This document shows positions 1-64,000 of a stretch of 64,000 nt of DNA, piece by piece. The position numbers were made by a program, and so were the translations under genes. Source of the stretch: Microbacterium terricola (GTDB lineage Bacteria; Actinomycetota; Actinomycetes; Actinomycetales; Microbacteriaceae). The stretch covers positions 3,038,001 through 3,102,000 of the forward strand of contig NZ_AP027141.1 in the NCBI RefSeq assembly GCF_027943945.1, written 5' to 3'. How positions within the stretch are numbered: the stretch's first letter is position 1; the number at the start of each line of letters is the position of its first letter. The notes below the pieces were generated by a model. It was not told where the DNA came from and searched no databases. It was given only the letters and a program-made list of their open reading frames with translations.

Positions 1-44
1 TCGCCTGCGGCGACAGCTCGCTGGTCCTGCTCATCGCCGCCTGA
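1..44 (+). CDS. 3' end of an upstream gene (partial)
   Basis: An open frame enters from the left edge and closes with TGA at 42-44, giving a short C-terminal tail that ends in LVLLIAA. It lies 26 nt before the next start on the same strand, so it could be the tail of a preceding gene. Too little is visible to assign a family, and a chance open frame is possible in DNA this rich in GC. Confidence 0.3.
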   Translation, partial: ACGDSSLVLLIAA

Positions 45-70
45 GGTGCGGCGTCGGGGAGAATGAGCGG

Positions 71-772
71 ATGCTGCCGCCCGCCCTCCTCGCGATCTCG
101 CACGGCACCGGCTCCCCCGCGGGCCAGGCTGCCGTCGCCTCGCTGGTCGACGCCGTCGCAGCCCGGCTCGCCGGAGTCGACGTGCGCCTCGGGCATGTCG
201 ACGTGCAGCAGCCCGACATCGCGTCGAGCCTCGCCGCCCTCCCCGGCCGGGGGGTCGTGCTCGTGCCGCTGCTGCTCTCCGCCGGGTACCACGTGCACGT
301 CGACCTCGCCGAGGCCGCCGGCGGCCGCGACGACGTCACGGTGACCCCCGCTCTCGGCCCCGATCCCCGCCTCGCCGTCGTGCTCGCCGACCGGCTCGCC
401 GCACTCGGCACGGACGCAGACGCCGACGCCGCGGTCGTGCTCGCCGTCGCCGGGTCCAGCGACGAGCGCGCCAACGACGACTGCCGCGCCGTGTCCGCCC
501 TCCTCGCCGACCGGATCGGTCGGCCCGTGACCGTGGGCTTCCTCGCTGCGGCGCAGCCGAGCCTGAATGAGGCCGTCGCGGCGGCCGCAGCATCCGGTCC
601 CGTCGTCGTCGCGACGTACCTGCTCGCGCCCGGCTACTTCCACGACCTGGCCGTCACGCGTTCTGCACCGCACCCGGTGGCCCGGCCGCTGCTCGACGAC
701 GCCCCTCCGGCTGACGAGCTCGTCGACCTGGTCGTGGCCCGCTACCGCGCCGCTGCGACGTCAAGTTCGTGA
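71..772 (+). CDS. Sirohydrochlorin chelatase-like protein (CbiX/SirB family)
   Basis: This 233-residue protein belongs to the CbiX/SirB family that inserts Fe2+ (or Co2+) into sirohydrochlorin. It opens with the family's AISHGTG segment, whose His10 is the expected metal ligand, and a second half-domain (AVAGSSDERAN, then GPVVVATYLLAPGYFHD) repeats the fold, as in two-domain chelatases. The location directly before sulfite reductase is the strongest clue: siroheme is that enzyme's cofactor, and chelatase-cysH-sir neighbourhoods are known in actinobacteria (for example in Mycobacterium). It stops 128 nt before the sulfite reductase start, so it may be co-transcribed or have its own promoter. 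Specificity for Fe versus Co is inferred from context only. Confidence 0.85.
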   Translation: MLPPALLAISHGTGSPAGQAAVASLVDAVAARLAGVDVRLGHVDVQQPDIASSLAALPGRGVVLVPLLLSAGYHVHVDLAEAAGGRDDVTVTPALGPDPRLAVVLADRLAALGTDADADAAVVLAVAGSSDERANDDCRAVSALLADRIGRPVTVGFLAAAQPSLNEAVAAAAASGPVVVATYLLAPGYFHDLAVTRSAPHPVARPLLDDAPPADELVDLVVARYRAAATSSS

Positions 773-780
773 CGCCATGT

Positions 781-814
781 GTCGCTGGTTAACGGCCCCG
801 CGAAACACAGCGAC
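781..814. promoter_or_regulatory. Inverted repeat in the leader of the sulfur operon
   Basis: GTCGCTG at 781-787 is matched by CAGCGAC at 808-814 with a 20-nt spacer, in the 128-nt gap between the chelatase and sulfite reductase genes. It could be a weak hairpin or a binding site for a sulfur regulator (CysR/McbR-like). It does not match the corynebacterial McbR or CysR sites I know, so the role is open. Confidence 0.25.
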
Positions 815-900
815 GCCCATCCGGTAGGACGCCTAGCCTCGCGTAGAGCAGATCCGCCACGTCTGCCCCGGGGGCCGCCCGGGACATCCGGAGGACTCCC

Positions 901-2652
901 GTGAGCATCGAGACCGCAGAAGAGCCCGCGCGCGCCGGGCACGCCGAGCGTGCCGCCGAGGGCGCCAGGGCACGGCCGCCGCGGCCGTCCTCACGCCCGA
1001 ACGGCCAGTGGAAGATCGACGGCACCGCCCCGCTCAACGGCAACGAGGAGTGGAAGCAGGTCGACGACGGCCTGAGTGTGCGCGACCGCATCGAGAAGGT
1101 CTACGCGAAGGGCGGATTCGCGTCGATCGATCCGACCGACCTGCACGGCCGGTTCCGCGTGTGGGGTCTCTACACGCAGCGCAAGCCCGGCATCGACGGC
1201 GGACGCACTGCGACTCTCGAGCCGCACGAGCTCGAAGACGAGTACTTCATGCTGCGCGTGCGCATCGACGGCGGCCAGCTCACCACCGAGCAGCTGCGGG
1301 TCGTGGCCGGGATCTCGACCGAGTTCGGCCGTGACACCGCCGACCTGACCGACCGGCAGAACATCCAGCTGCACTGGATCCAGGTCGAGGCGATGCCCGA
1401 GATCTGGCGTCGACTGGAGGCCGTCGGGCTCGGCACCACCGAGGCGTGCGGCGACGTGCCGCGCGTCATCCTGGGCTCGCCGGTCGCCGGCATCTCGGCC
1501 GATGAGCTCATCGACCCGACCCCGCAGATCGACGAGATCACCGAGCGGTTCATCGGCGATCCGTCGCTGGCGAACCTCCCCCGCAAGTTCAAGTCCGCGA
1601 TCACCGGGCACCCCAGCCAGGACGTCGTGCACGAGATCAACGACGTCGCCTTCGTCGCCATCGACCACCCCGCGCACGGCGTGGGCTACGACCTGTGGGT
1701 CGGCGGCGGCCTCTCGACCACGCCGCGCCTGGGCGAGCGCCTCGGCGCCTTCGTGCCGGCCGAGCGCGTCGCCGAGGTGTGGCACGGCGTCGCGCAGATC
1801 TTCCGCGACTACGGCTATCGGCGCCTGCGAAACAAGGCACGCCTCAAGTTCCTGCTGGCCGAGTGGGGAGCCGAGAAGTTCCGCCACGTGCTCGAGACCG
1901 AGTACCTCTCCGCACCCCTGCTCGACGGGCCTGCCGCGCCGAAGCCCTCGACGCCCGGCGACCACATCGGCGTGCACCGCCAGAAGGACGGCCGCTTCTA
2001 CATCGGCGTCACCCCGATCGTCGGCCGCGTGTCGGGCCCGACGCTGGCCGAGCTCGCCGACGTCATCGAGACGCACGGATCGACCCGCCTGCGGACGACC
2101 CCGCACCAGAAGCTCGTCATCCTCGACGTGCCTGAGGAGAACATCGACCCGCTCATCGCCGAGCTCGACCGCCTCGGCCTGAGCTCCCGGCCGAGCCTCA
2201 TCCGCCGGGGGACCATCGCCTGCACCGGCATCGAGTTCTGCAAGCTCGCCATCGTCGAGACCAAGGTCAACGCCACCAACGCCGTGCTCGCCCTCGAAGA
2301 GAGCCTGCGCGGCCTCGACCTGCCGCATCCGATCAGCCTCCACGTCAACGGCTGCCCCAACTCGTGCGCGCGCATCCAGACTGCCGACATCGGGCTCAAG
2401 GGCCAGCTGATCACGAACGACGCCGGCGAGCAGGTGCCCGGCTACCAGGTGCACCTCGGCGGCGGGCTCGCCTCGCAGGACCGCGACGAGGCCGGCCTCG
2501 GCCGCACCGTCCGCGGGCTCAAGGTCGAGGCCGACGGCATCGCGGAGTACACCGAGCGGGTCGTGCGGCGCTTCCTCGCCGATCGCGACAGCGCCGCCGA
2601 CGAGACCTTCGCCCAGTGGGCGCACCGCGCGGACGAGGAGGCACTCCAATGA
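901..2652 (+). CDS. sirA: Ferredoxin-dependent sulfite (nitrite/sulfite) reductase
   Basis: This cytoplasmic enzyme reduces sulfite to sulfide with six electrons from ferredoxin. The 583-residue length is normal for actinobacterial SirA/CysI. The [4Fe-4S]/siroheme cysteines are clear: Cys441 and Cys447 in CTGIEFC and Cys485 and Cys489 in CPNSC, a CX5C...CX3C pattern. The Arg/Lys-rich sulfite-binding segments (TDRQNIQLHW, TTPHQKLV) are also present. The GTG start at 901 follows GGAGG at about 889-893. Its TGA overlaps the cysH start (ATGA), so the two are translationally coupled. Sulfite rather than nitrite is preferred because cysH, cysD and cysN follow; sequence alone does not fully separate the two activities. 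Confidence 0.93.
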   Translation: MSIETAEEPARAGHAERAAEGARARPPRPSSRPNGQWKIDGTAPLNGNEEWKQVDDGLSVRDRIEKVYAKGGFASIDPTDLHGRFRVWGLYTQRKPGIDGGRTATLEPHELEDEYFMLRVRIDGGQLTTEQLRVVAGISTEFGRDTADLTDRQNIQLHWIQVEAMPEIWRRLEAVGLGTTEACGDVPRVILGSPVAGISADELIDPTPQIDEITERFIGDPSLANLPRKFKSAITGHPSQDVVHEINDVAFVAIDHPAHGVGYDLWVGGGLSTTPRLGERLGAFVPAERVAEVWHGVAQIFRDYGYRRLRNKARLKFLLAEWGAEKFRHVLETEYLSAPLLDGPAAPKPSTPGDHIGVHRQKDGRFYIGVTPIVGRVSGPTLAELADVIETHGSTRLRTTPHQKLVILDVPEENIDPLIAELDRLGLSSRPSLIRRGTIACTGIEFCKLAIVETKVNATNAVLALEESLRGLDLPHPISLHVNGCPNSCARIQTADIGLKGQLITNDAGEQVPGYQVHLGGGLASQDRDEAGLGRTVRGLKVEADGIAEYTERVVRRFLADRDSAADETFAQWAHRADEEALQ

Positions 2653-3392
2653 GCGTCTCCCTCGCGCCGCGCGCCGCCGTCCGGCGCGCCCCCGACGAGC
2701 TGCGCGCACTCGCGGAGGCCGGCAACGAGCTGCTCGGCAGCCTGACCGACCACGAGGCCTCCCCCGCCGAGGTCGTGCGCTGGGTGGCCGAGAACTTCTC
2801 GACGGATGCTGCGGCCGTCGCCTGCTCGATGGCCGATGCCGCGCTGCCCCACCTCGTGGCCGAGCAGCTCCCCGGCGTCGACGTGCTCTTCCTCGACACC
2901 GGCTACCACTTCGCCGAGACGCGCCACACGCGCGACGAGGTCGGACGTGTGCTCGACGTGCGGATCGTCGACGTGCTCCCCGAGCAGACCGTCGCTCAGC
3001 AGGACGCCGAGTTCGGCGCGCAGCTGTACGCGCGCGACCCCGCCCTGTGCTGCGCCCGCCGCAAGGTCGCTCCGCTGCAGGACGCCCTCGGCGGCTACGA
3101 GGTGTGGTTCACCGGCGTCCGCCGCGAGGAGGCGCCCACCCGGACGAACACCCCGCTGGTGACCTGGGACGAACGCAACGGGCTGGTCAAGGTCAACCCG
3201 GTCGCCGCCTGGACGTTCGACGATCTGCTCGACTACGCCGGCGCCCACCAGGTGCCGGTGAACCTGCTCGTCACCAACGGGTACCCCTCGATCGGGTGCG
3301 AGCCCTGCACCCAGCCCGTCGCGGCCGGCGAGGATCCGCGTTCGGGTCGATGGGCCGGGCTCTCGAAGACGGAATGCGGGCTGCACTCATGA
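2649..3392 (+). CDS. cysH: Phosphoadenylyl/adenylyl-sulfate reductase
   Basis: It reduces APS or PAPS to sulfite using thioredoxin. The 247-residue protein has an N-terminal PP-loop-type domain and the iron-sulfur cysteines of APS reductases: Cys134-Cys135 in CCARRK and Cys217/Cys220 in CEPC, plus the catalytic C-terminal Cys243 in ECGLH. The CC...CXXC set indicates a [4Fe-4S] cluster, so APS is the likely substrate. No cysC (APS kinase) is present here, which agrees. ATG 2649 overlaps the sirA stop, and its own TGA overlaps the cysD ATG. Confidence 0.93.
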   Translation: MSVSLAPRAAVRRAPDELRALAEAGNELLGSLTDHEASPAEVVRWVAENFSTDAAAVACSMADAALPHLVAEQLPGVDVLFLDTGYHFAETRHTRDEVGRVLDVRIVDVLPEQTVAQQDAEFGAQLYARDPALCCARRKVAPLQDALGGYEVWFTGVRREEAPTRTNTPLVTWDERNGLVKVNPVAAWTFDDLLDYAGAHQVPVNLLVTNGYPSIGCEPCTQPVAAGEDPRSGRWAGLSKTECGLHS

Positions 3393-4345
3393 CGATCTCG
3401 AACACCGCAGACGTTTCGTCTCGGTTCGCTCGCTCAACGACCCGCAGGGGAGTCGGCCTCTCCACCCTCGACCTCCTCGAGGCGGAGGCCATCCACATCA
3501 TCCGCGAGGTGGTCGCCGAGTTCGAGCGCCCCGTGCTGCTGTTCTCGGGCGGCAAGGACTCGGTCGTCGTCCTCCATCTGGCCACGAAGGCGTTCTTCCC
3601 CGGCCGCGTGCCGTTCCCCGTGCTGCACGTGGACACCGGGCACAACTTCCCCGAGGTGCTCGCCTTCCGCGACGAGACCGTCGCCCGCCTCGGCATCCGC
3701 CTGGAGGTCGCCCGGGTGCAGGACTACATCGACGACGGCCGTCTCAACGAGCGCGCAGACGGCACCCGCAACCCGCTGCAGACGCAGCCGCTGCTCGACG
3801 CGATCGCGGCCGGCCGCCACGACGCCGTGTTCGGCGGCGCCCGCCGCGACGAGGACAAAGCCCGAGCCAAGGAGCGCATCATCTCGCTGCGCGACGAGTT
3901 CGGTCAGTGGGATCCGCGCAACCAGCGCCCTGAGCTGTGGGCGCTGTACAACGGGCGCCACACCCCTGGTCAGCACGTCCGGGCCTTCCCGATCTCGAAC
4001 TGGACCGAGCTCGACGTCTGGCGCTACATCGAGCGAGAGGCCATCGCCCTGCCACCGCTCTACTACGCGCACGAGCGCGAGGTGTATGCCCGCGACGGAA
4101 TGTGGCGTGCGACGGGCGAGTTCTCCCCCATCCGCGCCGGCGAGACGCTGGAGCGCCGAGTGGTGCGCTACCGCACGGTCGGCGACATGAGCTGCACGGG
4201 CGCGGTCGAATCGGATGCTGCCGACGTCGCCGCGGTCGTGGCCGAAGTCGCCCGCTCCACCGTGACCGAGCGGGGCGCCACCCGCGCGGACGACCGCCTC
4301 TCCGAGGCCGCCATGGAGGACCGAAAGAAGGACGGGTACTTCTGA
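3389..4345 (+). CDS. cysD: Sulfate adenylyltransferase subunit 2
   Basis: This small ATP-sulfurylase subunit forms APS from sulfate and ATP together with CysN. The 318-residue protein carries the PP-loop motif LLFSGGKDS near residue 52, followed by HVDTGHNFPE and the FGGARRDEDKARAKER segment diagnostic of CysD. The C-terminal KDGYF end is typical of the family. The start at 3389 lies in an ATGA overlap with cysH. The frame is open further upstream, but that stretch is only the shadow of cysH. Its TGA (4343-4345) shares one base with the cysN ATG. Confidence 0.95.
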   Translation: MTISNTADVSSRFARSTTRRGVGLSTLDLLEAEAIHIIREVVAEFERPVLLFSGGKDSVVVLHLATKAFFPGRVPFPVLHVDTGHNFPEVLAFRDETVARLGIRLEVARVQDYIDDGRLNERADGTRNPLQTQPLLDAIAAGRHDAVFGGARRDEDKARAKERIISLRDEFGQWDPRNQRPELWALYNGRHTPGQHVRAFPISNWTELDVWRYIEREAIALPPLYYAHEREVYARDGMWRATGEFSPIRAGETLERRVVRYRTVGDMSCTGAVESDAADVAAVVAEVARSTVTERGATRADDRLSEAAMEDRKKDGYF

Positions 4346-5649
4346 TGACGACGGTGAGCGAACCCACCCTCTTCCGCTTCGCGACGGCGGGGTCGGTCGA
4401 CGACGGCAAGTCGACCCTCGTCGGGCGACTGCTGCACGACTCGAAGGCGATCCTCGCCGACCAGCTCGAGCAGGTCGCGCGCACCTCCGTCGAGCGCGGC
4501 TTCGCGCACGGCACGGGCTTCGACTTCGCCCTCCTCACCGACGGCCTCCGCGCCGAGCGCGAGCAGGGCATCACGATCGACGTCGCCTACCGCTACTTCT
4601 CCACCGGCGCGCGCAGCTTCGTGCTCGCCGACTGCCCCGGCCACGTGCAGTACACGCGCAACATGGTCACCGGAGCGACCACCGCCGACGCGGTCGTCGT
4701 CCTCATCGACGGCCGCAAGGGCGTGCTCGAGCAGACCCGCCGCCACCTCGCCGTGATCGCCCTGCTGCGTGTGCCGCACGTGATCGTCGCCGTCAACAAG
4801 ATCGACCTGCTCGACTACGCCGCGGATGCGTTCGCGCCGGTCGAGTCCCAGGTGCGTGCGGTCACCGACGAGCTGGGGATCCCCGCCGTGCACGTGCTCC
4901 CGGTCTCAGCGCTCGAAGGCGACAACATCGTCGACCGCAGCCCGCACACGCCCTGGTACACCGGTCCTGCCCTGCTCGAGCTGCTCGAGTCGCTCCCCGG
5001 CCAGGACGAGCTCGACAGCGATCTCGAGGCATTCCGCCTCCCCGTGCAGCTCGTCCTGCGGCCGCAGGGCGGACTCTCGCCCGAGATCACCGAGGGCGAG
5101 CAGGCCGCCTACCGCGACTACCGGGCCGTCGCCGGGCGCATCTCGTCCGGCACCGTCCGCGTCGGCGACCGCGTGACGGTCTTCCCGAGCGGCATCGAGA
5201 CGACCGTCACCGGCCTGACCGCGGCGGGCGTCGCGGTCGAGGAGGCGATCAGCCCGCAGTCCGTGGCCGTGCAGCTCGCCGATGACGTCGATGCGGCCCG
5301 CGGCGCCGTGCTGACAGCATCCGGCTCCGCCCCCGCGGGCACGCGGGAGTTCGCCGCCGAGCTCTTCCAGCTCGACGCTCGGCCCCTGGCCAGCGGTACG
5401 CGGGTGCTCGTCAAGCACGGCACCGCCACCGTGCAGGCGGTCGTGGAGGTCACCAGCCGCTACGACCTCGACACCCTCGCGCACGACGACGCGAGCACGC
5501 TCGCCGTGAACGACATCGGACGCGCTCGCGTGCGCGTCGCCCCCGAGCTCCCCGTCGAACCGTACGCCGTGAACCGGCACGGCGGCTCGTTCCTGGTCAT
5601 CCACCCGTCCGACGGCGCGACTCTCGCCGCCGGCACCGTCCTGGCCTGA
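4345..5649 (+). CDS. cysN: Sulfate adenylyltransferase subunit 1 (GTPase)
   Basis: This elongation-factor-like GTPase drives APS synthesis by CysD. The 434-residue length fits a stand-alone CysN without a fused CysC kinase domain. G-motifs are visible: GSVDDGKS (16-23), DCPGH (96-100) and NKID (151-154), followed by EF-Tu-like beta-barrel domains. ATG 4345 overlaps the cysD stop by one base. With cysH of the APS-reductase type, the operon needs no APS kinase for assimilation. Confidence 0.95.
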   Translation: MTTVSEPTLFRFATAGSVDDGKSTLVGRLLHDSKAILADQLEQVARTSVERGFAHGTGFDFALLTDGLRAEREQGITIDVAYRYFSTGARSFVLADCPGHVQYTRNMVTGATTADAVVVLIDGRKGVLEQTRRHLAVIALLRVPHVIVAVNKIDLLDYAADAFAPVESQVRAVTDELGIPAVHVLPVSALEGDNIVDRSPHTPWYTGPALLELLESLPGQDELDSDLEAFRLPVQLVLRPQGGLSPEITEGEQAAYRDYRAVAGRISSGTVRVGDRVTVFPSGIETTVTGLTAAGVAVEEAISPQSVAVQLADDVDAARGAVLTASGSAPAGTREFAAELFQLDARPLASGTRVLVKHGTATVQAVVEVTSRYDLDTLAHDDASTLAVNDIGRARVRVAPELPVEPYAVNRHGGSFLVIHPSDGATLAAGTVLA

Positions 5650-5693
5650 TTCGCCTCGGGCCGGGGTCCACTCGAACAAGAAGGAGGCGACTG

Positions 5694-6776
5694 ATGAACA
5701 CCCGCATCTTCAAGATCACTACCCTGGCCGTGGCTGCGATGATGCTCGCGGGCTGCGGCGCCTCCGCCGAGGCGTCGAGCGACGAGCCGGCCGACCTCAC
5801 CGGGGGCACGGCGGCCGACGCGCTCCGGCTCGGCTACTTCGCGAACGTCACGCACGCGCCCGCGCTCGTGGGGGTGCACGAGGGCATCCTGGCGGACGAG
5901 CTCGAGGGCACCGAGCTCACGACGCAGATCTTCAACGCCGGCCCCGCCGCGATCGAAGCACTGTCGGCCGGGGCGATCGACGCCACCTACATCGGCCCGA
6001 ACCCCTCGATCAACTCGTACATCCAGTCCGCCGGCGAGTCGGTGCGCATCGTCGCCGGCGTCACTTCGGGCGGTGCGCAGCTGGTGGTCCGCGACGGCAT
6101 CGACAGCCCGGACGACCTCGCCGGCACTACGCTCGCCACTCCTCAGCTCGGCAACACCCAGGACGTCGCGCTGCGCAGCTGGCTGGCCGACGAGGGCTAC
6201 GAGACCGACACCACCGGCGGCGGGGACGTGCACATCACCCCCACCGAGAACGCGCAGACGCTGACCCTGTTCCAGGAGGGCGACCTCGACGGGGCGTGGC
6301 TGCCCGAGCCGTGGGCGTCGCGCCTGATCCTCGAGGGCGGGGCGCACGTGCTCGTCGACGAAGCCGACCTCTGGGAGGACGGCGCCTTCCCCACCACCGT
6401 GCTGCTGGTGAACGCCGACTTCCTCGCCGAGCACCCTGAGACGGTCGCGGAGCTGGTGGCCGCCAACGACGAGGCGATCACGTGGATCGAGGCGAACGCC
6501 GAGGATGCGTCGGCCGCCATCAACGCGCAGCTCGAGGTCGACGCGGGCAAGCCCCTCGCCGACGACGTGCTGGCCAGGGCGCTCGAGAACGTCACGTTCT
6601 CGGTGAACCCGCACGCGGAGACGTTCGAGACGCTCGTCGCCAACGGTTTGGAGGCCGGCACGCAGAAGGACGGCTCGATCGAGGGCCTGTTCGACCTCCG
6701 ACTGCTCAACACCCTGCTGTCCGACTCCGATCGCGAGACGGTCTCGGCCGCAGGGCTGGGTGAGGACGGCTCATGA
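5694..6776 (+). CDS. ssuA: ABC substrate-binding lipoprotein, sulfonate/taurine type
   Basis: This extracytoplasmic binding protein (360 residues) probably captures sulfonates or related organosulfur compounds. It has a lipoprotein signal with lipobox LAGC (Cys21), then the NMT1/SsuA-like fold: LGYFANVTHAPALVG, the AIEALSAGAIDATYIGPNPS segment and TLATPQLGNTQDVALR. AAGGAGG lies 8-9 nt before the ATG. It comes 44 nt after cysN and overlaps ssuB (ATGA). Nitrate and thiamine-precursor transporters share the fold; the sulfur-gene context favours an organosulfur substrate or sulfate. Confidence 0.85.
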   Translation: MNTRIFKITTLAVAAMMLAGCGASAEASSDEPADLTGGTAADALRLGYFANVTHAPALVGVHEGILADELEGTELTTQIFNAGPAAIEALSAGAIDATYIGPNPSINSYIQSAGESVRIVAGVTSGGAQLVVRDGIDSPDDLAGTTLATPQLGNTQDVALRSWLADEGYETDTTGGGDVHITPTENAQTLTLFQEGDLDGAWLPEPWASRLILEGGAHVLVDEADLWEDGAFPTTVLLVNADFLAEHPETVAELVAANDEAITWIEANAEDASAAINAQLEVDAGKPLADDVLARALENVTFSVNPHAETFETLVANGLEAGTQKDGSIEGLFDLRLLNTLLSDSDRETVSAAGLGEDGS

Positions 6777-7657
6777 CGCAGCCCGCGTCGCAGGGTGTCG
6801 CGTCCGCCGGAGCACCGGCGGACGCGGCGCCCGAGCGCGCCGGGGCGGCCGCATCCGTCCCGCGGTTCACGCCGAGCTTCGACATGACGACGCCCCCGCG
6901 GGGCGATCAGCGACCCGCCGCCGACCCCGCGGTGCGGATCGACGGGGTCACCAAGCGCTTCGGCGCAGGGCCGACCGTGCTCGATCGCGTCTCCCTCGAC
7001 GTCGCACCGGGTGAGTTCGTGTGCCTGCTCGGGGCGTCAGGCTGCGGCAAGTCCACCCTGCTCAACCTGATCGCCGGGTTGGACAAGCCGACCTCCGGCA
7101 CGATCACCACGCCCGGCGAGGGCTCCGCGGTCATGTTCCAGGAGTCCGCGCTGATGCCCTGGCTGAGCGCCCGCCGCAACGTCGAGCTCGCGCTGCGCCT
7201 GCGCGGGGTGCCCCGCCGTCAGCGCGGCGAGCAGGCGCTGGCCCTCCTCGACACGGTCAACCTGACGGAGGCCGCGGATCGCCGGCCGCACGAGCTGTCC
7301 GGCGGCATGCGCCAGCGCGTCGCCCTCGCCCGGGCGCTCGCGCAGGACCGGCCGGTGCTGCTGATGGACGAGCCGTTCGCCGCCCTGGACGCCATCACCC
7401 GCGACCTGCTGCACGAGGAGCTCGAACGCACCTGGCGGCGCACCGGCCGCACCATCGTGTTCGTCACCCACAACGTGCGCGAGGCCGCGCGCCTCGGCCA
7501 GCGCATCGTGCTGCTGTCGAGCCGTCCTGGCCGGGTCGCCGGCGAGTGGCGCGTCGGGAAGACCGAGGGTCGCCGCATCGAGTCGCCCGAGGTGGCCGCC
7601 CTGTCGGTCGAGATCACCGACCGCCTGCGTGAGGAGATCAGCCGAAATGCCGCCTGA
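6773..7657 (+). CDS. ssuB: ABC transporter ATP-binding protein, sulfonate type
   Basis: This is the ATPase of the SsuABC-like importer. The 294-residue protein carries Walker A GASGCGKST (87-95), a Q-loop in MFQESALMPW, signature LSGGMRQR, Walker B VLLMDEP and the switch His in FVTHNVREA, all close to SsuB/TauB. About 50 Ala/Pro-rich residues precede the ATPase core, longer than usual; a later start cannot be excluded. ATG 6773 overlaps the ssuA stop, which supports the long form. It overlaps the permease gene by 11 nt. Confidence 0.9.
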   Translation: MTQPASQGVASAGAPADAAPERAGAAASVPRFTPSFDMTTPPRGDQRPAADPAVRIDGVTKRFGAGPTVLDRVSLDVAPGEFVCLLGASGCGKSTLLNLIAGLDKPTSGTITTPGEGSAVMFQESALMPWLSARRNVELALRLRGVPRRQRGEQALALLDTVNLTEAADRRPHELSGGMRQRVALARALAQDRPVLLMDEPFAALDAITRDLLHEELERTWRRTGRTIVFVTHNVREAARLGQRIVLLSSRPGRVAGEWRVGKTEGRRIESPEVAALSVEITDRLREEISRNAA

Positions 7658-8546
7658 GACCCTCGCGCGCGGCGCGCGCCCTGACGACGACCTCCGCACC
7701 CTGTCGGCCGGCCTCGATCGCCTGCAGACCGACGTCGACGGGCACGTCAGCCCGTGGCAGCGCTTCGTCACCAGCGTGCTGCCGCCCATCATCTTCGTCG
7801 TCGCGCTCATCGTGGTCTGGCAGCTCTACGTCGTCATCGCCCAGCCCCGGCCCGACAAGGTGCCGAGCCCCGCGGCCGTCGTCGGGGCGCTCGGCGATGC
7901 ATGGCAGAGCGGCACGCTGCCGATGGCGATCGCGACGAGCCTCGAACGCGGTCTGATGGGCTTCCTCATCGCGATCATCGTCGCCACGCCGCTCGGGCTG
8001 CTGCTGGCCGAGGTGCGCGTGCTCCGCCGCGCGATCGGCCCGATCATCTCGGGCCTGCAGGTGCTGCCGTCGGTGGCCTGGGTGCCTGCGGCCATCATCT
8101 GGTTCGGCCTCTCGGACGCCACCGTGTACTTCGTCATCCTGATGGGCGCGATCCCCTCGATCGTCAACGGCCTCATCGCGGGCGTCGACCAGGTGCCGCC
8201 GCAGCTGCGCCGGGTGGGACAGGTGCTCGGCGCGAGCCGCACCCAGCTCGCCACCGTGGTCATCCTGCCCGCCGCACTGCCCGGCTACTTCGCCGGACTC
8301 AAGCAGGGCTGGGCGTTCTCGTGGCGCTCCCTCATGGCGGCGGAGATCATCGCGACCGGCGGCAGCATCGGCTTCGGCCTCGGCGCCATGCTGCAGCAGA
8401 GTCGCGACCTCGCCGACCTCGCCGGCGTCCTGTCGACGATCCTCGTCATCCTGGCGATCGGCATCCTCGTCGAGCTCGCCTTCTTCGCCCCGATCGAGCG
8501 CCGGATGCTGCGCCGTCGCGGCCTGCTGCAGGGAGTCCCCCGATGA
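7647..8546 (+). CDS. ssuC: ABC transporter permease, sulfonate type
   Basis: This 299-residue inner-membrane permease has about six predicted membrane segments and the EAA-like loop GAIPSIVNGLIAGVDQVPPQLRRVGQVLGAS that contacts SsuB. The Ala/Arg-rich N-terminal arm before the first membrane segment is cytoplasmic. ATG 7647 is chosen because it gives a short overlap with ssuB; an in-frame alternative start lies 18 nt upstream at 7629. Its TGA overlaps the cobA ATG. Confidence 0.88.
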   Translation: MPPETLARGARPDDDLRTLSAGLDRLQTDVDGHVSPWQRFVTSVLPPIIFVVALIVVWQLYVVIAQPRPDKVPSPAAVVGALGDAWQSGTLPMAIATSLERGLMGFLIAIIVATPLGLLLAEVRVLRRAIGPIISGLQVLPSVAWVPAAIIWFGLSDATVYFVILMGAIPSIVNGLIAGVDQVPPQLRRVGQVLGASRTQLATVVILPAALPGYFAGLKQGWAFSWRSLMAAEIIATGGSIGFGLGAMLQQSRDLADLAGVLSTILVILAIGILVELAFFAPIERRMLRRRGLLQGVPR

Positions 8547-9310
8547 CATCCGCACACGGACACGTGGCCCTCGTCGGCGCCGGCCCCGGCGACCCCGGCC
8601 TGCTCACCGTCCGCGGGCTGCGCCTGCTCGAGGCCGCCGACGTGATCGTCGCGGACCGGCTCGGCGCCCGCGCCGTCCTCGACGGCCTCGCCGCCGAGGG
8701 GGTGGCGCTCACCGCCGAGGTGGTCGACGTCGGCAAGCTCCCCGGCCATCACGCCGTGCCGCAGGACGCGATCAACGCCCTCCTCGTACAGCTCGCCCGG
8801 GCGGGCAGGCGGGTCGTCCGGTTGAAGGGCGGCGACCCCTACGTCTTCGGGCGCGGCCTGGAAGAGCTCGCGTTCTGCCGTGAGGCGGGCGTCGACGTCG
8901 AGGTCGTCAGCGGCGTCACCAGTGCCGTCTCCGTGCCCGCGATCGCCGGCATCCCGCTCACCCACCGGGGGGTCGCGACCGCCTTCACCGTCGTCACCGC
9001 CCATGACCAGTTCGGCGAGCTCGGCGGCGGCCGCGACCACACAGCCGTACTGCTGATGGGGGTCGGCACCCTCGCGCATGCCGCGATCACCCTCGCCCGC
9101 GGCGAGCGCGGCGCCGACTGCCCGGTGGCCATCGTCGAGGACGGCTTCGGCGAGCGGCAGCGCGTCACCGTCGGCACCCTGTCCACCATCGTCCACCAGG
9201 CGGCCGCCCGCAGCGTCCGCAACCCCGCCGTCATCGTCGTCGGCGACGTGGTGCGTCTGAGCCCGTACGCCCCCGCCGATCTGACCGCACGAAAGGCCGC
9301 ATCCCTGTGA
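8543..9310 (+). CDS. cobA: Uroporphyrinogen-III C-methyltransferase
   Basis: This SAM-dependent enzyme makes precorrin-2, the precursor of siroheme and cobalamin. The 255-residue length matches single-domain CobA/SUMT without a CysG fusion. The family motifs are present: VGAGPGDPGLLT at the N-terminus, VRLKGGDPYVFGRG in the middle and PAIAGIPLTHRG after it. With the chelatase at the operon start, only the precorrin-2 dehydrogenase step is missing from this window. It starts in an ATGA overlap with ssuC and ends in a GTGA overlap with the reductase gene. Confidence 0.93.
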   Translation: MTSAHGHVALVGAGPGDPGLLTVRGLRLLEAADVIVADRLGARAVLDGLAAEGVALTAEVVDVGKLPGHHAVPQDAINALLVQLARAGRRVVRLKGGDPYVFGRGLEELAFCREAGVDVEVVSGVTSAVSVPAIAGIPLTHRGVATAFTVVTAHDQFGELGGGRDHTAVLLMGVGTLAHAAITLARGERGADCPVAIVEDGFGERQRVTVGTLSTIVHQAAARSVRNPAVIVVGDVVRLSPYAPADLTARKAASL

Positions 9311-10692
9311 CCACCGCATCCTCCTTCCGCCCGCTCCGCGTCGCGATCGTCGGCGCCGGACCCGCCGGCGTGTACGCCGGCAACATCCTGGCTGCGTCCG
9401 TGGCCGAGCGGGGCGGCGCAGTCGAGATCGACCTGCTCGAATCGCTCCCCTCGCCCTACGGCCTGATCCGCTACGGCGTCGCCCCCGATCACCCGCGCAT
9501 CAAGGGCATCGTCACGTCGCTGCACGAGATGCTGGACTCGGGGCGCATCCGGTTCGTCGGCAACGTCGAGGTGGGGCGCGACATCTCCGTCGACGAGCTG
9601 CAGGCCCGCTACGACGCGGTGATCTTCGCCACGGGCGCGATCCGCGACGCGGCGCTCGCGATCCCCGGCATCGACCTCCCCGGCAGCTACGGCGCCGCCG
9701 ACTTCGTCGCCTGGTACGACGGGCACCCCGACGTGCCGCGCACCTGGCCGCTCGAGGCCGAGCGGGTCGCCGTCATCGGCAACGGCAACGTCGCCCTCGA
9801 CGTGGCGCGTGTGCTGGCCAAGCATCCCGTCGATCTGCGCACGACCGAGATTCCCGACAACGTGCTCGCCGGTCTCGAGGCTTCGCCCGTCACCGACGTG
9901 CACGTGTTCGGCCGGCGCGGGCCCGAGGCGATCAAGTTCACGCCGATCGAGCTGCGCGAGCTCGGCGAGGTGCCCGACGTCGACATCGTGCTCGCCGGCG
10001 AGGACTTCGCGCACCTCGAGGGCTTCGTCCCCGGCAACAACCAGCTCAAGGTCATGCTGCGCACGTTCGACCAGTGGCGTCAGCGCGGGACGACCGGGGC
10101 GAGCCGGCGCCTGCACCTGCACTTCTTCCACGCGCCGGTCGAGGTCCTCGGCGACGACAGCGTGCGCGGGCTGCGCTTCGAGCGCACCGCCCCCGGACCC
10201 GACGGCACCGTCGTCGGCACCGGCGAGCTGCGCGAGCACGCCGTCGAGGCCGTCTACCGCGCGGTGGGGTACTTCGGCTCGCCGATCCTCGATGTGCCGT
10301 TCGACGAGGCGCGCGGCGTGATCTCGAACGCCGAGGGGCGCGTGACGGATGCAGCGGGCGACCCCGTCTCCGGGCTGTACGCGACCGGGTGGATCAAGCG
10401 AGGTCCGGTCGGCCTGATCGGCCACACCAAGTCCGACGCGATGGAGACGGTCGCGCACCTGATCGCCGACGCCGAGGCGGGGACGCTTCCCGCCCCCGTG
10501 GCCGAGGGCGACCTGCTCGACTTCCTCGACGAGCGCGAGATCGCGTACACGACCTGGGACGGCTGGCGCGTGCTGGACGCGCACGAGCGCACCCTCGGAG
10601 AGAGCCACGAGCACGCCCGCGAGCGGGTGAAGGTCGTGCCCCGCGACGAGCAGGTCGGCATCTCGCGCGCGGGCAGCCTCACCCGGTCATGA
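9307..10692 (+). CDS. FprA-type ferredoxin--NADP reductase
   Basis: This 461-residue flavoprotein of the adrenodoxin-reductase/FprA family passes electrons from NADPH to ferredoxin. It has an FAD dinucleotide fold GAGPAG (16-21), the signature PYGLIRYGVAPDHP and an NADP fold around VAVIGNGNVALDVARVL, followed by the C-terminal GWIKRGPVGLIGHTKSDA. In the operon it most likely feeds sulfite reductase through ferredoxin, as described for fpr2 in the Corynebacterium cys operon. No small cysX-like ferredoxin gene is seen here. The GTG start overlaps the cobA stop. Confidence 0.9.
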   Translation: MTTASSFRPLRVAIVGAGPAGVYAGNILAASVAERGGAVEIDLLESLPSPYGLIRYGVAPDHPRIKGIVTSLHEMLDSGRIRFVGNVEVGRDISVDELQARYDAVIFATGAIRDAALAIPGIDLPGSYGAADFVAWYDGHPDVPRTWPLEAERVAVIGNGNVALDVARVLAKHPVDLRTTEIPDNVLAGLEASPVTDVHVFGRRGPEAIKFTPIELRELGEVPDVDIVLAGEDFAHLEGFVPGNNQLKVMLRTFDQWRQRGTTGASRRLHLHFFHAPVEVLGDDSVRGLRFERTAPGPDGTVVGTGELREHAVEAVYRAVGYFGSPILDVPFDEARGVISNAEGRVTDAAGDPVSGLYATGWIKRGPVGLIGHTKSDAMETVAHLIADAEAGTLPAPVAEGDLLDFLDEREIAYTTWDGWRVLDAHERTLGESHEHARERVKVVPRDEQVGISRAGSLTRS

Positions 10693-11612
10693 CCCCGCGG
10701 GATGTGCTGATCATCGGCGGGGGTCCCGCGGGCCTCTCCGCCGCCCTCAACCTCGGCCGCGCTCGCGCGACCGTCACGGTGATCGACGCCGACCGGCCGC
10801 GCAACGCCGCCACCCTCGCCTCGCACGGGTTCCTCACCCGCGACGGCATCCCGCCGCAGGAGCTGCGGGCGCTCGCCCGGGCAGAGCTGGCGGCCTACCC
10901 GCAGGTGGAGGTCCTCCGCCGCACGACCGTGCGATCCCTCGCCCGCGACATCGACGGCGGATTCGTGGCGACCCTCGACGGCCGCGCTGGGCCGGCGACG
11001 CTGCACGCGCGGGCCGCGCTGATCGCGACCGGGCTCCGCGAGACGCTGCCCGATGTGCCGAACATCCGCGGCTTCTACGGGATGTCGCTGTTCAGCTGCG
11101 CCGCGTGCGACGCGTGGGAGCTGCAGGACCGCCCGCTCGCCCTCATCGGCGAGACGCCCGACCTCGCCGCCCGGGCCCGGCTGATCGCACGGTGGACCGA
11201 CGCGCTTACGGTCTTCACGAACGGCGCCGACACGGTGAGCACCGTGGAGGAGGCGGAGCTGACAGCATCCGGGATCCGCGTCGAGCGCGCGCCGATCGCC
11301 GGGCTCGACGGGGACCGCGGGGCGCTCGAGGCGGTGTGGTTGGCCGACGGCACGCGCGTCGCGGTGACCGGCGGGTTCGTCCGCCCGGTGTGGACGCCCG
11401 CGCTGGAGTTCCTCGACGGGCTCGGCGTGGACCGCGACGGCGAGGGTCACCTGCTCGTCGACCGGGCGGGCCGTACGAGCGTGCCCGGTCTGTACGGAGC
11501 GGGGGATGCTGCCGCCCCCGGACCGCAGCAGCTCATCGTCGCTGCCGGTCAAGGCGCGCGGGTCGCCGCAGTGCTGGTGCACGACGCCGTCGGCGTGACG
11601 ACCGCGCACTGA
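10689..11612 (+). CDS. Thioredoxin-reductase-like FAD oxidoreductase
   Basis: This 307-residue pyridine-nucleotide-disulfide oxidoreductase has an FAD motif GGGPAG (10-15) and a redox pair Cys137-X2-Cys140 (CAACD). The C-terminal GLYGAGDAA block is also present. The second nucleotide motif is degenerate: where thioredoxin reductases show GGGdSA, this protein reads LIGETPDLAARA. NADPH binding may therefore differ, and ferredoxin- or flavin-dependent relatives exist. As the last gene of the operon it could regenerate reductant for CysH or serve an unknown disulfide. It is not necessarily the housekeeping trxB. Confidence 0.8.
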   Translation: MTPRDVLIIGGGPAGLSAALNLGRARATVTVIDADRPRNAATLASHGFLTRDGIPPQELRALARAELAAYPQVEVLRRTTVRSLARDIDGGFVATLDGRAGPATLHARAALIATGLRETLPDVPNIRGFYGMSLFSCAACDAWELQDRPLALIGETPDLAARARLIARWTDALTVFTNGADTVSTVEEAELTASGIRVERAPIAGLDGDRGALEAVWLADGTRVAVTGGFVRPVWTPALEFLDGLGVDRDGEGHLLVDRAGRTSVPGLYGAGDAAAPGPQQLIVAAGQGARVAAVLVHDAVGVTTAH

Positions 11613-11641
11613 CTTCCTGTCCCTCCCCCCACCGCCCCCCA

Positions 11642-11705
11642 CCGTTTACGGCCGCGACACGCCGCTTGTGCCGGCCCGCATGCGGCGTGTTCCGTCCGTA
11701 AACGG
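11642..11705. terminator. Large imperfect hairpin between convergent operons
   Basis: CCGTTTACGG at 11642-11651 and ACACGCCGC at 11657-11665 are mirrored by GCGGCGTGT at 11682-11690 and CCGTAAACGG at 11696-11705, giving a two-part stem with a small internal loop and a 16-nt end loop. It lies between the stop codons of two convergent operons, so a bidirectional transcription stop is the natural role. Its structure also resembles a REP-type element. Confidence 0.6.
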
Positions 11706-11725
11706 GATGGGGTGGGACGACGGGA

Positions 11726-12619
11726 CTACCCGAAGCGGCCGTTCACGTAGTCGAACGTGCGGGGGTCGACGGGGTCGTGGAACATCGCCTCCGTGTCGCC
11801 GTGCTCGACGATCGCGCCGGGCGTGCCCTGAGCCGCAAGGAAGAACGCGCACTGCTGAGAGACGCGCTGGGCCTGCTGCATGTTGTGCGTCACGATCACG
11901 ATCGTGACCTCGTGCGCGAGCTCGAGCATGGTCTCCTCGATCACGCGCGTCGAAGTGGGGTCCAGCGCGGAGCACGGCTCGTCCATCAGCAGCACGCGCG
12001 GCTTCACCGCCAGCGACCGGGCGATGCACAGGCGCTGCTGCTGCCCGCCCGACAGCCCGGCGCCGGGCGCCCGCAGGCGATCCTTCACCTCTTTCCACAG
12101 CCCCGCCTTGATCAGGCACGACTCGACGAGCTCATCCTTCTCATCGCGCGACGCCCGGGTGCCGGTCAGCTTGAGCCCCGCGATCACGTTGTCGTAGATC
12201 GACTGCGCGGGGAACGGATTCGGCTTCTGGAACACCATGCCGATGTGCTTGCGCGCCTCGACGAGCTTGCGTGAGGGGTCGTAGATGTCCTCGCCGTCCA
12301 GCAGCACCTCTCCGGCGAGCGAGGCGGACGGCACCAGCTCGTGCATGCGGTTGAGGATCCGCAGGAAGGTCGACTTGCCGCATCCGGACGGCCCGATCAG
12401 GGAGGTGACCACGCCCGCGGGCATGGTGAGGGAGACCCGGTCGAGCACCTGATGGTCGCCGAACCAGGCCGAGATGTTGCGCCCCTCGAGGGCGGCGAGC
12501 GGCTCGGCCACCGGCACGGCCGCCGTCGCGGCGCTGCGGCGCGGTGCTCTCGGCGTGCGCAGTCGCGGCGTCCTGCGCGACGGAAGGGGTTCGATCACTG
12601 CGGTGATGTCGTCGGTCAC
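11726..12619 (-). CDS. pstB: Phosphate ABC transporter ATP-binding protein
   Basis: This ATPase of the high-affinity phosphate importer has 297 residues, about 40 more than usual because of an Arg/Pro/Ala-rich N-terminal arm. Walker [10 protein letters not shown] (76-84), PstB-specific [13 protein letters not shown]-loop [10 protein letters not shown], signature LSGGQQQR, Walker [14 protein letters not shown] and [11 protein letters not shown] are all present. It is the last gene of the Pst locus, separated from pstC, pstA and pstS by six surface-protein genes; no second pstB is present here. The GTG start at 12619 has only a weak ribosome site, so an internal start is possible. Confidence 0.93.
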
Positions 12620-12653
12620 TGCTGCCGGCTTTCTGGGTGGTCGGATGCTGCGG

Positions 12654-13613
12654 TCACAGCATGTTGGGGAGGAGGCGGGTGATCTCGTCGGCGACGAAGA
12701 ACCCGGCGAGCAGGAGCACGGGCACGAAGACGATCCACGTCTTCTGCGAGCCGATGCGTCGCAGCGACCACACCGCGGCGATCTCGGCGGCGATGAGGAA
12801 CTGCACGGCGAAGACCAGGGCCCACACCGTCGAGACGTCCGTGCCGAGTGCCGTGTCGGAGGCCGGCAGGGTCGCGGTCGTGGTCATCCGCGCGCCGGCG
12901 GGCTGGACGTCCGAGGTCAGCTCGGCGTCGACGTACGCCACCCCGGTGGGCACGTAGGGCGCGCCGCGGGAGGTCTGCAGGATGAGGCGGCTCTCGCCCG
13001 CCTTCGGCGCAGGCGGCGTGGGGTCTCCGGCGTATCGGAGGCCGATCACCGCGAACTCCTGCAGCCCCTGGCCGGTGCGCACCGTGATCACGTCGCCCGG
13101 GGCGAGGCTCTGCAGGTGCGAGAACGGGCCCCCGTACGCGGCAGCCCGCCCCATCAGGACGCTCACGCCGCCCTGCCCCGGCAGCACCGTGTCACGCCGG
13201 TGCCCGATGCCCGCGGTCAGCACGCCGGACGCCGTGCCCTCCACGATGACCTCGTGCAGGCCCAGGCTCGGGATGGCCAGGAGGCCGACCGGTGCGCCGT
13301 CGGCCAGGAGCACGTCCTCGAAGTCGCCCTCGCTGACCGGCGCGATGCCCGCCTCGAGCTGCGCCCGGTAGTCGTCGGAGAGGCGCTGCTGGGCGACCAG
13401 ATGCTGGACGTGGCTGAACACGAGGAGGTTGAGCGCGAACATGATCAGCAGCGCGGCGGCCACCGCGGCGAAGCTGCGGGCGAACGCCTGACGCGTGGTG
13501 AGCGGCGCCAGCACCACAGGGGGACGCGGGGGACGCTTCGGCGGGCGCGGGGCCTTCGGTGCGCGCGGGGGCTTCGGGGAGCGACGCGACGTGGGCGCCT
13601 CCGTGGTCGTCAC
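12654..13613 (-). CDS. Sortase-like membrane protein lacking the catalytic His and Cys
   Basis: The 319-residue protein has a basic/Pro-rich N-terminal tail, one membrane segment, a sortase-like beta-barrel and two C-terminal membrane segments. It aligns by eye with class D/E/F sortases ([28 protein letters not shown]). However, the catalytic His position reads MGRAAAYGG and the catalytic Cys position (TLxTC) reads LILQTSRG, so both are replaced, by Arg and Ser. It is probably not a transpeptidase; a scaffold or binding role is more likely. Loss of catalysis is inferred from the missing residues. GTG 13613 overlaps the preceding stop (GTGA). Confidence 0.7.
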
Positions 13614-14437
13614 GCCGTCACCTCCGCCGTCCTCGCCGGCCAGGAGCCGCGTGCGGCGCGCACACCCCACCAGGCTGTCGCGACGACGATGAGGACGATC
13701 GCGACGAACCAGGGGAAGGCGAACACCGTCGCATCACGGACGAGCGGACTCAGCTCCACCCCGTCGACCTCGTCGGGGGGAAGGATCGTCGCGTGGGCGA
13801 AGTACATCCCCCACTGTCCGACGTCTTCGATGGATGCCGTCATCACCCGGGTCTCGCCCGGCTTCAGGTTGTCGACGGTGACGGTGACGTTCTGGCCGAC
13901 GCCGTTGCCGAACGGCGTCTGCACCCAGAACACCGTGTCGGCGTCGATCGTCGACTCGGAGACGTTCCGGAGGGTCACGGACACCTGGATGTCGCCGGCT
14001 GCGGGGTTCAGCGACGGGGTGTAGCGATGCTCGAGGCCGGACACCGTGAGGATGCCGCCGAGGTCGGTCTCGTCGTCGGCGATCGGCGTCGGTTCGGGGT
14101 CCGGCGCGACGTCCGACGGGCCGGACGCATCGGACGGCGGCGCTGCTCCGAGCCCGCCGGGCACCGGGTCGTCGTCGGAGCCGCCTTGTTCAGCGTCGCA
14201 GTCGGGAGCAGGCCCGAGGACCTCGGCGGAGAGCAGCACGCCTCCGTCGGCATCGACATCCGGCTCGGTGCAGGCGGCCGCCTGGCGGACGACGGCGCCC
14301 TGTGCGGGCAGGGGCGCGCTCGCCCACGCTGCCGTGCCGCCCAGCAGCGTGACGCCGAGCGCGACGAGCAGCATCGACGCGCCCCCGAGGACGCGACGGG
14401 TCCGGACTCCTGGGCGGCGGGCGTTGATGGGCGGCAC
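13610..14437 (-). CDS. WxL-partner-like secreted membrane protein (shorter DUF916-like)
   Basis: This 275-residue protein starts with a signal peptide (ending near TAAWASA). A Pro/Asp/Gly-rich spacer with Cys pairs follows, then a beta-sandwich domain (LTVSGLEHRYTPSLNPAAGDIQ onward, VSVTLRNVSES, NLKPGETRVMTASIEDVGQWG) and one C-terminal membrane segment before a basic tail. The last domain matches the second half of the neighbouring DUF916-like protein, so the two are paralogues and this one lacks the first domain. GTG 14437 is chosen because it lies just after the preceding stop (TGAG-GTG). Function is unknown; anchoring of WxL-type proteins is the analogy. Confidence 0.65.
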   Translation of the reverse strand: MPPINARRPGVRTRRVLGGASMLLVALGVTLLGGTAAWASAPLPAQGAVVRQAAACTEPDVDADGGVLLSAEVLGPAPDCDAEQGGSDDDPVPGGLGAAPPSDASGPSDVAPDPEPTPIADDETDLGGILTVSGLEHRYTPSLNPAAGDIQVSVTLRNVSESTIDADTVFWVQTPFGNGVGQNVTVTVDNLKPGETRVMTASIEDVGQWGMYFAHATILPPDEVDGVELSPLVRDATVFAFPWFVAIVLIVVATAWWGVRAARGSWPARTAEVTA

Positions 14438-14438
14438 C

Positions 14439-15524
14439 TCAGCGATCCGTGCGGTCGTCAGCGGGCGCGCCCACGGGCACCGGGACGGACTCCGCCTCTG
14501 CCTTGCGACGCGCCTCCGCCTCGGTGTGCGCCACCCAGGCGGCCGCGTTCTTCTCGTCACGGCGGCGACGCCACCGCACGAACAGCCAGATGGCGACGCC
14601 GAGCACGATGACGGCGAGGATCGTCCACGGGACCACGATCATGACGACGTCGCGCCGGGTCTCCTGGATCGGGGCCTCGATGAACCCGTCGGCCTTGCCG
14701 ATCATGCGGACGTAGGGGTTGAGGTACCCCCATTGGCCGACACCGGGCACGGTGACCGTGAGGGCCCGGGTCGAGCCCGGCAGCATCTCCTCCACCTCGG
14801 TGCGGACGAGCTGTCCGGTCTCGAGGCCGAAGAAGGTGCGCACGCCGGTCACCGCACTGGCCGACAGCGCGACGTTTCCGGCGTTCTCGACCGTGTAGGT
14901 GACGGTGGTCGTGCCGTCGAAGGGGTTGATCGTCGGCGAGTACGACGGCGACATGCCCGTGATCGTCAGGAGCGGCTGCAGGTCGCCGGCGACGCGGACG
15001 TAGAGGCGGCTGCCGACCCGGCGATCGACGAGCACCTGACCGTCGGGCGAGACGGTCGACACGACGATGCCGGCTGCGTGGTCGCCGGGCGATGCGTCGG
15101 CAGGCACGGTCAGATCGACCGGGAGCACCTTCGACCCGCCGGCGGGGAGCGTGACCGTGACCTGCTTCTTGCCGCCCACGGTGATCCAGCTGCCCGCGTC
15201 GGTGGGGGTGGCCTCGGTGTCGAGGAGGGCGAACCCTCCGTCGTCGTTGTTGAACGCGTCGGTCGCGAAGACCGTCAGCTCCTGCTCGACGGTGCCCGTG
15301 TTGCGCACCTCGTAGAAGTCCTCGATGTGCTGGCCGGGGTCGGCCGCGTACGTGAAACGTGAGCGCCCGTCGGCTCCGGAGTCGTCTGCGGGCGCACCCG
15401 CGATGCCGACCGTGTCGTCGTCGGCGGCGAGTGCGGCGGTCGCCGGCATCGACGAGAGCAGAAGCCCGAGGGCGAGCGCGGCGATGGTGGCGATGCCCGC
15501 GCGCGAGGTGGTGAAAGGTTGCAC
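14439..15524 (-). CDS. WxL-partner (DUF916-like) membrane protein
   Basis: A signal peptide is followed by a first beta domain (RFTYAADPGQHIEDFYEVRN, LPVDLTVPADASPGDHAAGI) typical of DUF916/WxL peptidoglycan-binding partner proteins. A second domain (YSPTINPFDGTTTVTYTVEN, PGVGQWGYLNPY), a membrane segment and a charged cytoplasmic tail come next; the total is about 361 residues. In Firmicutes such proteins pair with WxL surface proteins, and a WxL-like protein is encoded directly upstream. The GTG at 15524 is chosen; an ATG at 15560 is also possible. A PHO-box-like repeat lies about 40 nt upstream. Confidence 0.72.
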   Translation of the reverse strand: MQPFTTSRAGIATIAALALGLLLSSMPATAALAADDDTVGIAGAPADDSGADGRSRFTYAADPGQHIEDFYEVRNTGTVEQELTVFATDAFNNDDGGFALLDTEATPTDAGSWITVGGKKQVTVTLPAGGSKVLPVDLTVPADASPGDHAAGIVVSTVSPDGQVLVDRRVGSRLYVRVAGDLQPLLTITGMSPSYSPTINPFDGTTTVTYTVENAGNVALSASAVTGVRTFFGLETGQLVRTEVEEMLPGSTRALTVTVPGVGQWGYLNPYVRMIGKADGFIEAPIQETRRDVVMIVVPWTILAVIVLGVAIWLFVRWRRRRDEKNAAAWVAHTEAEARRKAEAESVPVPVGAPADDRTDR

Positions 15525-15562
15525 AGTACATTCCGACAAGTGAGGCTTGCTGGCTCGCATCC

Positions 15563-15584
15563 GCGGGGTGAACCAGATGTGAAC
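15563..15584 (-). promoter_or_regulatory. PHO-box-like direct repeat
   Basis: Read on the minus strand there are two adjacent 11-nt units, GTTCACATCTG and GTTCACCCCGC, in perfect 11-nt register. This matches the actinobacterial PhoP direct-repeat unit (GTTCA-type). It sits 39 nt upstream of the GTG start of the DUF916-like gene, so this half of the cassette may have its own phosphate-controlled promoter. Confidence 0.6.
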
Positions 15585-15628
15585 GCCGGACGCACGATGT
15601 CTGCTGACCCGGCCGAAGGACGTGGAAA

Positions 15629-15660
15629 GGAGGGGCGATGCCTGGTGGCATCGCCCCTCC
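15629..15660 (-). terminator. Perfect 14-bp stem hairpin after the WxL-like gene
   Basis: The arms at 15629-15642 and 15647-15660 (core GGGGCGATGCC against GGCATCGCCCC) pair over 14 bp without mismatch around a TGGT loop. On the minus strand the stem is followed by TTTCC. It begins 33 nt after the WxL-like stop and before the next promoter region. It fits a rho-independent stop or attenuator that would make the WxL-like protein more abundant than the products downstream. Confidence 0.7.
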
Positions 15661-15692
15661 CGGGGTGCGATCGCGGTGATCGCGAAGGGTGC

Positions 15693-16757
15693 CTAGTCGC
15701 CGATCAGCGTGAGCGTCAGCTTCGAGGTGTAGGTGCCCGCAGGAGCGTCGACCGGCGCCACGAGGGTCAGGTCGGCCGAGAACGTGGTCTCGCCGATGCC
15801 CTTGCCCGCGTCAGCAGCGGCGAAGTCCGCCGGGTAGACACCGGAGCCGGCGGTCTGCGCCGCGGCCAGCTCCGCACCGTGCGCGTCGGTGACGAGCGTC
15901 GGAGCGAGGCCGAGGTGCTCGGCGCCGAACGTCGACGAACCGCTGGTGAAGTCCGCCACGTCGGCCGTCAGCGTCCAGCCGGGACGCGACACGATGCGCT
16001 CGTCGACGACCGAGAACTCCGGCAGCTCGGCGGTGGACGTCGACAGGTGGTTCACGAGCGTCGCGGTGCCGAACGTGGCCTTCGCGCCGGCCGGGACCTC
16101 CAGGCTGAGCGCGCCGTCCTCGGCGCCGACCGTGGTCGCCTCGAGGTCGATGTCGCCCTTGAGGCAGTCGTCCGGCGTGGGGATCTCGTCGCAGTGCGCG
16201 GGCGGCTCGACGACCGGACCGCTCTGGTCGGCGAACGTCCAGTTGCCCGCGCCGCCCGGCTGCACGACGATCGTCGTGAACAGCACGCCGGCGTCGGCGA
16301 GGTTGAGGCCGTTGTTCTTCGTCCACGCGAAGCCGAGGCTGTACGTGCCGCCGGCCTTCACGCCCGCCCAGTTGCCCTTGGTGAAGCCCGAGAGCGTCAG
16401 GTTGGGGCTCTGGATGCCGACGGTTCCCGGCACCAGCGACGAGTCACCGGTCGCCGACCAGTTGGCGATGGTGGTCTCCTGACCGACGGGCGAGATGAAC
16501 AGCGTGGCGCCGGTGGCGTCCGCCGTGCCGGGGAACGGGATGTCGAGGTCGGGGATGGTCTTGCCGGGCGACGAGATCACCTGGTCCTCCCACGCCAGCA
16601 CCTGGTCGTCAGCGAGCAGGTGCCCGTCGCCGGCGTCCAGGAGGTAGAAGTCGGGCTCCCCGGCGGCCGAGGCCGAGAGCGACGTGCCGAGCACGCCGGC
16701 GGCGATCAGGCCGACGGCGACGAAGGACGCCGTCAGCTTCTTCGAAGTGATGTTCAT
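15693..16757 (-). CDS. WxL-like secreted surface protein
   Basis: This 354-residue secreted protein has a signal peptide (cleavage near SASA-AG). Its C-terminal third resembles a WxL domain: RPGWTLTADVADF supplies the first Trp-X-Leu, and the protein ends with AGTYTSKLTLTLIGD, where the classical second WxL Trp is Leu. The N-terminal part (FYLLDAGDGHLL, ATGATLFISPVGQ, GTYSLGFAWTKNNG) is typical of secreted beta-rich proteins. One Cys pair (CDEIPTPDDC) lies in the middle. It is encoded between the binding-protein homologues and the two DUF916-like partners. A cell-wall-associated role is inferred from this pairing; the ligand is unknown. Confidence 0.65.
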   Translation of the reverse strand: MNITSKKLTASFVAVGLIAAGVLGTSLSASAAGEPDFYLLDAGDGHLLADDQVLAWEDQVISSPGKTIPDLDIPFPGTADATGATLFISPVGQETTIANWSATGDSSLVPGTVGIQSPNLTLSGFTKGNWAGVKAGGTYSLGFAWTKNNGLNLADAGVLFTTIVVQPGGAGNWTFADQSGPVVEPPAHCDEIPTPDDCLKGDIDLEATTVGAEDGALSLEVPAGAKATFGTATLVNHLSTSTAELPEFSVVDERIVSRPGWTLTADVADFTSGSSTFGAEHLGLAPTLVTDAHGAELAAAQTAGSGVYPADFAAADAGKGIGETTFSADLTLVAPVDAPAGTYTSKLTLTLIGD

Positions 16758-16775
16758 GGTGCTGTTCCTTTCAGG

Positions 16776-17876
16776 TCAGAGCGTCGCGAACGCGCGCGTG
16801 ATCGTGGTGGTCGAGGGGGCGAGGAAGCCGAACTTCTTCTTCACGTTGCCGACGGACGTGCCGATCGTGCCGAAGCTCGTCAGGCTGTTCGCCACCGTCG
16901 GGTTCACCAGGCGCGCCAGTCCCGCGTCGTACTTCGGGTCGGCGGTGTTGATGCGCGCGTACTCGACCACGAGGTAGGTGTCGCGGCCGAACTTGGTGTC
17001 GGAGTAGTAGGTCGAGTTGGGAACGAGGTTCGGAGCGGAGCCGGTGAAGGCCGCCTGCCCGGCGATCGCCGAGCCGAACGCGACACCTGCCGCCGTGGTG
17101 GTGTTGAGGCCCGCCACGCCGTTCGCCTGCGAGATCCAGTTGGCCGCCGAGAACGGGATGATCTGGTTCGCGCCCAGCACGGTCGCGTCGTTCTCGGGGG
17201 TCGTGTTGCCGGTGTCGTTGACGCACGAGCCGAGCGTGGTGACGCCGATGGCCGAGAGGAAGAACGAGCGCGTGCCCGAGCCGTTCTGCGGGATGCGCGG
17301 GGTGACCGCGATGCCGTCGATCTCGGTCGTGGTGCACTCGTAGATCGCCTTGAGCTGCGCGGCAGTGAGCGTGGCCCACGACGCGTTGCCGCCCTTGTAC
17401 GCGAAGCCGACGGCGTCGCGCGCGTACGGCACGTAGGCGAGGAGGCCGGAGGTGTTCGCGTTGGCGCCGGGGCCGCTCGAGGAGCGCGCGATGTCGACCT
17501 GGCCGGTGATCGCCTTCGCCGGAACCGCCGCGTTGCCCGAGTACGTCGCACCCGTGATGGATGCGCGGAGCGCGGTGACGCCGGCGCCCGAGCCGGACGG
17601 GCGACCGAAGAACGGGCCGCCGGGCTTGGCCTGGATGGCGGTCGATCCGAACGCGTCGAAGTTGCCGAGCGTGGTGTTCGACGACGTGACGCGGAGGAAG
17701 CCACCGGAGGCGTTGGTGCCGTTGATGATGGCGTTGGCCGAGTCCTGCAGCGTGTCCGACCCGACCAGCGAGTAGCTGTTCGAGACGGGCTCGGCGTAGG
17801 CGGAGCTGCCGAAGCCGACGCAGGCCAAGGCGACTCCGACGGCCGCGCTGACGGCGACCATCTTCCTGATCTTCAT
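16776..17876 (-). CDS. PstS-like secreted binding protein (366 aa)
   Basis: This type 2 periplasmic-binding-fold protein of the phosphate-binding group has a signal peptide ending near SAYA. It contains LVGSDTLQDSANAI, GSGAGVTALRASI, DIARSSSGP and an IPQNGSGTRSFFLSAIG loop like the phosphate-contacting SGT loop of PstS. It lacks a lipobox and a C-terminal membrane segment, so it may be released or held by partners. An AGAAGGAA ribosome site precedes the ATG. It is one of three binding-protein homologues in this locus. It could bind phosphate or an organic phosphate; sequence alone cannot say. Confidence 0.75.
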   Translation of the reverse strand: MKIRKMVAVSAAVGVALACVGFGSSAYAEPVSNSYSLVGSDTLQDSANAIINGTNASGGFLRVTSSNTTLGNFDAFGSTAIQAKPGGPFFGRPSGSGAGVTALRASITGATYSGNAAVPAKAITGQVDIARSSSGPGANANTSGLLAYVPYARDAVGFAYKGGNASWATLTAAQLKAIYECTTTEIDGIAVTPRIPQNGSGTRSFFLSAIGVTTLGSCVNDTGNTTPENDATVLGANQIIPFSAANWISQANGVAGLNTTTAAGVAFGSAIAGQAAFTGSAPNLVPNSTYYSDTKFGRDTYLVVEYARINTADPKYDAGLARLVNPTVANSLTSFGTIGTSVGNVKKKFGFLAPSTTTITRAFATL

Positions 17877-17945
17877 GTGATTCCTTCTGTGTGTTGAGTG
17901 AGGTGTCTTGCGATGAGGTGGTGCGGGAAGGGTGAGTTCTGGGGG

Positions 17946-20504
17946 TCAGAGGCGGCGACGCATCCGACCGATGACGGGCACGGCGCACGCCCCGGCGAGG
18001 CCCGCGAGGAGGCTCGTCGGCACGGCCGCCGGCATGGCGGCGAGTTCGGGGTCGGCGGGCGTCACCGGTCCGCTGAGTGCCCCGGCGGCCGCGCCCGACG
18101 CATCGGGATCGCCCGTACCGGAGGAGGAGGGGTCGCCCGAGAGTCCGCCCGAGCCCAGCCCGGACCCGTCGCCGGCGCCCGTCCCGGATCCGCCGTCGGC
18201 GCCCGGCTCGCCGGCAGGCTGATCGGGGAACTCCTCGGTGGGCGGCGGGGTCGCGGCGCCGGCCTCGATGGCCACGGCGGCGTTGAGCGCCTGCGTGCGC
18301 CAGCTGTCGGGGATCGGGGCGTAGCCGTCCGGCAGCTGGCCGAGGTCGACGCCGGGTTCCTGCCCGTTCGTCGCGGCGTAGCGGATGAACGTGGCGTAGC
18401 TCGATCGCACGGCTGCGTCGGCGATCGCCGGCGACGCGGCGGCGTACACCGGGACGGTGAGGGGGTACGCGGTGGCGGCCGCCTTCGCCGGCGCGGACTC
18501 GGGTGCGAACCCGTAGACCTGCGATTGGGTGGCGGCGGGCGTCATCGCGGCGGCCGCGGCGCGCATCGAGTCGGTGCCGGCCGAGACGAACCGGCCGGCG
18601 GGGTTGCGCAGCGCCGCCGTGTAGACCTGGTAGCGCGCAGCGGCGGAGGTGTCGGTCAGCCCGAGCACGCGCTGCTGGCCCGGCAGGTACCGCGCGGCCT
18701 TCTGATACTTGGGCACCGGAACGCCCAGCGGATCCCACGCGCCGAGCACCTGCCCGTCGCCGCGCAGTGTGAGGTACGCGCTGGTGGAGAAGTCCGTCAC
18801 GAACGGGCGCCACGTGATGAGGTCGATCGGACCCTCCGTGTCGGTCCCCTCCTGCACGACGGGATCCGCCTTCGGAAAGTCGTCGCGCGGCAGCGTGAGG
18901 GCGGCGCCGGAGGTGTTCGCCTTCGCCGTCGTGGCGCTCCACGGGTTCACCGTCATGCCCCACGGGTCGGCCTTGCCCTTGAGGAAGTCGACTGCGTCGG
19001 GGTCGCTGACGATGTAGGTCCAGTGGACCGTGGCCGCGTCGGATCGGCCCTGCGGCACGAGGATGTCGGACAGCGACGGCGAGACGAGTGACTGGTCCGC
19101 CCATTCCGGGTCGTTGATCGCCAGGAAGTCGGGGTCGTTCGTGAGCCCGCGCGGGTTGTAGACCCGCTTGCCGTCCGACAGGTGGCTCAGGTGCGTGCGG
19201 TCGGCGTACGTCGGCAGGGAGTCGACGTACGAGCTCGTGAGCAGCTTGGCGAGCAGCCGCGGTGTGAGCTTGAGATCCGTGAGCGGCAGACCCGCCCGCT
19301 GCTTCGACTCCTCCGACGCGGACTGCTTCGGCTCACGGTCGACGGCGAACGACACGGTCAGCCCGGTGAGCGCGATCGGCGCGTACTGCAGCGTGTCGGT
19401 CACCCCGTCTCCCGCGGCGAGCGGCTCGGTCGTGAGCGCCAGCGGCGCCGCACCGCCCGAGTTGGCGGCGATCAGCGCGTCGGATTCGACCCCCGTGAGC
19501 GCGGAGTAGATCGCGCCGCCCTTCGCGTTGCAGAGCGCCGGCTGCCACGACGAGATGGCCTGGCTGACGAGCTCACTGCCGGCGAGCTGACGCTCCGCTG
19601 CGCCGATCGGGCAGCGCAGGCCGAGCGCCTTGAAGTCGAGGCGCACCGCGATGCGGTGCTTCCACGCATCCCAGAAGAGACCGGACTGCGTGATGTTCGC
19701 CGAGCCGGAGTCGCTCGTCCCCCTGGGCACGATCACGAGCCAGCACGACTGACCGGAGACCGCGCCGTAGTCTGCGGTCACGGGGGTGCCGCAGCCGAGT
19801 CCGGGGGCCTGCAGGGCGGTCTGCACCTCGAACTTGACCGAGCCGGTGCCGTCCGCGCCCGACCCTGCCCAGGGCACCTCGTTGGTCGTGAGCGCGGTGA
19901 AGAACTCATTGGTGTTCAGGTCGACGGTGGAGTCGTGCTTTCCGTCGACGACCGACTCGACGACCTCGTTGGTCACCGAGCGGAACGGGATGCCGGTGTA
20001 GGTCGGGTTCGCGAAGCCGTCGCCGAAGACCGTGTACGGCTCGTCCTCCTTGGCGACGGTGTCGTCGCCGTCCCGGAATGCGTCGCGCGTGGTGCCGGGC
20101 GTCAGCGTCGCGCCGTACTGGCAGGTCGTCCGGTCGGGCGCGTTCACGTCGTCCGGGTCGTCCCCCCAGCACTGGAAGATCTGCAGGAAGTTCTGGCCGC
20201 CGGTCTGCTGGCTGGGCACGGTCGACTGCGCGGCTCCGGTCCAGCTCACCTGGATGCCCTGCGACACCAGGTCCTGCGTCTGCGACACCGTCACGGCGAG
20301 GTCGGGGAAGGGCGCGTTCTCGAGGTCGTCGTCCTGTGTCGCCGCGGTCACCGTCACGGCCGAGCCGTCCGCTGCGGCGGCCGAGGGTGCCGCGGCGATG
20401 CCCGCGAGCGACATGGTGCCGAACGTCAGGCCGGCGACGATCCCGCCCGCAAGGAGCGAGGGGATCCACGACGTGCGGGACGTGCGGGAAGACGGGCGAA
20501 GCAA
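17946..20504 (-). CDS. Large PstS-like surface protein with C-terminal anchor
   Basis: This protein of about 852 residues has a signal peptide, then a long unique N-terminal half (several Cys pairs, SCWLVIVPRG, LRCPIGAAERQ). A PstS-like region follows (DPDFLAINDPEW, AATVHWTYIVSD, FVTDFSTSAYLTLRGDG, PVYAAASPAIADAAVRSSYA), then a Gly/Ser/Pro/Asp-rich spacer and a final membrane segment with an RMRRRL tail. There is no LPXTG. The TTG at 20504 is chosen because AGGAG lies 8 nt upstream. A PHO-box-like site lies further up. It is probably a surface-exposed phosphate or phosphoester receptor held in the membrane; this is inference. Confidence 0.7.
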   Translation of the reverse strand: MLRPSSRTSRTSWIPSLLAGGIVAGLTFGTMSLAGIAAAPSAAAADGSAVTVTAATQDDDLENAPFPDLAVTVSQTQDLVSQGIQVSWTGAAQSTVPSQQTGGQNFLQIFQCWGDDPDDVNAPDRTTCQYGATLTPGTTRDAFRDGDDTVAKEDEPYTVFGDGFANPTYTGIPFRSVTNEVVESVVDGKHDSTVDLNTNEFFTALTTNEVPWAGSGADGTGSVKFEVQTALQAPGLGCGTPVTADYGAVSGQSCWLVIVPRGTSDSGSANITQSGLFWDAWKHRIAVRLDFKALGLRCPIGAAERQLAGSELVSQAISSWQPALCNAKGGAIYSALTGVESDALIAANSGGAAPLALTTEPLAAGDGVTDTLQYAPIALTGLTVSFAVDREPKQSASEESKQRAGLPLTDLKLTPRLLAKLLTSSYVDSLPTYADRTHLSHLSDGKRVYNPRGLTNDPDFLAINDPEWADQSLVSPSLSDILVPQGRSDAATVHWTYIVSDPDAVDFLKGKADPWGMTVNPWSATTAKANTSGAALTLPRDDFPKADPVVQEGTDTEGPIDLITWRPFVTDFSTSAYLTLRGDGQVLGAWDPLGVPVPKYQKAARYLPGQQRVLGLTDTSAAARYQVYTAALRNPAGRFVSAGTDSMRAAAAAMTPAATQSQVYGFAPESAPAKAAATAYPLTVPVYAAASPAIADAAVRSSYATFIRYAATNGQEPGVDLGQLPDGYAPIPDSWRTQALNAAVAIEAGAATPPPTEEFPDQPAGEPGADGGSGTGAGDGSGLGSGGLSGDPSSSGTGDPDASGAAAGALSGPVTPADPELAAMPAAVPTSLLAGLAGACAVPVIGRMRRRL

Positions 20505-20562
20505 CAGAGGACTCCTGAGAGTGAGCGCCGATCGGGTATGCCGGCGAGCCGAAGCTATGGGC

Positions 20563-20584
20563 GTGGATTGACATCTGGGTGAAC
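20563..20584 (-). promoter_or_regulatory. PHO-box-like direct repeat
   Basis: On the minus strand the unit GTTCACCCAGA is followed by the weaker unit TGTCAATCCAC in 11-nt register, about 60 nt upstream of the TTG start of the large PstS-like gene. The first unit is a strong match to the actinobacterial PhoP half-site. Confidence 0.5.
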
Positions 20585-20687
20585 GATTCGCCAACGAGGG
20601 CGGGGCCGATCATGGCGGATGGGTGCTGTCGTCAATGGCGCGCGGGAAACAGGGTTTGATCGGGGCTTTCAGCGGGCACGGCGATCG

Positions 20688-20704
20688 CCGGGGACGTGCC
20701 CCGG
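20688..20704 (-). terminator. Short GC hairpin downstream of pstS
   Basis: CCGGGG at 20688-20693 pairs with CCCCGG at 20699-20704 around a 5-nt loop, 18 nt after the pstS stop. There is no T-run, so termination is uncertain, but it separates pstS from the PHO-box promoter of the next unit. Confidence 0.35.
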
Positions 20705-20721
20705 AGGTCGGCGCGAGGGGA

Positions 20722-22377
20722 TCAGCTCTGCTGCGAGCCGCCTCTGCGCAATCGCCGAGAGGCGAGAGGAGGAACCACCATCGCCAGGACGAGGAGGATG
20801 CCGGCGGCCAGCATGAGCGTCTGCGGCGCGCCCCATTCGTCGCTCTCGAGGGTGAACGGAGCGGATGCGGCGACGGCCGTGCCTGTCGAGCCCGAGACGA
20901 GCGCCCCGTTGGAGTCGTAGACCGCTTCGCCCGAGCCACCGCCGGCGTCGCCGGATGCGTCGCCGCTCCCCCCGTCGCCGCCGGACCCGCCCGCGGCCGC
21001 GCCCGATCCGTCGCCGGACCCCGACCCGCCCGAGCCGGACCCGCCGGAGCCGGCACCGGCCGAGCTGCCGCCGGTGCCGCTGCCCGTCGTCGGGGTCTCC
21101 ACGGAGCCCGCGCCGGCGGTTCCCGTCGTGCACTGGTTGGGGCCCTTCCGATCGCAGTCGGCCGGCTGTGGGGCCGTCTTCGCGAGCTGGTTGCTGGAGG
21201 GGCTGTCGCCGGCCTTGAAGGTGGGGTTGTTGCACTTCGCGAGGTCGATGCCTGCGGAGCCGGCACCGGGGATGCGCTTGATCTGATCGGACCCGGCCAT
21301 CACCAGGTTCATCGGCAGCGGCGAGTAGCCGAGCGCCGCCGCCTGCTGCTGCCCCTCGCACAGGACGTAGCTGGCGAAGGCGCCGAGGGTGCGCCCCTTC
21401 TTCTTGGTGAAGACGTTCGTGGTCTCCGTCGGCACGATCATGTACGAGTAGCTCGACAGCGGGTACGCGCGCGGGTCGGTGCTGCCGTAGACGCCGTCGA
21501 GGATCTGCGTGAGGTAGTCCACCGACGACTCGTTGTCGTTGATCTTCGCCTTCAGCATCGCGACGGCGACGGACGACGCGGTCGGCTCGATGTAGTAGCC
21601 GGCCTCGTTCAGCACCTTCGCGACGGGGAAGCCCGACTTCAGCGCGTACGAGTACTCGACGTACGTGATCGCGCCCTCACCGTAGTTCTGGCTCACGTAC
21701 CCGGCGACGCCGAGCGAGCCGTTCTGCGCCTTCCCGCCCGACGGCGTCGGGAACTGCGAGGTCATGCCCGCCTTCCAGATGTCGGAGTGCGTCTTCGACA
21801 TCCACAGGGTGAACTGCGCCGACGAGCCGGACCCGTCCGACCGGACCACCGGCACGATCGTCCGGTCGGGCATCTTCAGTCCGGGGTTGTCGGCCTGGAT
21901 GGCCGCGTCGTTCCACTTCTTGATCGCGCCGGTGAAGATCTTCGTGATCGTGGTGCCCGACAGCCGCAGGTTCGTGACCCGCTTGCCGCCGATTTTCAGG
22001 TTGTACATGAACGACGTCCCGCCGGCGACGATCGGCATGTACGCATACTTCGTCGTCGGACGCTCGGGCGCCGAGTTGTCGGTCGGGTTCGTCTGGAACG
22101 GGATCTCGCTGATCGCGAAGTCGACGCGCCGGTTGATGAAGTCGGTGCGGCCGGCCGACGACCCGACACCCGAGTAGTTCACCGTCATCGCGTAGTTGGA
22201 CGCCACGTTGCGACGCCACTGGTCGAGGGCGTTCTGCGACCAGGTCGATCCGGAGCCGGAGATCCGGGTCCAGCTGTCGTCGGCGGTCGCGGGCACGCTG
22301 GTGAGCCCCGCGGCCATCACGAGGAGTCCGGCCAGCACCAGGGCGAGCCGGCGGAAGCGGGAAGGACGGCGGATCAC
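20722..22377 (-). CDS. pstS: Phosphate-binding protein PstS with a C-terminal membrane anchor
   Basis: This phosphate receptor has 551 residues, well above the usual 320-380. A signal peptide (ending near VPATA) precedes a full PstS domain: ISGSGSTWSQNALDQW, YSGVGSSAGRTDFINRRVDFA, VVRSDGSGSSAQFTLWMS and the GAITYVEYSYA block. A Gly/Ser-rich spacer of about 70 residues and a membrane segment with an RRLRR tail follow, in place of the usual lipobox. The GTG start at 22377 overlaps the pstA stop (GTGA). The extra length is a surface-display arrangement shared with the neighbouring large PstS-like protein. Confidence 0.92.
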   Translation of the reverse strand: MIRRPSRFRRLALVLAGLLVMAAGLTSVPATADDSWTRISGSGSTWSQNALDQWRRNVASNYAMTVNYSGVGSSAGRTDFINRRVDFAISEIPFQTNPTDNSAPERPTTKYAYMPIVAGGTSFMYNLKIGGKRVTNLRLSGTTITKIFTGAIKKWNDAAIQADNPGLKMPDRTIVPVVRSDGSGSSAQFTLWMSKTHSDIWKAGMTSQFPTPSGGKAQNGSLGVAGYVSQNYGEGAITYVEYSYALKSGFPVAKVLNEAGYYIEPTASSVAVAMLKAKINDNESSVDYLTQILDGVYGSTDPRAYPLSSYSYMIVPTETTNVFTKKKGRTLGAFASYVLCEGQQQAAALGYSPLPMNLVMAGSDQIKRIPGAGSAGIDLAKCNNPTFKAGDSPSSNQLAKTAPQPADCDRKGPNQCTTGTAGAGSVETPTTGSGTGGSSAGAGSGGSGSGGSGSGDGSGAAAGGSGGDGGSGDASGDAGGGSGEAVYDSNGALVSGSTGTAVAASAPFTLESDEWGAPQTLMLAAGILLVLAMVVPPLASRRLRRGGSQQS

Positions 22378-23651
22378 GGTGTCTCCTCTGAGGACGGAGC
22401 CGAGGGGGCGGGGTGGGAGGCGGGCACGGCGAGGTGGGCGGCGGCGCCGGCGGGCGGGCGCTGCGCCATCCGCACCGCGTCGCGGCGAGACGCGTCTGCG
22501 GCCGCCCGCTGCTGGCGGGGCGTCAGCCGCCCCGGTCCGCGGCCGCCGAGGATGCGGGCGATCGTGAAGAGCAGCAGCACCAGGAAGATCAGCGTCGCGG
22601 CCGCGCCGAAGCCGCGCGCGATCATGTTGGGCTCGGGCGACTTGACCATGTCGAAGCCCTGCAGCGGCAGCGAGATCATCGGCCCGGAGAACGGGTTGAG
22701 GTTCATGACTGCCGTCACCCCGGAGGTGAGGAGGACGGGCGAGGTCTCGCCGACGCCGCGGGCGGTGCCGAGGATGACGGCGGTGACGAGGCCCGACCGT
22801 GCGGTGGGGAGGACGACGTGCCACACCGTGCGCCACCGGGATCCGCCGAGCGCGTAGGACGCCTCGCGGAGGTTGCCGGAGACGAGGCGCAGCACGACGT
22901 CGGACGCACGGATCACGATGGGCAGCATCATCACCGTGATCGCGATCGACGCCGCGAAGCCGGACTTCTCGTGGGTGACGAGCGTGATGATCGCCGCGTA
23001 CACGAACAGGCCGGCGACGATCGAAGGCAGCGCGGTCATCGCGTCGGACACGGTGCGGACGAATCGCGCGAACCGGCCCCCGATCTCGTTCATGAACACC
23101 GCGGTGGTGATGCCCAGCGGGATCGTGATCGCGAGCGCGATGCTGATCTGGATGAGGGTGCCGACGATCGCATGCAGGATGCCGCCCACGTCGAGGGGGT
23201 CCAGCGGCCCGGCGAACTCCATCGTCTCGGTGAAGAAGTTGAGATGGCTCATCGCGGGGATGCCGCGGATGAGCGCGTAGGCGACGACGAAGATCAGGGC
23301 GCCGATGAGGATCAGCCCCGCGCTGTAGAGCAGCGCCGTCATCACCCGGTCGGCGACGGCCTGACGGTCGCTGCGCAGGGAGACGAGGAAGGCGAAGATG
23401 CCGACGAAGGCGAGGTAGGCGACGACCGCCCATCCGACCGCACCGGTCATCGGCGTGAACCACCCGAACAGCAGAGTGGCCAGGGCCACGGCTGCGGCGA
23501 GCGCGCCGATCACGTTGAACCGGTCGTCCAGGGTGCCGCTGCGGACGATGCGGCGCTCCCCGACCTCCGTGTCGCCGGGGTCGGGCAGGTGGGTGCGTCC
23601 TGGCCGGACCGCCGGCTCGGTGTGCACGTCGGAGAGCGTCATGTCACGCAT
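22374..23651 (-). CDS. pstA: Phosphate ABC transporter permease PstA
   Basis: This 425-residue permease has extra N-terminal membrane segments (GALAAAVALATLLFGW, GWAVVAYLAFVGIFAFL) before the conserved PstA core. The core includes GGILHAIVGTLIQI, AMTALPSIVAGLFV, the EAA-type loop REASYALGGSRWRT and GTARGVGETSP. The C-terminal tail of about 60 residues is Pro/Ala/Arg-rich. ATG 23651 overlaps the pstC stop by 8 nt; a second ATG at 23642 would start just after that stop and is equally possible. Confidence 0.92.
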   Translation of the reverse strand: MRDMTLSDVHTEPAVRPGRTHLPDPGDTEVGERRIVRSGTLDDRFNVIGALAAAVALATLLFGWFTPMTGAVGWAVVAYLAFVGIFAFLVSLRSDRQAVADRVMTALLYSAGLILIGALIFVVAYALIRGIPAMSHLNFFTETMEFAGPLDPLDVGGILHAIVGTLIQISIALAITIPLGITTAVFMNEIGGRFARFVRTVSDAMTALPSIVAGLFVYAAIITLVTHEKSGFAASIAITVMMLPIVIRASDVVLRLVSGNLREASYALGGSRWRTVWHVVLPTARSGLVTAVILGTARGVGETSPVLLTSGVTAVMNLNPFSGPMISLPLQGFDMVKSPEPNMIARGFGAAATLIFLVLLLFTIARILGGRGPGRLTPRQQRAAADASRRDAVRMAQRPPAGAAAHLAVPASHPAPSAPSSEETP

Positions 23652-24696
23652 CCGTCTCTGCGCCCGAGCGCGACCGGGCGACGATCTGCGACGCGGTGAA
23701 GTTGATGATGAGGGTGATGAGGAAGAGCACCAGGCCGGCTGCCATGAGGGCCGACAGTCCGAACTCGCTCGCCTCGCCGTAGCGCAGCGCGATGAGCGCG
23801 GACACCGAGTTCGATCCCGTCTTGAGCACCTGCCAGTTGATCTCGAAGATGGGCGAGATGATCATGTAGATCGCGATCGTCTCGCCGAGGGCACGGCCGA
23901 GACTCAGCATGGTGCCGCCGATGATGCCGCCGCGTCCGAACGGCAGCACGACGGTGCGGATCATGCCCCAGCGCGTCGACCCGAGCGCGAGGGCGCCTTC
24001 GCGCTCTCCGACCGGAGCCTGCGAGAACGCCTCGCGCATCACCGATGTCTGGGTGGGCACCACCATCAGCGCGACGACGATGCCGGCGATGAACGCCGAC
24101 GACGTGAACGCGCTCGCATCGGTCAGCCGATTGCCGTCGGCGTCGGTGACGGCGAAGATCGGGATCCACGCGAAGTACGTCGAGATCCACTGCGCCACCG
24201 GGATGACGTTCGCCTGCAGGAAGAACACGCCCCACAGTCCGTAGACCACGCTGGGGACGGCCGCCATCAGGTCGACGAGAGTGATGAGCGCCGACTTCGG
24301 CCCTTCCGGCAGGATCTCGCTGATGAGCAGGGCGGTGCCGAGCCCGAGCGGCACCGAGAGCGTCAGGGCGATGAGGGCGATCGACACCGTTCCGAACAGC
24401 ACCGCCGCGATGCCGAACTCCTGCGTCTCCGGCGACCACTGCTGCTCGGTGAAGAACGAGAAGCCGGCGACCCGCAGAGCGTCGCCCGCCCGGAAGGCGA
24501 GGAAGATGCCGACCGCGAGCATGATCCCGACGGTGATCCCGCCGGCAGCGAAGCTCACGGTGCGGAAGGCGCGATCCGCACCGGACGGGCGGGACTTCAG
24601 GTCGCGGCGCGTGGCCGCCGCGAAGGCGTCGTCGTCCGACACCGGCAGGACGGTGGTCTGTTCGTCGTCTCTGCGGACGTCGAGGTCGAGGCTCAC
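23644..24696 (-). CDS. pstC: Phosphate ABC transporter permease PstC
   Basis: This 350-residue permease is the partner of PstA. It has a cytoplasmic N-terminal arm, about six membrane segments, the PstC block AAVPSVVYGLWGVFFL, the EAA-type loop REGALALGSTRWGM and GRALGETIAIYMII. It is the first gene of the Pst locus, and a PHO-box-like repeat lies about 91 nt upstream of the GTG start. Gene order pstC-pstA-pstS differs from the common pstSCAB order. Confidence 0.93.
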   Translation of the reverse strand: MSLDLDVRRDDEQTTVLPVSDDDAFAAATRRDLKSRPSGADRAFRTVSFAAGGITVGIMLAVGIFLAFRAGDALRVAGFSFFTEQQWSPETQEFGIAAVLFGTVSIALIALTLSVPLGLGTALLISEILPEGPKSALITLVDLMAAVPSVVYGLWGVFFLQANVIPVAQWISTYFAWIPIFAVTDADGNRLTDASAFTSSAFIAGIVVALMVVPTQTSVMREAFSQAPVGEREGALALGSTRWGMIRTVVLPFGRGGIIGGTMLSLGRALGETIAIYMIISPIFEINWQVLKTGSNSVSALIALRYGEASEFGLSALMAAGLVLFLITLIINFTASQIVARSRSGAETDA

Positions 24697-24786
24697 GCGA
24701 GCACACCGGGGCGCGGCACAGCGGACATCAGGTTCCTTCGGGTGGAAGATCGACCGGAGCGAGTGGGCGCCTCACGGTCGTTGATC

Positions 24787-24808
24787 AGCGTGGACCCGCT
24801 CGGTGAAC
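24787..24808 (-). promoter_or_regulatory. PHO-box-like direct repeat upstream of pstC
   Basis: On the minus strand GTTCACCGAGC is followed by GGGTCCACGCT in 11-nt register. The first unit matches the PhoP half-site well; the second is degenerate. It lies in the 172-nt gap between the kinase stop and pstC, where the pst promoter is expected. Confidence 0.5.
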
Positions 24809-24868
24809 GCAGGGCGTCCGGCGGGCGAAGGACGGCCGTCTGCGGTGTTGACGAGGCGTTCCGCGCGC

Positions 24869-26671
24869 TCATGGGGTGGGCACCGGGGTCGGCGACGGAG
24901 ATGGCGCGTGGGTGGGCGTGGCGCTCGGAGTCGGCGCGGTGGTCGGCGGGGGTGTCGGGGAGGGGGATGCTGCGGGCGCGGCCCGCAGGACGGTCACGGT
25001 GGCGCCGAGACGGATGGATGCGCCCGCCGCGGGGTCCGTCCCCAGCACCGCGCCGTGGGCGGCCTCTGCGCCTGCCGTCTCCGCGAACACCACGACGAAG
25101 CCGGCCTCCTCGAGGGTCGCGGTCGCGCGTTGCGGCGACGACCCGGCCACCGGCGGCACCGCGTTGAAGCCGGACGCCACGACGAGGGAGACCGCGCCGC
25201 CGCGGGCGAGGCGGGCTCCGGCTCCGGGCGACGAGCTCAGCACGGTCTCGGCCCGGCGCGGGGAATCCGCCTGCGACAGCTCGCCCACCACGAACCCCGC
25301 CTCGGCGAGGGCAGCGCGTGCCGCAGCCAGGGTCAGGGTGCGCAGGTCGGGCACGCTGGTCGTGGCCGGGTCCGCCGGACCGCCGGTCGTCGGCGCGACC
25401 GTGCGGGACGCGGTCGGTGTGGCGGATGCCCGCGGCGCCGTCGGCGAGGGGGAAGCGACCGCGACCGACGGCGCGGTCGCGGCGGCGTAGAAGATCGCCG
25501 CGGCGATCCCCGCCGCCGCGAGCCCCCCGACCGCCCACGCCCATCCCGCGCGCCCACCCCTCGTGCCGAGATCACGTGATCTCGGCGAGCGCACATGTCC
25601 TGGTGCGCCATTGCGGGTGATCTCGTCGAGATCACGTGATCTCGCCTCAGCGGGGGTGAGGTTGGTGCGGCCGAGCACCTTCGTCACGTCGGTGCGCGAG
25701 ACCGGCACGGGGCGGGCGGCGGGCAGTGCGGCCGCCGCGGCGAGCGCCGCCCGCATCTCGTCGGCCGACGCGAACCGGTCGGCCGGGCTCTTCAGCATCG
25801 CGCGCACCACCACCCGATCGAGCGCCCGGGGGATACGGGGGTCGGTCACCGACGGCACCGGTGGTGGGGCCTCGACGTGGGCGCGCATTGTCTGCGCCGC
25901 GTCTGCGCGCTCGAACGGCGGGCGTCCGGTCAGCGCGAAGTGCAGCACCGCGCCCGCCTGGTAGAGATCGCCGCGCTCGTCGACCGGCTCGCCGCGGGCC
26001 TGCTCGGGCGACACGTAGTTCACGTTGCCGAGGACGCCGGTCCGTCCGTCCTCCGTCGCATTCAGGATGCTGGAGGCAACCAGAGCCGCCTCGCCGGCGG
26101 CGTCGGCCGACCCGAAGTCGAGCAATCGCACGCTCGCGAGCGACAGCACCCCGTCGACATCGACGGCCACCGTGATGTTGGACGGCGACACGTCGCGGTG
26201 GATGATGTCGGCCGCATGCAGGGCGGTCAGCGCCCGCAGCAGGCCTTCGCCGACCGCGACGGCGTCGGCGGCGGAGAGCGGTCCGTGGCGCTCGACATGC
26301 TCGGCCAGACTCACGCCCTCGGCCAGGTCGAGAGCGATCCAGACGACCGGGTCGGCCGCGTCGCCGTCGATGCCGGCATCCACGACCCCGACGAGGTGCG
26401 GATGCCGGACGCCCCGCATCCGCTCCGCCTCACCGAGGAACGCCGCCCTGGCGTCGGCGCGACGCGCCAGATGGGGATGCAGCGTCTTCAGCGCGACCGA
26501 AGCGCCCGTCTCCCCGTCGACGGCGGCGAAGACCGAGGCCGAGCCGCCCGAGCCCAGCAGCGGGCCGAGCTGGAAGCGCCCCGCCAGCAGGCCCGGAGCA
26601 CGGGTGGGCCCACCCGCACCGGCGGGCCCACCCGCACCGACGTCCGGTGAGTTCTCACCATCCGTCGGCAC
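24869..26671 (-). CDS. Membrane Ser/Thr protein kinase with PASTA domains
   Basis: About 600 residues form a cytoplasmic eukaryotic-type kinase, a linker, one membrane segment (about 375-399) and extracellular PASTA repeats with a Pro/Thr/Ser tail. Kinase motifs are the Gly-loop GSGGSA (40-45), Lys62 in VALKT, HRD (158-160), DFG (185-187) and SPEQ. Two PASTA units are visible (SVPDL...GFVVGEL and AVPPV...GFVVVFA). PASTA kinases sense muropeptides or lipid II and control wall growth. GTG 26671 is chosen because GGAG lies 7 nt upstream. The juxtamembrane linker is partly encoded by a palindromic element (25566-25644). Confidence 0.9.
   Translation of the reverse strand: MPTDGENSPDVGAGGPAGAGGPTRAPGLLAGRFQLGPLLGSGGSASVFAAVDGETGASVALKTLHPHLARRADARAAFLGEAERMRGVRHPHLVGVVDAGIDGDAADPVVWIALDLAEGVSLAEHVERHGPLSAADAVAVGEGLLRALTALHAADIIHRDVSPSNITVAVDVDGVLSLASVRLLDFGSADAAGEAALVASSILNATEDGRTGVLGNVNYVSPEQARGEPVDERGDLYQAGAVLHFALTGRPPFERADAAQTMRAHVEAPPPVPSVTDPRIPRALDRVVVRAMLKSPADRFASADEMRAALAAAAALPAARPVPVSRTDVTKVLGRTNLTPAEARSRDLDEITRNGAPGHVRSPRSRDLGTRGGRAGWAWAVGGLAAAGIAAAIFYAAATAPSVAVASPSPTAPRASATPTASRTVAPTTGGPADPATTSVPDLRTLTLAAARAALAEAGFVVGELSQADSPRRAETVLSSSPGAGARLARGGAVSLVVASGFNAVPPVAGSSPQRATATLEEAGFVVVFAETAGAEAAHGAVLGTDPAAGASIRLGATVTVLRAAPAASPSPTPPPTTAPTPSATPTHAPSPSPTPVPTP
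25566..25644. repeat. Paired palindromic element inside the kinase gene
   Basis: The palindrome CGAGATCACGTGATCTCG occurs at 25567-25584 (20 bp if flanking C/G are counted) and again at 25627-25644. A third half-copy GTGATCTCG lies at 25617-25625, and an inner hairpin GCGCAC (25589-25594)/GTGCGC (25603-25608) sits between them. The unit is in frame and translated as part of the linker before the membrane segment. Its structure is that of a REP/BIME-type element. Confidence 0.75.
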
Positions 26672-27236
26672 TGTCGCTCCGCGGCGTTCGGCGGACGAAC
26701 CGCCCGGACGGCCCACAGCGATCCGCTGCGGGCGACAGCACGGCTCCAGGCAGCGCCGCGAGCGCCAGCGCTGCGGCCTCGGCCCCGGATGAGCTCGACG
26801 CGTACCACCGGCTGCAGGTCATGACGGGCATGCCGTGGGCGGTGAGGATCCAGGCGCGGGCGGAGCCCCCCGGCGCGGTGAGCATCTCGACCTCGAGCGC
26901 ATCGGGCGCGGCCTGCAGCTGCTCGACGTGCGTCCGGGCCCGTTCGAAGCTGCGGTACAGGTGGTAGCTGCGGCCGATCTCGCGGTTGTTGCTGGCCATG
27001 AGACGCCAGAGGCCGCTGCGGGGGCCAGCCGGAGCGGAGGCGACGTGCTCTGCGGCCTCGCGGACGCGCTGGGCACCGGCGAGGGGAACCAGCGGATCGC
27101 GGAACCGCCGCCACGCCAGCTTGAGCGGGTCGTCGGGTGACTCGAAGGCAGTGAAGGCGACGCGCGCGCGGACCATCACCCCGCCGGGGGGACTCACGGT
27201 GTCTGCCATCCGGGTGTCGCTCCAGTACCGGCCCAT
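26655..27236 (-). CDS. Small protein of unknown function (DUF1508-like segment)
   Basis: I do not recognise a full family for this 193-residue protein. The segment WRLMASNNREIGRSYHLYRSFERARTH resembles the YegP/DUF1508 motif, in which an Asn-rich turn and a Tyr follow a beta strand. It overlaps the kinase gene start by 17 nt, so the two are probably co-expressed. An internal ATG at 27209 is an alternative start; neither start has a strong ribosome site. Confidence 0.6.
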   Translation of the reverse strand: MGRYWSDTRMADTVSPPGGVMVRARVAFTAFESPDDPLKLAWRRFRDPLVPLAGAQRVREAAEHVASAPAGPRSGLWRLMASNNREIGRSYHLYRSFERARTHVEQLQAAPDALEVEMLTAPGGSARAWILTAHGMPVMTCSRWYASSSSGAEAAALALAALPGAVLSPAADRCGPSGRFVRRTPRSDSADGW

Positions 27237-27410
27237 CGCGCTACCGCCGACATGGCGGGGCTGTGCTCAGCTACCAAATGAGGAGGATCCGGGACATGTG
27301 TGACGCACAGGCCCTGCAGAGGCAATCCACAGGTGTCGCGGAGATGACCAGTTGGGGCGGAGACCTCCGCCGGCTCGAAACGCCGTACTCAGGCGCCTGC
27401 AGCGCCGCGT

Positions 27411-28016
27411 TCAGGCGCCGCGTGAACCCGCGTCGGAGCGGCCGACGTCGGTGCGGTGGAAGTTCTGGAACGAGCGGGATGCGGTGGGCCCGCGCTGCCC
27501 CTGGTACCGGTTGCCGTAGGGGCCGGAGCCGTAGGGGTTCTCGGTCGGCGAGCTCAGGCGGAAGAAGCACAGCTGGCCGATCTTCATGCCGGGCCACAGT
27601 TTGATCGGCAGCGTCGCCACGTTCGACAGCTCGAGGGTGACGTGGCCGGTGAAGCCGGGGTCGATGAAGCCGGCAGTGGAGTGGGTCAGCAAGCCGAGGC
27701 GGCCGAGCGACGACTTGCCCTCGAGGCGGGCGGCCACGTCGTCGGGCAGGGTGATCTGCTCGAACGTCGAGCCGAGCGCGAACTCGCCGGGGTGCAGGAT
27801 GAAGGGCTCGTCCGGGGCGACCTCGATCAGGTGCGTCAGGTCGGGCTGATCCTCCGCGGGGTCGATGAACGGGTACTTGTGGTTGTCGAAGAGACGGAAG
27901 TACCGGTCCAGCCGCACATCGACGCTCGAGGGCTGCACCATCTCGGGCTGCCACGGGTCGAGGCCGATGCGGCCTGCGTCGAGTTCCAGGCGGATGTCGC
28001 GGTCACTGAGCAGCAC
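27411..28016 (-). CDS. dcd: dCTP deaminase
   Basis: It converts dCTP to dUTP (or directly to dUMP in bifunctional members) for thymidylate synthesis. The 201-residue protein shows the Dcd motifs [27 protein letters not shown] and [16 protein letters not shown], with the catalytic Glu in the last block. Length and C-terminal tail fit actinobacterial Dcd, many of which are bifunctional; I cannot separate the two types by eye. It is a stand-alone gene, with about 226 nt of non-coding DNA before it containing its promoter. Confidence 0.93.
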
Positions 28017-28200
28017 GGGCTCAGCCTACCGGCGCGGTCAGGGTCTGTCTGGGAGCGCCAGACGTACCGTACTCAGGAGGAATCGTGGGGAGCATGGGCA
28101 GGCTCCCCAGAACTCCGCGTCGCGCCCACCGCGCGGTGCCCGTTGGTCCTGAGAACGGTACGGTCATCCGCGCCTGAGCGGGCACGCCGCCCGCGGGAGA

Positions 28201-28231
28201 CCGGTGGGCACCCCGACAGGGCACCCACCGG
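28201..28231. terminator. Hairpin between permease and dcd
   Basis: CCGGTGGG at 28201-28208 pairs with CCCACCGG at 28224-28231; an inner CCC/GGG pair around GACA extends the structure. It lies 12 nt after the stop of the reverse-strand permease gene and fits its transcription terminator. Confidence 0.6.
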
Positions 28232-28242
28232 CTCCTCACTGC

Positions 28243-29763
28243 CTACTTGTCGGAGATCGTGCGGATCGCGCCGGTGCGGCGCTGGATCTCGTCGGCGACC
28301 GCGATGGCGTCGCCCGACGGCGCGTCCGACTTGCGGTCGGGACGGGCCAGCAGCATGTAGACCAGGCCGGTGCCCATCACCACGCCGAGTCCGAGCAGCA
28401 CGATCCAGTCGGTCAGGACTACGCCCGACTCGCCCGGCTTCGCCAGCAGGTAGATGGCGAAGATGCCGTAAGCCAGAGCGACGATGTTGACCACGATGCC
28501 CCAGCGGCCGAGCGAGAACGGGCCCGCCGGCTTCCAGCCCTTGACCCGCTGACGCAGCGCGGCGAGCACCACCATCTGGAACGACACGTAGATGCCGAGG
28601 ATGGCGAAGGCCGTGATCGGCACGAGCAGGTCGGCGTTGATCCAGATGAGCAGGCAGAACAGGGCGGGGACCGTGCACGCCACGATGAGCGCATTCGTCG
28701 GGACCTTGCTGCGGGGCGACACCTTCGACAGCCACCGCGACCCGGGGATCATCCCGTCGCGCGCGAACGAGAACAGCAGCCGGCTGGCCGCTGCCTGCAG
28801 GCTGAGCACGCAGGAGATGAACGCGGTGATGACGACGACGAGGAACAGGCGCGCACCCACGGTGCCGAGGGTCGACTCGAGGATCGTGCCGATCGGGTCG
28901 GCCTCTTCGCCGCTGACGATCGCCCCGAGGTCGGGAGCCGCCATCACGTAGCCGCCGAACGAGAACAGCGCGGAGACGCCGCCGACGAGGATTGTCAGCA
29001 CCATGGCGCGCGGGATGCGGCGGGCCGGGTTCTCGACCTCTTCGGCCACATCGCCGCAGGCTTCGAATCCGTAGAAGAGGAAGAGACCGGCGAGCGCGGC
29101 GCCGAGGAACGCCGACGCGTAGCCGTTCTCGCCGCCGAGGCCCATCGTGTCGAAGAACACCGAGAACTCCTGCTTGCGCTGGAAGATCAGGAGGTACAGT
29201 CCCAGACCGATCACGCCGATCAGCTCGGCGGCGAGACCGATGCGCGCGACGCGCGACAGCCAGCGGGTGCCCGAGAAGTTGATCAGCAGGGCGAGCACGA
29301 GCAGCGCGAGCGTGATGACGAAGCCGCTCGTCGCGTCGACGGTCAGGCCGAACAGGCTCGCGACGAAGCCGGCGCCGTACTCGGCGACCGCGGTGATCGT
29401 CACCAGCAGCGCCCAGACGTAGGCCCAGGCGGCCAGCCAGGCGTACCGACGGCCCCACAGTCGCCGCGCCCAGGGGTAGATGCCGCCGTGGATCGGGTAC
29501 TGCGACACGATCTCACCGAACACCAGCGCCACGAGGAGCTGGCCCGCACCGACGATGACGATCCAGAAGATCGACGGCGGGCCGCCGACGGTCATCGCGA
29601 GCGCGAACAGCGAGTAGACGCCGACGAGCGGCGACAGGTAGGTGAAGCCCAGGGCGAAGTTGGCCCAGAGGCTCATCGAGCGGTCGAACGAGTTCGAATA
29701 GCCGAGCACCTCCAGGTGCTCGGAGTCGTCGAGCGACGGCTGTTGCGGGGGTCGGTTGGTCAT
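28243..29763 (-). CDS. APC-superfamily amino acid/polyamine permease
   Basis: This 506-residue membrane protein has about 12 segments. The N-terminal block (SLWANFALGFTYLSPLVGVYSLF) and the segment FGEIVSQYPIHGGIYPWARRLWG are typical of the GABA/choline-type APC permeases related to yeast Uga4. FYGFEACGDVAEEVENPARRIPRAM is the conserved cytoplasmic loop. As the last gene of the aminotransferase/semialdehyde dehydrogenase cluster it most likely imports the amino acid that the cluster degrades, such as 5-aminovalerate, GABA or cadaverine. The exact substrate is inferred from context. Confidence 0.88.
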   Translation of the reverse strand: MTNRPPQQPSLDDSEHLEVLGYSNSFDRSMSLWANFALGFTYLSPLVGVYSLFALAMTVGGPPSIFWIVIVGAGQLLVALVFGEIVSQYPIHGGIYPWARRLWGRRYAWLAAWAYVWALLVTITAVAEYGAGFVASLFGLTVDATSGFVITLALLVLALLINFSGTRWLSRVARIGLAAELIGVIGLGLYLLIFQRKQEFSVFFDTMGLGGENGYASAFLGAALAGLFLFYGFEACGDVAEEVENPARRIPRAMVLTILVGGVSALFSFGGYVMAAPDLGAIVSGEEADPIGTILESTLGTVGARLFLVVVITAFISCVLSLQAAASRLLFSFARDGMIPGSRWLSKVSPRSKVPTNALIVACTVPALFCLLIWINADLLVPITAFAILGIYVSFQMVVLAALRQRVKGWKPAGPFSLGRWGIVVNIVALAYGIFAIYLLAKPGESGVVLTDWIVLLGLGVVMGTGLVYMLLARPDRKSDAPSGDAIAVADEIQRRTGAIRTISDK

Positions 29764-29822
29764 CGATTGCCTTTCGTCATTGGAAGGTCGTTGCGTTTTT
29801 CTGGTGCGCGGATGCGGCGGGG

Positions 29823-31193
29823 TCAGCCGATGCGGATCAGCTTCTTGTTCGCGAACTCGTCGGCTCCGAGCCGACCGAGCTCACGACCCGTGCCCGAGCG
29901 TTTGATGCCCCCGAAGGGGAGTTCGGCGCCGTCGGCGGCGACGACGTTGACGAAGACCATGCCGGCTTCGATCTGGTCTGCGACCCGGAGCGCCTGCTCA
30001 TCGTCGGTCGTGACGAGGTAGGAGCCCAGTCCGAACGGGGTGTCGTTGGCGAGCGCGACCGCGGCGGCCTCGTCCGCGACGCGGTACATCGTCGCCACCG
30101 GGCCGAAGAACTCCTCGCGGTATGCGGGGTTCTGGGGCGACACGTCGGTGAGCACCGTCGGCGTGAAGAAGTTGCCGTCACGCGTGCCGCCGACGCGGAT
30201 CCGAGCGCCGTGGCACGTGGCCTGGATCACCTGCTGCTCCAGCCGATCGGCGGCCTGCGCGGACGAGAGCGGGCCGACGACAGTGCCCGAGACCCGCGGG
30301 TCGTCGGTGCTCAGGGCGGCGAACGCCTCGGCGAACGCGTCGACGAACTCGTCGTAGAGGTGGTCGACGATGATGAAGCGCTTGGCGGCGTTGCACGCCT
30401 GGCCCGAGTTCTCCATGCGCGCCGTGATGGCTGACTCGACGGTGGCGGCCATGTCGTCGGTCGAGAGCACGATGAACGGGTCGGATCCGCCGAGCTCGAG
30501 CACCACGCGCTTCAGGTTGCGGCCGGCGAGCTCCGCGACCGCGGCACCCGCTCGCTCGGACCCCGTCAGCGAGATGCCGGGGACGCGCGGGTCGGCGATG
30601 ACTCCGGCGATCTGCCCCTCGGAGGCGAGGAGGGTGACGAACACGCCCGCCGGGGCGCCGGCGTCGCGGAACAGGTTCGCGAGGGCTTCCGCGGACTCCG
30701 GACACTGCGGTGCGGGCTTGAGGAGGATCGTGTTGCCGAGGATCAGGTTCGGGGCGGCGAAGCGGGCGACCTGGTAGTAGGGGAAGTTCCACGGCATGAT
30801 GCCGAGGATCGGGCCGAGGGAGCTGCGCCGGATGAACGCGCGGCCGTCGCCGGCCAGGAGCGGGATGCTCTCGTCGCCGAGGAACGCCTCGGCGTTGTCG
30901 GCGTAGTACGAGTAGATGTCGCCGCAGAAGTCGACCTCACCCAGCGCGGAGTCGATCGGCTTGCCCATCTCCCGCACGATGATCTCGGCGAGCTCCTCCC
31001 TGCGCTCGACGTGCAGTTCGGCGATGCGTCGCACGACCGCTGCGCGTTCGGCCACAGTCTGGCCGCGGCTCCACCCCGCGTGGGCGCCCGCGGCGAGGGC
31101 GACTGCCGCATCCACTTCCGCGTCCGTCAGCGCGGGGTAGTCGCGCTCACGCGTGCCATCCACCGGGTTCACCACGGCATACGTCGTCGTCAT
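29823..31193 (-). CDS. NAD(P)-dependent (glutarate/succinate) semialdehyde dehydrogenase
   Basis: This aldehyde dehydrogenase (456 residues) oxidises a dicarboxylic semialdehyde to the diacid. Motifs: LGIMPWNFPYYQ, the NAD-binding SLTGSERAG, catalytic Glu in LELGGSDP and catalytic Cys in SGQACNAAKR, all close to GabD/DavD proteins. ATG 31193 is chosen, with AAGGA 11 nt upstream; an ATG at 31205 is directly against that site. With the CoA-transferase and glutaryl-CoA dehydrogenase nearby, glutarate semialdehyde is the favoured substrate, though succinate semialdehyde is usually also accepted. Confidence 0.88.
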   Translation of the reverse strand: MTTTYAVVNPVDGTRERDYPALTDAEVDAAVALAAGAHAGWSRGQTVAERAAVVRRIAELHVERREELAEIIVREMGKPIDSALGEVDFCGDIYSYYADNAEAFLGDESIPLLAGDGRAFIRRSSLGPILGIMPWNFPYYQVARFAAPNLILGNTILLKPAPQCPESAEALANLFRDAGAPAGVFVTLLASEGQIAGVIADPRVPGISLTGSERAGAAVAELAGRNLKRVVLELGGSDPFIVLSTDDMAATVESAITARMENSGQACNAAKRFIIVDHLYDEFVDAFAEAFAALSTDDPRVSGTVVGPLSSAQAADRLEQQVIQATCHGARIRVGGTRDGNFFTPTVLTDVSPQNPAYREEFFGPVATMYRVADEAAAVALANDTPFGLGSYLVTTDDEQALRVADQIEAGMVFVNVVAADGAELPFGGIKRSGTGRELGRLGADEFANKKLIRIG

Positions 31194-31243
31194 CTGCACG
31201 TTCATCCTTCGGGTCGGGGCCGGCGTCCCACCGCCGGTGCGCG

Positions 31244-32464
31244 TCACGCTACGTGGCTGTCCCCGCCGCTCGCATGTCCTGGCGGTACAGGTGTCTGCGA
31301 AGTTGACCCTGCGCGCACATCGACCTGTTCCTGCGCGAGCCAGGCGCGCACAGCATCCCCGTCCGCGTCGAGCGCGGGAGGCGTGCGAGGGGTCGCGACA
31401 CGGAAGGCGGAGTACCGGATCGGGTGGCTGAGCTGGTCGGGATGCCCCTCACCGACCGGCACAGTCGGGTCGAGGTCGAGGTCGCGCGCGAGCGCGATCG
31501 CCTCACCGATCGTGTTCACCTTGCCGGCAGGGATGCCGGCGGCCGAGAATCGCTCCGCCCAGGCGGTCACCGTGTCGGCCGCGAGGGCGGTCTCGAGCTC
31601 CGCGACGAGCTCACAGTGATGGGCGACGCGGTCGGCGTTGCGCGCGAAGCGCGGATCATCCGCCAGCTGGGGCGCCCCGATGACCTCGCAGATGATCCGC
31701 CATTGCCGGTCGTTGCCGCACGCGACGGCGAGCGACCCGTCCTGGCAGCGGAGGCTGTCGTAGGGGGCGATGGACGGATGCCGGTTGCCCAGGCGCGCGG
31801 GAGCCTCCCCTGTCGCCAGGTACGCCGAAGCCTGGTTGGCCAGGGATCCCAGGAGAGAGGAGAGCAGGTTGACCTCGACGTGCTGGCCGAGGCCGGTGCT
31901 GTCGCGGTGGCGCAGCGCGCTGAGCGTCCCGATGACCGCGTCCTTCGCCGTGAGCACGTCGACCAGGGCGACGCCGACCTTCTGGGGCTCGCCGTCCGGG
32001 TCGCCGGTGATGGACATGAGGCCGCCGACCGCCTGCACGAGGAAGTCGTAGCCGGGCAGGTCCGCGCCGGCTCCCGAACCGAATCCGCTGATCGACGTGT
32101 AGACGACCCGGGGGTTTCCTTCGCGCACCGTGGCCTCGTCGAGCCCGAAGCGGGCGAGGGCACCAGCACGGTAGTTCTCGATGACGACGTCGGCTCTGGC
32201 GACGAGCCGGTGGGCGACGGCGAGGTCGTCCGCATCGGCGAAGTCGAGCGCGATCGACTGCTTCGAGCGGTTGGCGCTCTCGAAGTACGAGCTCGAGGAT
32301 CCGCTCCACGGAGGTCCCCACTGGCGGGTGTCGTCGCCCGACCCAGGGCGCTCGACCTTGATCACGGTGGCGCCGAGGTCGGCGAGCATCACCGCGGCCA
32401 GCGGGCCGGCGAGAACGCGGCTGAGGTCCGCGACGACCACGCCGTCAAGCGGTCGCGAGCTCAT
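31244..32464 (-). CDS. Family III CoA-transferase, probable glutarate CoA-transferase
   Basis: This 406-residue CaiB/BaiF-family enzyme would activate a diacid to its CoA ester. The N-terminal run (DLSRVLAGP, VIKVERPGSGDDTRQWGPP, SANRSKQSIALD) resembles human SUGCT, which makes glutaryl-CoA from glutarate. The catalytic Asp of family III enzymes should lie in the GYDFLVQAVGGLM/ITGDPDGEPQKVGVALVD region. ATG 32464 overlaps the aminotransferase end by 20 nt. Glutarate is inferred from the neighbouring gcdH; succinate or methylmalonate-type donors are also possible. Confidence 0.82.
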   Translation of the reverse strand: MSSRPLDGVVVADLSRVLAGPLAAVMLADLGATVIKVERPGSGDDTRQWGPPWSGSSSSYFESANRSKQSIALDFADADDLAVAHRLVARADVVIENYRAGALARFGLDEATVREGNPRVVYTSISGFGSGAGADLPGYDFLVQAVGGLMSITGDPDGEPQKVGVALVDVLTAKDAVIGTLSALRHRDSTGLGQHVEVNLLSSLLGSLANQASAYLATGEAPARLGNRHPSIAPYDSLRCQDGSLAVACGNDRQWRIICEVIGAPQLADDPRFARNADRVAHHCELVAELETALAADTVTAWAERFSAAGIPAGKVNTIGEAIALARDLDLDPTVPVGEGHPDQLSHPIRYSAFRVATPRTPPALDADGDAVRAWLAQEQVDVRAGSTSQTPVPPGHASGGDSHVA

Positions 32465-33791
32465 CGGCTCTCCGCACCTCCTCGGCGAGGATGCCCATGC
32501 CTTCGAGGAGGAGGTCGTCATCGATGACGAGGGGCGGCAGCAGGCGGATGACGTTGCCGAAGGTGCCGGACAGGAGCACGAGCAGGCCGCGCTCGTGGCA
32601 CCGCGCGACGATCGCTGCGGCCGTCTCGGCATCGGGCCGCGTACCACCCGGGTGCACGATCTCGAGCGCGAGCATCGCCCCTCGGCCACGGAACTCCCCG
32701 ACGTGCGGCGCCGCGATCGCGTCGGCGAGCGCCGACCGGGTGAGCTCCTCGATGCGCCGGGCGCGGTCGACGAGGCCCTCCTCGACGATGACGTCGAGGG
32801 CCGCGATCGCCGCGGCGCAGGCGATGGGGTTGCCCGCGTAGGTGCCGCCGAGCCCGCCGGGCGCGATCGCGTCCATGATCTCGGCCCGTCCGGTGACGGC
32901 TGCGAGAGGAAGCCCGGCGGCCAGCGCCTTCGCGGTCGTGATGAGATCGGGGATCACGCCGTCGTGCTCCACCGCGAACATCGCGCCGGTGCGCGCAAGC
33001 CCCGCCTGGATCTCGTCGGCGATCATGACGATCCCATGCCGCGTGCAGTAGTCGCGGATGGCGGAGAGGTACCCGGGCGGCTGGACGATGACGCCGCCCT
33101 CGCCCTGGACCGGTTCGACGACGATCGCCGCCACGTTCTCGGCGCCGATCTGAGTCTCGACCATCTCGGTCAGGCGCGCGAACGACTGCTCTGCCGCGTT
33201 CTCCGCACCACCGGGCCACCGGTACGGGTACGGCGCGGGTGCGCGGTGGATGTCGGTGGCGGCTGGCCCCGCACCCCGGTAGGGCTTGTACTTCGCGGTC
33301 ATCGTGCCGGCGAGCAGCGTGCGACCGTGGAAGGCATGATCGAGCACGACCACGGCGGCACGCCCCGTGTGGGCCCGCGCGATCTTCACCGCGTTCTCGA
33401 CGGCCTCCGCACCGGTCGAGAACAGGGCGGTCTTCTTCGCGTGATCCCCCGGCGTCAGTCGGTTGAGCCGCTGCGCCACGCCGAGGTAGCCGTCGTACTC
33501 GGTCACGAGGAAGCAGGTGTGCGTGAACAGCGCGGCCTGCTCCTGCACGGCGCGCACCACGCGCGGGTGCGAGGCGCCGACGCTGGTCACGGCGATCCCT
33601 GAGGCGAAGTCGATGAACTGATTCCCGTCGATGTCGCGCAGGATCGCGCCCGACGCCCGTTCGATGAAGATCGGCACCGCGTTGCCGAGCCCGCGAGGCA
33701 GCTCCCGCGCCCGCGCATCCGCGCGCGCCGCCGAGGCCGACCCGGGCAGCCCGCCCTCCCTGATGCGCACCTGCTCCACCACCGTGTTCAC
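32445..33791 (-). CDS. Omega-aminotransferase (4-aminobutyrate/5-aminovalerate type)
   Basis: This class III PLP enzyme (448 residues) moves the terminal amino group to 2-oxoglutarate. Motifs: FIDFASGIAVTSVGASHP, SNGAEA-like FSTGAEAVENAVKIAR, HGRTLLAGTMT, the EPVQGEGG block, ADEIQAGLARTG and the PLP-binding Lys in TTAKALAAG, as in GabT/DavT. A strong GAGGAGG lies 6 nt before the GTG start at 33791. With downstream semialdehyde dehydrogenase and CoA-transferase it would convert 5-aminovalerate to glutarate semialdehyde, or GABA to succinate semialdehyde. Confidence 0.9.
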   Translation of the reverse strand: MNTVVEQVRIREGGLPGSASAARADARARELPRGLGNAVPIFIERASGAILRDIDGNQFIDFASGIAVTSVGASHPRVVRAVQEQAALFTHTCFLVTEYDGYLGVAQRLNRLTPGDHAKKTALFSTGAEAVENAVKIARAHTGRAAVVVLDHAFHGRTLLAGTMTAKYKPYRGAGPAATDIHRAPAPYPYRWPGGAENAAEQSFARLTEMVETQIGAENVAAIVVEPVQGEGGVIVQPPGYLSAIRDYCTRHGIVMIADEIQAGLARTGAMFAVEHDGVIPDLITTAKALAAGLPLAAVTGRAEIMDAIAPGGLGGTYAGNPIACAAAIAALDVIVEEGLVDRARRIEELTRSALADAIAAPHVGEFRGRGAMLALEIVHPGGTRPDAETAAAIVARCHERGLLVLLSGTFGNVIRLLPPLVIDDDLLLEGMGILAEEVRRADELATA

Positions 33792-33851
33792 CTGGTCCTC
33801 CTCGATCGACTGTCCTCCGGACGATAAGGCACCCCGCCGCGCGGAACTTGG

Positions 33852-33863
33852 TGTGCGCGCACA
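33852..33863. promoter_or_regulatory. Perfect palindrome upstream of the aminotransferase gene
   Basis: TGTGCGCGCACA is a perfect 12-bp palindrome in the 95-nt gap between the PucR gene and the aminotransferase start. A related TGTGCGC half-site lies in the divergent PucR/gcdH promoter region at 35414-35420. It may be an operator of the local regulator. Confidence 0.4.
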
Positions 33864-33886
33864 GCCTTCATCGAGAGTGGTCCCGG

Positions 33887-35398
33887 TCAGCCATGCGGGT
33901 GGTCGCGCAGTGCGATCCACAGCTCCGACGCGATGTCCGGGTCGTCGAGGTCGATCCCGAGGGTGTCCCGGGCGATCTGCACGCGGTTGCGCACGGTGTT
34001 CCTGTGCAGTCCGAGCTCCCGCGCGGCGGCCTCCCAGCTGCCGCGATGGCGGATGTACCCCTGTACTGCTTCGACGAGCGGCGCACGCGAGTACATCCGC
34101 AGCGCCTCGGCCGCCACATCACCCTGAGACCGGCCGGGCGCATCGCTCGCGGTGAGCACGGCTCCTGCCTGTGCACGGCGCGCTCTCTCGACGGTCGCGC
34201 GGACCACCGCGGGCACCTCGGCAAGCGGCACCGGGTCGCTCAGTGCTCCGCTGAGCGACTCGAGCGGCGTCCAGTGCTTCGAGTCCACCGACGGACCCGC
34301 GCCTGCCGCCTCGTCGATGAGCAGCACCAGGCGACCGGCGTGCCAGGCGGCGAGAGGCGGGTTGCACCGTTCGGCGATCAGCCCGCGGCGGATCAGCTCC
34401 GCGACCATCGCATGGGCCTGGGGCGACGGCGGCGCCATCGCACGGGGGGAGGTCGAGGGCAGTACATGCGCGGCGGGGACGAAGACCCTCACGGCGGGAG
34501 GCATCGGGCGCGCGCCGACCGCCGCCCGCAGCGCCCGCGCGGCGGAGACCTCGCCGTCGAGCAAGAGCGCGCCGGCGGCACTGTCGATCGAACGCTCACT
34601 GCCGTGCGCATCGTTGCGCAGCGTGGCGCGCAGCGAGAGCGCCGCGGCGGCCGTGAGCATCACCTGCCGGTCCGTCTTCGACGGCCGGCGGGTCGTCCCG
34701 ACCACGAACGCGCCCACGGGACGGCTGCCCTCGGTGATCGGGTAGGCGATCACATCGAATCCGTGCAGCGGAAACGTCGCGGCGCCGATGCTGCCGCGCT
34801 GGGCGAACCGCTGCAGCTCCGTGCGCAGCGCCGGCAGCACACCCGCCGCACTCGCCGGCCAGATGGAGACCTCGGGCCCCTCGAACGGCGCCGCCATCGC
34901 CCAGCTGCCCATCGCCTGCGCGACGGACTTGACCACGGCATCCACCCCGTTCGCACCCGCCGCTGCGCGGACCACGGAGGTCTGGAGGCCGATCTGCTGG
35001 ACGAGTCCCGCCCTGCCCTCGGCGGCGACGAGCTCCCAGTACTTCGTTGTCACCGTGCGGAACGCCTGGTCCACCGGCACGAGCAGCAGCGGCATCCCCG
35101 CGGCATCACACGCCTCCCGCAGCGCGGCCGGCACCTCGTCGTAGTTCGGGCCCAGCCCGATGACGAGCACCCGCACGTCGCGATCCACGAGCCGCTCGAT
35201 GTAGTCGGGCACCGCGACAGCAGGATCGAGCAGCGGCATCCCGGTGGTGAGCAGCAGTTCGCCGCCCTCCAGGTACCGGGTGGGGTCGATCAGCTCGGAG
35301 ATGTGCACACCGGTGAGCTCGATCGGCGCTCTGGCCGCGGCGTTGACGGGTTGCAGTGCGGGCCCTGAGGCGCGCACAAGGTCGGCCAGCGTGACCAT
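33887..35398 (-). CDS. PucR-family transcriptional regulator
   Basis: This 503-residue regulator has an N-terminal PucR ligand domain (GVHISELIDPTRYLEGGELLLTTG is the hallmark), a middle GGDEF/CdaR-like region and a C-terminal PucR helix-turn-helix (YIRHRGSWEAAARELGLHRNTVRNRV). It is encoded between the aminotransferase gene and the divergent glutaryl-CoA dehydrogenase gene and most likely controls both sides. Related PucR proteins activate amino acid or GABA catabolism in actinobacteria. The inducer is unknown. Confidence 0.9.
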   Translation of the reverse strand: MVTLADLVRASGPALQPVNAAARAPIELTGVHISELIDPTRYLEGGELLLTTGMPLLDPAVAVPDYIERLVDRDVRVLVIGLGPNYDEVPAALREACDAAGMPLLLVPVDQAFRTVTTKYWELVAAEGRAGLVQQIGLQTSVVRAAAGANGVDAVVKSVAQAMGSWAMAAPFEGPEVSIWPASAAGVLPALRTELQRFAQRGSIGAATFPLHGFDVIAYPITEGSRPVGAFVVGTTRRPSKTDRQVMLTAAAALSLRATLRNDAHGSERSIDSAAGALLLDGEVSAARALRAAVGARPMPPAVRVFVPAAHVLPSTSPRAMAPPSPQAHAMVAELIRRGLIAERCNPPLAAWHAGRLVLLIDEAAGAGPSVDSKHWTPLESLSGALSDPVPLAEVPAVVRATVERARRAQAGAVLTASDAPGRSQGDVAAEALRMYSRAPLVEAVQGYIRHRGSWEAAARELGLHRNTVRNRVQIARDTLGIDLDDPDIASELWIALRDHPHG

Positions 35399-35412
35399 GA
35401 CTCCTCCTTGAG

Positions 35413-35460
35413 TTGTGCGCAGCGCATAGCTGCACCGTCACAGTGTGCCGATGATACACA
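35413..35460. promoter_or_regulatory. Divergent promoter region with inverted repeats
   Basis: Between the PucR and gcdH starts lie TTGTGCGCAGCGCATA (35413-35428), which shares TGTGCGC with the site at 33852, and TGTG-N9-CACA at 35444-35460. A possible -10 element (TAGTCT) for gcdH follows at about 35481. These are candidate operators for the PucR protein. Confidence 0.35.
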
Positions 35461-35523
35461 TCTGCTCACCGGGCTCGGCCTAGTCTCACGGTGCGGGCTT
35501 CGCACATCCGCCCTGGAGGAACC

Positions 35524-36678
35524 ATGGAACCGACCGACCTGATCAGCTTCGACACGCTGCTCTCCGCCGATGAGATCGCCTTCCGTGACGTGGTCCGCCG
35601 ATTCGTGGACGACGCCATCCGCCCGAACATCGCCGAATGGTACGAGAACGCGGTCTTCCCGCGCGAGATCATCGCCCCGATGGCCGAGCTCGGGCTCCTC
35701 GGATTGCACCTGGACGGGTACGGATGCGCGGGGCGCAGCGCGGTCGAGTACGGCCTCGCTGCTTCCGAGGTCGAGGCCGGCGATTCGGGCCTGCGCACGT
35801 TCATGTCGGTGCAGGGGTCGCTCGCGATGACCGCGATCCACCGGCACGGCTCCGAGGAGCAAAAGGCGGAGTGGCTTCCGCGGATGGCGGCGGGGGAAGT
35901 GATCGGATGCTTCGGGCTCACGGAGCCGGGCGCCGGGTCCGACCCGCAGAGCATGACCACCTTCGCCCGGCGCGACGGGTCGGACTGGGTCATCACCGGG
36001 GCGAAGCGGTGGATCGGCCTTGCGGCCATCGCCGACATCGCGATCATCTGGGCACAGACCGACGCGGGCATCCGCGGGTTCATCGTGCCCACCGCCAGCG
36101 AGGGCTTCACGGCGACGCCGATCGCCGCCAAGCTCTCGATGCGCGCATCGCAGCAGTGCGACATCGACCTCGACAACGTCCGCGTCCCCGATGATGCGCT
36201 GCTGCCCGGAGCGATCGGCATGCGTGGGCCCTACGTCTGCCTGAACGAAGCCCGCTACGGCATCGCATGGGGTGTGCTCGGCGCCGCGCGCGACAGCTGG
36301 ATCGTCGCCAGGGAGTATTCGATCGGGCGCCTGCAGTTCGGCCGTCCGATCGCCGCAGCCCAGCTCACCCAGCAGAAGCTCGTCGACATGGCACTGGAGA
36401 TCGACAAGGGATTCCTGCTGGCACTCCAGCTGGGGCGGCTGAAGGATGCCGGCACGCTGGATCATCGCCAGATCTCCACCGGCAAGCTGAACAACACCAG
36501 GGTTGCGATCGACGTCGCCCGAACGGCCCGCACCATCCTCGGCGGCAACGGGATCACCCTGGACTACTCGCCGCTGCGCCACGCGAACAACCTCGAGTCC
36601 GTCCGCACGTACGAGGGCACCGACGAGATGCACACGCTCATCCTCGGGCAGATGATCACCGGCATCCCGGCGTTCTGA
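35524..36678 (+). CDS. gcdH: Glutaryl-CoA dehydrogenase
   Basis: This FAD enzyme (384 residues) oxidises and decarboxylates glutaryl-CoA to crotonyl-CoA. It matches the glutaryl-CoA dehydrogenase branch rather than general acyl-CoA dehydrogenases: YGCAGRSAVEYGL, DSGLRTFMSVQGS, GCFGLTEPGAGSDP, CLNEARYGIAWGVLGA, GGNGI, and the catalytic Glu in RTYEGTDE near the C-terminus, ending ITGIPAF. GGAGGA lies 3 nt before the ATG (35515-35520). It is divergent from the regulator and followed by an aldehyde dehydrogenase 11 nt downstream. Confidence 0.92.
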   Translation: MEPTDLISFDTLLSADEIAFRDVVRRFVDDAIRPNIAEWYENAVFPREIIAPMAELGLLGLHLDGYGCAGRSAVEYGLAASEVEAGDSGLRTFMSVQGSLAMTAIHRHGSEEQKAEWLPRMAAGEVIGCFGLTEPGAGSDPQSMTTFARRDGSDWVITGAKRWIGLAAIADIAIIWAQTDAGIRGFIVPTASEGFTATPIAAKLSMRASQQCDIDLDNVRVPDDALLPGAIGMRGPYVCLNEARYGIAWGVLGAARDSWIVAREYSIGRLQFGRPIAAAQLTQQKLVDMALEIDKGFLLALQLGRLKDAGTLDHRQISTGKLNNTRVAIDVARTARTILGGNGITLDYSPLRHANNLESVRTYEGTDEMHTLILGQMITGIPAF

Positions 36679-36689
36679 GGCGCTCGATC

Positions 36690-38138
36690 ATGACGGTCAC
36701 GGTGCGCAGTCACATTGCAGGCGAGTGGGTGGACGGGGAGGGCGAAGAGTTCGAGGTCAGCAACCCGGCACGGTGCGACGAGGTCGTCGCCCGTGGTCGC
36801 ACGTGCAGCGCCGACGAGCTGACGCGGGCGGTGGACGCCGCGGCGGCGGCGGCGCGGTCGTGGGCGCACACGCCCGCGCACGAGCGGGCAGGCTACCTCG
36901 CGCGGGCGGCCTCTCGCCTGGAAGCGGACGCCGACGGCCTTGGCCGCGAGCTCAGCCGCGAGGAGGGCAAGACACTCGTCGAGGGACGTGGCGAGGTGCT
37001 GCGGGCAGCACAGATCCTGCGGTTCTTCGCGGCCGACGCCGACCGTGAAGCCGGAGAGATCTACAACTCGCCGCGGCGCGGTGAGCGCATCCTCGTCAGC
37101 CGTCGCCCGGTCGGGGTCGTCGCGGCCATCACGCCGTTCAACTTCCCGATCGCCATCCCCGCCTGGAAGATCGCGCCCGCGCTGGCCTATGGCAACGTCG
37201 TCCTGTTCAAGCCGGCATCGGCGGTGCCGCTGCTGGCGATGCGGTTCGTCGAGGCCCTGGTCGACGCGGGCCTTCCCGCCGGCGTGCTGCAGCTCGTGCT
37301 CGGCGACAGCGAGATCGGCAGCGGACTGGTCGAGCATCCCGGCGTGCACGCGGTCACCTTCACCGGCTCGACGGGCGTGGGTCGACGGCTCGGTGCGCGC
37401 TGCGCCGAGCTCGGCAAGGCGTTCCAGGGCGAGATGGGCGGCAAGAACGCGGCGATCGTGCTGGCGGATGCCGACCTGGACCTCGCCGTCGATCAGGTGG
37501 TGTCGGGCGCCTTCCGGTCCAGCGGGCAGAAGTGCACGGCAACGTCGAGGGTCATCGTCGAGGAGGCCGTCGCCGACGCCTTCATCGAGCGGCTGGCCGA
37601 GCGCACCGCGAAGCTCGTCGTCGGCGATCCACTGAGCACGGACACCTTCCTCGGGCCCGTGATCGACACGCGGTCTCACCGCACGCTGCTCGCCGCGATC
37701 GAGCGTGCGCGAGCGGCCGGCGTGCGCGAGGTCTTCGGGCGACCCGCCTACGCGCACGGCGAGCTCGCGGAGGGATGCTTCGTCAGCCCGACCATCTTCG
37801 AGGTGGATGCCGACTCCGACCGCGACCTGTGGGAGCGGGAGCTGTTCGGTCCCGTGCTCGTCGTCCGCCGCGCCCGTTCGCGGGAGGATGCTGTGGCACT
37901 GGCGAACGACTCGGAGTTCGGCCTCTCCGGCGCCGTCTTCACCCGCGACATCGCGAGCGTGTCCGAGATCCTCGACGACTGGAACGTCGGGATCCTGCAC
38001 GTGAACTCCGAGACCCCGGGCGCCGACCCGCACGTTCCCTTCGGCGGAGTCAAGGGGAGCGGCATCGGCCCGAAAGAGCAGGGGCGTGCCGCGCGCGAGT
38101 TCTTCACCGAGTCCACCACGGTCTACCTGCGCGGCTGA
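36690..38138 (+). CDS. Aldehyde dehydrogenase, 2-oxoglutarate-semialdehyde-type
   Basis: This 482-residue aldehyde dehydrogenase has ITPFNFPIAIPAWK, the NAD motif TFTGSTGVGRRLG, catalytic Glu in GEMGGKNAAIV and catalytic Cys in SSGQKCTATSR. The EMGGKN form is common in 2-oxoglutarate semialdehyde and related dehydrogenases. It follows gcdH by 11 nt and may oxidise another aldehyde of the pathway, for example 5-aminopentanal from cadaverine. That substrate is a guess from context. It differs clearly from the other semialdehyde dehydrogenase of the cluster. Confidence 0.85.
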   Translation: MTVTVRSHIAGEWVDGEGEEFEVSNPARCDEVVARGRTCSADELTRAVDAAAAAARSWAHTPAHERAGYLARAASRLEADADGLGRELSREEGKTLVEGRGEVLRAAQILRFFAADADREAGEIYNSPRRGERILVSRRPVGVVAAITPFNFPIAIPAWKIAPALAYGNVVLFKPASAVPLLAMRFVEALVDAGLPAGVLQLVLGDSEIGSGLVEHPGVHAVTFTGSTGVGRRLGARCAELGKAFQGEMGGKNAAIVLADADLDLAVDQVVSGAFRSSGQKCTATSRVIVEEAVADAFIERLAERTAKLVVGDPLSTDTFLGPVIDTRSHRTLLAAIERARAAGVREVFGRPAYAHGELAEGCFVSPTIFEVDADSDRDLWERELFGPVLVVRRARSREDAVALANDSEFGLSGAVFTRDIASVSEILDDWNVGILHVNSETPGADPHVPFGGVKGSGIGPKEQGRAAREFFTESTTVYLRG

Positions 38139-38198
38139 CGATCGGCTCGACGACGTCGTTCGGCTCTTTGATAGGCTTGCCGAGGCCGCCAGGCCAGT

Positions 38199-38272
38199 GG
38201 GGCTGTAGTTCAATGGCAGAACTTCTGCTTCCCAAGCAGATAGCGCGGGTTCGATTCCCGTCAGCCCCTCCA
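38199..38272 (+). tRNA. tRNA-Gly (anticodon CCC)
   Basis: The acceptor arms GGGGCTG (38199-38205) and CAGCCCC (38262-38268) pair fully, with T as discriminator and an encoded CCA at 38270-38272. The D arm (TAGTTCAATGGCAGA), the anticodon stem TTCTGC/GCAGAT with loop TTCCCAA and the T arm (CGGGTTCGATTCCCG) are canonical. The loop gives anticodon CCC, reading GGG. The accessory island begins directly downstream. Confidence 0.95.
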
Positions 38273-38291
38273 CTGTGGATTCTCATAATTG

Positions 38292-38306
38292 TTGAGACTT
38301 TCTCAA
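38292..38306 (+). terminator. Hairpin after the tRNA gene
   Basis: TTGAGA at 38292-38297 pairs with TCTCAA at 38301-38306 around CTT, 20 nt after the tRNA. There is no T-run, so it may be a processing or termination structure, or part of the island edge. The 256 nt between the tRNA and the next gene are noticeably poorer in GC than the flanks; no gene is seen in them. Confidence 0.35.
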
Positions 38307-38528
38307 GCCAGTTGACATTGGCGCTGTCGATTCCAGAGCCAGGTCGTACTGGTGATCACGCAGCAGACGCCAAATCCGCCGGTCGTTTAGGGCCCTTAGC
38401 CCAGTATTTTCACGGGCGGGGCCTAGTCCTCTTAGTTCTCGAAACCTTGGTTTTCTGACTTGCTACACATGCCAGAAGCCAGGGGCGCGTCCCCGGCTTC
38501 CCGCCCCTGCCAGACCGGCCTGCAGGAA

Positions 38529-39464
38529 CTACTCCGTTCGAGGCGTTGCCCGCTTCCACCATTCCTCTGCGGGCGGTCGTTCCTTGGTGGGCAAGATCTC
38601 GGAGTACTGATTCGCGAAGAGGCTGTTGACCGGTGGAACGTTGTGCGCCGTCTTGTCGTCGATCAGCCACCGGTCATGCCACTCCCGGGTTCCGTCGACC
38701 CTCCACTCGACCGTGATTCCCTTGACCTTCATTTCGTCGCGGAACCGCTCGTAGTCCTTGAAGCTCTTCGGCGATGCGACGTTGGGCGCACTCCCGGAGA
38801 GGATCCGGAGCTCAGTGACCTTGGTCGGATCGAGTTCGTCAACGAGCTCTTCCAAGGCTCGCGCTCCGAAGTGCTGGTCAGCCCAGATCACCACGCCTAT
38901 CTGGGTGCGGAGCACCTTACGGAGCTTTGCAACGTTGGAGTATGGGGTCCGTGGTGAAATCATCGCAGCAAGCGACTCGATCTCGCCCGCTTTCGCCGCC
39001 TCGGGGGAGTCGGGCACGTAGCGAACGGTCTTCTGCTTCTGCGAATACACGAGGACCTTGAGCGTGTTCAACCAGCGGAACGTCGGCCGAGCGTTTTCCA
39101 CCGTGAAGTCCTGATCGACGATGCGATGCAGAGCGAGTAAGTCGACCACACCCTGCTCAGGGATCGCCGTCGAATTTCCGAGTTCTTGCGCGATTGCCTG
39201 TATAGGCAGCAAGGTCCGGATCGCCTGGCCAAGCAAGCGGTTAGTGGCCTCGTCATCTCGCGCGACAAAGGCGGCGCGATAAAGCGCCAAGCCAGCTTCG
39301 GTCAACTCCGGGTCAGTTTCGTTCTTCACCAGCCCGGTATGTTCGAGGACCGCATTCGCGTCGTTGTCGTAGACGGGGGAGCCGACGCCAACGGCCTTCA
39401 ACGCCGTGAGTAGACGGGGTTGATCAGTTTCGAACAGCAGGTATCCATCTTCAGGATCCAGCAC
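38529..39464 (-). CDS. Unknown protein with a phospholipase D-like C-terminus
   Basis: This protein has about 311 residues; the exact family is not recognised. The N-terminal half is helical (LLTALKAVG, LTEAGLALYRAAF, AIRTLLPIQAIAQEL). The C-terminal third has an alternating beta/alpha pattern and ends in EWHDRWLIDDKT, which resembles the His-X-Asp/Lys core of PLD-like nuclease or phosphodiesterase domains with a single half-motif. The GTG at 39464 gives a 14-nt overlap with the upstream gene; an ATG pair at 39512-39515 is an alternative. Codon use is less GC-rich than in flanking core genes. A defence or effector role is conceivable but unproven. Confidence 0.7.
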   Translation of the reverse strand: MLDPEDGYLLFETDQPRLLTALKAVGVGSPVYDNDANAVLEHTGLVKNETDPELTEAGLALYRAAFVARDDEATNRLLGQAIRTLLPIQAIAQELGNSTAIPEQGVVDLLALHRIVDQDFTVENARPTFRWLNTLKVLVYSQKQKTVRYVPDSPEAAKAGEIESLAAMISPRTPYSNVAKLRKVLRTQIGVVIWADQHFGARALEELVDELDPTKVTELRILSGSAPNVASPKSFKDYERFRDEMKVKGITVEWRVDGTREWHDRWLIDDKTAHNVPPVNSLFANQYSEILPTKERPPAEEWWKRATPRTE

Positions 39465-40302
39465 GCTCGGTGCTCTCGTAACCGAGTGCGCCGAGTACAC
39501 GAAGCACGTCATCAACTGCCCAGCCGCTCATGTCGAGCTTGACGCTCAGCGATACGGGAGATGTGGTCAGCGCGGGCAGGGCGGGCGGAGGGGGAGGGGG
39601 AGGGTTATCCCGACGAGGCCCACGTGTGTCGGCGGGAGGGGGAGTCTCCTGCTCCGCATCAGTGTCGCCATCAATACCCGAGTCGGACAAGTCCTCGTCT
39701 TCACCCTGCTCTTCCTCGAGCTCGTCGCGAAGGTCTGAGGGCGTACCGTCAAGACTCACGTGGCCGCCGTCCGACACCAGGCCCGCGTACTTCCCACTGG
39801 CAAGGAACACCTGCGCAGCCGACTTTGCGTCGGCATTCGAAAGCGAGTATCCGAACTCGAACTCCGTCGCAAGCGTGTCCAGCCCGGGAAGTTCGCCACC
39901 GTCGTAGCGTTTGAGAATTAACGAATTGGCAGGAATCCTCACTACGGCCGTTCGTAGCGCCTGCTGATGCCCGGCCTCATCGCCAGTATTCGCTAGCGCG
40001 ATCCCGAGGTCGGTCATTTTGAAGAAGCCTTCTCGGGTCTTGTCCACGATCCCGTAGAGCCGGAGCATGGCAATCCTCGCGCGCCAACCGCCGCCGCTGG
40101 CCTTCGCGTCCGCTTTGCCGGCGAGCGCGCGCGCGATCTGGACTTCCGCGACTTCGCTCGTGCGGGCGACGTTCCAGATCTTCTTGGCCTGCTCGTCGAT
40201 GGTCTTGAGGCCGACGCGCGCAACGCCGTTCTTGGAACGAACCTTGTTCGATCCGATAGTCCCCACGCCAGCGGCGGTCTCGGTCGCGTCATTGTCTGCC
40301 AC
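39451..40302 (-). CDS. Unknown protein: winged-helix-like N-terminus, acidic and Pro-rich linker
   Basis: This 283-residue protein has an N-terminal region that looks like a DNA-binding winged helix (ARALAGKADAKASGGGWRARIAMLRLYGIV, then MTDLGIALANTG). A second alpha/beta region with FEFGYSLSNADAKSAAQVFLASGKYAGLV follows, then an acidic stretch (EEEQGEDEDLSD), a run of eight prolines and a short C-terminal domain ending near LRVLGALGYES. AGGGAG lies 5 nt before the GTG at 40302. It overlaps the PLD-like gene, so the pair forms one transcription unit. Confidence 0.72.
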   Translation of the reverse strand: MADNDATETAAGVGTIGSNKVRSKNGVARVGLKTIDEQAKKIWNVARTSEVAEVQIARALAGKADAKASGGGWRARIAMLRLYGIVDKTREGFFKMTDLGIALANTGDEAGHQQALRTAVVRIPANSLILKRYDGGELPGLDTLATEFEFGYSLSNADAKSAAQVFLASGKYAGLVSDGGHVSLDGTPSDLRDELEEEQGEDEDLSDSGIDGDTDAEQETPPPADTRGPRRDNPPPPPPPALPALTTSPVSLSVKLDMSGWAVDDVLRVLGALGYESTERAGS

Positions 40303-40861
40303 GCGCACTCCCTAATCCCAGTTGGGCAGGAGGTTAGCAGTGGTACCGGGTCGCCGTCGGAAACGCGCCGCCTCACTCGTTCTGACAGGGTCGGATGCCA
40401 TCGTTCCGTTCGACAGCGCTTTGACCACACCCACGTCGCATGCTCCTGCCAGCCGCCGTGAACTTGACCCCTACGGCGTGTGACGTCCAGCGGTGCCCCG
40501 CGAGCTGTGATCTCACACGCCGGGCCTGGCCTACCCGGTCTAGTGGTGCCGCGATCAGCAACACGTTCACAATCATCCGCTCCGCCGACCAACAGGGACG
40601 GACGACTGACGCCGTCGACGTTCTAGATTCCGAACCGTGACGCCGACGCGATCGCGAGACGGACGGGTTGCAGCGACGCACCGCCGAACTGGCGTTGAAC
40701 CGCCGAACAGGCTGCATTGCCGGGCTCACTTGCGGTACAGCCTGACCCCCACGCGTCGGCCGAGTGGAGGATACTGCGGAGGTTGAGCCACGTGGATCCA
40801 GACTTCGTTCCGGAGATCCCAGGTGTCTCCGAGGCAACCGCCTTTCCCGATGTCGCACCAG
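40303..40861. other. 559-nt non-coding interval with a tandem 13-nt repeat
   Basis: No convincing gene is seen. Open frames here have Arg/Ser-rich translations without a family. Two near-identical copies of ACCGCCGAACWGG lie at about 40681-40693 and 40699-40711, about one and a half helical turns apart. The stretch separates two reverse-strand gene sets in the island, so it should hold the promoter of the two-gene module at its left side. Confidence 0.5.
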
Positions 40862-41353
40862 TCAGGCCCAAGACAGATCTCCGATGAGATGAACGAGTCG
40901 GTGGGCATCGCCACCGGATTCCAACCATTCCTTCGGACTGGCGGCGTCCAGGTCTTCCGTCGAGGTGGTCATGAATGCTGCGATGTCCAGTGGGTCGTAG
41001 TCGGGCGGAAAGGCAGACAAGAGCACTCGCAGGCCGGGGAGGAATCTGCCTCCCGACGTGAACTGCCAGTTGGGGTAGGCGAACTCGCGCCCGGCACGAC
41101 CCGCCGTCAGATCACCGCGGGCACGCAAGCGTCGCACCTCCGCCACGGTGACGTTCAGGAGCTTCGCGACCTCGACGGTGGTCAGCCAGGATGATTTCTC
41201 TGCTTCGACCCAAGCGGCTGATGCGGCCTGCCACTGGGCGTTGATCTCCGCGCTCTCCCCGGTGAACGCGTCCGACGAGACTCCCGCGGCGATCGCGAAC
41301 TCACGTTCAGCAACACTGAGCTCCGGCTGAGTGCGGGATGCGGGTTCGGTCAT
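40862..41353 (-). CDS. Helix-turn-helix protein of unknown role
   Basis: This 163-residue protein contains a MerR/excisionase-like helix-turn-helix (WLTTVEVAKLLNVTVAEVRRLRARGDL) after a helical N-terminus. Its C-terminal part (PPDYDPLDIAAFMTTSTEDLDAASPKEWLESGGDAHRLVHLIGDL) resembles the small toxin-binding domains that end in a P-x-WL-x-GG motif in Xre/ParS-type antitoxins. It is the last gene of a coupled set; its start overlaps the preceding stop (41350-41353). It could be a DNA-binding regulator or an antitoxin-like protein. Confidence 0.7.
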   Translation of the reverse strand: MTEPASRTQPELSVAEREFAIAAGVSSDAFTGESAEINAQWQAASAAWVEAEKSSWLTTVEVAKLLNVTVAEVRRLRARGDLTAGRAGREFAYPNWQFTSGGRFLPGLRVLLSAFPPDYDPLDIAAFMTTSTEDLDAASPKEWLESGGDAHRLVHLIGDLSWA

Positions 41354-41856
41354 CGGCGCTTCCCGACAAGGAGGAGCTCGACGAACACGGCGAACTTCTC
41401 GTAGGAGTCGAGCGAGGCGATAGTGGTGCGGATTAGGTCCACAACAGCCTCGTTCCCCGGCCGTCCCTCGTCTACCGGGGGCCGGTCGAGGTTGTGGGCC
41501 GCGGGGATGTCACTGACCTGAGCAATCACGAGCACCCGACTAGTGGTACGGATGGTGCCTGCGTAGGTCAGGTCCGGCCTGTCGTAGTCGTTCGGATCAT
41601 CTTTCCACCACCGAATCTCTCCGAGACCCGTGGTTGCGTCGAACTGGAAGCCGCTGACACCCGGCAGCGGTGTGCCGTCTTTGAGGAGGCCGTTCACTAC
41701 TGGGTACCGGGTGATGACCGGAAGGGCGTCGTGGCTGATGATCTCGACCTGGTAGAGCGTGCGCGACCCCGTGATCACGATGTACACGCCGGGCGCGGAG
41801 TGCTCGGTCAGCGGCGTGTTGATGCCGTGTCCGTTGATCGGGGACTCGGAGTTCAT
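41350..41856 (-). CDS. Hypothetical protein (168 aa)
   Basis: I do not recognise this family. The central part is beta-rich: a PGVYIVITGSRTLYQVEII strand pair, then a Gly/Trp segment GEIRWWKDDPNDYDRPDL and TTSRVLVIAQVSDIPA. The C-terminal helix ends in KFAVFVELLLVGKRR. It overlaps its neighbours on both sides (ATGA type), so it is made together with the HAD-like protein and the helix-turn-helix protein. The predicted protein lacks a signal peptide. Confidence 0.65.
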   Translation of the reverse strand: MNSESPINGHGINTPLTEHSAPGVYIVITGSRTLYQVEIISHDALPVITRYPVVNGLLKDGTPLPGVSGFQFDATTGLGEIRWWKDDPNDYDRPDLTYAGTIRTTSRVLVIAQVSDIPAAHNLDRPPVDEGRPGNEAVVDLIRTTIASLDSYEKFAVFVELLLVGKRR

Positions 41857-42761
41857 CTGGGTCTCCGCGGAGCGGGCTGGTACTGGTTGAGGATGGCGAC
41901 GATGGCGTCGACGGGCGGGTTGGCTCGGGGATTGCCCCAGTGGTCGAGGAGGTCGGCGATCTCTGCCGGGTCGATGTCACCGGGGTGAGCACGGGCGACG
42001 GATCCGAACACCCCGACGAAGGAGCGGTGCAATCCAAGCTCGTCCTCCAGCCGTGCGCGCACCGGCTGCCAGGCCCGATAGTTCTCCACAGTTCCCCAGA
42101 GACTGCGGATCTCCTTGGCCCGCGCGTTGTCGCGTTCGCGTCGCCGGCGCCGACGGAGCTCGTCGTGACCGGCCGGGGTGGAGGCGAGGTCCAGCCACTC
42201 GTTCATTTCGGTGACGTCCTCGGCGGTGATGCCGGCGTCCCAGTTTCTGACCCAATGGAAGTGGGTGATGATGCGGTCGTTGCGGCGGCGGAGGCGATCG
42301 AGTCGCATCGATTGCCTGGAGACCGGGTTGTCATCTGCCCACAGCAGCGGTCGCCCGTCGAATTGACGGGACAGCATCCTTGACTTCCAGACCGAAGGAC
42401 GCTCCCCCACGTCGCCCGGGCCCCGCACCGCGACAGGCAGTTTGGGGAGCCCGAGACGTTTCGCGAAGTAGAGGTTCGCGTACTGCTGCCAGGTGGTCGC
42501 CCAGACCACGTCGATGCCCCGTTCGAGGAGGTCGCGGATCCACTCGGCCCCGACGCCGGAGAACCAATGGACTGACGTCCATTTGTCCTCCTCATCCCAC
42601 TCCGGTTCCCCATGCAAGTAGGTCGGGTACGCGTCCCGGCGCATCGTGATGCGTCGTGCGAACAGGCCCGGCGCGGGCATCTCGTATCGGGCGGGCGGGT
42701 CGACGCGGAGAACGCCGTCGATGTCGACGGCGACGACGGGACGGAATCGGGAGTCGTTCAT
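41853..42761 (-). CDS. HAD-like phosphatase domain protein (302 aa)
   Basis: The N-terminus VVAVDIDGVLRVD is the HAD motif I (DXDGV), and WATTWQQYAN with LLWADDNP gives motif II and motif III/IV-like blocks, as in HAD domains linked to RNA repair or nucleotide hydrolysis. The C-terminal 130 residues are a separate helical region, rich in Arg and Glu (DELRRRRRRERDNARAKE), followed by DIDPAEIADLLDHWG. The ATG overlaps the stop of a 32-residue open frame upstream. The substrate is unknown. Confidence 0.75.
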   Translation of the reverse strand: MNDSRFRPVVAVDIDGVLRVDPPARYEMPAPGLFARRITMRRDAYPTYLHGEPEWDEEDKWTSVHWFSGVGAEWIRDLLERGIDVVWATTWQQYANLYFAKRLGLPKLPVAVRGPGDVGERPSVWKSRMLSRQFDGRPLLWADDNPVSRQSMRLDRLRRRNDRIITHFHWVRNWDAGITAEDVTEMNEWLDLASTPAGHDELRRRRRRERDNARAKEIRSLWGTVENYRAWQPVRARLEDELGLHRSFVGVFGSVARAHPGDIDPAEIADLLDHWGNPRANPPVDAIVAILNQYQPAPRRPR

Positions 42762-42856
42762 CGGGGGACCTCCACTTCGGTGACGGCCAGGTCGACTTGC
42801 TCATCCGGCAGATCGAACGTCGCCGCCGTCTCAAGAGAGTCCATCTCCATCGTCAT
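42758..42856 (-). CDS. 32-residue acidic microprotein
   Basis: A short frame starts at ATG 42856 after a strong AAGGAGCGGG ribosome site and ends with TGA overlapping the next ATG (ATGA), exactly like the junctions further down the set. The product starts MTMEMDSLETAATFD and ends TEVEVPR; it is acidic with no Cys. The ribosome site and coupled stop make it a credible gene, or a leader peptide that couples translation of the HAD-like gene. Confidence 0.6.
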   Translation of the reverse strand: MTMEMDSLETAATFDLPDEQVDLAVTEVEVPR

Positions 42857-43009
42857 CCCGCTCCTTGCGCGCTGTGACTGTGCGCCGTCGACGCTATTCG
42901 GATCGCGCGTCCCAGGTTGCATCAACTGCGAGCAGGTGGACGTCGCCAGTCCACGGTCGCGCCGGTCCTGAGGATTGTGCCTTCCGCCCTGGTGTCTATT
43001 CGCCTAGTA

Positions 43010-43025
43010 TCGAATACTTGTTCTA
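43010..43025 (+). promoter_or_regulatory. SOS (LexA) box-like palindrome
   Basis: TCGAATACTTGTTCTA matches the actinobacterial LexA consensus TCGAAC-N4-GTTCGA at 10 of 12 fixed positions. It overlaps a possible promoter (TAGTAT at 43005-43010) and lies 15 nt before the ATG of the next gene. A second inverted repeat TATTCG-N8-CGAATA (42997-43016) overlaps it. Confidence 0.45.
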
Positions 43026-43039
43026 GGAAAGGTCGCTCA

Positions 43040-43270
43040 ATGCTTATCTCAGATCGTGAGAATATTCACGTGTGGTGCGGTCGTGGCCAGCCTGTGCGGA
43101 TGGTCTGGCGAGGTGACCGGTGGCGAGTGATTGATGAACCCACACGTGAGGGCGGCGGGCTCTGGCAGGCCTGGCGATTCACCGTTCGCAGCGAGCGAGA
43201 TGAGCGAACGGCCGTCGTAGACGTCGAGGGAATTGACGGCCGATGGGCGCTCGTGGCTGCGTACGAGTGA
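43040..43270 (+). CDS. Small DUF6504-like protein (76 aa)
   Basis: This 76-residue protein has the pattern VRMVWRGDRWRVIDEPT, then WQAWRFTVRSERDERTAVVDV and ends RWALVAAYE. This resembles the DUF6504-type small proteins found beside error-prone polymerase genes in actinobacteria. AGGAAAGG lies 7 nt before the ATG, and an SOS-like box lies just upstream. No polymerase gene is present in the island, so it may be an orphan. The family call is tentative. Confidence 0.65.
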   Translation: MLISDRENIHVWCGRGQPVRMVWRGDRWRVIDEPTREGGGLWQAWRFTVRSERDERTAVVDVEGIDGRWALVAAYE

Positions 43271-43325
43271 TTGGACACGCCTAGCCAGGGGCGCAACTGT
43301 CGGCCGGAGACGAGGATCGGACCAG

Positions 43326-43643
43326 GTGGGCACGAACCGCCGCTACGCGACGCAGGTGGATGCGCGAATGGACCAGCGGATCGTCGAACGCATCGCTGCC
43401 GCCGGCCCGCTGGATTCCCTCACGACGCAGGAACTCCAACTCGACCAGCTCCCCAAGACGGTAGATCCAGATCCGCGCGAGGTTCTCGTCTGGGTGCGAT
43501 TCGGGAAAACACCCATCCAAGTCCACGCGCTCGCCGTGCAATGGACCCCGCGAGCGGTCGGCGTCACCTTCGAAATCGCCGGAACGCGACATCGGACGTG
43601 GGTGTGGGCGTCAGCGGTCGACGCAACACGGTCCGGAGAGTGA
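43326..43643 (+). CDS. Hypothetical protein (105 aa)
   Basis: I do not recognise the family. The protein has a helical N-terminus (QVDARMDQRIVERIAAAG), then alternating strands with LVWVRFGKTPIQVHALAVQWTPRAVGV and a final HRTWVWASAV. It follows the DUF6504-like gene by 55 nt on the same strand and could share its SOS-like promoter. The GTG at 43326 is chosen, with GAGGA about 12 nt upstream; the frame is open further upstream. Confidence 0.55.
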   Translation: MGTNRRYATQVDARMDQRIVERIAAAGPLDSLTTQELQLDQLPKTVDPDPREVLVWVRFGKTPIQVHALAVQWTPRAVGVTFEIAGTRHRTWVWASAVDATRSGE

Positions 43644-43736
43644 GCCACATCAACCAGAGCGCGGCCATGCCGCGGCATGCCGCATAAAGCCACGCGGCAT
43701 CGATGCCCGAGTCTGACGTCGGGGAGGAAGGATGTG

Positions 43737-44375
43737 TCACTTCACCGGGTTCTCCCGGAGTCCTCGGATCGCGTAGCGGAAGGCTGCGACTCGGTCGGCG
43801 CGCAGCCGACCGTCGCTGAGGGCGACGCGTTGCTGGGAGTGCCAGTAGGCGAGCTTTCGTTCCTCGCCTTCGCTCCTGATGCGGGGGGCGCGACCACGTT
43901 CCTGGATGAACAGCTGAAGGTCTTCGGCGCGGGCTATCCAAGCGTCGTCGCGCGGGTCCCAGCTCCACCCCGGCAGCGCTTCCAGTGCGGCGCGTTTCTC
44001 GGGAGTTAGTCCGACGTTTCGACGTTGGTTCGCGAGCCAGGAGACCATGGCGGGAAGTACTCCGTCGCTGAGCCGGGGCAGGCGACCGAGCTCGTGTGCA
44101 ACGAGCGCGACGGCGTCGTATCGGATCCACCAGTCCTGGTGTGCGGTATCGGGTGTCTGGCGTGTGTGCATGCCGAACACATGCGCGGTCCTCGCCCGCG
44201 GCCGTGACACCACCGCGCGGGTGGGTGCGCTCGCAGTTGTTGCAGCACGGGTGCGAGCGTCCCCGTATGTTGACCGGGCAAAGGCCCAGGAGTATGCGAT
44301 CCTCCGCACCCGGGCACGGCGAACCGGCACCGCCTCGGCCGGACCGTCCTGAGATTCGAACCGGGGGGACGTCAT
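43737..44375 (-). CDS. Helicase-associated-repeat protein
   Basis: The C-terminal half carries two repeats of the helicase-associated (HA) type, with the pattern W-x-RYDAVALVAHELGRLPR...VSWLANQRRNVGLTPEKRAALEALPGW and a second copy W...ELQLFIQERGRAPR...LAYWHSQQ. Such modules occur in actinobacterial helicases and in small stand-alone proteins and may bind nucleic acid. The N-terminal 70 residues are Arg/Thr/Ala-rich and may not be translated, since the start is uncertain. It converges on the 105-residue gene and is divergent from tnsA. Confidence 0.55.
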   Translation of the reverse strand: MTSPRFESQDGPAEAVPVRRARVRRIAYSWAFARSTYGDARTRAATTASAPTRAVVSRPRARTAHVFGMHTRQTPDTAHQDWWIRYDAVALVAHELGRLPRLSDGVLPAMVSWLANQRRNVGLTPEKRAALEALPGWSWDPRDDAWIARAEDLQLFIQERGRAPRIRSEGEERKLAYWHSQQRVALSDGRLRADRVAAFRYAIRGLRENPVK

Positions 44376-44462
44376 GACTGTCGCGCAGCCCATGAGAGTG
44401 AAGCGCCGAGGCCTGTCTCCGCTAGGTCTCGAGGAGCGGGTGGCCCGAGTGCAACACCACGG

Positions 44463-44510
44463 GAGGGACGCCCGCGGTGCCCGTTCCATGCTGTGCCGCG
44501 GCCGTCCCTC
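44463..44510. repeat. 15-bp inverted repeat upstream of tnsA
   Basis: GAGGGACGCCCGCGG at 44463-44477 and CCGCGGCCGTCCCTC at 44496-44510 pair with one mismatch around an 18-nt loop, about 90 nt before the tnsA start. It could block read-through from outside into the transposition operon or be part of the element end. Confidence 0.55.
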
Positions 44511-44563
44511 TGACGAGAGCGCCCTTGCTCGGTGCGTAGTGACGGGCGCTCACCGCACACAGG

Positions 44564-44597
44564 TGTCACAGCTTCGGGAGCGGACCGCGCATGGAGT
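44564..44597 (+). promoter_or_regulatory. Leader repeat copy 1 (before tnsA)
   Basis: GTGTCACAG (44564-44572) is followed after a 7-8 nt variable part by GCGGACCGCGCATGGAG (about 44580-44596), ending in the GGAG ribosome site of tnsA. The same two blocks recur before tnsC. The copy suggests a shared operator, promoter or translational control site. Confidence 0.55.
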
Positions 44598-44601
44598 TCC
44601 T

Positions 44602-45354
44602 ATGAACAGAAACACACCTGAATCGCTTATCGATGGGGCGGAATGGCTGACCCTGGACGAACGCCGGGTTGAGCCGCTGTCCCCTGACCTTCTCAGTGAG
44701 GAGTTGTACCTGGTCGACCGGATACGGGAGGGTCACCAGTACAAGGGGCAGAAGAACTACCACAACTGGTACTGGTGCGCCTCGACGGGCCGGCACGTGT
44801 GGTGCGAGTCGATGCTGGAGCGCGCCGCGATGATGCAACTCGATTTCGCCGCGGGGGTCGTCGCGGTCGCATCTCAGCCGATGAAGCTGACCATGCGGGG
44901 TGAGGTCCACTTCCCGGACTTCCTGGTGCTGCACAACGACGGCACCCAGTCACTGGTGGACGTGAAACCGGAAGCCCGCGTGGAGCACGCCCGTCGGCAG
45001 TTCGAGCTCACGGCTCAGGCCTGCGCGCGCGTCGGGTGGGGGTACCGCGTCCTCACCGAGCTGCCGCCGCAGCATCAGGTCACCTTGGAGTTCATCTCCC
45101 ATTTCCGTCACCCCGTCTACGCGCCACCTGCCGACGCCTACACGGAGCTGGACACGGCATTTGAGGACGGGTGGACGTTCCACGACCTCGTCGCCGCGAT
45201 GCCGGCCCCCGCCGAGGCGGATGCTCGAGCGATGGCGCTGCATGTGCTGTGGTCACGAAAGTGCACCTTCGACCTCGGTGACCGGCTGTCGCCCCAGACT
45301 GTGCTGCACGCAGCGGTCGTCGCTGGATTGGAGGCCGTCGATGCCCTCCGTTGA
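44602..45354 (+). CDS. tnsA: TnsA-type endonuclease of a Tn7-like element
   Basis: This 250-residue protein matches the TnsA endonuclease: it cuts the 5' ends of the transposon so that cut-and-paste transfer can occur together with TnsB. The restriction-enzyme-like core is visible: Glu73 in ESMLERAAM, Asp106 in HFPDFLVL and VDVK with Asp120 and Lys122. A C-terminal helical part follows. ATG 44602 sits 5 nt after GGAG; the frame is open upstream to 44374, but that stretch lacks family features. It overlaps tnsB by 14 nt. Confidence 0.85.
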   Translation: MNRNTPESLIDGAEWLTLDERRVEPLSPDLLSEELYLVDRIREGHQYKGQKNYHNWYWCASTGRHVWCESMLERAAMMQLDFAAGVVAVASQPMKLTMRGEVHFPDFLVLHNDGTQSLVDVKPEARVEHARRQFELTAQACARVGWGYRVLTELPPQHQVTLEFISHFRHPVYAPPADAYTELDTAFEDGWTFHDLVAAMPAPAEADARAMALHVLWSRKCTFDLGDRLSPQTVLHAAVVAGLEAVDALR

Positions 45355-47203
45355 GAAGCCGATATCGGTCCGACTCGATGGGGTGGTGCACAACATCGTC
45401 GCCGTTGCTGGCACCGAGGTGACGCTGGTGAGCCGGGAGACGGGGAAGAAGACCGTCCGACACGCCGCTGAACTGGCATCCGACGACTTCCCCCGCCCGG
45501 ACCCGCGGGTCCTGGACGAACTGGACGCACCGCTCAAACGGCGAGTTGTTACCCTCGCCGACCACATCCGCGAAGTCGAGACCGGGGTTGGCCCGGACGG
45601 GGAGCGACGCCCAGCGTATGACCTCGAGACGACGACACAGGAGACACGGGTGCAGCACAAGGTCCGCGAACTCCAGGCCTACGGGATGAGGATGTCGCGA
45701 ACTACGCTCATGCGAAAACTAGCTCAGTACCGGGAGGATGGCCTGTCCGGCCTCGTCGACGGTCGTTGGACACGGCTGTCTGACCCGACGAAGAACATCC
45801 CCGTCCCGGTGCGTGACGCAATCCTCGACGTGCTGCACGAGGGCACCCATCAGTCGACGCGTACAGCCAAGTACGTGATGGACGAGGTGCGCAGGCGCGT
45901 GCGGCGACAGCACGGAACCGATGGCGACGTGTCGGACAGCTCGATGTACCGGTACATCGAACAACTCGATGCCGGCGGGTACCTCAGGGGAAAGGCATCT
46001 ACCCGGCGTTCCGCGGCCGACCGGCCGAAGAAGGAGAAGTTCAAGAAGAACGTGGAGCAGTTCCCCGGCGCGGAGGTCCAGGTGGACTCCACCCCCCTGG
46101 ACGTGCTGGTGAGGAATGGGAAGAAGGTAGTGCGCCCGCACTTGACGGTGATGCTCGACGTGGGCACCCGCATGGTTCTGGCGTGGACGCTCCGAACAAA
46201 GGCCACAAAGGGAGTCGACCACGTGCTGCTCCTCGGCCAGGCCCTCACGCCCCGGCAGAACCGGCCCGACCTGTCGGGCGTGCGTACGGCGCTGAACGAC
46301 CAGCGGACCGACTTCGAGTTGATGGACTGGGCGGAGTATCAGGACCTCGCGCGGCAGCATCCATTCATCCACCCACGGCGCATTCAGATGGACAACGGCA
46401 AGGACTACGTGTCCGAGACGTTCCGGGCAGCGGCAGAGTGTTGCGGCATCGACATCAGCCTGTCGCCGCCGCGCACGCCCACGGCCAAGCCGCACGTGGA
46501 GAGGTTCTTCAAGACCGTCAAAGAAATGTTCATCCAAACGCTGCCCGGGTACACCGGGGGAAGCCCCAGCGACCGCGGCCACAAGCCGGAAGAAGACAAT
46601 CTGCTGAGCTTGGACATGCTGTGGGCACTGCTGGATGACTGGTTCATGCGGGACTACCACCAGCGTGCGCATCGAGGGCTGTTCGACCCTCGCCAGCCCA
46701 CCGTGAGCATCTCTCCCCTGGAGAAGGCGACCATCGCCGTCACCCAGGTCTCTCAGTTCTGCATCCCCATGACAACAAACGGGTACGTCGGCCTGCTGGA
46801 CACCGTGTGGCGAGTCATCTCAGATGTGGGCGTTCAGGTCAACTCCCGCCAATACGACTCCCCCGAACTGCACCCGCACCGGAACAAGAAGTCCTCCCAC
46901 AAGAAGCACAAGGGGAAATGGAAGGTGAAGCGCGACCCGTACAACACCCGGGTGGTGTGGGTGGAACTGGACAACGGCACGTTCATCGAATGCACCGAGC
47001 GCGGCAGCGACCTGGTGAACCTTCAGCCCGACCTGGCGCCCGTCACCGACGAACCTCGCGCGCAGGTGGCACAGTTCAACGCCGTGACGACAGGGACACC
47101 GTTCCCGCAATCGACGCCGGCCTCGGCGCCTGCCGTCGCCGCCGCGTCCTTCGACGATTTCGATGATGATGACGACGACGAGTACGACTACACCAGCCTG
47201 TGA
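45341..47203 (+). CDS. tnsB: TnsB-like DDE transposase
   Basis: This 620-residue transposase of the Mu/Tn7 TnsB family joins transposon 3' ends to target DNA. N-terminal helix-turn-helix DNA-binding parts are followed by the RNase-H-fold core with the DDE residues Asp249 (QVDSTPLD), Asp351 (IQMDNGKDY) and Glu387 (HVERFFKT). The D-35-E spacing is classical. A Lys/His-rich segment (KKSSHKKHKGKWKVKRD) and an acidic tail with a run of aspartates close the protein; in Tn7 the TnsB tail docks on TnsC. It starts 14 nt before the tnsA stop. Confidence 0.93.
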   Translation: MPSVEKPISVRLDGVVHNIVAVAGTEVTLVSRETGKKTVRHAAELASDDFPRPDPRVLDELDAPLKRRVVTLADHIREVETGVGPDGERRPAYDLETTTQETRVQHKVRELQAYGMRMSRTTLMRKLAQYREDGLSGLVDGRWTRLSDPTKNIPVPVRDAILDVLHEGTHQSTRTAKYVMDEVRRRVRRQHGTDGDVSDSSMYRYIEQLDAGGYLRGKASTRRSAADRPKKEKFKKNVEQFPGAEVQVDSTPLDVLVRNGKKVVRPHLTVMLDVGTRMVLAWTLRTKATKGVDHVLLLGQALTPRQNRPDLSGVRTALNDQRTDFELMDWAEYQDLARQHPFIHPRRIQMDNGKDYVSETFRAAAECCGIDISLSPPRTPTAKPHVERFFKTVKEMFIQTLPGYTGGSPSDRGHKPEEDNLLSLDMLWALLDDWFMRDYHQRAHRGLFDPRQPTVSISPLEKATIAVTQVSQFCIPMTTNGYVGLLDTVWRVISDVGVQVNSRQYDSPELHPHRNKKSSHKKHKGKWKVKRDPYNTRVVWVELDNGTFIECTERGSDLVNLQPDLAPVTDEPRAQVAQFNAVTTGTPFPQSTPASAPAVAAASFDDFDDDDDDEYDYTSL

Positions 47204-47271
47204 CATCGTCTGCGCCCCGGTCGCCGCCTTGCGTGGCCGGGGCGGAGGCGCCCGGGGTGCGCGATCGGCGG

Positions 47272-47307
47272 CGTGTCACAGAAACCGATGCGGACCGCGC
47301 ATGGAGA
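47272..47307 (+). promoter_or_regulatory. Leader repeat copy 2 (before tnsC)
   Basis: GTGTCACAG (47273-47281) and GCGGACCGCGCATGGAG (about 47290-47306) repeat the leader of tnsA with a different inner spacer and again end in GGAG just before an ATG. The 108-nt tnsB-tnsC gap holds only this element and some GC-rich sequence. Confidence 0.55.
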
Positions 47308-47311
47308 AGTC

Positions 47312-48469
47312 ATGACAATCCAGTTCACTCACCCCGGGGCTGCGCCCCTCGCCCTCAACCGCCGCGAATCCCTGCTGGACTACCTCACTCGGCCCATCAG
47401 CCCGGTGGCCGCGCTGACCCGCCCCGACTACGACGCTATGCCGGCACCGGAACGGGCGGAGTTCGACCGCGCCCGCATCGCCTACCTGTCCGGCGGTCTC
47501 GTCGTGGTCACCCCGACCATCCAGGACTGCAAGACCGTGCTGACCCGAGCCTTCGCGGCCAACAGTGCCCGCAACTCCGGGCACGCGGGGGTCATGCTCA
47601 CGGGCGATTCCACGATGGGCAAGACCACCGCCGCGAAAACCCTCATGCGGTGGGTGGTCGACCAGTACAGCCTGCAGTTCCCCGGCTGGCGAGCCGCCGA
47701 CCACATCCCCGTCGTCTACATCGAGGTGCCGGCCGCGGCGAACGGCAAGACGCTGATGCGCGTGTTCGCCGAGTTCCTCGGACTGGCGGTGCTCCCCCGG
47801 GAGACGGCGGACGAACTCCGGGTGAAAGTCGTCGCGGCACTGCGCCGCGCGAACACCCAGGTCATCGTCGTCGACGAACTGCACAACCTCGCCGGCCGCA
47901 CCGCCGGAGTCGGCGAAGCATCCGACATCCTCAAGGGACTCTCCAACGACCTGACCGCGACATTCCTCTACGCCGGCATCGACCTGACCGCACAGGGCTT
48001 CATGTCGGGCCTGCGCGGCCAACAGCTCACTCGCCGGTTCACCGCCGTCCCGATGGTGAAATACGAATGGGCCAACCCTGACGACCGGAAGACGTGGAAG
48101 CGTATCGTCGCCACGTTCGAGAAGCTGTGCCCGCTCATCGACAACGCCCCTGGCACACTCGACCCGCTCGCGGAGTACCTGCACCAGCGCACAGATGGCA
48201 GCATCGGCGCCCTCTCCCGACTCCTCACCGGAACCGCCATCGACCTCATCTCCGCCGGTGAAGGCGCGCCGGAAGAGTTCACCGAGGACGCGCTGGACCA
48301 GTACGCCCTCGACTACAGCTCCGAAGCCCACTACCGCCGCCGCAACCTGCCCACTGTGAGCGCACGGCGCCCCAAGGCGGCCACCAAGCCGAAGCAGCGT
48401 CAAGCAAACGAATCACCAGCCGTCGATGCCGCGAAGCGCGCGCTCATGGAGCAGGTGAACGGACGATGA
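47312..48469 (+). CDS. tnsC: TnsC/TniB-like AAA+ ATPase
   Basis: This 385-residue regulator ATPase forms filaments on target DNA and links TniQ to TnsA/TnsB. Walker A GDSTMGKTT lies at 98-106, Walker B VIVVDE with Asp188-Glu189, and sensor-type residues in LYAGIDLT; ARRFTAVP-like RRFTAVPMV follows, as in TniB. The C-terminal 50 residues are basic. ATG 47312 follows GGAG by 6-7 nt. The stop overlaps the tniQ start (ATGA). Confidence 0.92.
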   Translation: MTIQFTHPGAAPLALNRRESLLDYLTRPISPVAALTRPDYDAMPAPERAEFDRARIAYLSGGLVVVTPTIQDCKTVLTRAFAANSARNSGHAGVMLTGDSTMGKTTAAKTLMRWVVDQYSLQFPGWRAADHIPVVYIEVPAAANGKTLMRVFAEFLGLAVLPRETADELRVKVVAALRRANTQVIVVDELHNLAGRTAGVGEASDILKGLSNDLTATFLYAGIDLTAQGFMSGLRGQQLTRRFTAVPMVKYEWANPDDRKTWKRIVATFEKLCPLIDNAPGTLDPLAEYLHQRTDGSIGALSRLLTGTAIDLISAGEGAPEEFTEDALDQYALDYSSEAHYRRRNLPTVSARRPKAATKPKQRQANESPAVDAAKRALMEQVNGR

Positions 48470-50352
48470 CGACCACAATGGAGCGCCCGCGTCCCTTCCC
48501 GTTCCGTGTCCGCCCCCGACATGGTGAGAGCATCCAGTCGCTCACCCGGCGTGTTCTGGCCGCGAATTCGGAACCCGCCGACCTGCCCCGCGTCCTCCTG
48601 GCCGAGCATCAGCTCGCGAAGGCCGAGTGGCCGACGCTTCTCCATCAGAAGAATCGGAGTACCCCGGCTCCCCGACCGTTCAACGCGGGTGTGTTTCACC
48701 GCGACGGAACCACCTGCGACCAGTGCACTGACCTGCTGCAGCAGCGCTGGATGTGCACCCTGTGCACGCACGGCGACCACGTCGAACAGGACCCGCATTT
48801 CCTCGCCCCGGTGTGCGCACGCCACCAGCGCTGGGTCGGGTTCACGGAGACACCCGACGCACAGCACCGCATCGGCCAGTCGCACCTCCGCGCAGCCGCG
48901 CGGTTCGAAAAGCTGCGTCGCACCTCCCGCATCGACCCGCGCCTGTACGGCCTGGCGTCACAGCACCTGGCCGCCGAACTCGGCCGGTCTGAGTCGGACG
49001 TGTTCCCGATGGTCATCGACCTCATCGCGCAGCTCACGCACCCGGACTTCCTCCGCGTGATGCTTGACCCCCGGCAGACTTACGCCCGCACGTTCCTGAA
49101 GTTGCAGTCCGCGGTCACTGCCCGAGCAGGGAGCAAGCAGCCCGATACGACCCGGGCACTGTGGTTGGCGCTGCGTCCCGCATTCGCTGCCGCCCGGACC
49201 GCCTCGCGCACCGGAGAACCCTTCATCGCGGGGCACCCGCATGACTTCCCCGTTCACCCCGCAGCCGTCGCGAACCTCCCACGGATGCGGGAGCGCGAAC
49301 CATTCACCCGGTTCCTCGAGCAGACATCCGACACGCCCGCCACCGCGAACAGCTACCTCGGTGACGCGTACCAACGCCTCGTCCCCGGCAGTCACACCCG
49401 GCATCACGTCTGCGCACACGGTCACAGCTTCACCCGCACCAGCAGCGACCCGGACCCGCGCTGCCTCGTGTGCCCGCGCACCGGAACTGCCACGCCAGGC
49501 CTCAACGACATCGGCTCCCGTCCGGCACTGCTGGCGCAATGGGACTACGAGCGCAACGGTGACCTTCTACCTACCATGGTCGCCATTAGCAGCAGCATCA
49601 AGGTGCACTGGCTCTGCCGGCGGGAAGGACACCCGTTCTCCGCGACGCCCTCCAATCGCAGCAACAACGACCAGGGCTGCCCCTTCTGCCAGAACCGGAG
49701 CATCCTTCCCGGCTTCAACGACTTCGCCACTCGCCACCCGCGGGCCTTCGCTGAGCTAGCCCCGAGCTCCCTGACCCGATACAACCCGTACCGCCACACC
49801 GCTAACTCGCCCATCTTCGCGGACTGGGTGTGTGCGGCAGGGCACGAGTTCCGGGCACGGTACCGGGAACGCGCCGCCGGGCACGCATGCCGGGAATGCC
49901 GCCGGCTCGCTTCCGTCACCAAACGCGGCACCCTCGCGGAGAAGGAACCTCTTCTCGCGGCCGAGTGGGTTTACACCGACACCGGCAAAACCCCCCACGA
50001 CTACAGCCCTCACAGCCACGCACCCGCGACCTGGCGATGCGCCAAGGGACACGAGTACCCGATGCGCATCGACCGGCGCGTAGCAGGGGGCGGCTGCCCG
50101 TACTGCGCCGGCCGCCTGCTGCTGGCAGGGTTCAACGACCTTGCCACCCGTCACCCCGAAATCGCGGCCGAATGGCACCCCTACCTCAACTGGACACGGC
50201 CCGACGAGGTCTTCCCCGGCTCAAACAAAATCTGGGTCTGGCTATGCCCGAACGGCCACCAGATGAAGCGAAGCGCCGCGAACCGCGTCCTCTCCGGGGG
50301 CTGCTCAGAATGCCCCCCGGACGAACGGGCTGTCCCTCGTCACGCCCGGTAG
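48466..50352 (+). CDS. tniQ: TniQ-family target selector with five C-terminal zinc-ribbon units
   Basis: This 628-residue protein chooses the insertion site. The N-terminal 300 residues are a TniQ/TnsD domain with a zinc site Cys84/Cys87, Cys97/Cys100 and Cys117/His120 (CDQC, CTLC, CARH). From about 316 to 616 there are five tandem units, each with C-X2-3-GH then, after about 14-20 residues, C-X2-C (CAHGH/CLVC, CRREGH/CPFC, CAAGH/CREC, CAKGH/CPYC, CPNGH/CSEC). They match the probable zinc-ribbon repeats (DUF4379) seen in nuclease-linked proteins. They likely bind DNA or RNA and set target preference; this fusion is not a standard TnsD architecture. Confidence 0.88.
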   Translation: MTTTMERPRPFPFRVRPRHGESIQSLTRRVLAANSEPADLPRVLLAEHQLAKAEWPTLLHQKNRSTPAPRPFNAGVFHRDGTTCDQCTDLLQQRWMCTLCTHGDHVEQDPHFLAPVCARHQRWVGFTETPDAQHRIGQSHLRAAARFEKLRRTSRIDPRLYGLASQHLAAELGRSESDVFPMVIDLIAQLTHPDFLRVMLDPRQTYARTFLKLQSAVTARAGSKQPDTTRALWLALRPAFAAARTASRTGEPFIAGHPHDFPVHPAAVANLPRMREREPFTRFLEQTSDTPATANSYLGDAYQRLVPGSHTRHHVCAHGHSFTRTSSDPDPRCLVCPRTGTATPGLNDIGSRPALLAQWDYERNGDLLPTMVAISSSIKVHWLCRREGHPFSATPSNRSNNDQGCPFCQNRSILPGFNDFATRHPRAFAELAPSSLTRYNPYRHTANSPIFADWVCAAGHEFRARYRERAAGHACRECRRLASVTKRGTLAEKEPLLAAEWVYTDTGKTPHDYSPHSHAPATWRCAKGHEYPMRIDRRVAGGGCPYCAGRLLLAGFNDLATRHPEIAAEWHPYLNWTRPDEVFPGSNKIWVWLCPNGHQMKRSAANRVLSGGCSECPPDERAVPRHAR

Positions 50353-50353
50353 G

Positions 50354-50394
50354 CGCGGGGAGCAAGCGGCACACGTGCCGCTTACTCCCCGCGG
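50354..50394. terminator. Strong hairpin after tniQ
   Basis: CGCGGGGAG at 50354-50362 pairs with CTCCCCGCG at 50385-50393, and AAGCGGCA with TGCCGCTT extends the stem across a short bulge. It starts directly after the tniQ TAG and lies between convergent genes. No T-run follows; it probably works for both directions. Confidence 0.65.
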
Positions 50395-50452
50395 CAATGG
50401 GACCCGTCAGCTCCACGCCCCGGCACTCGGGTCGCCGTGGGCGCGTCGGCTC

Positions 50453-51544
50453 TCAGTCGGCGGTCGTGCTGGACGCCGTCCCCGGCTGCGCCGCACTCAG
50501 GGATTCAGACGCGGGAGCGAGGTATCCGTACACGTTCCCGACCCTGCTGAAGATGTCGGTGAACTCCGCAACTCGAGCACCGAGGTATACCAACGCGACT
50601 GGGAAGGGGGCGTCACCGGCAGCATCCGTGAACTTCAGCCGCCCGCGGACGAAGACCCGCGGGTAGATCGCGAGCCGGGCCATCCACGACGTGTTCACAC
50701 GGGCAGGGAGGAGACATACCGCCTCGGTCACGTCCCCCTCCTCGTATTCGTCCACGAGTTTCGCCACCCACCTCGCAGGCGAGCCTTGCGCGTTCCACGG
50801 AGGGTTCAGGAACACTCGGCCGGCCCACGGGCGGGTGAGCCCGTCATCAGCACGATTGAAGTGCTGACGTGCGGTCACCCACGGGTCTCCCGGGTTCGAT
50901 GCCGGGTCCAGATCGATCTCGCCGAGAAGCTCGGCGACGAGGGCAAGAATGTGACGTGGTGTGTACCACTCCTCGCTACCGCTTGCCCGCCGCAGTCGGT
51001 GGTACTCCGCGACCAGCGCCTGGTCCTTCCCCGCCGCACGGATGATCTCTGCCGCGGCTCGCACCGCCAGCAGGCCACGCTCCACTTCCCCGGCGAGCGC
51101 GTCGGGCGCGTAGTCCAGCACGAGCTTGCCGTCACGGACCGTGCGCTCACTGATCCCGAGACGCTCCGCTGCCTGCCGCTGAGTGAGCATTGGTGGCACC
51201 CCTGCGACAGACGCGGCGCGATCACCTCCATGTGAGAACCCGACCAGCCGCGCCGCGACCAGGGCACGCTGACTCTCGGTCAAATGACGACGATGCGTGT
51301 TCGTGTCGATGACGAACTGCAGCGCTTCCTCGTCGGAACCCCGGAAGGTGACGAAGGTCGGCTCGACCCCTACGGTGCGACACGCGAGGTACCGATTGCG
51401 GCCGTCGAGCACGGAGTCGTCCGCGTGGAGCACGACTGGCTCGCGCAGACCGTTGCGGCGGATCGAGTCAGCAAGCTCAGCGAGCGGCTCGGCACCCATC
51501 AGTGGGTACGCGTTCGCAAACGGGTGGAAACGTCGATCGGACAC
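50453..51544 (-). CDS. ParB-like domain fused to a phage-type N6-adenine methyltransferase
   Basis: The N-terminal part of this 363-residue protein is a ParB/sulfiredoxin-fold domain (LADSIRRNGLREPVVLHADDSVLDGRNRYLAC) followed by a helix-turn-helix (MLTQRQAAERLGISERTVRDGKLV). The C-terminal part is a Dam-type methyltransferase of the phage family: EWYTPRHILALVAELLGEIDLDPASNP and the catalytic NPPW motif in VFLNPPWNAQG. It probably methylates adenine and could protect or mark the mobile element. It converges on tniQ, with the terminator between them. The GTG at 51544 is the chosen start. Confidence 0.85.
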   Translation of the reverse strand: MSDRRFHPFANAYPLMGAEPLAELADSIRRNGLREPVVLHADDSVLDGRNRYLACRTVGVEPTFVTFRGSDEEALQFVIDTNTHRRHLTESQRALVAARLVGFSHGGDRAASVAGVPPMLTQRQAAERLGISERTVRDGKLVLDYAPDALAGEVERGLLAVRAAAEIIRAAGKDQALVAEYHRLRRASGSEEWYTPRHILALVAELLGEIDLDPASNPGDPWVTARQHFNRADDGLTRPWAGRVFLNPPWNAQGSPARWVAKLVDEYEEGDVTEAVCLLPARVNTSWMARLAIYPRVFVRGRLKFTDAAGDAPFPVALVYLGARVAEFTDIFSRVGNVYGYLAPASESLSAAQPGTASSTTAD

Positions 51545-52105
51545 GGATCCATCTTCCCCGGGCGGCCCGCACTCTCTCGCCGACGCGGCCGCATTTCAGG
51601 TGGCTGCCTGTCGACGCCAGCCGCCCGGGGCGGAACGAACGTCACGGAGTCGCGCTAGCCGATCGGTCGGTGGCCACTTCGCTCACAGCGGTTTGAGGTC
51701 GTACCGTTCGCGCACCTAGGCAGCAGGGAGGGTCTCACCCATGGCGTCCTGACGACGAGCGTCGATGGCATCCTCGCGCACGCCGGGCTGCGCGCTCCAG
51801 AACAGCGTTTCATCCCTTGGGGGCGACCCGGAGTGCTTGCGCGTGACGTTCGTGCGGCGCCGCGCTTCCTCTGCCTCCGGCAGGATCGGCTCGTCCATGA
51901 GCTCACGCTAGAACGATCCGCGGAACGAGTCCGCCCTCCGACGACTGCGGCATCCAGACCGTGGTGAACCAGGTACGAACAGAGCCTCCTTGGCTCGACT
52001 CCCCGGGCGTAGCGTGTCAGCCATGGACACCGAGCCGAGCTGCGAGAGTTTCTCGGCACCTGCTCGACCAGCGGACGCCGACCGCCGATCCGCCTCGCGA
52101 GAGGC
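51545..52105. other. 561-nt interval with at most one small gene
   Basis: Most of this stretch has no convincing gene. The only candidate is a short reverse frame at 51716-51898. The composition becomes GC-rich core-like towards 52000, so the right edge of the island may lie here. I found no copy of the tRNA-Gly 3' end and no clear direct repeat matching the left side. Confidence 0.4.
51716..51898 (-). CDS. Possible small protein (60 aa)
   Basis: This 60-residue charged protein (MDEPILPEAEEARRR at the start) has plausible amino acid composition and no out-of-family oddities, but the ribosome site is weak (GTGAG only a few nt before the ATG) and there is no recognised family. It would lie alone between the methyltransferase gene and the FMN-binding lipoprotein gene. 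A chance frame is possible. Confidence 0.3.
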   Translation of the reverse strand: MDEPILPEAEEARRRTNVTRKHSGSPPRDETLFWSAQPGVREDAIDARRQDAMGETLPAA

Positions 52106-52585
52106 GTGATCGTGCCACCTCGCAGTCATATCCGCGCCGTGGTGGGCCTCGGCATCGTCGCAGCCGGTGTCGGCTTTGTCGCGTGCAGTGCGGAGGCGAA
52201 CCCGGGTGCGAACTCATCGGCCGCCAACGCGGACAGCACCTCGCCGACGCCGAGCACCGCTGTCACCAAAGCGCCCGCAACGGCTACGGACACCGACTAC
52301 GCGGACGGCGAGTACACCGCCACCGGATGGTATGGCGGGCTGCCGTCGCACCACGACGTCACTCTCACGATCGATGACGACGTGGTGACCGCGGTGGAAA
52401 TCACCACGCCCGCCGAGGACGAGACCTCGCTCGGCTATCAGCGGCGGTTCGCCGAGGCGCTACCCGGAGCCGTGATCGGGCGAAACATCGACGAGATCGC
52501 GCTCGACCGCCTCGCCGGTTCCAGCGGATGCTCGGAAGGCTTCATGGCCGCTCTCGCGAAGATCAAAGACCAGGCTGCTGCCTGA
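52106..52585 (+). CDS. FMN-binding-domain lipoprotein
   Basis: This 159-residue secreted lipoprotein (lipobox FVAC, Cys27) has a Ser/Thr/Ala-rich spacer and an FMN-binding-type domain: DGEYTATGWYGG, then DVTLTIDDDVVTAVEITTP. In such domains FMN can be covalently attached to a Thr; here a likely site is near the SSGCSEGF turn. It may take part in extracytoplasmic electron transfer. GTG 52106 or GTG 52112 are possible starts; GAGAGG lies before them. The gene stands alone upstream of an aldo/keto reductase gene. Confidence 0.75.
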   Translation: MIVPPRSHIRAVVGLGIVAAGVGFVACSAEANPGANSSAANADSTSPTPSTAVTKAPATATDTDYADGEYTATGWYGGLPSHHDVTLTIDDDVVTAVEITTPAEDETSLGYQRRFAEALPGAVIGRNIDEIALDRLAGSSGCSEGFMAALAKIKDQAAA

Positions 52586-52627
52586 TGGGATCACCCCGCC
52601 GCCCCCACGCCAGAAAGCAGGACTGAC

Positions 52628-53509
52628 ATGACCGTTCCGGTTCTCACGCTGAACAACGGCGTCGAACTCCCCGCCATCGGACTCGGCGTCTTCCAGACAC
52701 CGCCCGACGAGACCACCGCCGCCGTCGAGGCGGCGCTGCGCACCGGCTACCGCCACATCGACACCGCCGCCGCCTACGGCAACGAGCGCGAGGTGGGGGA
52801 GGGCATCCGTCGCTCCAAGGTCGCCCGTGAAGAGATTTTCATTGAGACGAAGGTCTGGATCAGTGACTACGGCTACGACGCCACCCTCCACGCGTTCGAC
52901 AAGAGCGCCGCCAAGCTGGGCATCGACCAGATCGATCTGCTGATCCTGCACCAGGCCCTACCCAGCCGCTTCGACCTCACCCTCGACGCCTACCGAGCGC
53001 TCGAGAGACTCCTTGCCGATGGCAAGGTACGCGCGATCGGCGTGAGCAACTTCATGCCCGACCACCTGACGCAGCTGCTCGCCGAGACCAGTGTGATCCC
53101 GGCCGTGAACCAGATCGAACTGCACCCCTACTTCCAGCAGAAGGAGCTGCAGGCGGCCGACGCCGAGCACGGGATCCTCACGCAAGCTTGGTCGCCGATC
53201 GGTGGGATCACCCACTACCGCGACTCCGACAGGAGTGCCCTCGAAGACCCGACCATCCTCGAGATCGCGAACGCGCACGGCAAGTCGGCCGCGCAGATCA
53301 TGCTCCGATGGGGCATCCAGGAGGGTCGCTCCGTCATCCCCAAGTCGACGAAGCCTGAACGCATCGCCGAGAACTTCGAAGTGTTCGACTTCGAGCTGAG
53401 CGCCGAGCAGGTCACCGCCATCGACGCGCTCGACACCGAGACCCGCGGAGGACCCGAGCCCGAGGCGATCACTCTCGAGACCTTCGGTCGACCGATCCCG
53501 GAGGCGTGA
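52628..53509 (+). CDS. Aldo/keto reductase
   Basis: This 293-residue NADPH-dependent reductase of the AKR superfamily shows the catalytic set: Asp in HIDTAAAYGNE (with Tyr), Lys in ETKVW and His in LILHQAL. The C-terminal block VIPKSTKPERIAEN that binds NADPH is also present. It resembles 2,5-diketo-D-gluconate reductase-type AKR5 enzymes. It follows the FMN lipoprotein by 42 nt; substrate unknown. The next gene is a divergent-looking but same-strand AraC regulator with its own leader. Confidence 0.9.
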   Translation: MTVPVLTLNNGVELPAIGLGVFQTPPDETTAAVEAALRTGYRHIDTAAAYGNEREVGEGIRRSKVAREEIFIETKVWISDYGYDATLHAFDKSAAKLGIDQIDLLILHQALPSRFDLTLDAYRALERLLADGKVRAIGVSNFMPDHLTQLLAETSVIPAVNQIELHPYFQQKELQAADAEHGILTQAWSPIGGITHYRDSDRSALEDPTILEIANAHGKSAAQIMLRWGIQEGRSVIPKSTKPERIAENFEVFDFELSAEQVTAIDALDTETRGGPEPEAITLETFGRPIPEA

Positions 53510-53653
53510 CGATGACCGCGGCGTGACGTAGCCACCCCCCACGATCGGAGCGCAAGCTTTTGTGCACTCCGCGCAGATCATCGGGGTGCGTGGTGCTCGT
53601 CGCACACAAATCGTATATTGTCCGAAGACAGGCACTCGATGAGGAGGCTGCAC

Positions 53654-54628
53654 GTGATCGCTGGACCCGTCACCCGAGGTGGAGTCTCCGATTTCACGAC
53701 CCATGACTTCACCGAGTTCCGCGCCGCCGCGAGCGAGTCGTTCGTGCCGCTGCAGGTCCGCTGCAACAACCCGGGCCGGTTCGCCGGCCGCATCCGGATG
53801 GCCGAGGTCGATGAGATCCACGTCTCGGAGGTAAGCGCACGCGAGCACACCGTCGAGCGAACCCCGGAGCTGATCACCCGGGGCGACCGCCGCTACTTCA
53901 AACTGAGCTTGCAGATCTCCGGCTCTAGCCTCCTGATCCAAGACAACCGCGAAGCGCTGCTTCAGCCGGGCGACATCGCGGTCTATGACACCGCCCGCCC
54001 CTATTCCCTCGTCTTCGATGACGATTTTCGGATGATGGTGGTGATGTTCCCCCAGACACTGCTCGACCTCCCCGCAGAGTCGGTGGGGCAGCTGACGGCG
54101 GTGCGATTCGCGCACGGCGAAGGGCTCCCGGGGATGATCGGCCCGTTCCTTGAGCAGATGGCCAATGGGATCGAGCGCCTCTCAGGCCCGACCGGCACCC
54201 GACTCGCCCACAACGCGATTGACCTCGTCACAACGATGTTCGCGAGCGAGCTCGGCGCGCTCAGCCCGACCGGCCACCAGGCACTCGCCACCCGCATCCG
54301 CCGATACATCGAGGATCACCTCGCCGACCCGCAGCTCGACCCCGCCGCGATCGCCGCCGCGCACTTCATCTCCACCAGGCACCTGCACGGTATCTTCCGC
54401 GAGGAGGGCACCACTGTCTCAACATGGGTGCGCACCCGACGGCTCGAGCACTGCCGCCGCGACCTTGCTGACCCCCTGCTCGCCGACCGGGCCATCGGCA
54501 CCATCGCGGCGCGGTGGGGGTTCATCGACGCAGCCCACTTCTCGCGGCTCTTCCGCGCGACGTTCGACCGGTCGCCGAGCGAGGTACGCGCGGCCGCGAT
54601 TCAGACTGGATCGGCGAAGTCCGCGTAG
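53654..54628 (+). CDS. AraC-family transcriptional regulator
   Basis: About 324 residues contain an N-terminal AraC-binding-domain (AraC/ToxN-like: RGDRRYFKLSLQISGSSLLIQ, LLQPGDIAVYDTARPYSL) and a C-terminal pair of helix-turn-helices (AAIAAAHFISTRHLHGIFREEG and GTIAARWGFIDAAHFSRLFRATFDRSPSEVR). GTG 53654 is chosen because AGGAGG lies 6 nt upstream; TTG 53618 and ATG 53639 are alternatives. Its 3' end overlaps the convergent MoaF-like gene by 28 nt. It likely controls the ADH/SDR/MoaF set nearby. Confidence 0.85.
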   Translation: MIAGPVTRGGVSDFTTHDFTEFRAAASESFVPLQVRCNNPGRFAGRIRMAEVDEIHVSEVSAREHTVERTPELITRGDRRYFKLSLQISGSSLLIQDNREALLQPGDIAVYDTARPYSLVFDDDFRMMVVMFPQTLLDLPAESVGQLTAVRFAHGEGLPGMIGPFLEQMANGIERLSGPTGTRLAHNAIDLVTTMFASELGALSPTGHQALATRIRRYIEDHLADPQLDPAAIAAAHFISTRHLHGIFREEGTTVSTWVRTRRLEHCRRDLADPLLADRAIGTIAARWGFIDAAHFSRLFRATFDRSPSEVRAAAIQTGSAKSA

Positions 54629-55416
54629 TCGGAGTACCCGAACTCGAGAATCTCGGCCCCGCCCGGGCTGTTGGCGACGACGCCGTCGCCCGTCAGGCCG
54701 ATGAATTTGCCGGTCGACCGGCCGCGGGCGTAGTCGAAGACGAACACCGTGCCGACGGGGATCTTCTCCTCACGCCAGGTGAAGAGGTACATGCCCTCCT
54801 CGAGCTTGTAGGTGGTGGTGAGCTCGGCAGCCGCATGCCCACGCTGCTCACCGATCAGGTTGTGCCAGACGAAGCGACGGGAGCTGAGGTAGATGTGCTC
54901 GTACAGGTGGCGGGAACTGTAGCGGAACAGTGTGCGCTTGCCGATGAGGTCGCGAGTAGGAGCGGGAAGCGGTCCACCCGTTGGAGCGCCGACGACGCGA
55001 CCAGGGTGGAAGGTCTGCGTCACGCGTGTCTCGCTCGCGAAATCTTCAGGCTGGATGACGGAGTGAACCACGAGACCCCACCCGATCGGCGGCGAGAACA
55101 CGAGCGTGATCGTCTCGACTTGTCGCTCGGCGATCGAGAAGTCCACCCAGAACGCACCGACGCCCACAGGCACGGCCTCGTAGGCATCCGTGCCGCCGCC
55201 GGCCCAATCGACGCCACTGACGGTCCAGGTGACGGTGGTCTCATCGAAGTCGACCGTCAGTGAGCCACCGCCCGAGAGATCAACGGTGACCGTGCGACCT
55301 GTCAGCGCGTCCGTGCGCGGAACCCGGTTGGTGTCGATCCCCTGCGCGAAGTCCTCCATATTGAGCCAATCGGGCGACTCGTCGCCAAGGATCAATTCAT
55401 CCTGATCGTTCGTCAT
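54601..55416 (-). CDS. MoaF-like protein 1
   Basis: This 271-residue protein of the MoaF type has two beta-barrel-like halves with SDLSGGGSLTVDFDETTVTWTVSG-type strands, VHSVIQPEDFASE and the paired motif RDLIGKRTLFRYSSRHLYEHIYLSSRRFVWHNLIGEQRGH. MoaF occurs near molybdopterin and sulfatase/catechol genes, but its function is not established. A second copy (57436-58254) shares the same motifs at clearly lower identity. ATG 55416 lies next to the upstream region of the alcohol dehydrogenase gene, so the two are divergent. Confidence 0.7.
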   Translation of the reverse strand: MTNDQDELILGDESPDWLNMEDFAQGIDTNRVPRTDALTGRTVTVDLSGGGSLTVDFDETTVTWTVSGVDWAGGGTDAYEAVPVGVGAFWVDFSIAERQVETITLVFSPPIGWGLVVHSVIQPEDFASETRVTQTFHPGRVVGAPTGGPLPAPTRDLIGKRTLFRYSSRHLYEHIYLSSRRFVWHNLIGEQRGHAAAELTTTYKLEEGMYLFTWREEKIPVGTVFVFDYARGRSTGKFIGLTGDGVVANSPGGAEILEFGYSDYADFADPV

Positions 55417-55554
55417 GTGCGGCAGTCTGACGCCCGAGACCTTCCGGCGGAACGGCTCAGCCGCCATCGTTCCCCCAGAGTCAAGGCCCGTTCCTGTCCC
55501 GACAAACCCGCGGACCCACGACAGAGACAACATGAAGCGACGAAGGAGTTGTTC

Positions 55555-56670
55555 GTGACGCGTGCACTCGAGACCACAGCCCGCCAGGTGGTGTTCCCCC
55601 GCAAGGGATCCGTCGACCTCGATGAAGTGGCCGTGGAGGCGCCGACCGGTGGCGACATGCTGCTCAGGGTGAAGCGGGTGGGCATCTGCGCGACCGACCT
55701 GCACCTGCTCGAGGGGCACATCGGCGATCCGTTCCCGCTGGTCCCTGGCCACGAATTCGTCGGCGAGATCGCGGCGCTCGGCCCCGAGGCGGAACGCGAC
55801 CGCGGCCTCGCCGTCGGCGACCGCGTGTCGGTGGAGATGCTCCTCCCCTGCAACCGGTGCGCGCGGTGCCGCGAAGGTCGGTACAACCTCTGTGATCGGG
55901 ATGATCCTGCGAGCGGTGAGCCCGTCGGACGTGAGTACGGCATCAACATCCCCCGTACGCACACCCCCGGGCTGTGGGGCGGCTACGCAGACATACTCAC
56001 CGTCCCCGCGAACGCGATCGTGCACCCGCTGCCTGCGAGCATCCCCTGGGACACCGCGGCACTCGTGGAACCGCTCGCGGTCGCCTTTCGGGCCGTCGCA
56101 CGAGGACGCGTGTCCCCAGGTGAGGATGTGGTAGTGATCGGTCCAGGTCCGGTCGGGCTGCTGATAGCCGCGGCAGCGAAGACCGCCGGCGCGGCGCGGG
56201 TCGTGATGGTGGGCACTCGCCAGTCACGCCTGGACCTCGCCCTGCGTTTCGGGGCGGACGCCACCGTCAACAGTCGCGAGGCCGACGCTCCGGATGCCGT
56301 GCGCGGCGCACTCGGCGGCCGGCTGGCGGATGCGGTCATCGAGATCGCCGGTGTGCCTGCCGCCCAGCGGCAGGCTGTCACTCTCGTCAGGCGAGGGGGC
56401 AGGGTCGTGCTCGCCGGCGCCTGCGGCGCGAACGCCCTCGTGGAGTTCCAGGCCGATGAGCAGCTGCTCACGCGGGAGATCGACATCCTGCCGTCGTTCC
56501 TCTCTGCCGGCGGGTATGAACCCTCGATCGCAGCGCTGGAGCGCAACGCGTTCCCGTACGCCGAATTGGTGACGCACCGGTTCCCCCTTGAAGATGTCGA
56601 GGCGGCTTACGAGGTCGTCCGCGGCAAGCAGGATGGCGTCATCAAGGCGATCCTGGTGCCGAATGACTGA
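55555..56670 (+). CDS. Zinc-dependent alcohol dehydrogenase
   Basis: This 371-residue medium-chain dehydrogenase has the catalytic zinc block (CATDLHLLEGHIGDPFPLVPGHEFVGE), the four-Cys structural zinc loop (CNRCARCREGRYNLC) and a GPGPVGLL nucleotide motif. It resembles sorbitol/threonine/glucose-type dehydrogenases. GTG 55555 follows AAGGAG by 6 nt; the frame is open further upstream but that stretch has no domain. It overlaps the SDR gene by 8 nt. It would oxidise a substrate alcohol in concert with the neighbouring SDR. Confidence 0.9.
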   Translation: MTRALETTARQVVFPRKGSVDLDEVAVEAPTGGDMLLRVKRVGICATDLHLLEGHIGDPFPLVPGHEFVGEIAALGPEAERDRGLAVGDRVSVEMLLPCNRCARCREGRYNLCDRDDPASGEPVGREYGINIPRTHTPGLWGGYADILTVPANAIVHPLPASIPWDTAALVEPLAVAFRAVARGRVSPGEDVVVIGPGPVGLLIAAAAKTAGAARVVMVGTRQSRLDLALRFGADATVNSREADAPDAVRGALGGRLADAVIEIAGVPAAQRQAVTLVRRGGRVVLAGACGANALVEFQADEQLLTREIDILPSFLSAGGYEPSIAALERNAFPYAELVTHRFPLEDVEAAYEVVRGKQDGVIKAILVPND

Positions 56671-57409
56671 GGCACGCGGCGTCCACGCCTTCGCGCCGAA
56701 CCTGCTGGCGGGGAAGATCGCCGTCGTCACGGGCGGCACGTCAGGGCTCGGCGCGGCGACGGCGCGCGTCCTCGCCGACCTCGGGGCAGAAGTCCACGCG
56801 GTCGGGCTCGGGTCCGCAGACACCCCGAAGCACGAACGGGTGCACCTTCGCGAGCTCGACGTGACCGACGACAGCCAGCTCACCCAGCTCTTCGACGAAC
56901 TCGACCGGCTGGACATCCTCGTCCCCGCGGCCGGCATCAGCCTGGGTGAGCGCGAGCTCGAATGGGAGGCGTTCCAACGTGTGGTGTCGATTCAGCTGCT
57001 CGCCGTCTACCGCACGATCGACCTCGCACGCGTCCTTCTCGCCGCGTCGCGGGGATCGATCGTGACCATCGCCTCCATGTACTCCTACTTCGGCGGCGGC
57101 GACATCGCCGCATACTCCGCCTCGAAGGGCGGAGTCGTGCAACTCACGAAGTCGCTTGCGCAGGTGTATGCCTCCGACGGCATCCGCGTCAACTCGATCG
57201 CACCGGGCTGGATCGACACCCCGTTGCTCGCACCGCTCAAGGACGACCCTGCTATCCGCGAGCGCCTGCTGTCCCGCACCCCGCTCGGCCGTTTCGGCGA
57301 CCCGGATGAGATCGGCACCGTCGTCGCCTTCCTCTGCACGGATGCGGCCTCGTTCATCACGGGTGCGGTTCTGCCGGTCGATGGCGGCTATCTCGTGACC
57401 GGCCTCTGA
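56663..57409 (+). CDS. Short-chain dehydrogenase/reductase
   Basis: This 248-residue classical SDR has the NAD motif TGGTSGLG near residues 22-29, the active-site Ser/Tyr/Lys in SMYSYFGGGDIAAYSASKGG and the PG motif APGWIDTPL. It starts inside the alcohol dehydrogenase gene, which shows tight coupling. Such pairs often oxidise a sugar alcohol or cyclic alcohol in two steps. The substrate is not evident. Confidence 0.92.
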   Translation: MTEARGVHAFAPNLLAGKIAVVTGGTSGLGAATARVLADLGAEVHAVGLGSADTPKHERVHLRELDVTDDSQLTQLFDELDRLDILVPAAGISLGERELEWEAFQRVVSIQLLAVYRTIDLARVLLAASRGSIVTIASMYSYFGGGDIAAYSASKGGVVQLTKSLAQVYASDGIRVNSIAPGWIDTPLLAPLKDDPAIRERLLSRTPLGRFGDPDEIGTVVAFLCTDAASFITGAVLPVDGGYLVTGL

Positions 57410-57435
57410 CCTCGACCATCAAGGAGAGCACGTAC

Positions 57436-58254
57436 ATGACCGAGATCTCGACCGACCGGCTCGACGCCGCACCCGCCGACGAGTGGCGCAGCTACGACGA
57501 GTTCGCCGCGGGCATCGACACGTACCGGCTGCCGAGCGCCGACCTCACGGGTGAGCAGCTGGCGATCGCGTTCGCCGGCGGGCCCACGGTGCACCTCAAT
57601 TTCACGGATGCGCAGACTGTGTCGTGGAGCGCGGATGGCGTGTTCGCGGGCAGCGGGTCGTCCACGGACCCCTATGACGCGGTCCACGTCCGCGACGGCG
57701 TCGTCTACGTGAACCTGCCGTTCTCATCTCGGAGCCGCGAGGCCCTCACCATCGTGTACTCGACCATGACACGTCGAGCGCTGGGTGTGCATTCGGTCAT
57801 CCAGCCGGAGCACGTCGAAGACGTGCCGCAGGTGACGCAGGAGTTCTGGGCGGGAGCCGTCGTCGGGGGCGAGGTGACCGGTGAGGAACCCGGACCGTCG
57901 CGCGACCTCATCGGCAAGCGCAACATATACCGGTACAGCCCTGCGCATCTCTACGAGCACGTTTACATGTCGAGCGAGCGGTACATGTGGCAGTGCCTCC
58001 AGGGAGTCCAGCGCGGCCACGGGGATGTCGACCTGTCGACCGTGTGGAAGTTCGCCGACGGCCTCTACCTCTTCTGCTTCCGCGAGTTCAAGATCGCGGT
58101 GGCGAGCGTTTGGCTGCACGATCTGGGTTACGCGCTGCGCACCACCGGCATCTTCCTCGGTCTCAACGGATCAGGCGAGTCCCAACACTCTGGCGCCGGG
58201 GGCCACATCTACCCGCTCGGCGCCGTCGCATACCCCGACATCCAGCCGATCTGA
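57436..58254 (+). CDS. MoaF-like protein 2
   Basis: This 272-residue protein shares the MoaF motifs with the gene at 54601 (GIDTYRLPS, RDLIGKRNIYRYSPAHLYEHVYMSSERYMWQCLQGVQRGH, FREFKIAVASVW). It is preceded by AAGGAG and follows the SDR by 26 nt, in the operon adh-sdr-moaF-ntf2. Having a coupled copy and a divergent copy in one locus suggests that both act in the same pathway, possibly on a common bound ligand. Confidence 0.7.
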   Translation: MTEISTDRLDAAPADEWRSYDEFAAGIDTYRLPSADLTGEQLAIAFAGGPTVHLNFTDAQTVSWSADGVFAGSGSSTDPYDAVHVRDGVVYVNLPFSSRSREALTIVYSTMTRRALGVHSVIQPEHVEDVPQVTQEFWAGAVVGGEVTGEEPGPSRDLIGKRNIYRYSPAHLYEHVYMSSERYMWQCLQGVQRGHGDVDLSTVWKFADGLYLFCFREFKIAVASVWLHDLGYALRTTGIFLGLNGSGESQHSGAGGHIYPLGAVAYPDIQPI

Positions 58255-58270
58255 TCGAGGAGACGAAACC

Positions 58271-58660
58271 ATGCCCACGAACAAGGAGATCATCGAGGCC
58301 CACTACGCGGGCTTCGTCGAAGGCGATTTCGCGGCAGTGATGGCGCCGTTCGCCGACGACATCGTCTGGACGGAGGCGGACGGCTTTCCTCTGGCAGGCA
58401 CCTACGTCGGGCCGCAAGCTGTCGCCGAGAATGTGTTCGCCGCTCTTCAGCGCGATTGGGACGGCTACGCACTCGTCGTCGACGAGGTGCTGCAGGATGG
58501 CGACACGGTCGTGGCCGTCGGCACGTACTCGGGCACCTACAAGGCTACCGGGCGCGACTTCTCGGCGCGCGTGGTCCACGTCTGGCGTCTGCGCGACGGC
58601 ATGGCCGTGAAGTTCGAGCAGGTCACCGACACCGCCATGGTGAACGCGGCCATCGACTGA
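58271..58660 (+). CDS. NTF2/SnoaL-like protein
   Basis: This 129-residue protein has the SnoaL-like pattern EIIEAHYAGFVEGDFAAVMAPFADDIVW, then TYVGPQAVAENVF and VHVWRLRDGMAVKFEQVTD. Such cone-shaped domains are lyases, isomerases or hydrolases of small substrates. It follows the second MoaF-like gene by 16 nt and probably completes the catabolic operon. Confidence 0.82.
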   Translation: MPTNKEIIEAHYAGFVEGDFAAVMAPFADDIVWTEADGFPLAGTYVGPQAVAENVFAALQRDWDGYALVVDEVLQDGDTVVAVGTYSGTYKATGRDFSARVVHVWRLRDGMAVKFEQVTDTAMVNAAID

Positions 58661-58674
58661 CCGCACGGGCGGTC
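58659..58674. terminator. Short hairpin between convergent genes
   Basis: GACCGC (58659-58664) and GCGGTC (58669-58674) pair around ACGG at the very end of the NTF2-like gene, just before the convergent livF stop. The 6-bp stem is short, so termination is only probable. Confidence 0.4.
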
Positions 58675-58678
58675 GAAT

Positions 58679-59392
58679 CTAGGCGAGGCGGTACGCCTGC
58701 TCGAGGCGGTCGGGCGCCTTCCTCAGCTCGGCCGCCGGCGCGTTCAGCACGACCCGCCCCTGCGCCATCGCGTACGCGTCGACGGCCAGGTCGAGCGCCA
58801 GTTGCGTGAACTGCTCGATCAGGATCACCCCGACGCCCGCGTCAGCGATGCGTCGAAGGGCAGGCACCAGTCGTCGCACGACGATGGGCGCGAGCCCCAG
58901 CGACATCTCATCGATCACGAGGAACCGAGGCTGGGCGACGAGCGCTTGACCGATGGCGAGCATCTGCTGCTGCCCACCAGACAGGGACCCGGCAAGGCGT
59001 CCGCCGAGCGGCTGCAACTCCTCGAAGAGAGCGTGCACCCGGTCGACGGCAGCAGCGCGCTCCGCACGCGGCACAAGGAACGAGGCAGTCCGCAGGTTGT
59101 CGATAACGGTCATGTCCTTGAGCACCCGGTGCCCCTCGGGCACGGTCGCGAGACCCGCGGCACGGATGGCGGTGGGCTTCCTGCCGGTCAGATCTTCGTC
59201 GCCGATCGATACCGAGCCATCACGAGGCTTCAGCACCCCCGCCAGCGCGAGCACGAGAGACGACTTCCCGGCGCCGTTCGGTCCGAGCAGGGCCGTGATG
59301 GCCCCCGGTTCGGCACGCAGGTCCACGGCGTGCACGACCTCGCGGCCTCCGCGGTCGATCGAGAGCCCGCTGACGATCAGCGACTCGCTCAT
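58679..59392 (-). CDS. livF: Branched-chain-amino-acid-type ABC ATPase (LivF)
   Basis: This 237-residue ATPase of the HAAT family has Walker A GPNGAGKSS, the LivF segment GLATVPEGHRVLKDMTVIDNL, signature LSGGQQQM and Walker B FLVIDEMSLGLAP. It is the last gene of the importer operon and overlaps livG (ATGA). The transported substrate is unclear: HAAT importers also take up amides, urea or aromatic acids. Confidence 0.93.
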   Translation of the reverse strand: MSESLIVSGLSIDRGGREVVHAVDLRAEPGAITALLGPNGAGKSSLVLALAGVLKPRDGSVSIGDEDLTGRKPTAIRAAGLATVPEGHRVLKDMTVIDNLRTASFLVPRAERAAAVDRVHALFEELQPLGGRLAGSLSGGQQQMLAIGQALVAQPRFLVIDEMSLGLAPIVVRRLVPALRRIADAGVGVILIEQFTQLALDLAVDAYAMAQGRVVLNAPAAELRKAPDRLEQAYRLA

Positions 59393-60108
59393 ACGGTGGC
59401 CTCCAGATCGGATGTTCCGAGGTACGCCCGGCGCACCTCGGCGGAAGCCAGCACCTCGGCAGTCGGTCCGTAGGCGATCAGCTGGCCGAAGTCGAGCACG
59501 GCGGTTGCGCCGCAGACGGTGGAAACCAGATCCATGTCGTGGTCGACGAGGATCACGAGCGCGCCGAACTCGGACGGAATGCGTCGGATCAGTCCGGTGA
59601 GGCGCTCCGTCTCGGAGACGTCGAGACCAGCGCCGGGCTCGTCGAGAAGCACGAGCTTCGGTCCACCGCAGACCGTCTTCGCCAGTTCCACAAGGCGGCG
59701 TTCCAGCATGGTGAGCTCGGATCCGGGGCGGTCGAGCCCCGTCAGCCCGACGAAGTCCACCGCCTCGTGCACCGCCTCACGACCGCCGCCCGTGTGCTCG
59801 GCGGAGAGACGGATGTTGTCCCACGCTGTGAGGGTGTGGATCACCTGCTCCTGCTGGAAGGTGCGTCGCAGCCCCCATCTGGCGCGCTTCGCCGGGTTCA
59901 TCGCCAGCAGGTCGACCCCGTCGAAGGTCAACGTGCCCGTCGCCGGGACGGCGAACCCTGACAGCACGTTGAAGAACGTGGTCTTGCCGGCTCCGTTCGG
60001 GCCGACGAGACCGCAGACGTCGCGCTCGAACACGAGCGACAGGTCGTTGATCGGCTTCACTCCGCCATACACGACGGTGAGATTCTCGACCGTCAGTGCC
60101 CCGGTCAC
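59389..60108 (-). CDS. livG: Branched-chain-amino-acid-type ABC ATPase (LivG)
   Basis: This 239-residue second ATPase has Walker A GPNGAGKTT, a LivG-like GLRRTFQQEQVIHTLTAWDN block, a weakened signature (the LSGGQ position reads LTMLERRLVELAK) and Walker B LVLLDEPGAGLDV. The GTG at 60108 overlaps the livM stop (GTGA). The non-canonical signature helix is a family variation of LivG-type subunits rather than clear damage. Confidence 0.9.
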   Translation of the reverse strand: MTGALTVENLTVVYGGVKPINDLSLVFERDVCGLVGPNGAGKTTFFNVLSGFAVPATGTLTFDGVDLLAMNPAKRARWGLRRTFQQEQVIHTLTAWDNIRLSAEHTGGGREAVHEAVDFVGLTGLDRPGSELTMLERRLVELAKTVCGGPKLVLLDEPGAGLDVSETERLTGLIRRIPSEFGALVILVDHDMDLVSTVCGATAVLDFGQLIAYGPTAEVLASAEVRRAYLGTSDLEATV

Positions 60109-61148
60109 GATTTGCCCTTCTTGGTGATCGTGCGTGTGATGCGCCGAGCGAGGCCCTGCAGTTGACCCGCGATTCCCTGCGGTGCTGTCGTGAGCGCTTG
60201 GATCATCCCGAGTCCCAGGATCACGAAGATGAGGTTGCCATCGACGCCGATGGAGTTCAGCAGCGGGGGCAGCCCTTGCGAGAGGAAGCCGGCGATGGCT
60301 GCACCGAGAAGGGAGAAGCCGCCACCGATGAGCACCGTCGCAAAGAGCAGGATCGATTGCGATGCCTTGAACGAGATGGGGTCGAGAAGCCCGGCGTTGC
60401 CGGCGAGCAGACCGCCGGCGACACCCGTCGTCGCCGAGACGACTGCCAGCGCCCAGAGGCGGTAGCGGACCGTCCCGATTCCGGCGGCGAGCGCTCCCGC
60501 CTCGCTCTGGCGCATCGCCGCCCACGCTCGCCCGGGCCGGTTGGCCAAGTGCAGCGCGATGATCACGAACATGATCGCCGTGACGATGAGCACATAGCGG
60601 AAGTAGTCAGGGTCGGTCGTTCCGAGTACCGGGCGCGGAAGGGGCTTCTGAAGCACCCCGCCGGCGGCTCTTCCCAGGAAGCCCTCCCCTCCGTTCGGAA
60701 ATCCCGTGACGGTGAAGACGACTTCGAACGCTCCCGCGAGCATGAGGGTGACGATCGCGAGGTTGAGCCCGGAGAGCCGCAGCGCGGGCAGGCCGACCAG
60801 AACACCGATGATGCCGGTGCCGACGGCCGCGATCACCAGCAGCAGCTCGAAGGGGAGCGCCGTCGCGTGGCCGACGCGCAGGGTGATCCACCCGCCGACG
60901 CCCATGAGCGAGACCTGCCCGAGCGCGACCAGGCCGAGCCGGCCGTAGAGGAGCGCGATGCCGGCGGCGGGGATGGCGAAGATCGCGCATGCCGTCATGA
61001 TCCGGGTCCAATAGGCGCCGAGCAGGATCGGTCCGAACACCAGCGCGAGCACGAGGAAGACAGCGACCGCGATGTTCCGAGCGGAGAAGATGCGCCCCCG
61101 CGACCACAGTGAGACCCTGCTGGAACGTTGCTGCACGGAGGCGGTCAT
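60105..61148 (-). CDS. livM: Branched-chain-amino-acid-type ABC permease (LivM)
   Basis: This 347-residue permease has about ten segments, with the LivM blocks ARNIAVAVFLVLALVFGP, YGRLGLVALGQVSLMGVGGW, LRLSGLNLAIVTLMLAG and the loop LANRPGRAWAAMRQSEAGA. It starts within 4 nt of livH (61145/61148) and overlaps livG by 4 nt. Confidence 0.92.
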   Translation of the reverse strand: MTASVQQRSSRVSLWSRGRIFSARNIAVAVFLVLALVFGPILLGAYWTRIMTACAIFAIPAAGIALLYGRLGLVALGQVSLMGVGGWITLRVGHATALPFELLLVIAAVGTGIIGVLVGLPALRLSGLNLAIVTLMLAGAFEVVFTVTGFPNGGEGFLGRAAGGVLQKPLPRPVLGTTDPDYFRYVLIVTAIMFVIIALHLANRPGRAWAAMRQSEAGALAAGIGTVRYRLWALAVVSATTGVAGGLLAGNAGLLDPISFKASQSILLFATVLIGGGFSLLGAAIAGFLSQGLPPLLNSIGVDGNLIFVILGLGMIQALTTAPQGIAGQLQGLARRITRTITKKGKS

Positions 61149-62008
61149 CGTGCGACCTCGATGGTGACGACCTTCCGTCGCTGGAGGAAGAGGATGACGA
61201 TCGTCGCCACGACGAACGGCGTCGCATTGCTGAACGACGACGTCGCGGGGAATGCGGAGGCGACAGCCTGGATGACGCCGATGCTGAGTCCGCCGATGAG
61301 GGTGCCGGCGAGTGAACCGAAGCGACCCACGACCACGGCGGCGAGGAAGGGGATGACGATGAAGGTGAGGAAGACCGGCTCGAGCCGCGTCTGACTGGAG
61401 AGCAGGATGCCGGAGAAGCCGGCGAGCGCCCCCGAGACGCTCCAGGCGAGCAGTTCGATCCGGCGCACCCGCACCCCCAGCATCGAGGCGAGCTCGCGGT
61501 CGGACGCGAGCGCCCGCATGGAGGTTCCGGTCTGGCTCCGTCGGAGGTAGATGGTCGTGCCGAACACGATCACCATGGCCACCGCGAGACAGATGATCTG
61601 AGTGAGAGTGATCCGGGTTCCCAACTGGACCCCGATCGTGTCAGTGATGAGCCGCAGGAAGCGGGCCTTGTCGTTCCAGACGAACAACATGATCCCGAGC
61701 AGCACGAGGGCGAGCCCGAGGGTCGCCGTCGCCTTGGTGAGGGTCGACACGGTCGCGAGGAAGGGCCCCGCGAGGAAGCCGAAGAGAAGCGAGAGAGCCG
61801 TCGCGGCCAGGATCCCCAGGACGTAGGCCAGGATCGGTTGCATCCTGAGCTCTGCGAACTGCCAGGCGAGCATCGCCGACATGGCGCCGAGGGCGCCGTA
61901 GCCGAAGTTCAGCACGCCCGTCGTCCGGTACAGCACCAGCATCCCGACGCCGCTGAGGGCGTAGAGGGACCCGAGCACCAGTCCGGCGACGATGAAGGGA
62001 AGGATCAC
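61145..62008 (-). CDS. livH: Branched-chain-amino-acid-type ABC permease (LivH)
   Basis: This 287-residue permease has the LivH pattern: VAGLVLGSLYALSGVGMLVLYRTTGVLNFGYGALGAMSAMLAW, a SQTGTSMRALASDRELASMLGV loop and about eight segments. Start ATG 62008 lies 28 nt after the livK stop. Confidence 0.92.
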   Translation of the reverse strand: MILPFIVAGLVLGSLYALSGVGMLVLYRTTGVLNFGYGALGAMSAMLAWQFAELRMQPILAYVLGILAATALSLLFGFLAGPFLATVSTLTKATATLGLALVLLGIMLFVWNDKARFLRLITDTIGVQLGTRITLTQIICLAVAMVIVFGTTIYLRRSQTGTSMRALASDRELASMLGVRVRRIELLAWSVSGALAGFSGILLSSQTRLEPVFLTFIVIPFLAAVVVGRFGSLAGTLIGGLSIGVIQAVASAFPATSSFSNATPFVVATIVILFLQRRKVVTIEVAR

Positions 62009-62036
62009 GACGGCTCTCTCGCTCAGGACGTCGGCG

Positions 62037-63344
62037 TCAGCCGACGAGTCCCTGCGATTCCTCGTTCGCGAGAATCGACTCGAGGGCGGGGTCGCCGGAG
62101 TCGATGCACTCGCTCAGCTTCGTGAACACGCCGTCCGTGATCTCCGCCGTACGGGTGGAGTGGTTGGCGTTGTGCTCGGCCGCTTCGCCGTAGTACCAGG
62201 GCCGGCACAGCAGATCGGACGAGTAGTTCGTGATGCCGAGCATCGCCTCCGAGACGGTCTCACGAGAGATGTCCGCGGGGTCCAGCTCGAGCAGCGCGTC
62301 GGTGAACATCTTCGCGGCGAGGAAGCCCGCCTGGCTGAAGGTGTCGCGCGGAGCGTCATCAGCGGCGTACGCATCCATCACCGACTTCCACAACTCGTTG
62401 TCTTCGCCCGCGGCATCCACCAACTGGAGCTCCGAGTTGGCCACGAAGCCCTCCCAGTAGGACCCGATCTGGCTGCCGAACTGAGCGTCATAGCAGGACG
62501 CGGTGCAGGTCCAGATGATGTCGCCGCGGGCATCCTGCTGCTCGACGGCCGCGAGGATGGCCGCGGTGATCGGTGCGGGGTCGACGATGATGACCGAGGT
62601 CGCGCCTGAGTCCTTGATCTTCTGGATCAGGGGGAGCCAGTTCGTCTCCGCGGGGTCGCTGAGTTCGGTGCCGACGATGTTGATCCCGTTGGCCTCGGCG
62701 TACTCGTTGATGCCCGCCGCCACCCAGTCGCCGTTGCCCTGCGTGTTGAGGCCGACCTGGAAGACGGCGTCCGCCTGGTCGGTCTCCTCGAGCCACTGCA
62801 GCAGCTGGATCGCGCTCTGTCGCGGACCGGCGTTGACCGGCGCGAGGTTGCTCGACGAGAAGCACGACTGAGGCACACCCACCCCGGTGATCGAGTAGAG
62901 ATCTGCCTTGACATACTCGGCGTTCGCGACGTCGCAGCCGATGAAGGTCGCGTCGCCGACGAGTCCGACGACGTCGCTGTCGGCCGCAAATCCGGCCGCG
63001 AGCTGCGCGGTCTTCGTGGGGTCGAACTGGTCGTCTTCATAGGAGTAGTCGATCGGGCGACCGTTGATGCCGCCGTTCTCGTTCACGCAGTCGAAGTAGG
63101 CGGCCGCGGCCTTCGGCGACGACGAGAAGTCGACACCGCCACTCGCGGTTGCGATCGCGCCGACCTTGATGGGGTCGCCCGACGCCGCTTCTCCGTTGGC
63201 GAGCCCGCACTGCAGTTCGCCCTTATCCGTGGTGCCGCCCGCGTTGCCGCTGCCAGTGTCGTCCGCCACACAGCCGGCGAGCGATGCCGCCAGCAAGGCG
63301 GCTGCCGTGAGCGCAAGTGCGCCCCGGACCGTGATTGCTTTCAT
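62037..63344 (-). CDS. livK: Branched-chain-amino-acid-type ABC substrate-binding lipoprotein (LivK)
   Basis: This 435-residue binding protein has lipobox LAGC (Cys25), then the HAAT binding fold: IKVGAIATASGGVDF, an ALINGDL-like CVNENGGINGRPIDYSYEDD, VVGLVGDATFIGCDVANAEYV and the LPLIQKIKDSGATSVIIVDPAP second lobe. It is longer than LivK by about 60 residues. The gene is the first of the importer, 141 nt after the GMC gene. A substrate from the neighbouring catabolic genes is likely. Confidence 0.9.
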   Translation of the reverse strand: MKAITVRGALALTAAALLAASLAGCVADDTGSGNAGGTTDKGELQCGLANGEAASGDPIKVGAIATASGGVDFSSSPKAAAAYFDCVNENGGINGRPIDYSYEDDQFDPTKTAQLAAGFAADSDVVGLVGDATFIGCDVANAEYVKADLYSITGVGVPQSCFSSSNLAPVNAGPRQSAIQLLQWLEETDQADAVFQVGLNTQGNGDWVAAGINEYAEANGINIVGTELSDPAETNWLPLIQKIKDSGATSVIIVDPAPITAAILAAVEQQDARGDIIWTCTASCYDAQFGSQIGSYWEGFVANSELQLVDAAGEDNELWKSVMDAYAADDAPRDTFSQAGFLAAKMFTDALLELDPADISRETVSEAMLGITNYSSDLLCRPWYYGEAAEHNANHSTRTAEITDGVFTKLSECIDSGDPALESILANEESQGLVG

Positions 63345-63485
63345 CTCAGTACTCCTTCGTACCGCTGTCGGTGCTCAGCCGAGGCGAGGTCGCCCCGTCG
63401 ATTGGTGCTCGTCCCAGCCTCCTCAGGGTGAGGATGCGGGGTTTGTTCCGGCGCGAAGACCCCTTGCACGCGGGTGCACGAGCGT

Positions 63486-64000
63486 TCAGAGACTCTCGTC
63501 GAGCAGGAACCGGGCGCCTTGTTCCCCGATGAGGATCGACGGGGCGTTGGTGTTGCCGGAGGTGATCTTCGGCATGATCGACGCGTCAACCACCCGGAGA
63601 CCCGCGATGCCGTGCACCCGCAGACGGGAGTCGACGACGGCGAGGGAGTCGTCGCCCATGCGGCACGTGCCGACCTGGTGGTGGTAGGTGATCGCCGTGC
63701 GGCGCACGTAGTCGCGAAGCTTGTCGTCGTCGTCCACCTCGGGACCCGGGTACAGCTCGCGTGCGCCCCATTCCGCGAGCGCGGGCGCAGCGCCGATGTC
63801 GCGGCACTGCCGCACGGATGCGGTGAGCGCGTCGAGGTCGCGTTCGTCGGCGAGCGCACCCAGATCGATGGCGATCGGGTCGTGTGCACCGGCGCCTGTC
63901 AGCGTCAGCGTGCCGCGACTGTGCGGCGTGATGATGCCTGCCATGAGCGAGAAGCCGCTCTCGGGCCCCTCCATCCAGGGCTCGTACATGGGCACGCTGA
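63486..64000 (-). CDS. GMC-family oxidoreductase, 3' part (partial)
   Basis: The frame runs off the right edge; about 171 C-terminal residues are visible. They contain the GMC C-terminal domain: YHHQVGTCRMGDD with the conserved active-site His-Xaa-Xaa-Gly-Thr-Cys-Arg-Met-Gly segment, then GLRVVDASIMPKITSGNTNAPSILIGEQ, as in choline/glucose/alcohol dehydrogenases with FAD. It precedes livK on the same strand and may oxidise the imported substrate. Confidence 0.85.
   Translation of the reverse strand, partial: SVPMYEPWMEGPESGFSLMAGIITPHSRGTLTLTGAGAHDPIAIDLGALADERDLDALTASVRQCRDIGAAPALAEWGARELYPGPEVDDDDKLRDYVRRTAITYHHQVGTCRMGDDSLAVVDSRLRVHGIAGLRVVDASIMPKITSGNTNAPSILIGEQGARFLLDESL

Follow-up and report, generated by a model that had tools for sequence, protein, structure and literature searches.

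A probable second phosphate importer built into a surface-protein cassette with a dead sortase, beside the ordinary importer, in many actinobacteria

Genes for cell-surface proteins lie between pstS and pstB in the window, the 64,000-nucleotide stretch of the Microbacterium terricola genome analysed here. According to curated models and profiles, the minus strand carries, in order, a PASTA kinase gene, pstC, pstA, pstS, genes for an 882-aa and a 366-aa protein, and then the surface genes – WxL-like, WxLIP (WxL-interacting protein), Ig-TM and sortase-like – followed by pstB. The sequence-only reading had proposed this single-strand order from pstC to pstB, which the curated models and Pfam domains bear out. 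In the cassette, six genes stand between pstS and pstB, in contrast to the usual compact pstSCAB order. The features are as follows:

26655..27236, minus strand: 193-aa protein, conserved upstream of the kinase; no Pfam match
24869..26716, minus strand: PASTA Ser/Thr protein kinase, 615 aa, one TM-like segment; Pkinase 108.4 bits, PASTA 69.6 bits
23644..24696, minus strand: PstC permease; TIGR02138 244.8 bits, cut-off 196.45
22374..23651, minus strand: PstA permease; TIGR00974 216.1 bits, cut-off 193.45
20722..22377, minus strand: PstS, with a Gly/Ser-rich linker and then a C-terminal TM-like segment; TIGR00975 225.1 bits, cut-off 205
17946..20594, minus strand: 882-aa PstS-fold protein, C-terminal TM-like segment
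16776..17876, minus strand: 366-aa secreted PstS-type binding protein; alignment A5, PDB profile, PBP_like_2
15693..16757, minus strand: WxL-like surface protein, 354 aa; PF13731 in 10 of 49 family members scanned
15567..15584, minus strand: direct repeat resembling a PHO box, 1 mismatch; at -60 to -43 relative to the WxLIP start as inferred
14439..15524, minus strand: WxLIP, with DUF916 domain, Ig-like domain and TM; PF06030 28.2 bits, cut-off 27.3
13610..14560, minus strand: Ig-like domain and TM protein; BLASTP to the second half of WxLIP; true start inside the frame
12654..13613, minus strand: catalytically dead sortase, 319 aa; PF04203 43.8 bits, cut-off 26.6
11726..12619, minus strand: PstB ATPase; TIGR00972 335.3 bits, cut-off 343.2

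The locus had been taken for a pst operon split by the cassette, with no second pstB. Within the window pstB is indeed single, but another pstB is located at 2.147 Mb of the genome, within a compact pstS-C-A-B operon. In all 28 carriers the PstC copies outnumber the cassettes by exactly one, and each of the six cassette-free genomes has a single copy. Because a separate compact operon exists and each cassette comes with an extra PstC, the cassette is an additional, paralogous Pst system, and the split operon is rejected.

The cassette resembles PstSCAB in its PstC, PstA and PstS, which score above their curated cut-offs, and in its PstB, which scores just below but has intact ATPase motifs; Walker A and B, signature and H-loop are intact in 97 of 97 cassette PstB proteins of relatives. 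It differs from PstSCAB in containing two further PstS-fold proteins and a dead sortase, and in that surface genes part pstB from pstCA. Its PstS also differs, having a C-terminal TM-like anchor (residues 521–539), no lipobox that could be seen by eye in the window's protein, and, in the alignment, a glutamate in place of the canonical pocket aspartate. Among 94 cassette-type PstS reading frames this column contains Glu in 84 and Asp in 4, with 6 unreadable by motif, which counts against the importer reading given below; all four with Asp are PstS-WxL fusions.

The sequence-only reading had also noted two extra PstS-like proteins, and both hold up. The 882-aa protein contains a complete PstS fold at residues 329–783, preceded by a domain (residues ~75–328) for which one aligner gave no PDB match at E ≤ 0.001. 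Compared with Mycobacterium tuberculosis PstS-1, to which it is 17% identical, it has an extra N-terminal domain and a C-terminal TM segment and has lost the SGT anion loop, a loss that again counts against the importer reading. The 366-aa protein belongs to the PstS-type binding proteins: PBP_like_2 matches 13 of 40 aligned family members at E ≤ 0.1, and the family profile matches phosphate-type binding proteins in the PDB (best E 3.4e-6). The PstS pocket has a single arginine; in alignment A5 of the 366-aa family (40 of 46 picked rows used), Arg 92, 131 and 298 are invariant and Arg 203 nearly so. This larger number of arginines, the pocket glutamate of the cassette PstS and the peptidoglycan-binding families in the locus would suit an importer whose ligand is not free phosphate but, for example, polyphosphate, a wall fragment or a phosphorylated glycan. 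We consider this unlikely, as the PHO-box-like control described below points to phosphorus supply and the RS[DE]GSG motif is kept in 86 of the 94 cassette-type PstS proteins.

The surface proteins correspond in part to what had been proposed, a WxL-like protein with two DUF916-like membrane proteins. PF13731 matches 10 of 49 scanned WxL-family members (best E 1.8e-4), while the window's own protein has no Pfam match, so its assignment rests on its relatives; its first motif is WTL and its C-terminal motif LTL, leaving it short of two Trp-x-Leu motifs. The family profile finds nothing in the PDB at E ≤ 1. In WxLIP, WxLIP_PGBD/DUF916 (PF06030) is just above its cut-off, and it is found in 39 of 40 family members at E ≤ 0.1, so that a DUF916-type domain is present both in the window and in its relatives. 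A TM-like segment is present, DUF3324 is absent from the domain matches, and the first domain weakly matches EfmWxLIP1 in the PDB (E 0.075). The GTG start at 15524 is inferred, the frame being open from 15560. The second membrane protein has no DUF916 match in the Pfam domain scan; it is a paralogue of the Ig-TM half of WxLIP (32% identity over 139 aa, BLASTP), and the assignment of two DUF916 proteins is rejected. Beyond pstB, Microbacterium loci contain PstS-WxL fusion proteins, of which eight were seen and six tested; all six score 102–113 bits against a WxL-family profile built without fusions. These fusions point to surface display of a PstS-type protein, as had been suggested.

The sortase-like protein (start taken from a 319-aa database copy) has hydrophobic segments near either end and contains a sortase domain, PF04203, above cut-off, but not its catalytic residues: GR replaces the active GH and TS the active TC, and an active sortase is rejected for the window protein. 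In 110 cassette sortases, a set without deduplication that includes near-identical strains and loci of the same genome and excludes the window's own, the catalytic His column is Arg in all 110 and the Cys column is Ala in 98, Ser in 8 and Gly in 4, never Cys. Both residues are kept in four control sortases; a fifth, L197, escaped the profile and was therefore left out. The nearest NCBIfam model is class E, from which the cassette protein differs in scoring only 54.8 bits against a cut-off of 160 and in its lost catalytic residues.

A perfect PHO box is located in the canonical pstS promoter of the same genome. In the cassette, the repeat before WxLIP is one of four genome sites at no more than one mismatch, the backward-pattern control giving 0; there is no PHO box before the window's pstC, nor before its 882-aa gene (best site 5 mismatches). 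The first WxLIP start, 15560, put the box at -24; the start was moved to 15524 because a signal peptide fits there, a post hoc choice made after the -60 pattern had been seen in relatives. With heuristic WxLIP starts in these relatives, a repeat with up to 4 mismatches lies exactly at -60 in 40 of 73 loci, compared with 0–2 of 73 at seven other offsets. The observed count for this box is reached by 1 of 80 permutations at ≤2 mismatches and by none at ≤3. Before the 882-aa gene, 23 of 84 loci have a repeat at ≤2 mismatches, a count reached by none of 80 permuted patterns (mean 0.79, maximum 19), and before pstC 4 of 24 loci have one, again unreached in 80 permutations (mean 0.11). Of three distinct control patterns over all loci, two gave 0 matches and one 17, against 18. 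This control, the one permutation that reaches the WxLIP count and the missing boxes of the window weigh against a Pho-controlled importer. The sequence pattern supports putative Pho control of the WxLIP unit.

In relatives the cassette keeps its pst linkage. Together with the DUF916-type domain, this runs against the outcomes that would have refuted the sequence-only reading, namely cassettes mostly lacking pst genes or the absence of a WxL or DUF916 fold. The pstB gene lies 10–526 nt after the dead-sortase gene in 79 of 80 named loci, the contig ending in the 80th; pstS, the 882-aa and 366-aa genes, dead sortase and pstB are all present in 67 of the 80, and long stretches around distant relatives of the 882-aa gene (L123–L140) have pst genes and a dead sortase in 18 of 18. 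These loci are related, so the counts are not independent. Seventy loci extend over the 882-aa gene as well as the 366-aa gene; of these, 66 score above 150 bits for the WxL family and 64 have WxLIP. The alignments comprise 30 of 120 listed homologues (A1), 49 of 51 (A3), 38 of 46 (A4) and 40 of 41 (A6) rows from picked lists, and 60 of the 61 rows of A2 (A7, leaving out L082). That the surface genes merely adjoin a pst paralogue with no functional link agrees with a patchy distribution, the cassette being found in 35 of 150 family genomes (two small-contig matches of this search, G038 and G112, stayed outside the later analysis) and in none of five further genomes from the genus; this patchiness also counts against the importer reading. 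Against this stand the conserved order, the PstS-WxL fusions and correlated divergence over the 80 loci (dead sortase against 882-aa protein, r 0.91; against PstS, r 0.85), a correlation that, with no unlinked control gene in the comparison, also fits plain vertical descent; mere adjacency is highly improbable.

WxL and WxLIP were not seen in type II loci or in the two deepest relatives, and therefore look like an add-on. Their absence argues against the importer reading, as does the placing of the dead-sortase gene in one of the two relatives, L187, where it diverges from the pst genes. In five loci (L085, L086, L091, L096 and L109) that had looked like a type I variant lacking WxL, the WxL family profile scores 78–179 bits, so WxL may be present there. 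Taken together, gene order and profiles show that the PstC/PstA/PstB engine, three predicted PstS-fold proteins and the dead sortase are kept together across genera, accompanied by WxL/WxLIP wall proteins in most relatives and often by a PASTA kinase.

Judged by gene neighbourhood, the kinase and the 193-aa protein just upstream are part of the conserved surroundings. Of 18 type I loci, 15 have the kinase gene upstream of pstC, while some other loci have it on the far side of pstB; the gene for the 193-aa protein occurs in 13 of the 18 type I loci for which upstream sequence was covered. The two frames overlap by 62 nt as called, and one of the two starts may be later. PstSCAB signals in Pho signalling, and the cassette could be mainly a sensor, a Pst-like complex reading a ligand at the wall and signalling via the PASTA kinase and PstB, with transport secondary. 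The placing of the kinase, the lost anion loop of the 882-aa protein and a canonical pst operon available for bulk import would fit such a role, but in all nine type II loci the sequence covered showed no kinase, and the PstB ATPase motifs are intact throughout; a mainly sensory role thus seems improbable.

Among known systems, the csc clusters of Firmicutes encode surface proteins, namely WxL proteins, WxLIP and the small LPxTG protein CscD (PMC10599100, PMC1534035). As there, a WxL-like protein in the cassette is accompanied by a WxLIP that combines a DUF916 domain, an Ig-like domain and a TM segment; Pst genes and a dead sortase set the cassette apart, and its second WxL motif is degenerate. 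In PMC1534035 the terms 'ABC transporter' and 'phosphate' do not occur. Searches of the open-access literature gave no description of the cassette, which seems to be a surface apparatus, not described before, that would catch phosphate or molecules carrying it.

With a probability of roughly 0.55, we read the cassette as a second ABC importer of the Pst type, one that sits on the cell surface and is under Pho control. The sequence-only interpretation is partly supported: pst linkage, surface display and phosphate control speak for it, whereas the split operon, the two DUF916 proteins, the loss of the catalytic residues from the sortase and the lack of WxL/WxLIP in type II loci and the two deepest relatives do not. 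Under phosphate limitation, WxL and WxLIP would hold binding proteins in the wall, a task that in type II loci may fall to an Ig stalk that forms one protein with the 366-aa part. The wall-held proteins would catch phosphate or a phosphorylated ligand and hand it over to PstS, tethered above PstCA by its Gly/Ser linker, and the 882-aa protein would dock as a PstS-fold subunit of non-canonical type. Having Arg in place of the catalytic His, the dead sortase may be a membrane scaffold or regulatory subunit, and the kinase, where present, would couple the wall complex to signalling. A broader account is more tentative and somewhat less likely than not: an old Actinomycetota transport-and-sensing machine, in which a sortase with a fixed His-to-Arg change and lost Cys was recruited for good, as a part without enzymatic activity, into a Pst-type ABC complex, together with a PstS-fold protein with an unmatched N-terminal domain. 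Some lineages would have gained WxL/WxLIP and a PASTA kinase as well, and the outcome would be a Pho-controlled, wall-spanning apparatus that captures phosphorylated material and reports to the kinase.

If the importer reading is true, this would be the first case found in which an ABC importer is linked with a WxL wall complex, and likewise the first found in which a conserved dead sortase partners a transporter. The cassette suggests an ability of Gram-positive bacteria to move solute capture outward into their wall, and offers a phosphate-starvation system that is directly testable in culturable genera such as Microbacterium and Herbiconiux.

In the window, pstC, pstA, pstS and pstB lie on the minus strand, as verified by Pfam and NCBIfam scans, in which PstB scored slightly below its curated cut-off, while the sortase domain and the DUF916 domain of the WxL-interacting protein (WxLIP) both exceeded theirs. 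Six genes separate pstS from pstB, and two others are located upstream of pstC.

Genes accompanying pstC, pstA, pstS and pstB in the window
882-aa PstS-like protein, between pstS and pstB, minus strand
366-aa binding protein, between pstS and pstB, minus strand
WxL-like protein, between pstS and pstB, minus strand
WxLIP, between pstS and pstB, minus strand
Ig-TM protein, between pstS and pstB, minus strand
Sortase-like protein, between pstS and pstB, minus strand
PASTA Ser/Thr kinase, upstream of pstC
193-aa protein, upstream of pstC, no match in the Pfam scan

The sequence-only reading took this for a pst locus split by a surface-protein cassette. Searches of the M. terricola genome itself revealed a second PstS and PstB elsewhere, in a compact pstS-C-A-B operon. 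Among 34 genomes analysed at the curated PstC cut-off, the number of PstC copies exceeds that of cassettes by one in all 28 carriers, meaning genomes with a match to either the 882-aa protein or the dead sortase (the 319-aa sortase-like protein, which lacks catalytic residues), a criterion of limited sensitivity; all six genomes without a detected cassette have a single PstC. Four carriers (G060, G089, G115 and G122) contain two different cassettes each and three PstC over the cut-off. The separate compact operon and the extra PstC per cassette rule out a split operon; the cassette belongs to an additional Pst system.

That the cassette stays with pstB in relatives was borne out by synteny. 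A named genome collection was scanned once with an alignment of the dead sortase and the best 80 of 211 relatives were kept; these include Microbacterium, Agromyces, Herbiconiux, Cryobacterium, Leifsonia, Subtercola, Frigoribacterium, Leucobacter and Propionicicella, metagenome-assembled genomes labelled Propionibacteriaceae and Cellulomonas, others, and a 3.4-kb contig labelled Stenotrophomonas that is probably contamination. In 79 of these 80 loci the pstB start is found 10–526 nt downstream of the dead sortase; in the remaining one (L095) the contig stops before any pstB. The pstS, 882-aa, 366-aa, dead sortase and pstB genes are all present in 67 of the 80. Seventy loci reach the 882-aa and 366-aa genes, with a WxL-family match above 150 bits in 66 and WxLIP in 64. 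Long stretches around distant 882-aa relatives (L123–L140) contain pst genes and the dead sortase in 18 of 18 cases, with the 366-aa and 882-aa genes upstream of pstC in two (L134 and L140). By this comparison, conservation of the assembly across relatives is well supported. Its distribution is patchy: counting M. terricola itself, the 882-aa protein occurs in 35 of 150 genomes of the family search and the dead sortase in 12 of 149 of the order search, which found it in none of the five other genomes of the genus.

Among 18 type I loci fetched with upstream sequence (L142–L159), the PASTA kinase precedes pstC in 15 and the 193-aa protein is present in 13; in several other loci the kinase lies beyond pstB. 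Neither was found in the sequence available for nine type II loci (L123–L131), and searches there showed no WxL or WxLIP either. The 366-aa protein of these loci is much longer (678–1042 aa), with Ig-like repeats in several (Big_3_5 matched 6 of 40 scanned family members), and this extended form apparently replaces the WxL/WxLIP display module. The phylum search gave five matches in 60 genomes, M. terricola included. In two of these (L187 and L188) the dead sortase adjoins pstS, pstC, pstA and pstB, with no WxL or WxLIP beside it; in L187 the sortase gene runs divergently from the pst genes, and a weak match to the 882-aa family (67 bits) comes after it; in L188 a 613-aa PstS-like ORF precedes it. 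The sortases of L189 and L190 are intact, and the 11 and 5 kb around them contain no pst cluster. Because L187 and L188 pair a dead sortase with pst genes without WxL or WxLIP, the core of the cassette probably comprises Pst together with a large PstS-like protein and the dead sortase, to which WxL/WxLIP would be an add-on, judging from these few genomes.

All 110 aligned dead sortases have arginine at the catalytic histidine column; the cysteine column contains alanine (98), serine (8) or glycine (4). Four control sortases, two of them from M. terricola, keep both residues; a fifth (L197) was dropped, as the profile did not find it. Because the arginine is fixed rather than randomly decayed, a new role is suggested for the protein. 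The L188 dead sortase (13516–14856), from another class, has AGRRTTY and TTS as its two catalytic motifs, each one residue away from AGHRTTY of the intact L190 sortase and TC of active sortases, and is a point from which one could begin to date when catalysis was lost.

Eight Microbacterium loci carry an ORF 3' of pstB that matches the profile of the cassette PstS. Six were checked (L067 and L088 were left out), and all six end in a carboxy-terminal WxL-family domain (102–113 bits), about 35–42% identical to the WxL proteins; the Pfam WxL model matched only one of the six (E 0.041).

PstS-WxL fusions
L059:12060-14036, without RADGSG at the phosphate site
L066:12114-13808, RADGSG kept at the phosphate site
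L068:12096-13790, RADGSG kept at the phosphate site
L073:12069-13730, without RADGSG at the phosphate site
L077:12123-13817, RADGSG kept at the phosphate site
L084:12030-14012, without RADGSG at the phosphate site

The canonical pstS promoter of M. terricola contains a perfect PHO box made up of GTTCACC repeats, the motif described for Streptomyces coelicolor in PMC4415409. At ≤1 mismatch the box occurs four times in the genome and the backward pattern not at all; one of the four sites is directly 5' of the WxLIP gene, whose start in the window was chosen with the −60 pattern of the relatives already known. In relatives, a box at exactly −60 of this gene (≤4 mismatches) is present in 40 of 73 loci, against 0–2 at each of seven other offsets. 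With ≤2 mismatches allowed, the count observed for the WxLIP gene is equalled by one permutation in 80; in the all-loci control, three distinct control patterns were used, and one of them reached 17 matches versus 18 observed. Boxes also occur 5' of the 882-aa gene (23 of 84 loci, ≤2 mismatches), pstC (4 of 24) and the 366-aa gene (2 of 84). None was found at ≤2 mismatches in relatives 5' of pstA, pstS, or the WxL, Ig, sortase or pstB genes, nor in the window 5' of the 882-aa gene or pstC.

Elsewhere in the window, a lower-GC stretch (38199–56025) beside tRNA-Gly(ccc) encodes an integrase-core/Mu-type transposase, a TniB ATPase and a DUF4379 zinc-finger protein, and resembles a Tn7-like element or an island.

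Among the matches listed from the open-access literature, which mostly excludes subscription papers, no account of the cassette, or of a dead sortase with a transporter, was recognised. We can only infer the ligand of the cassette Pst system, what the dead sortase and the 882-aa protein do, and any transport or signalling by the cassette. The locus is a real, conserved variant of the Pst transporter, apparently undescribed so far.
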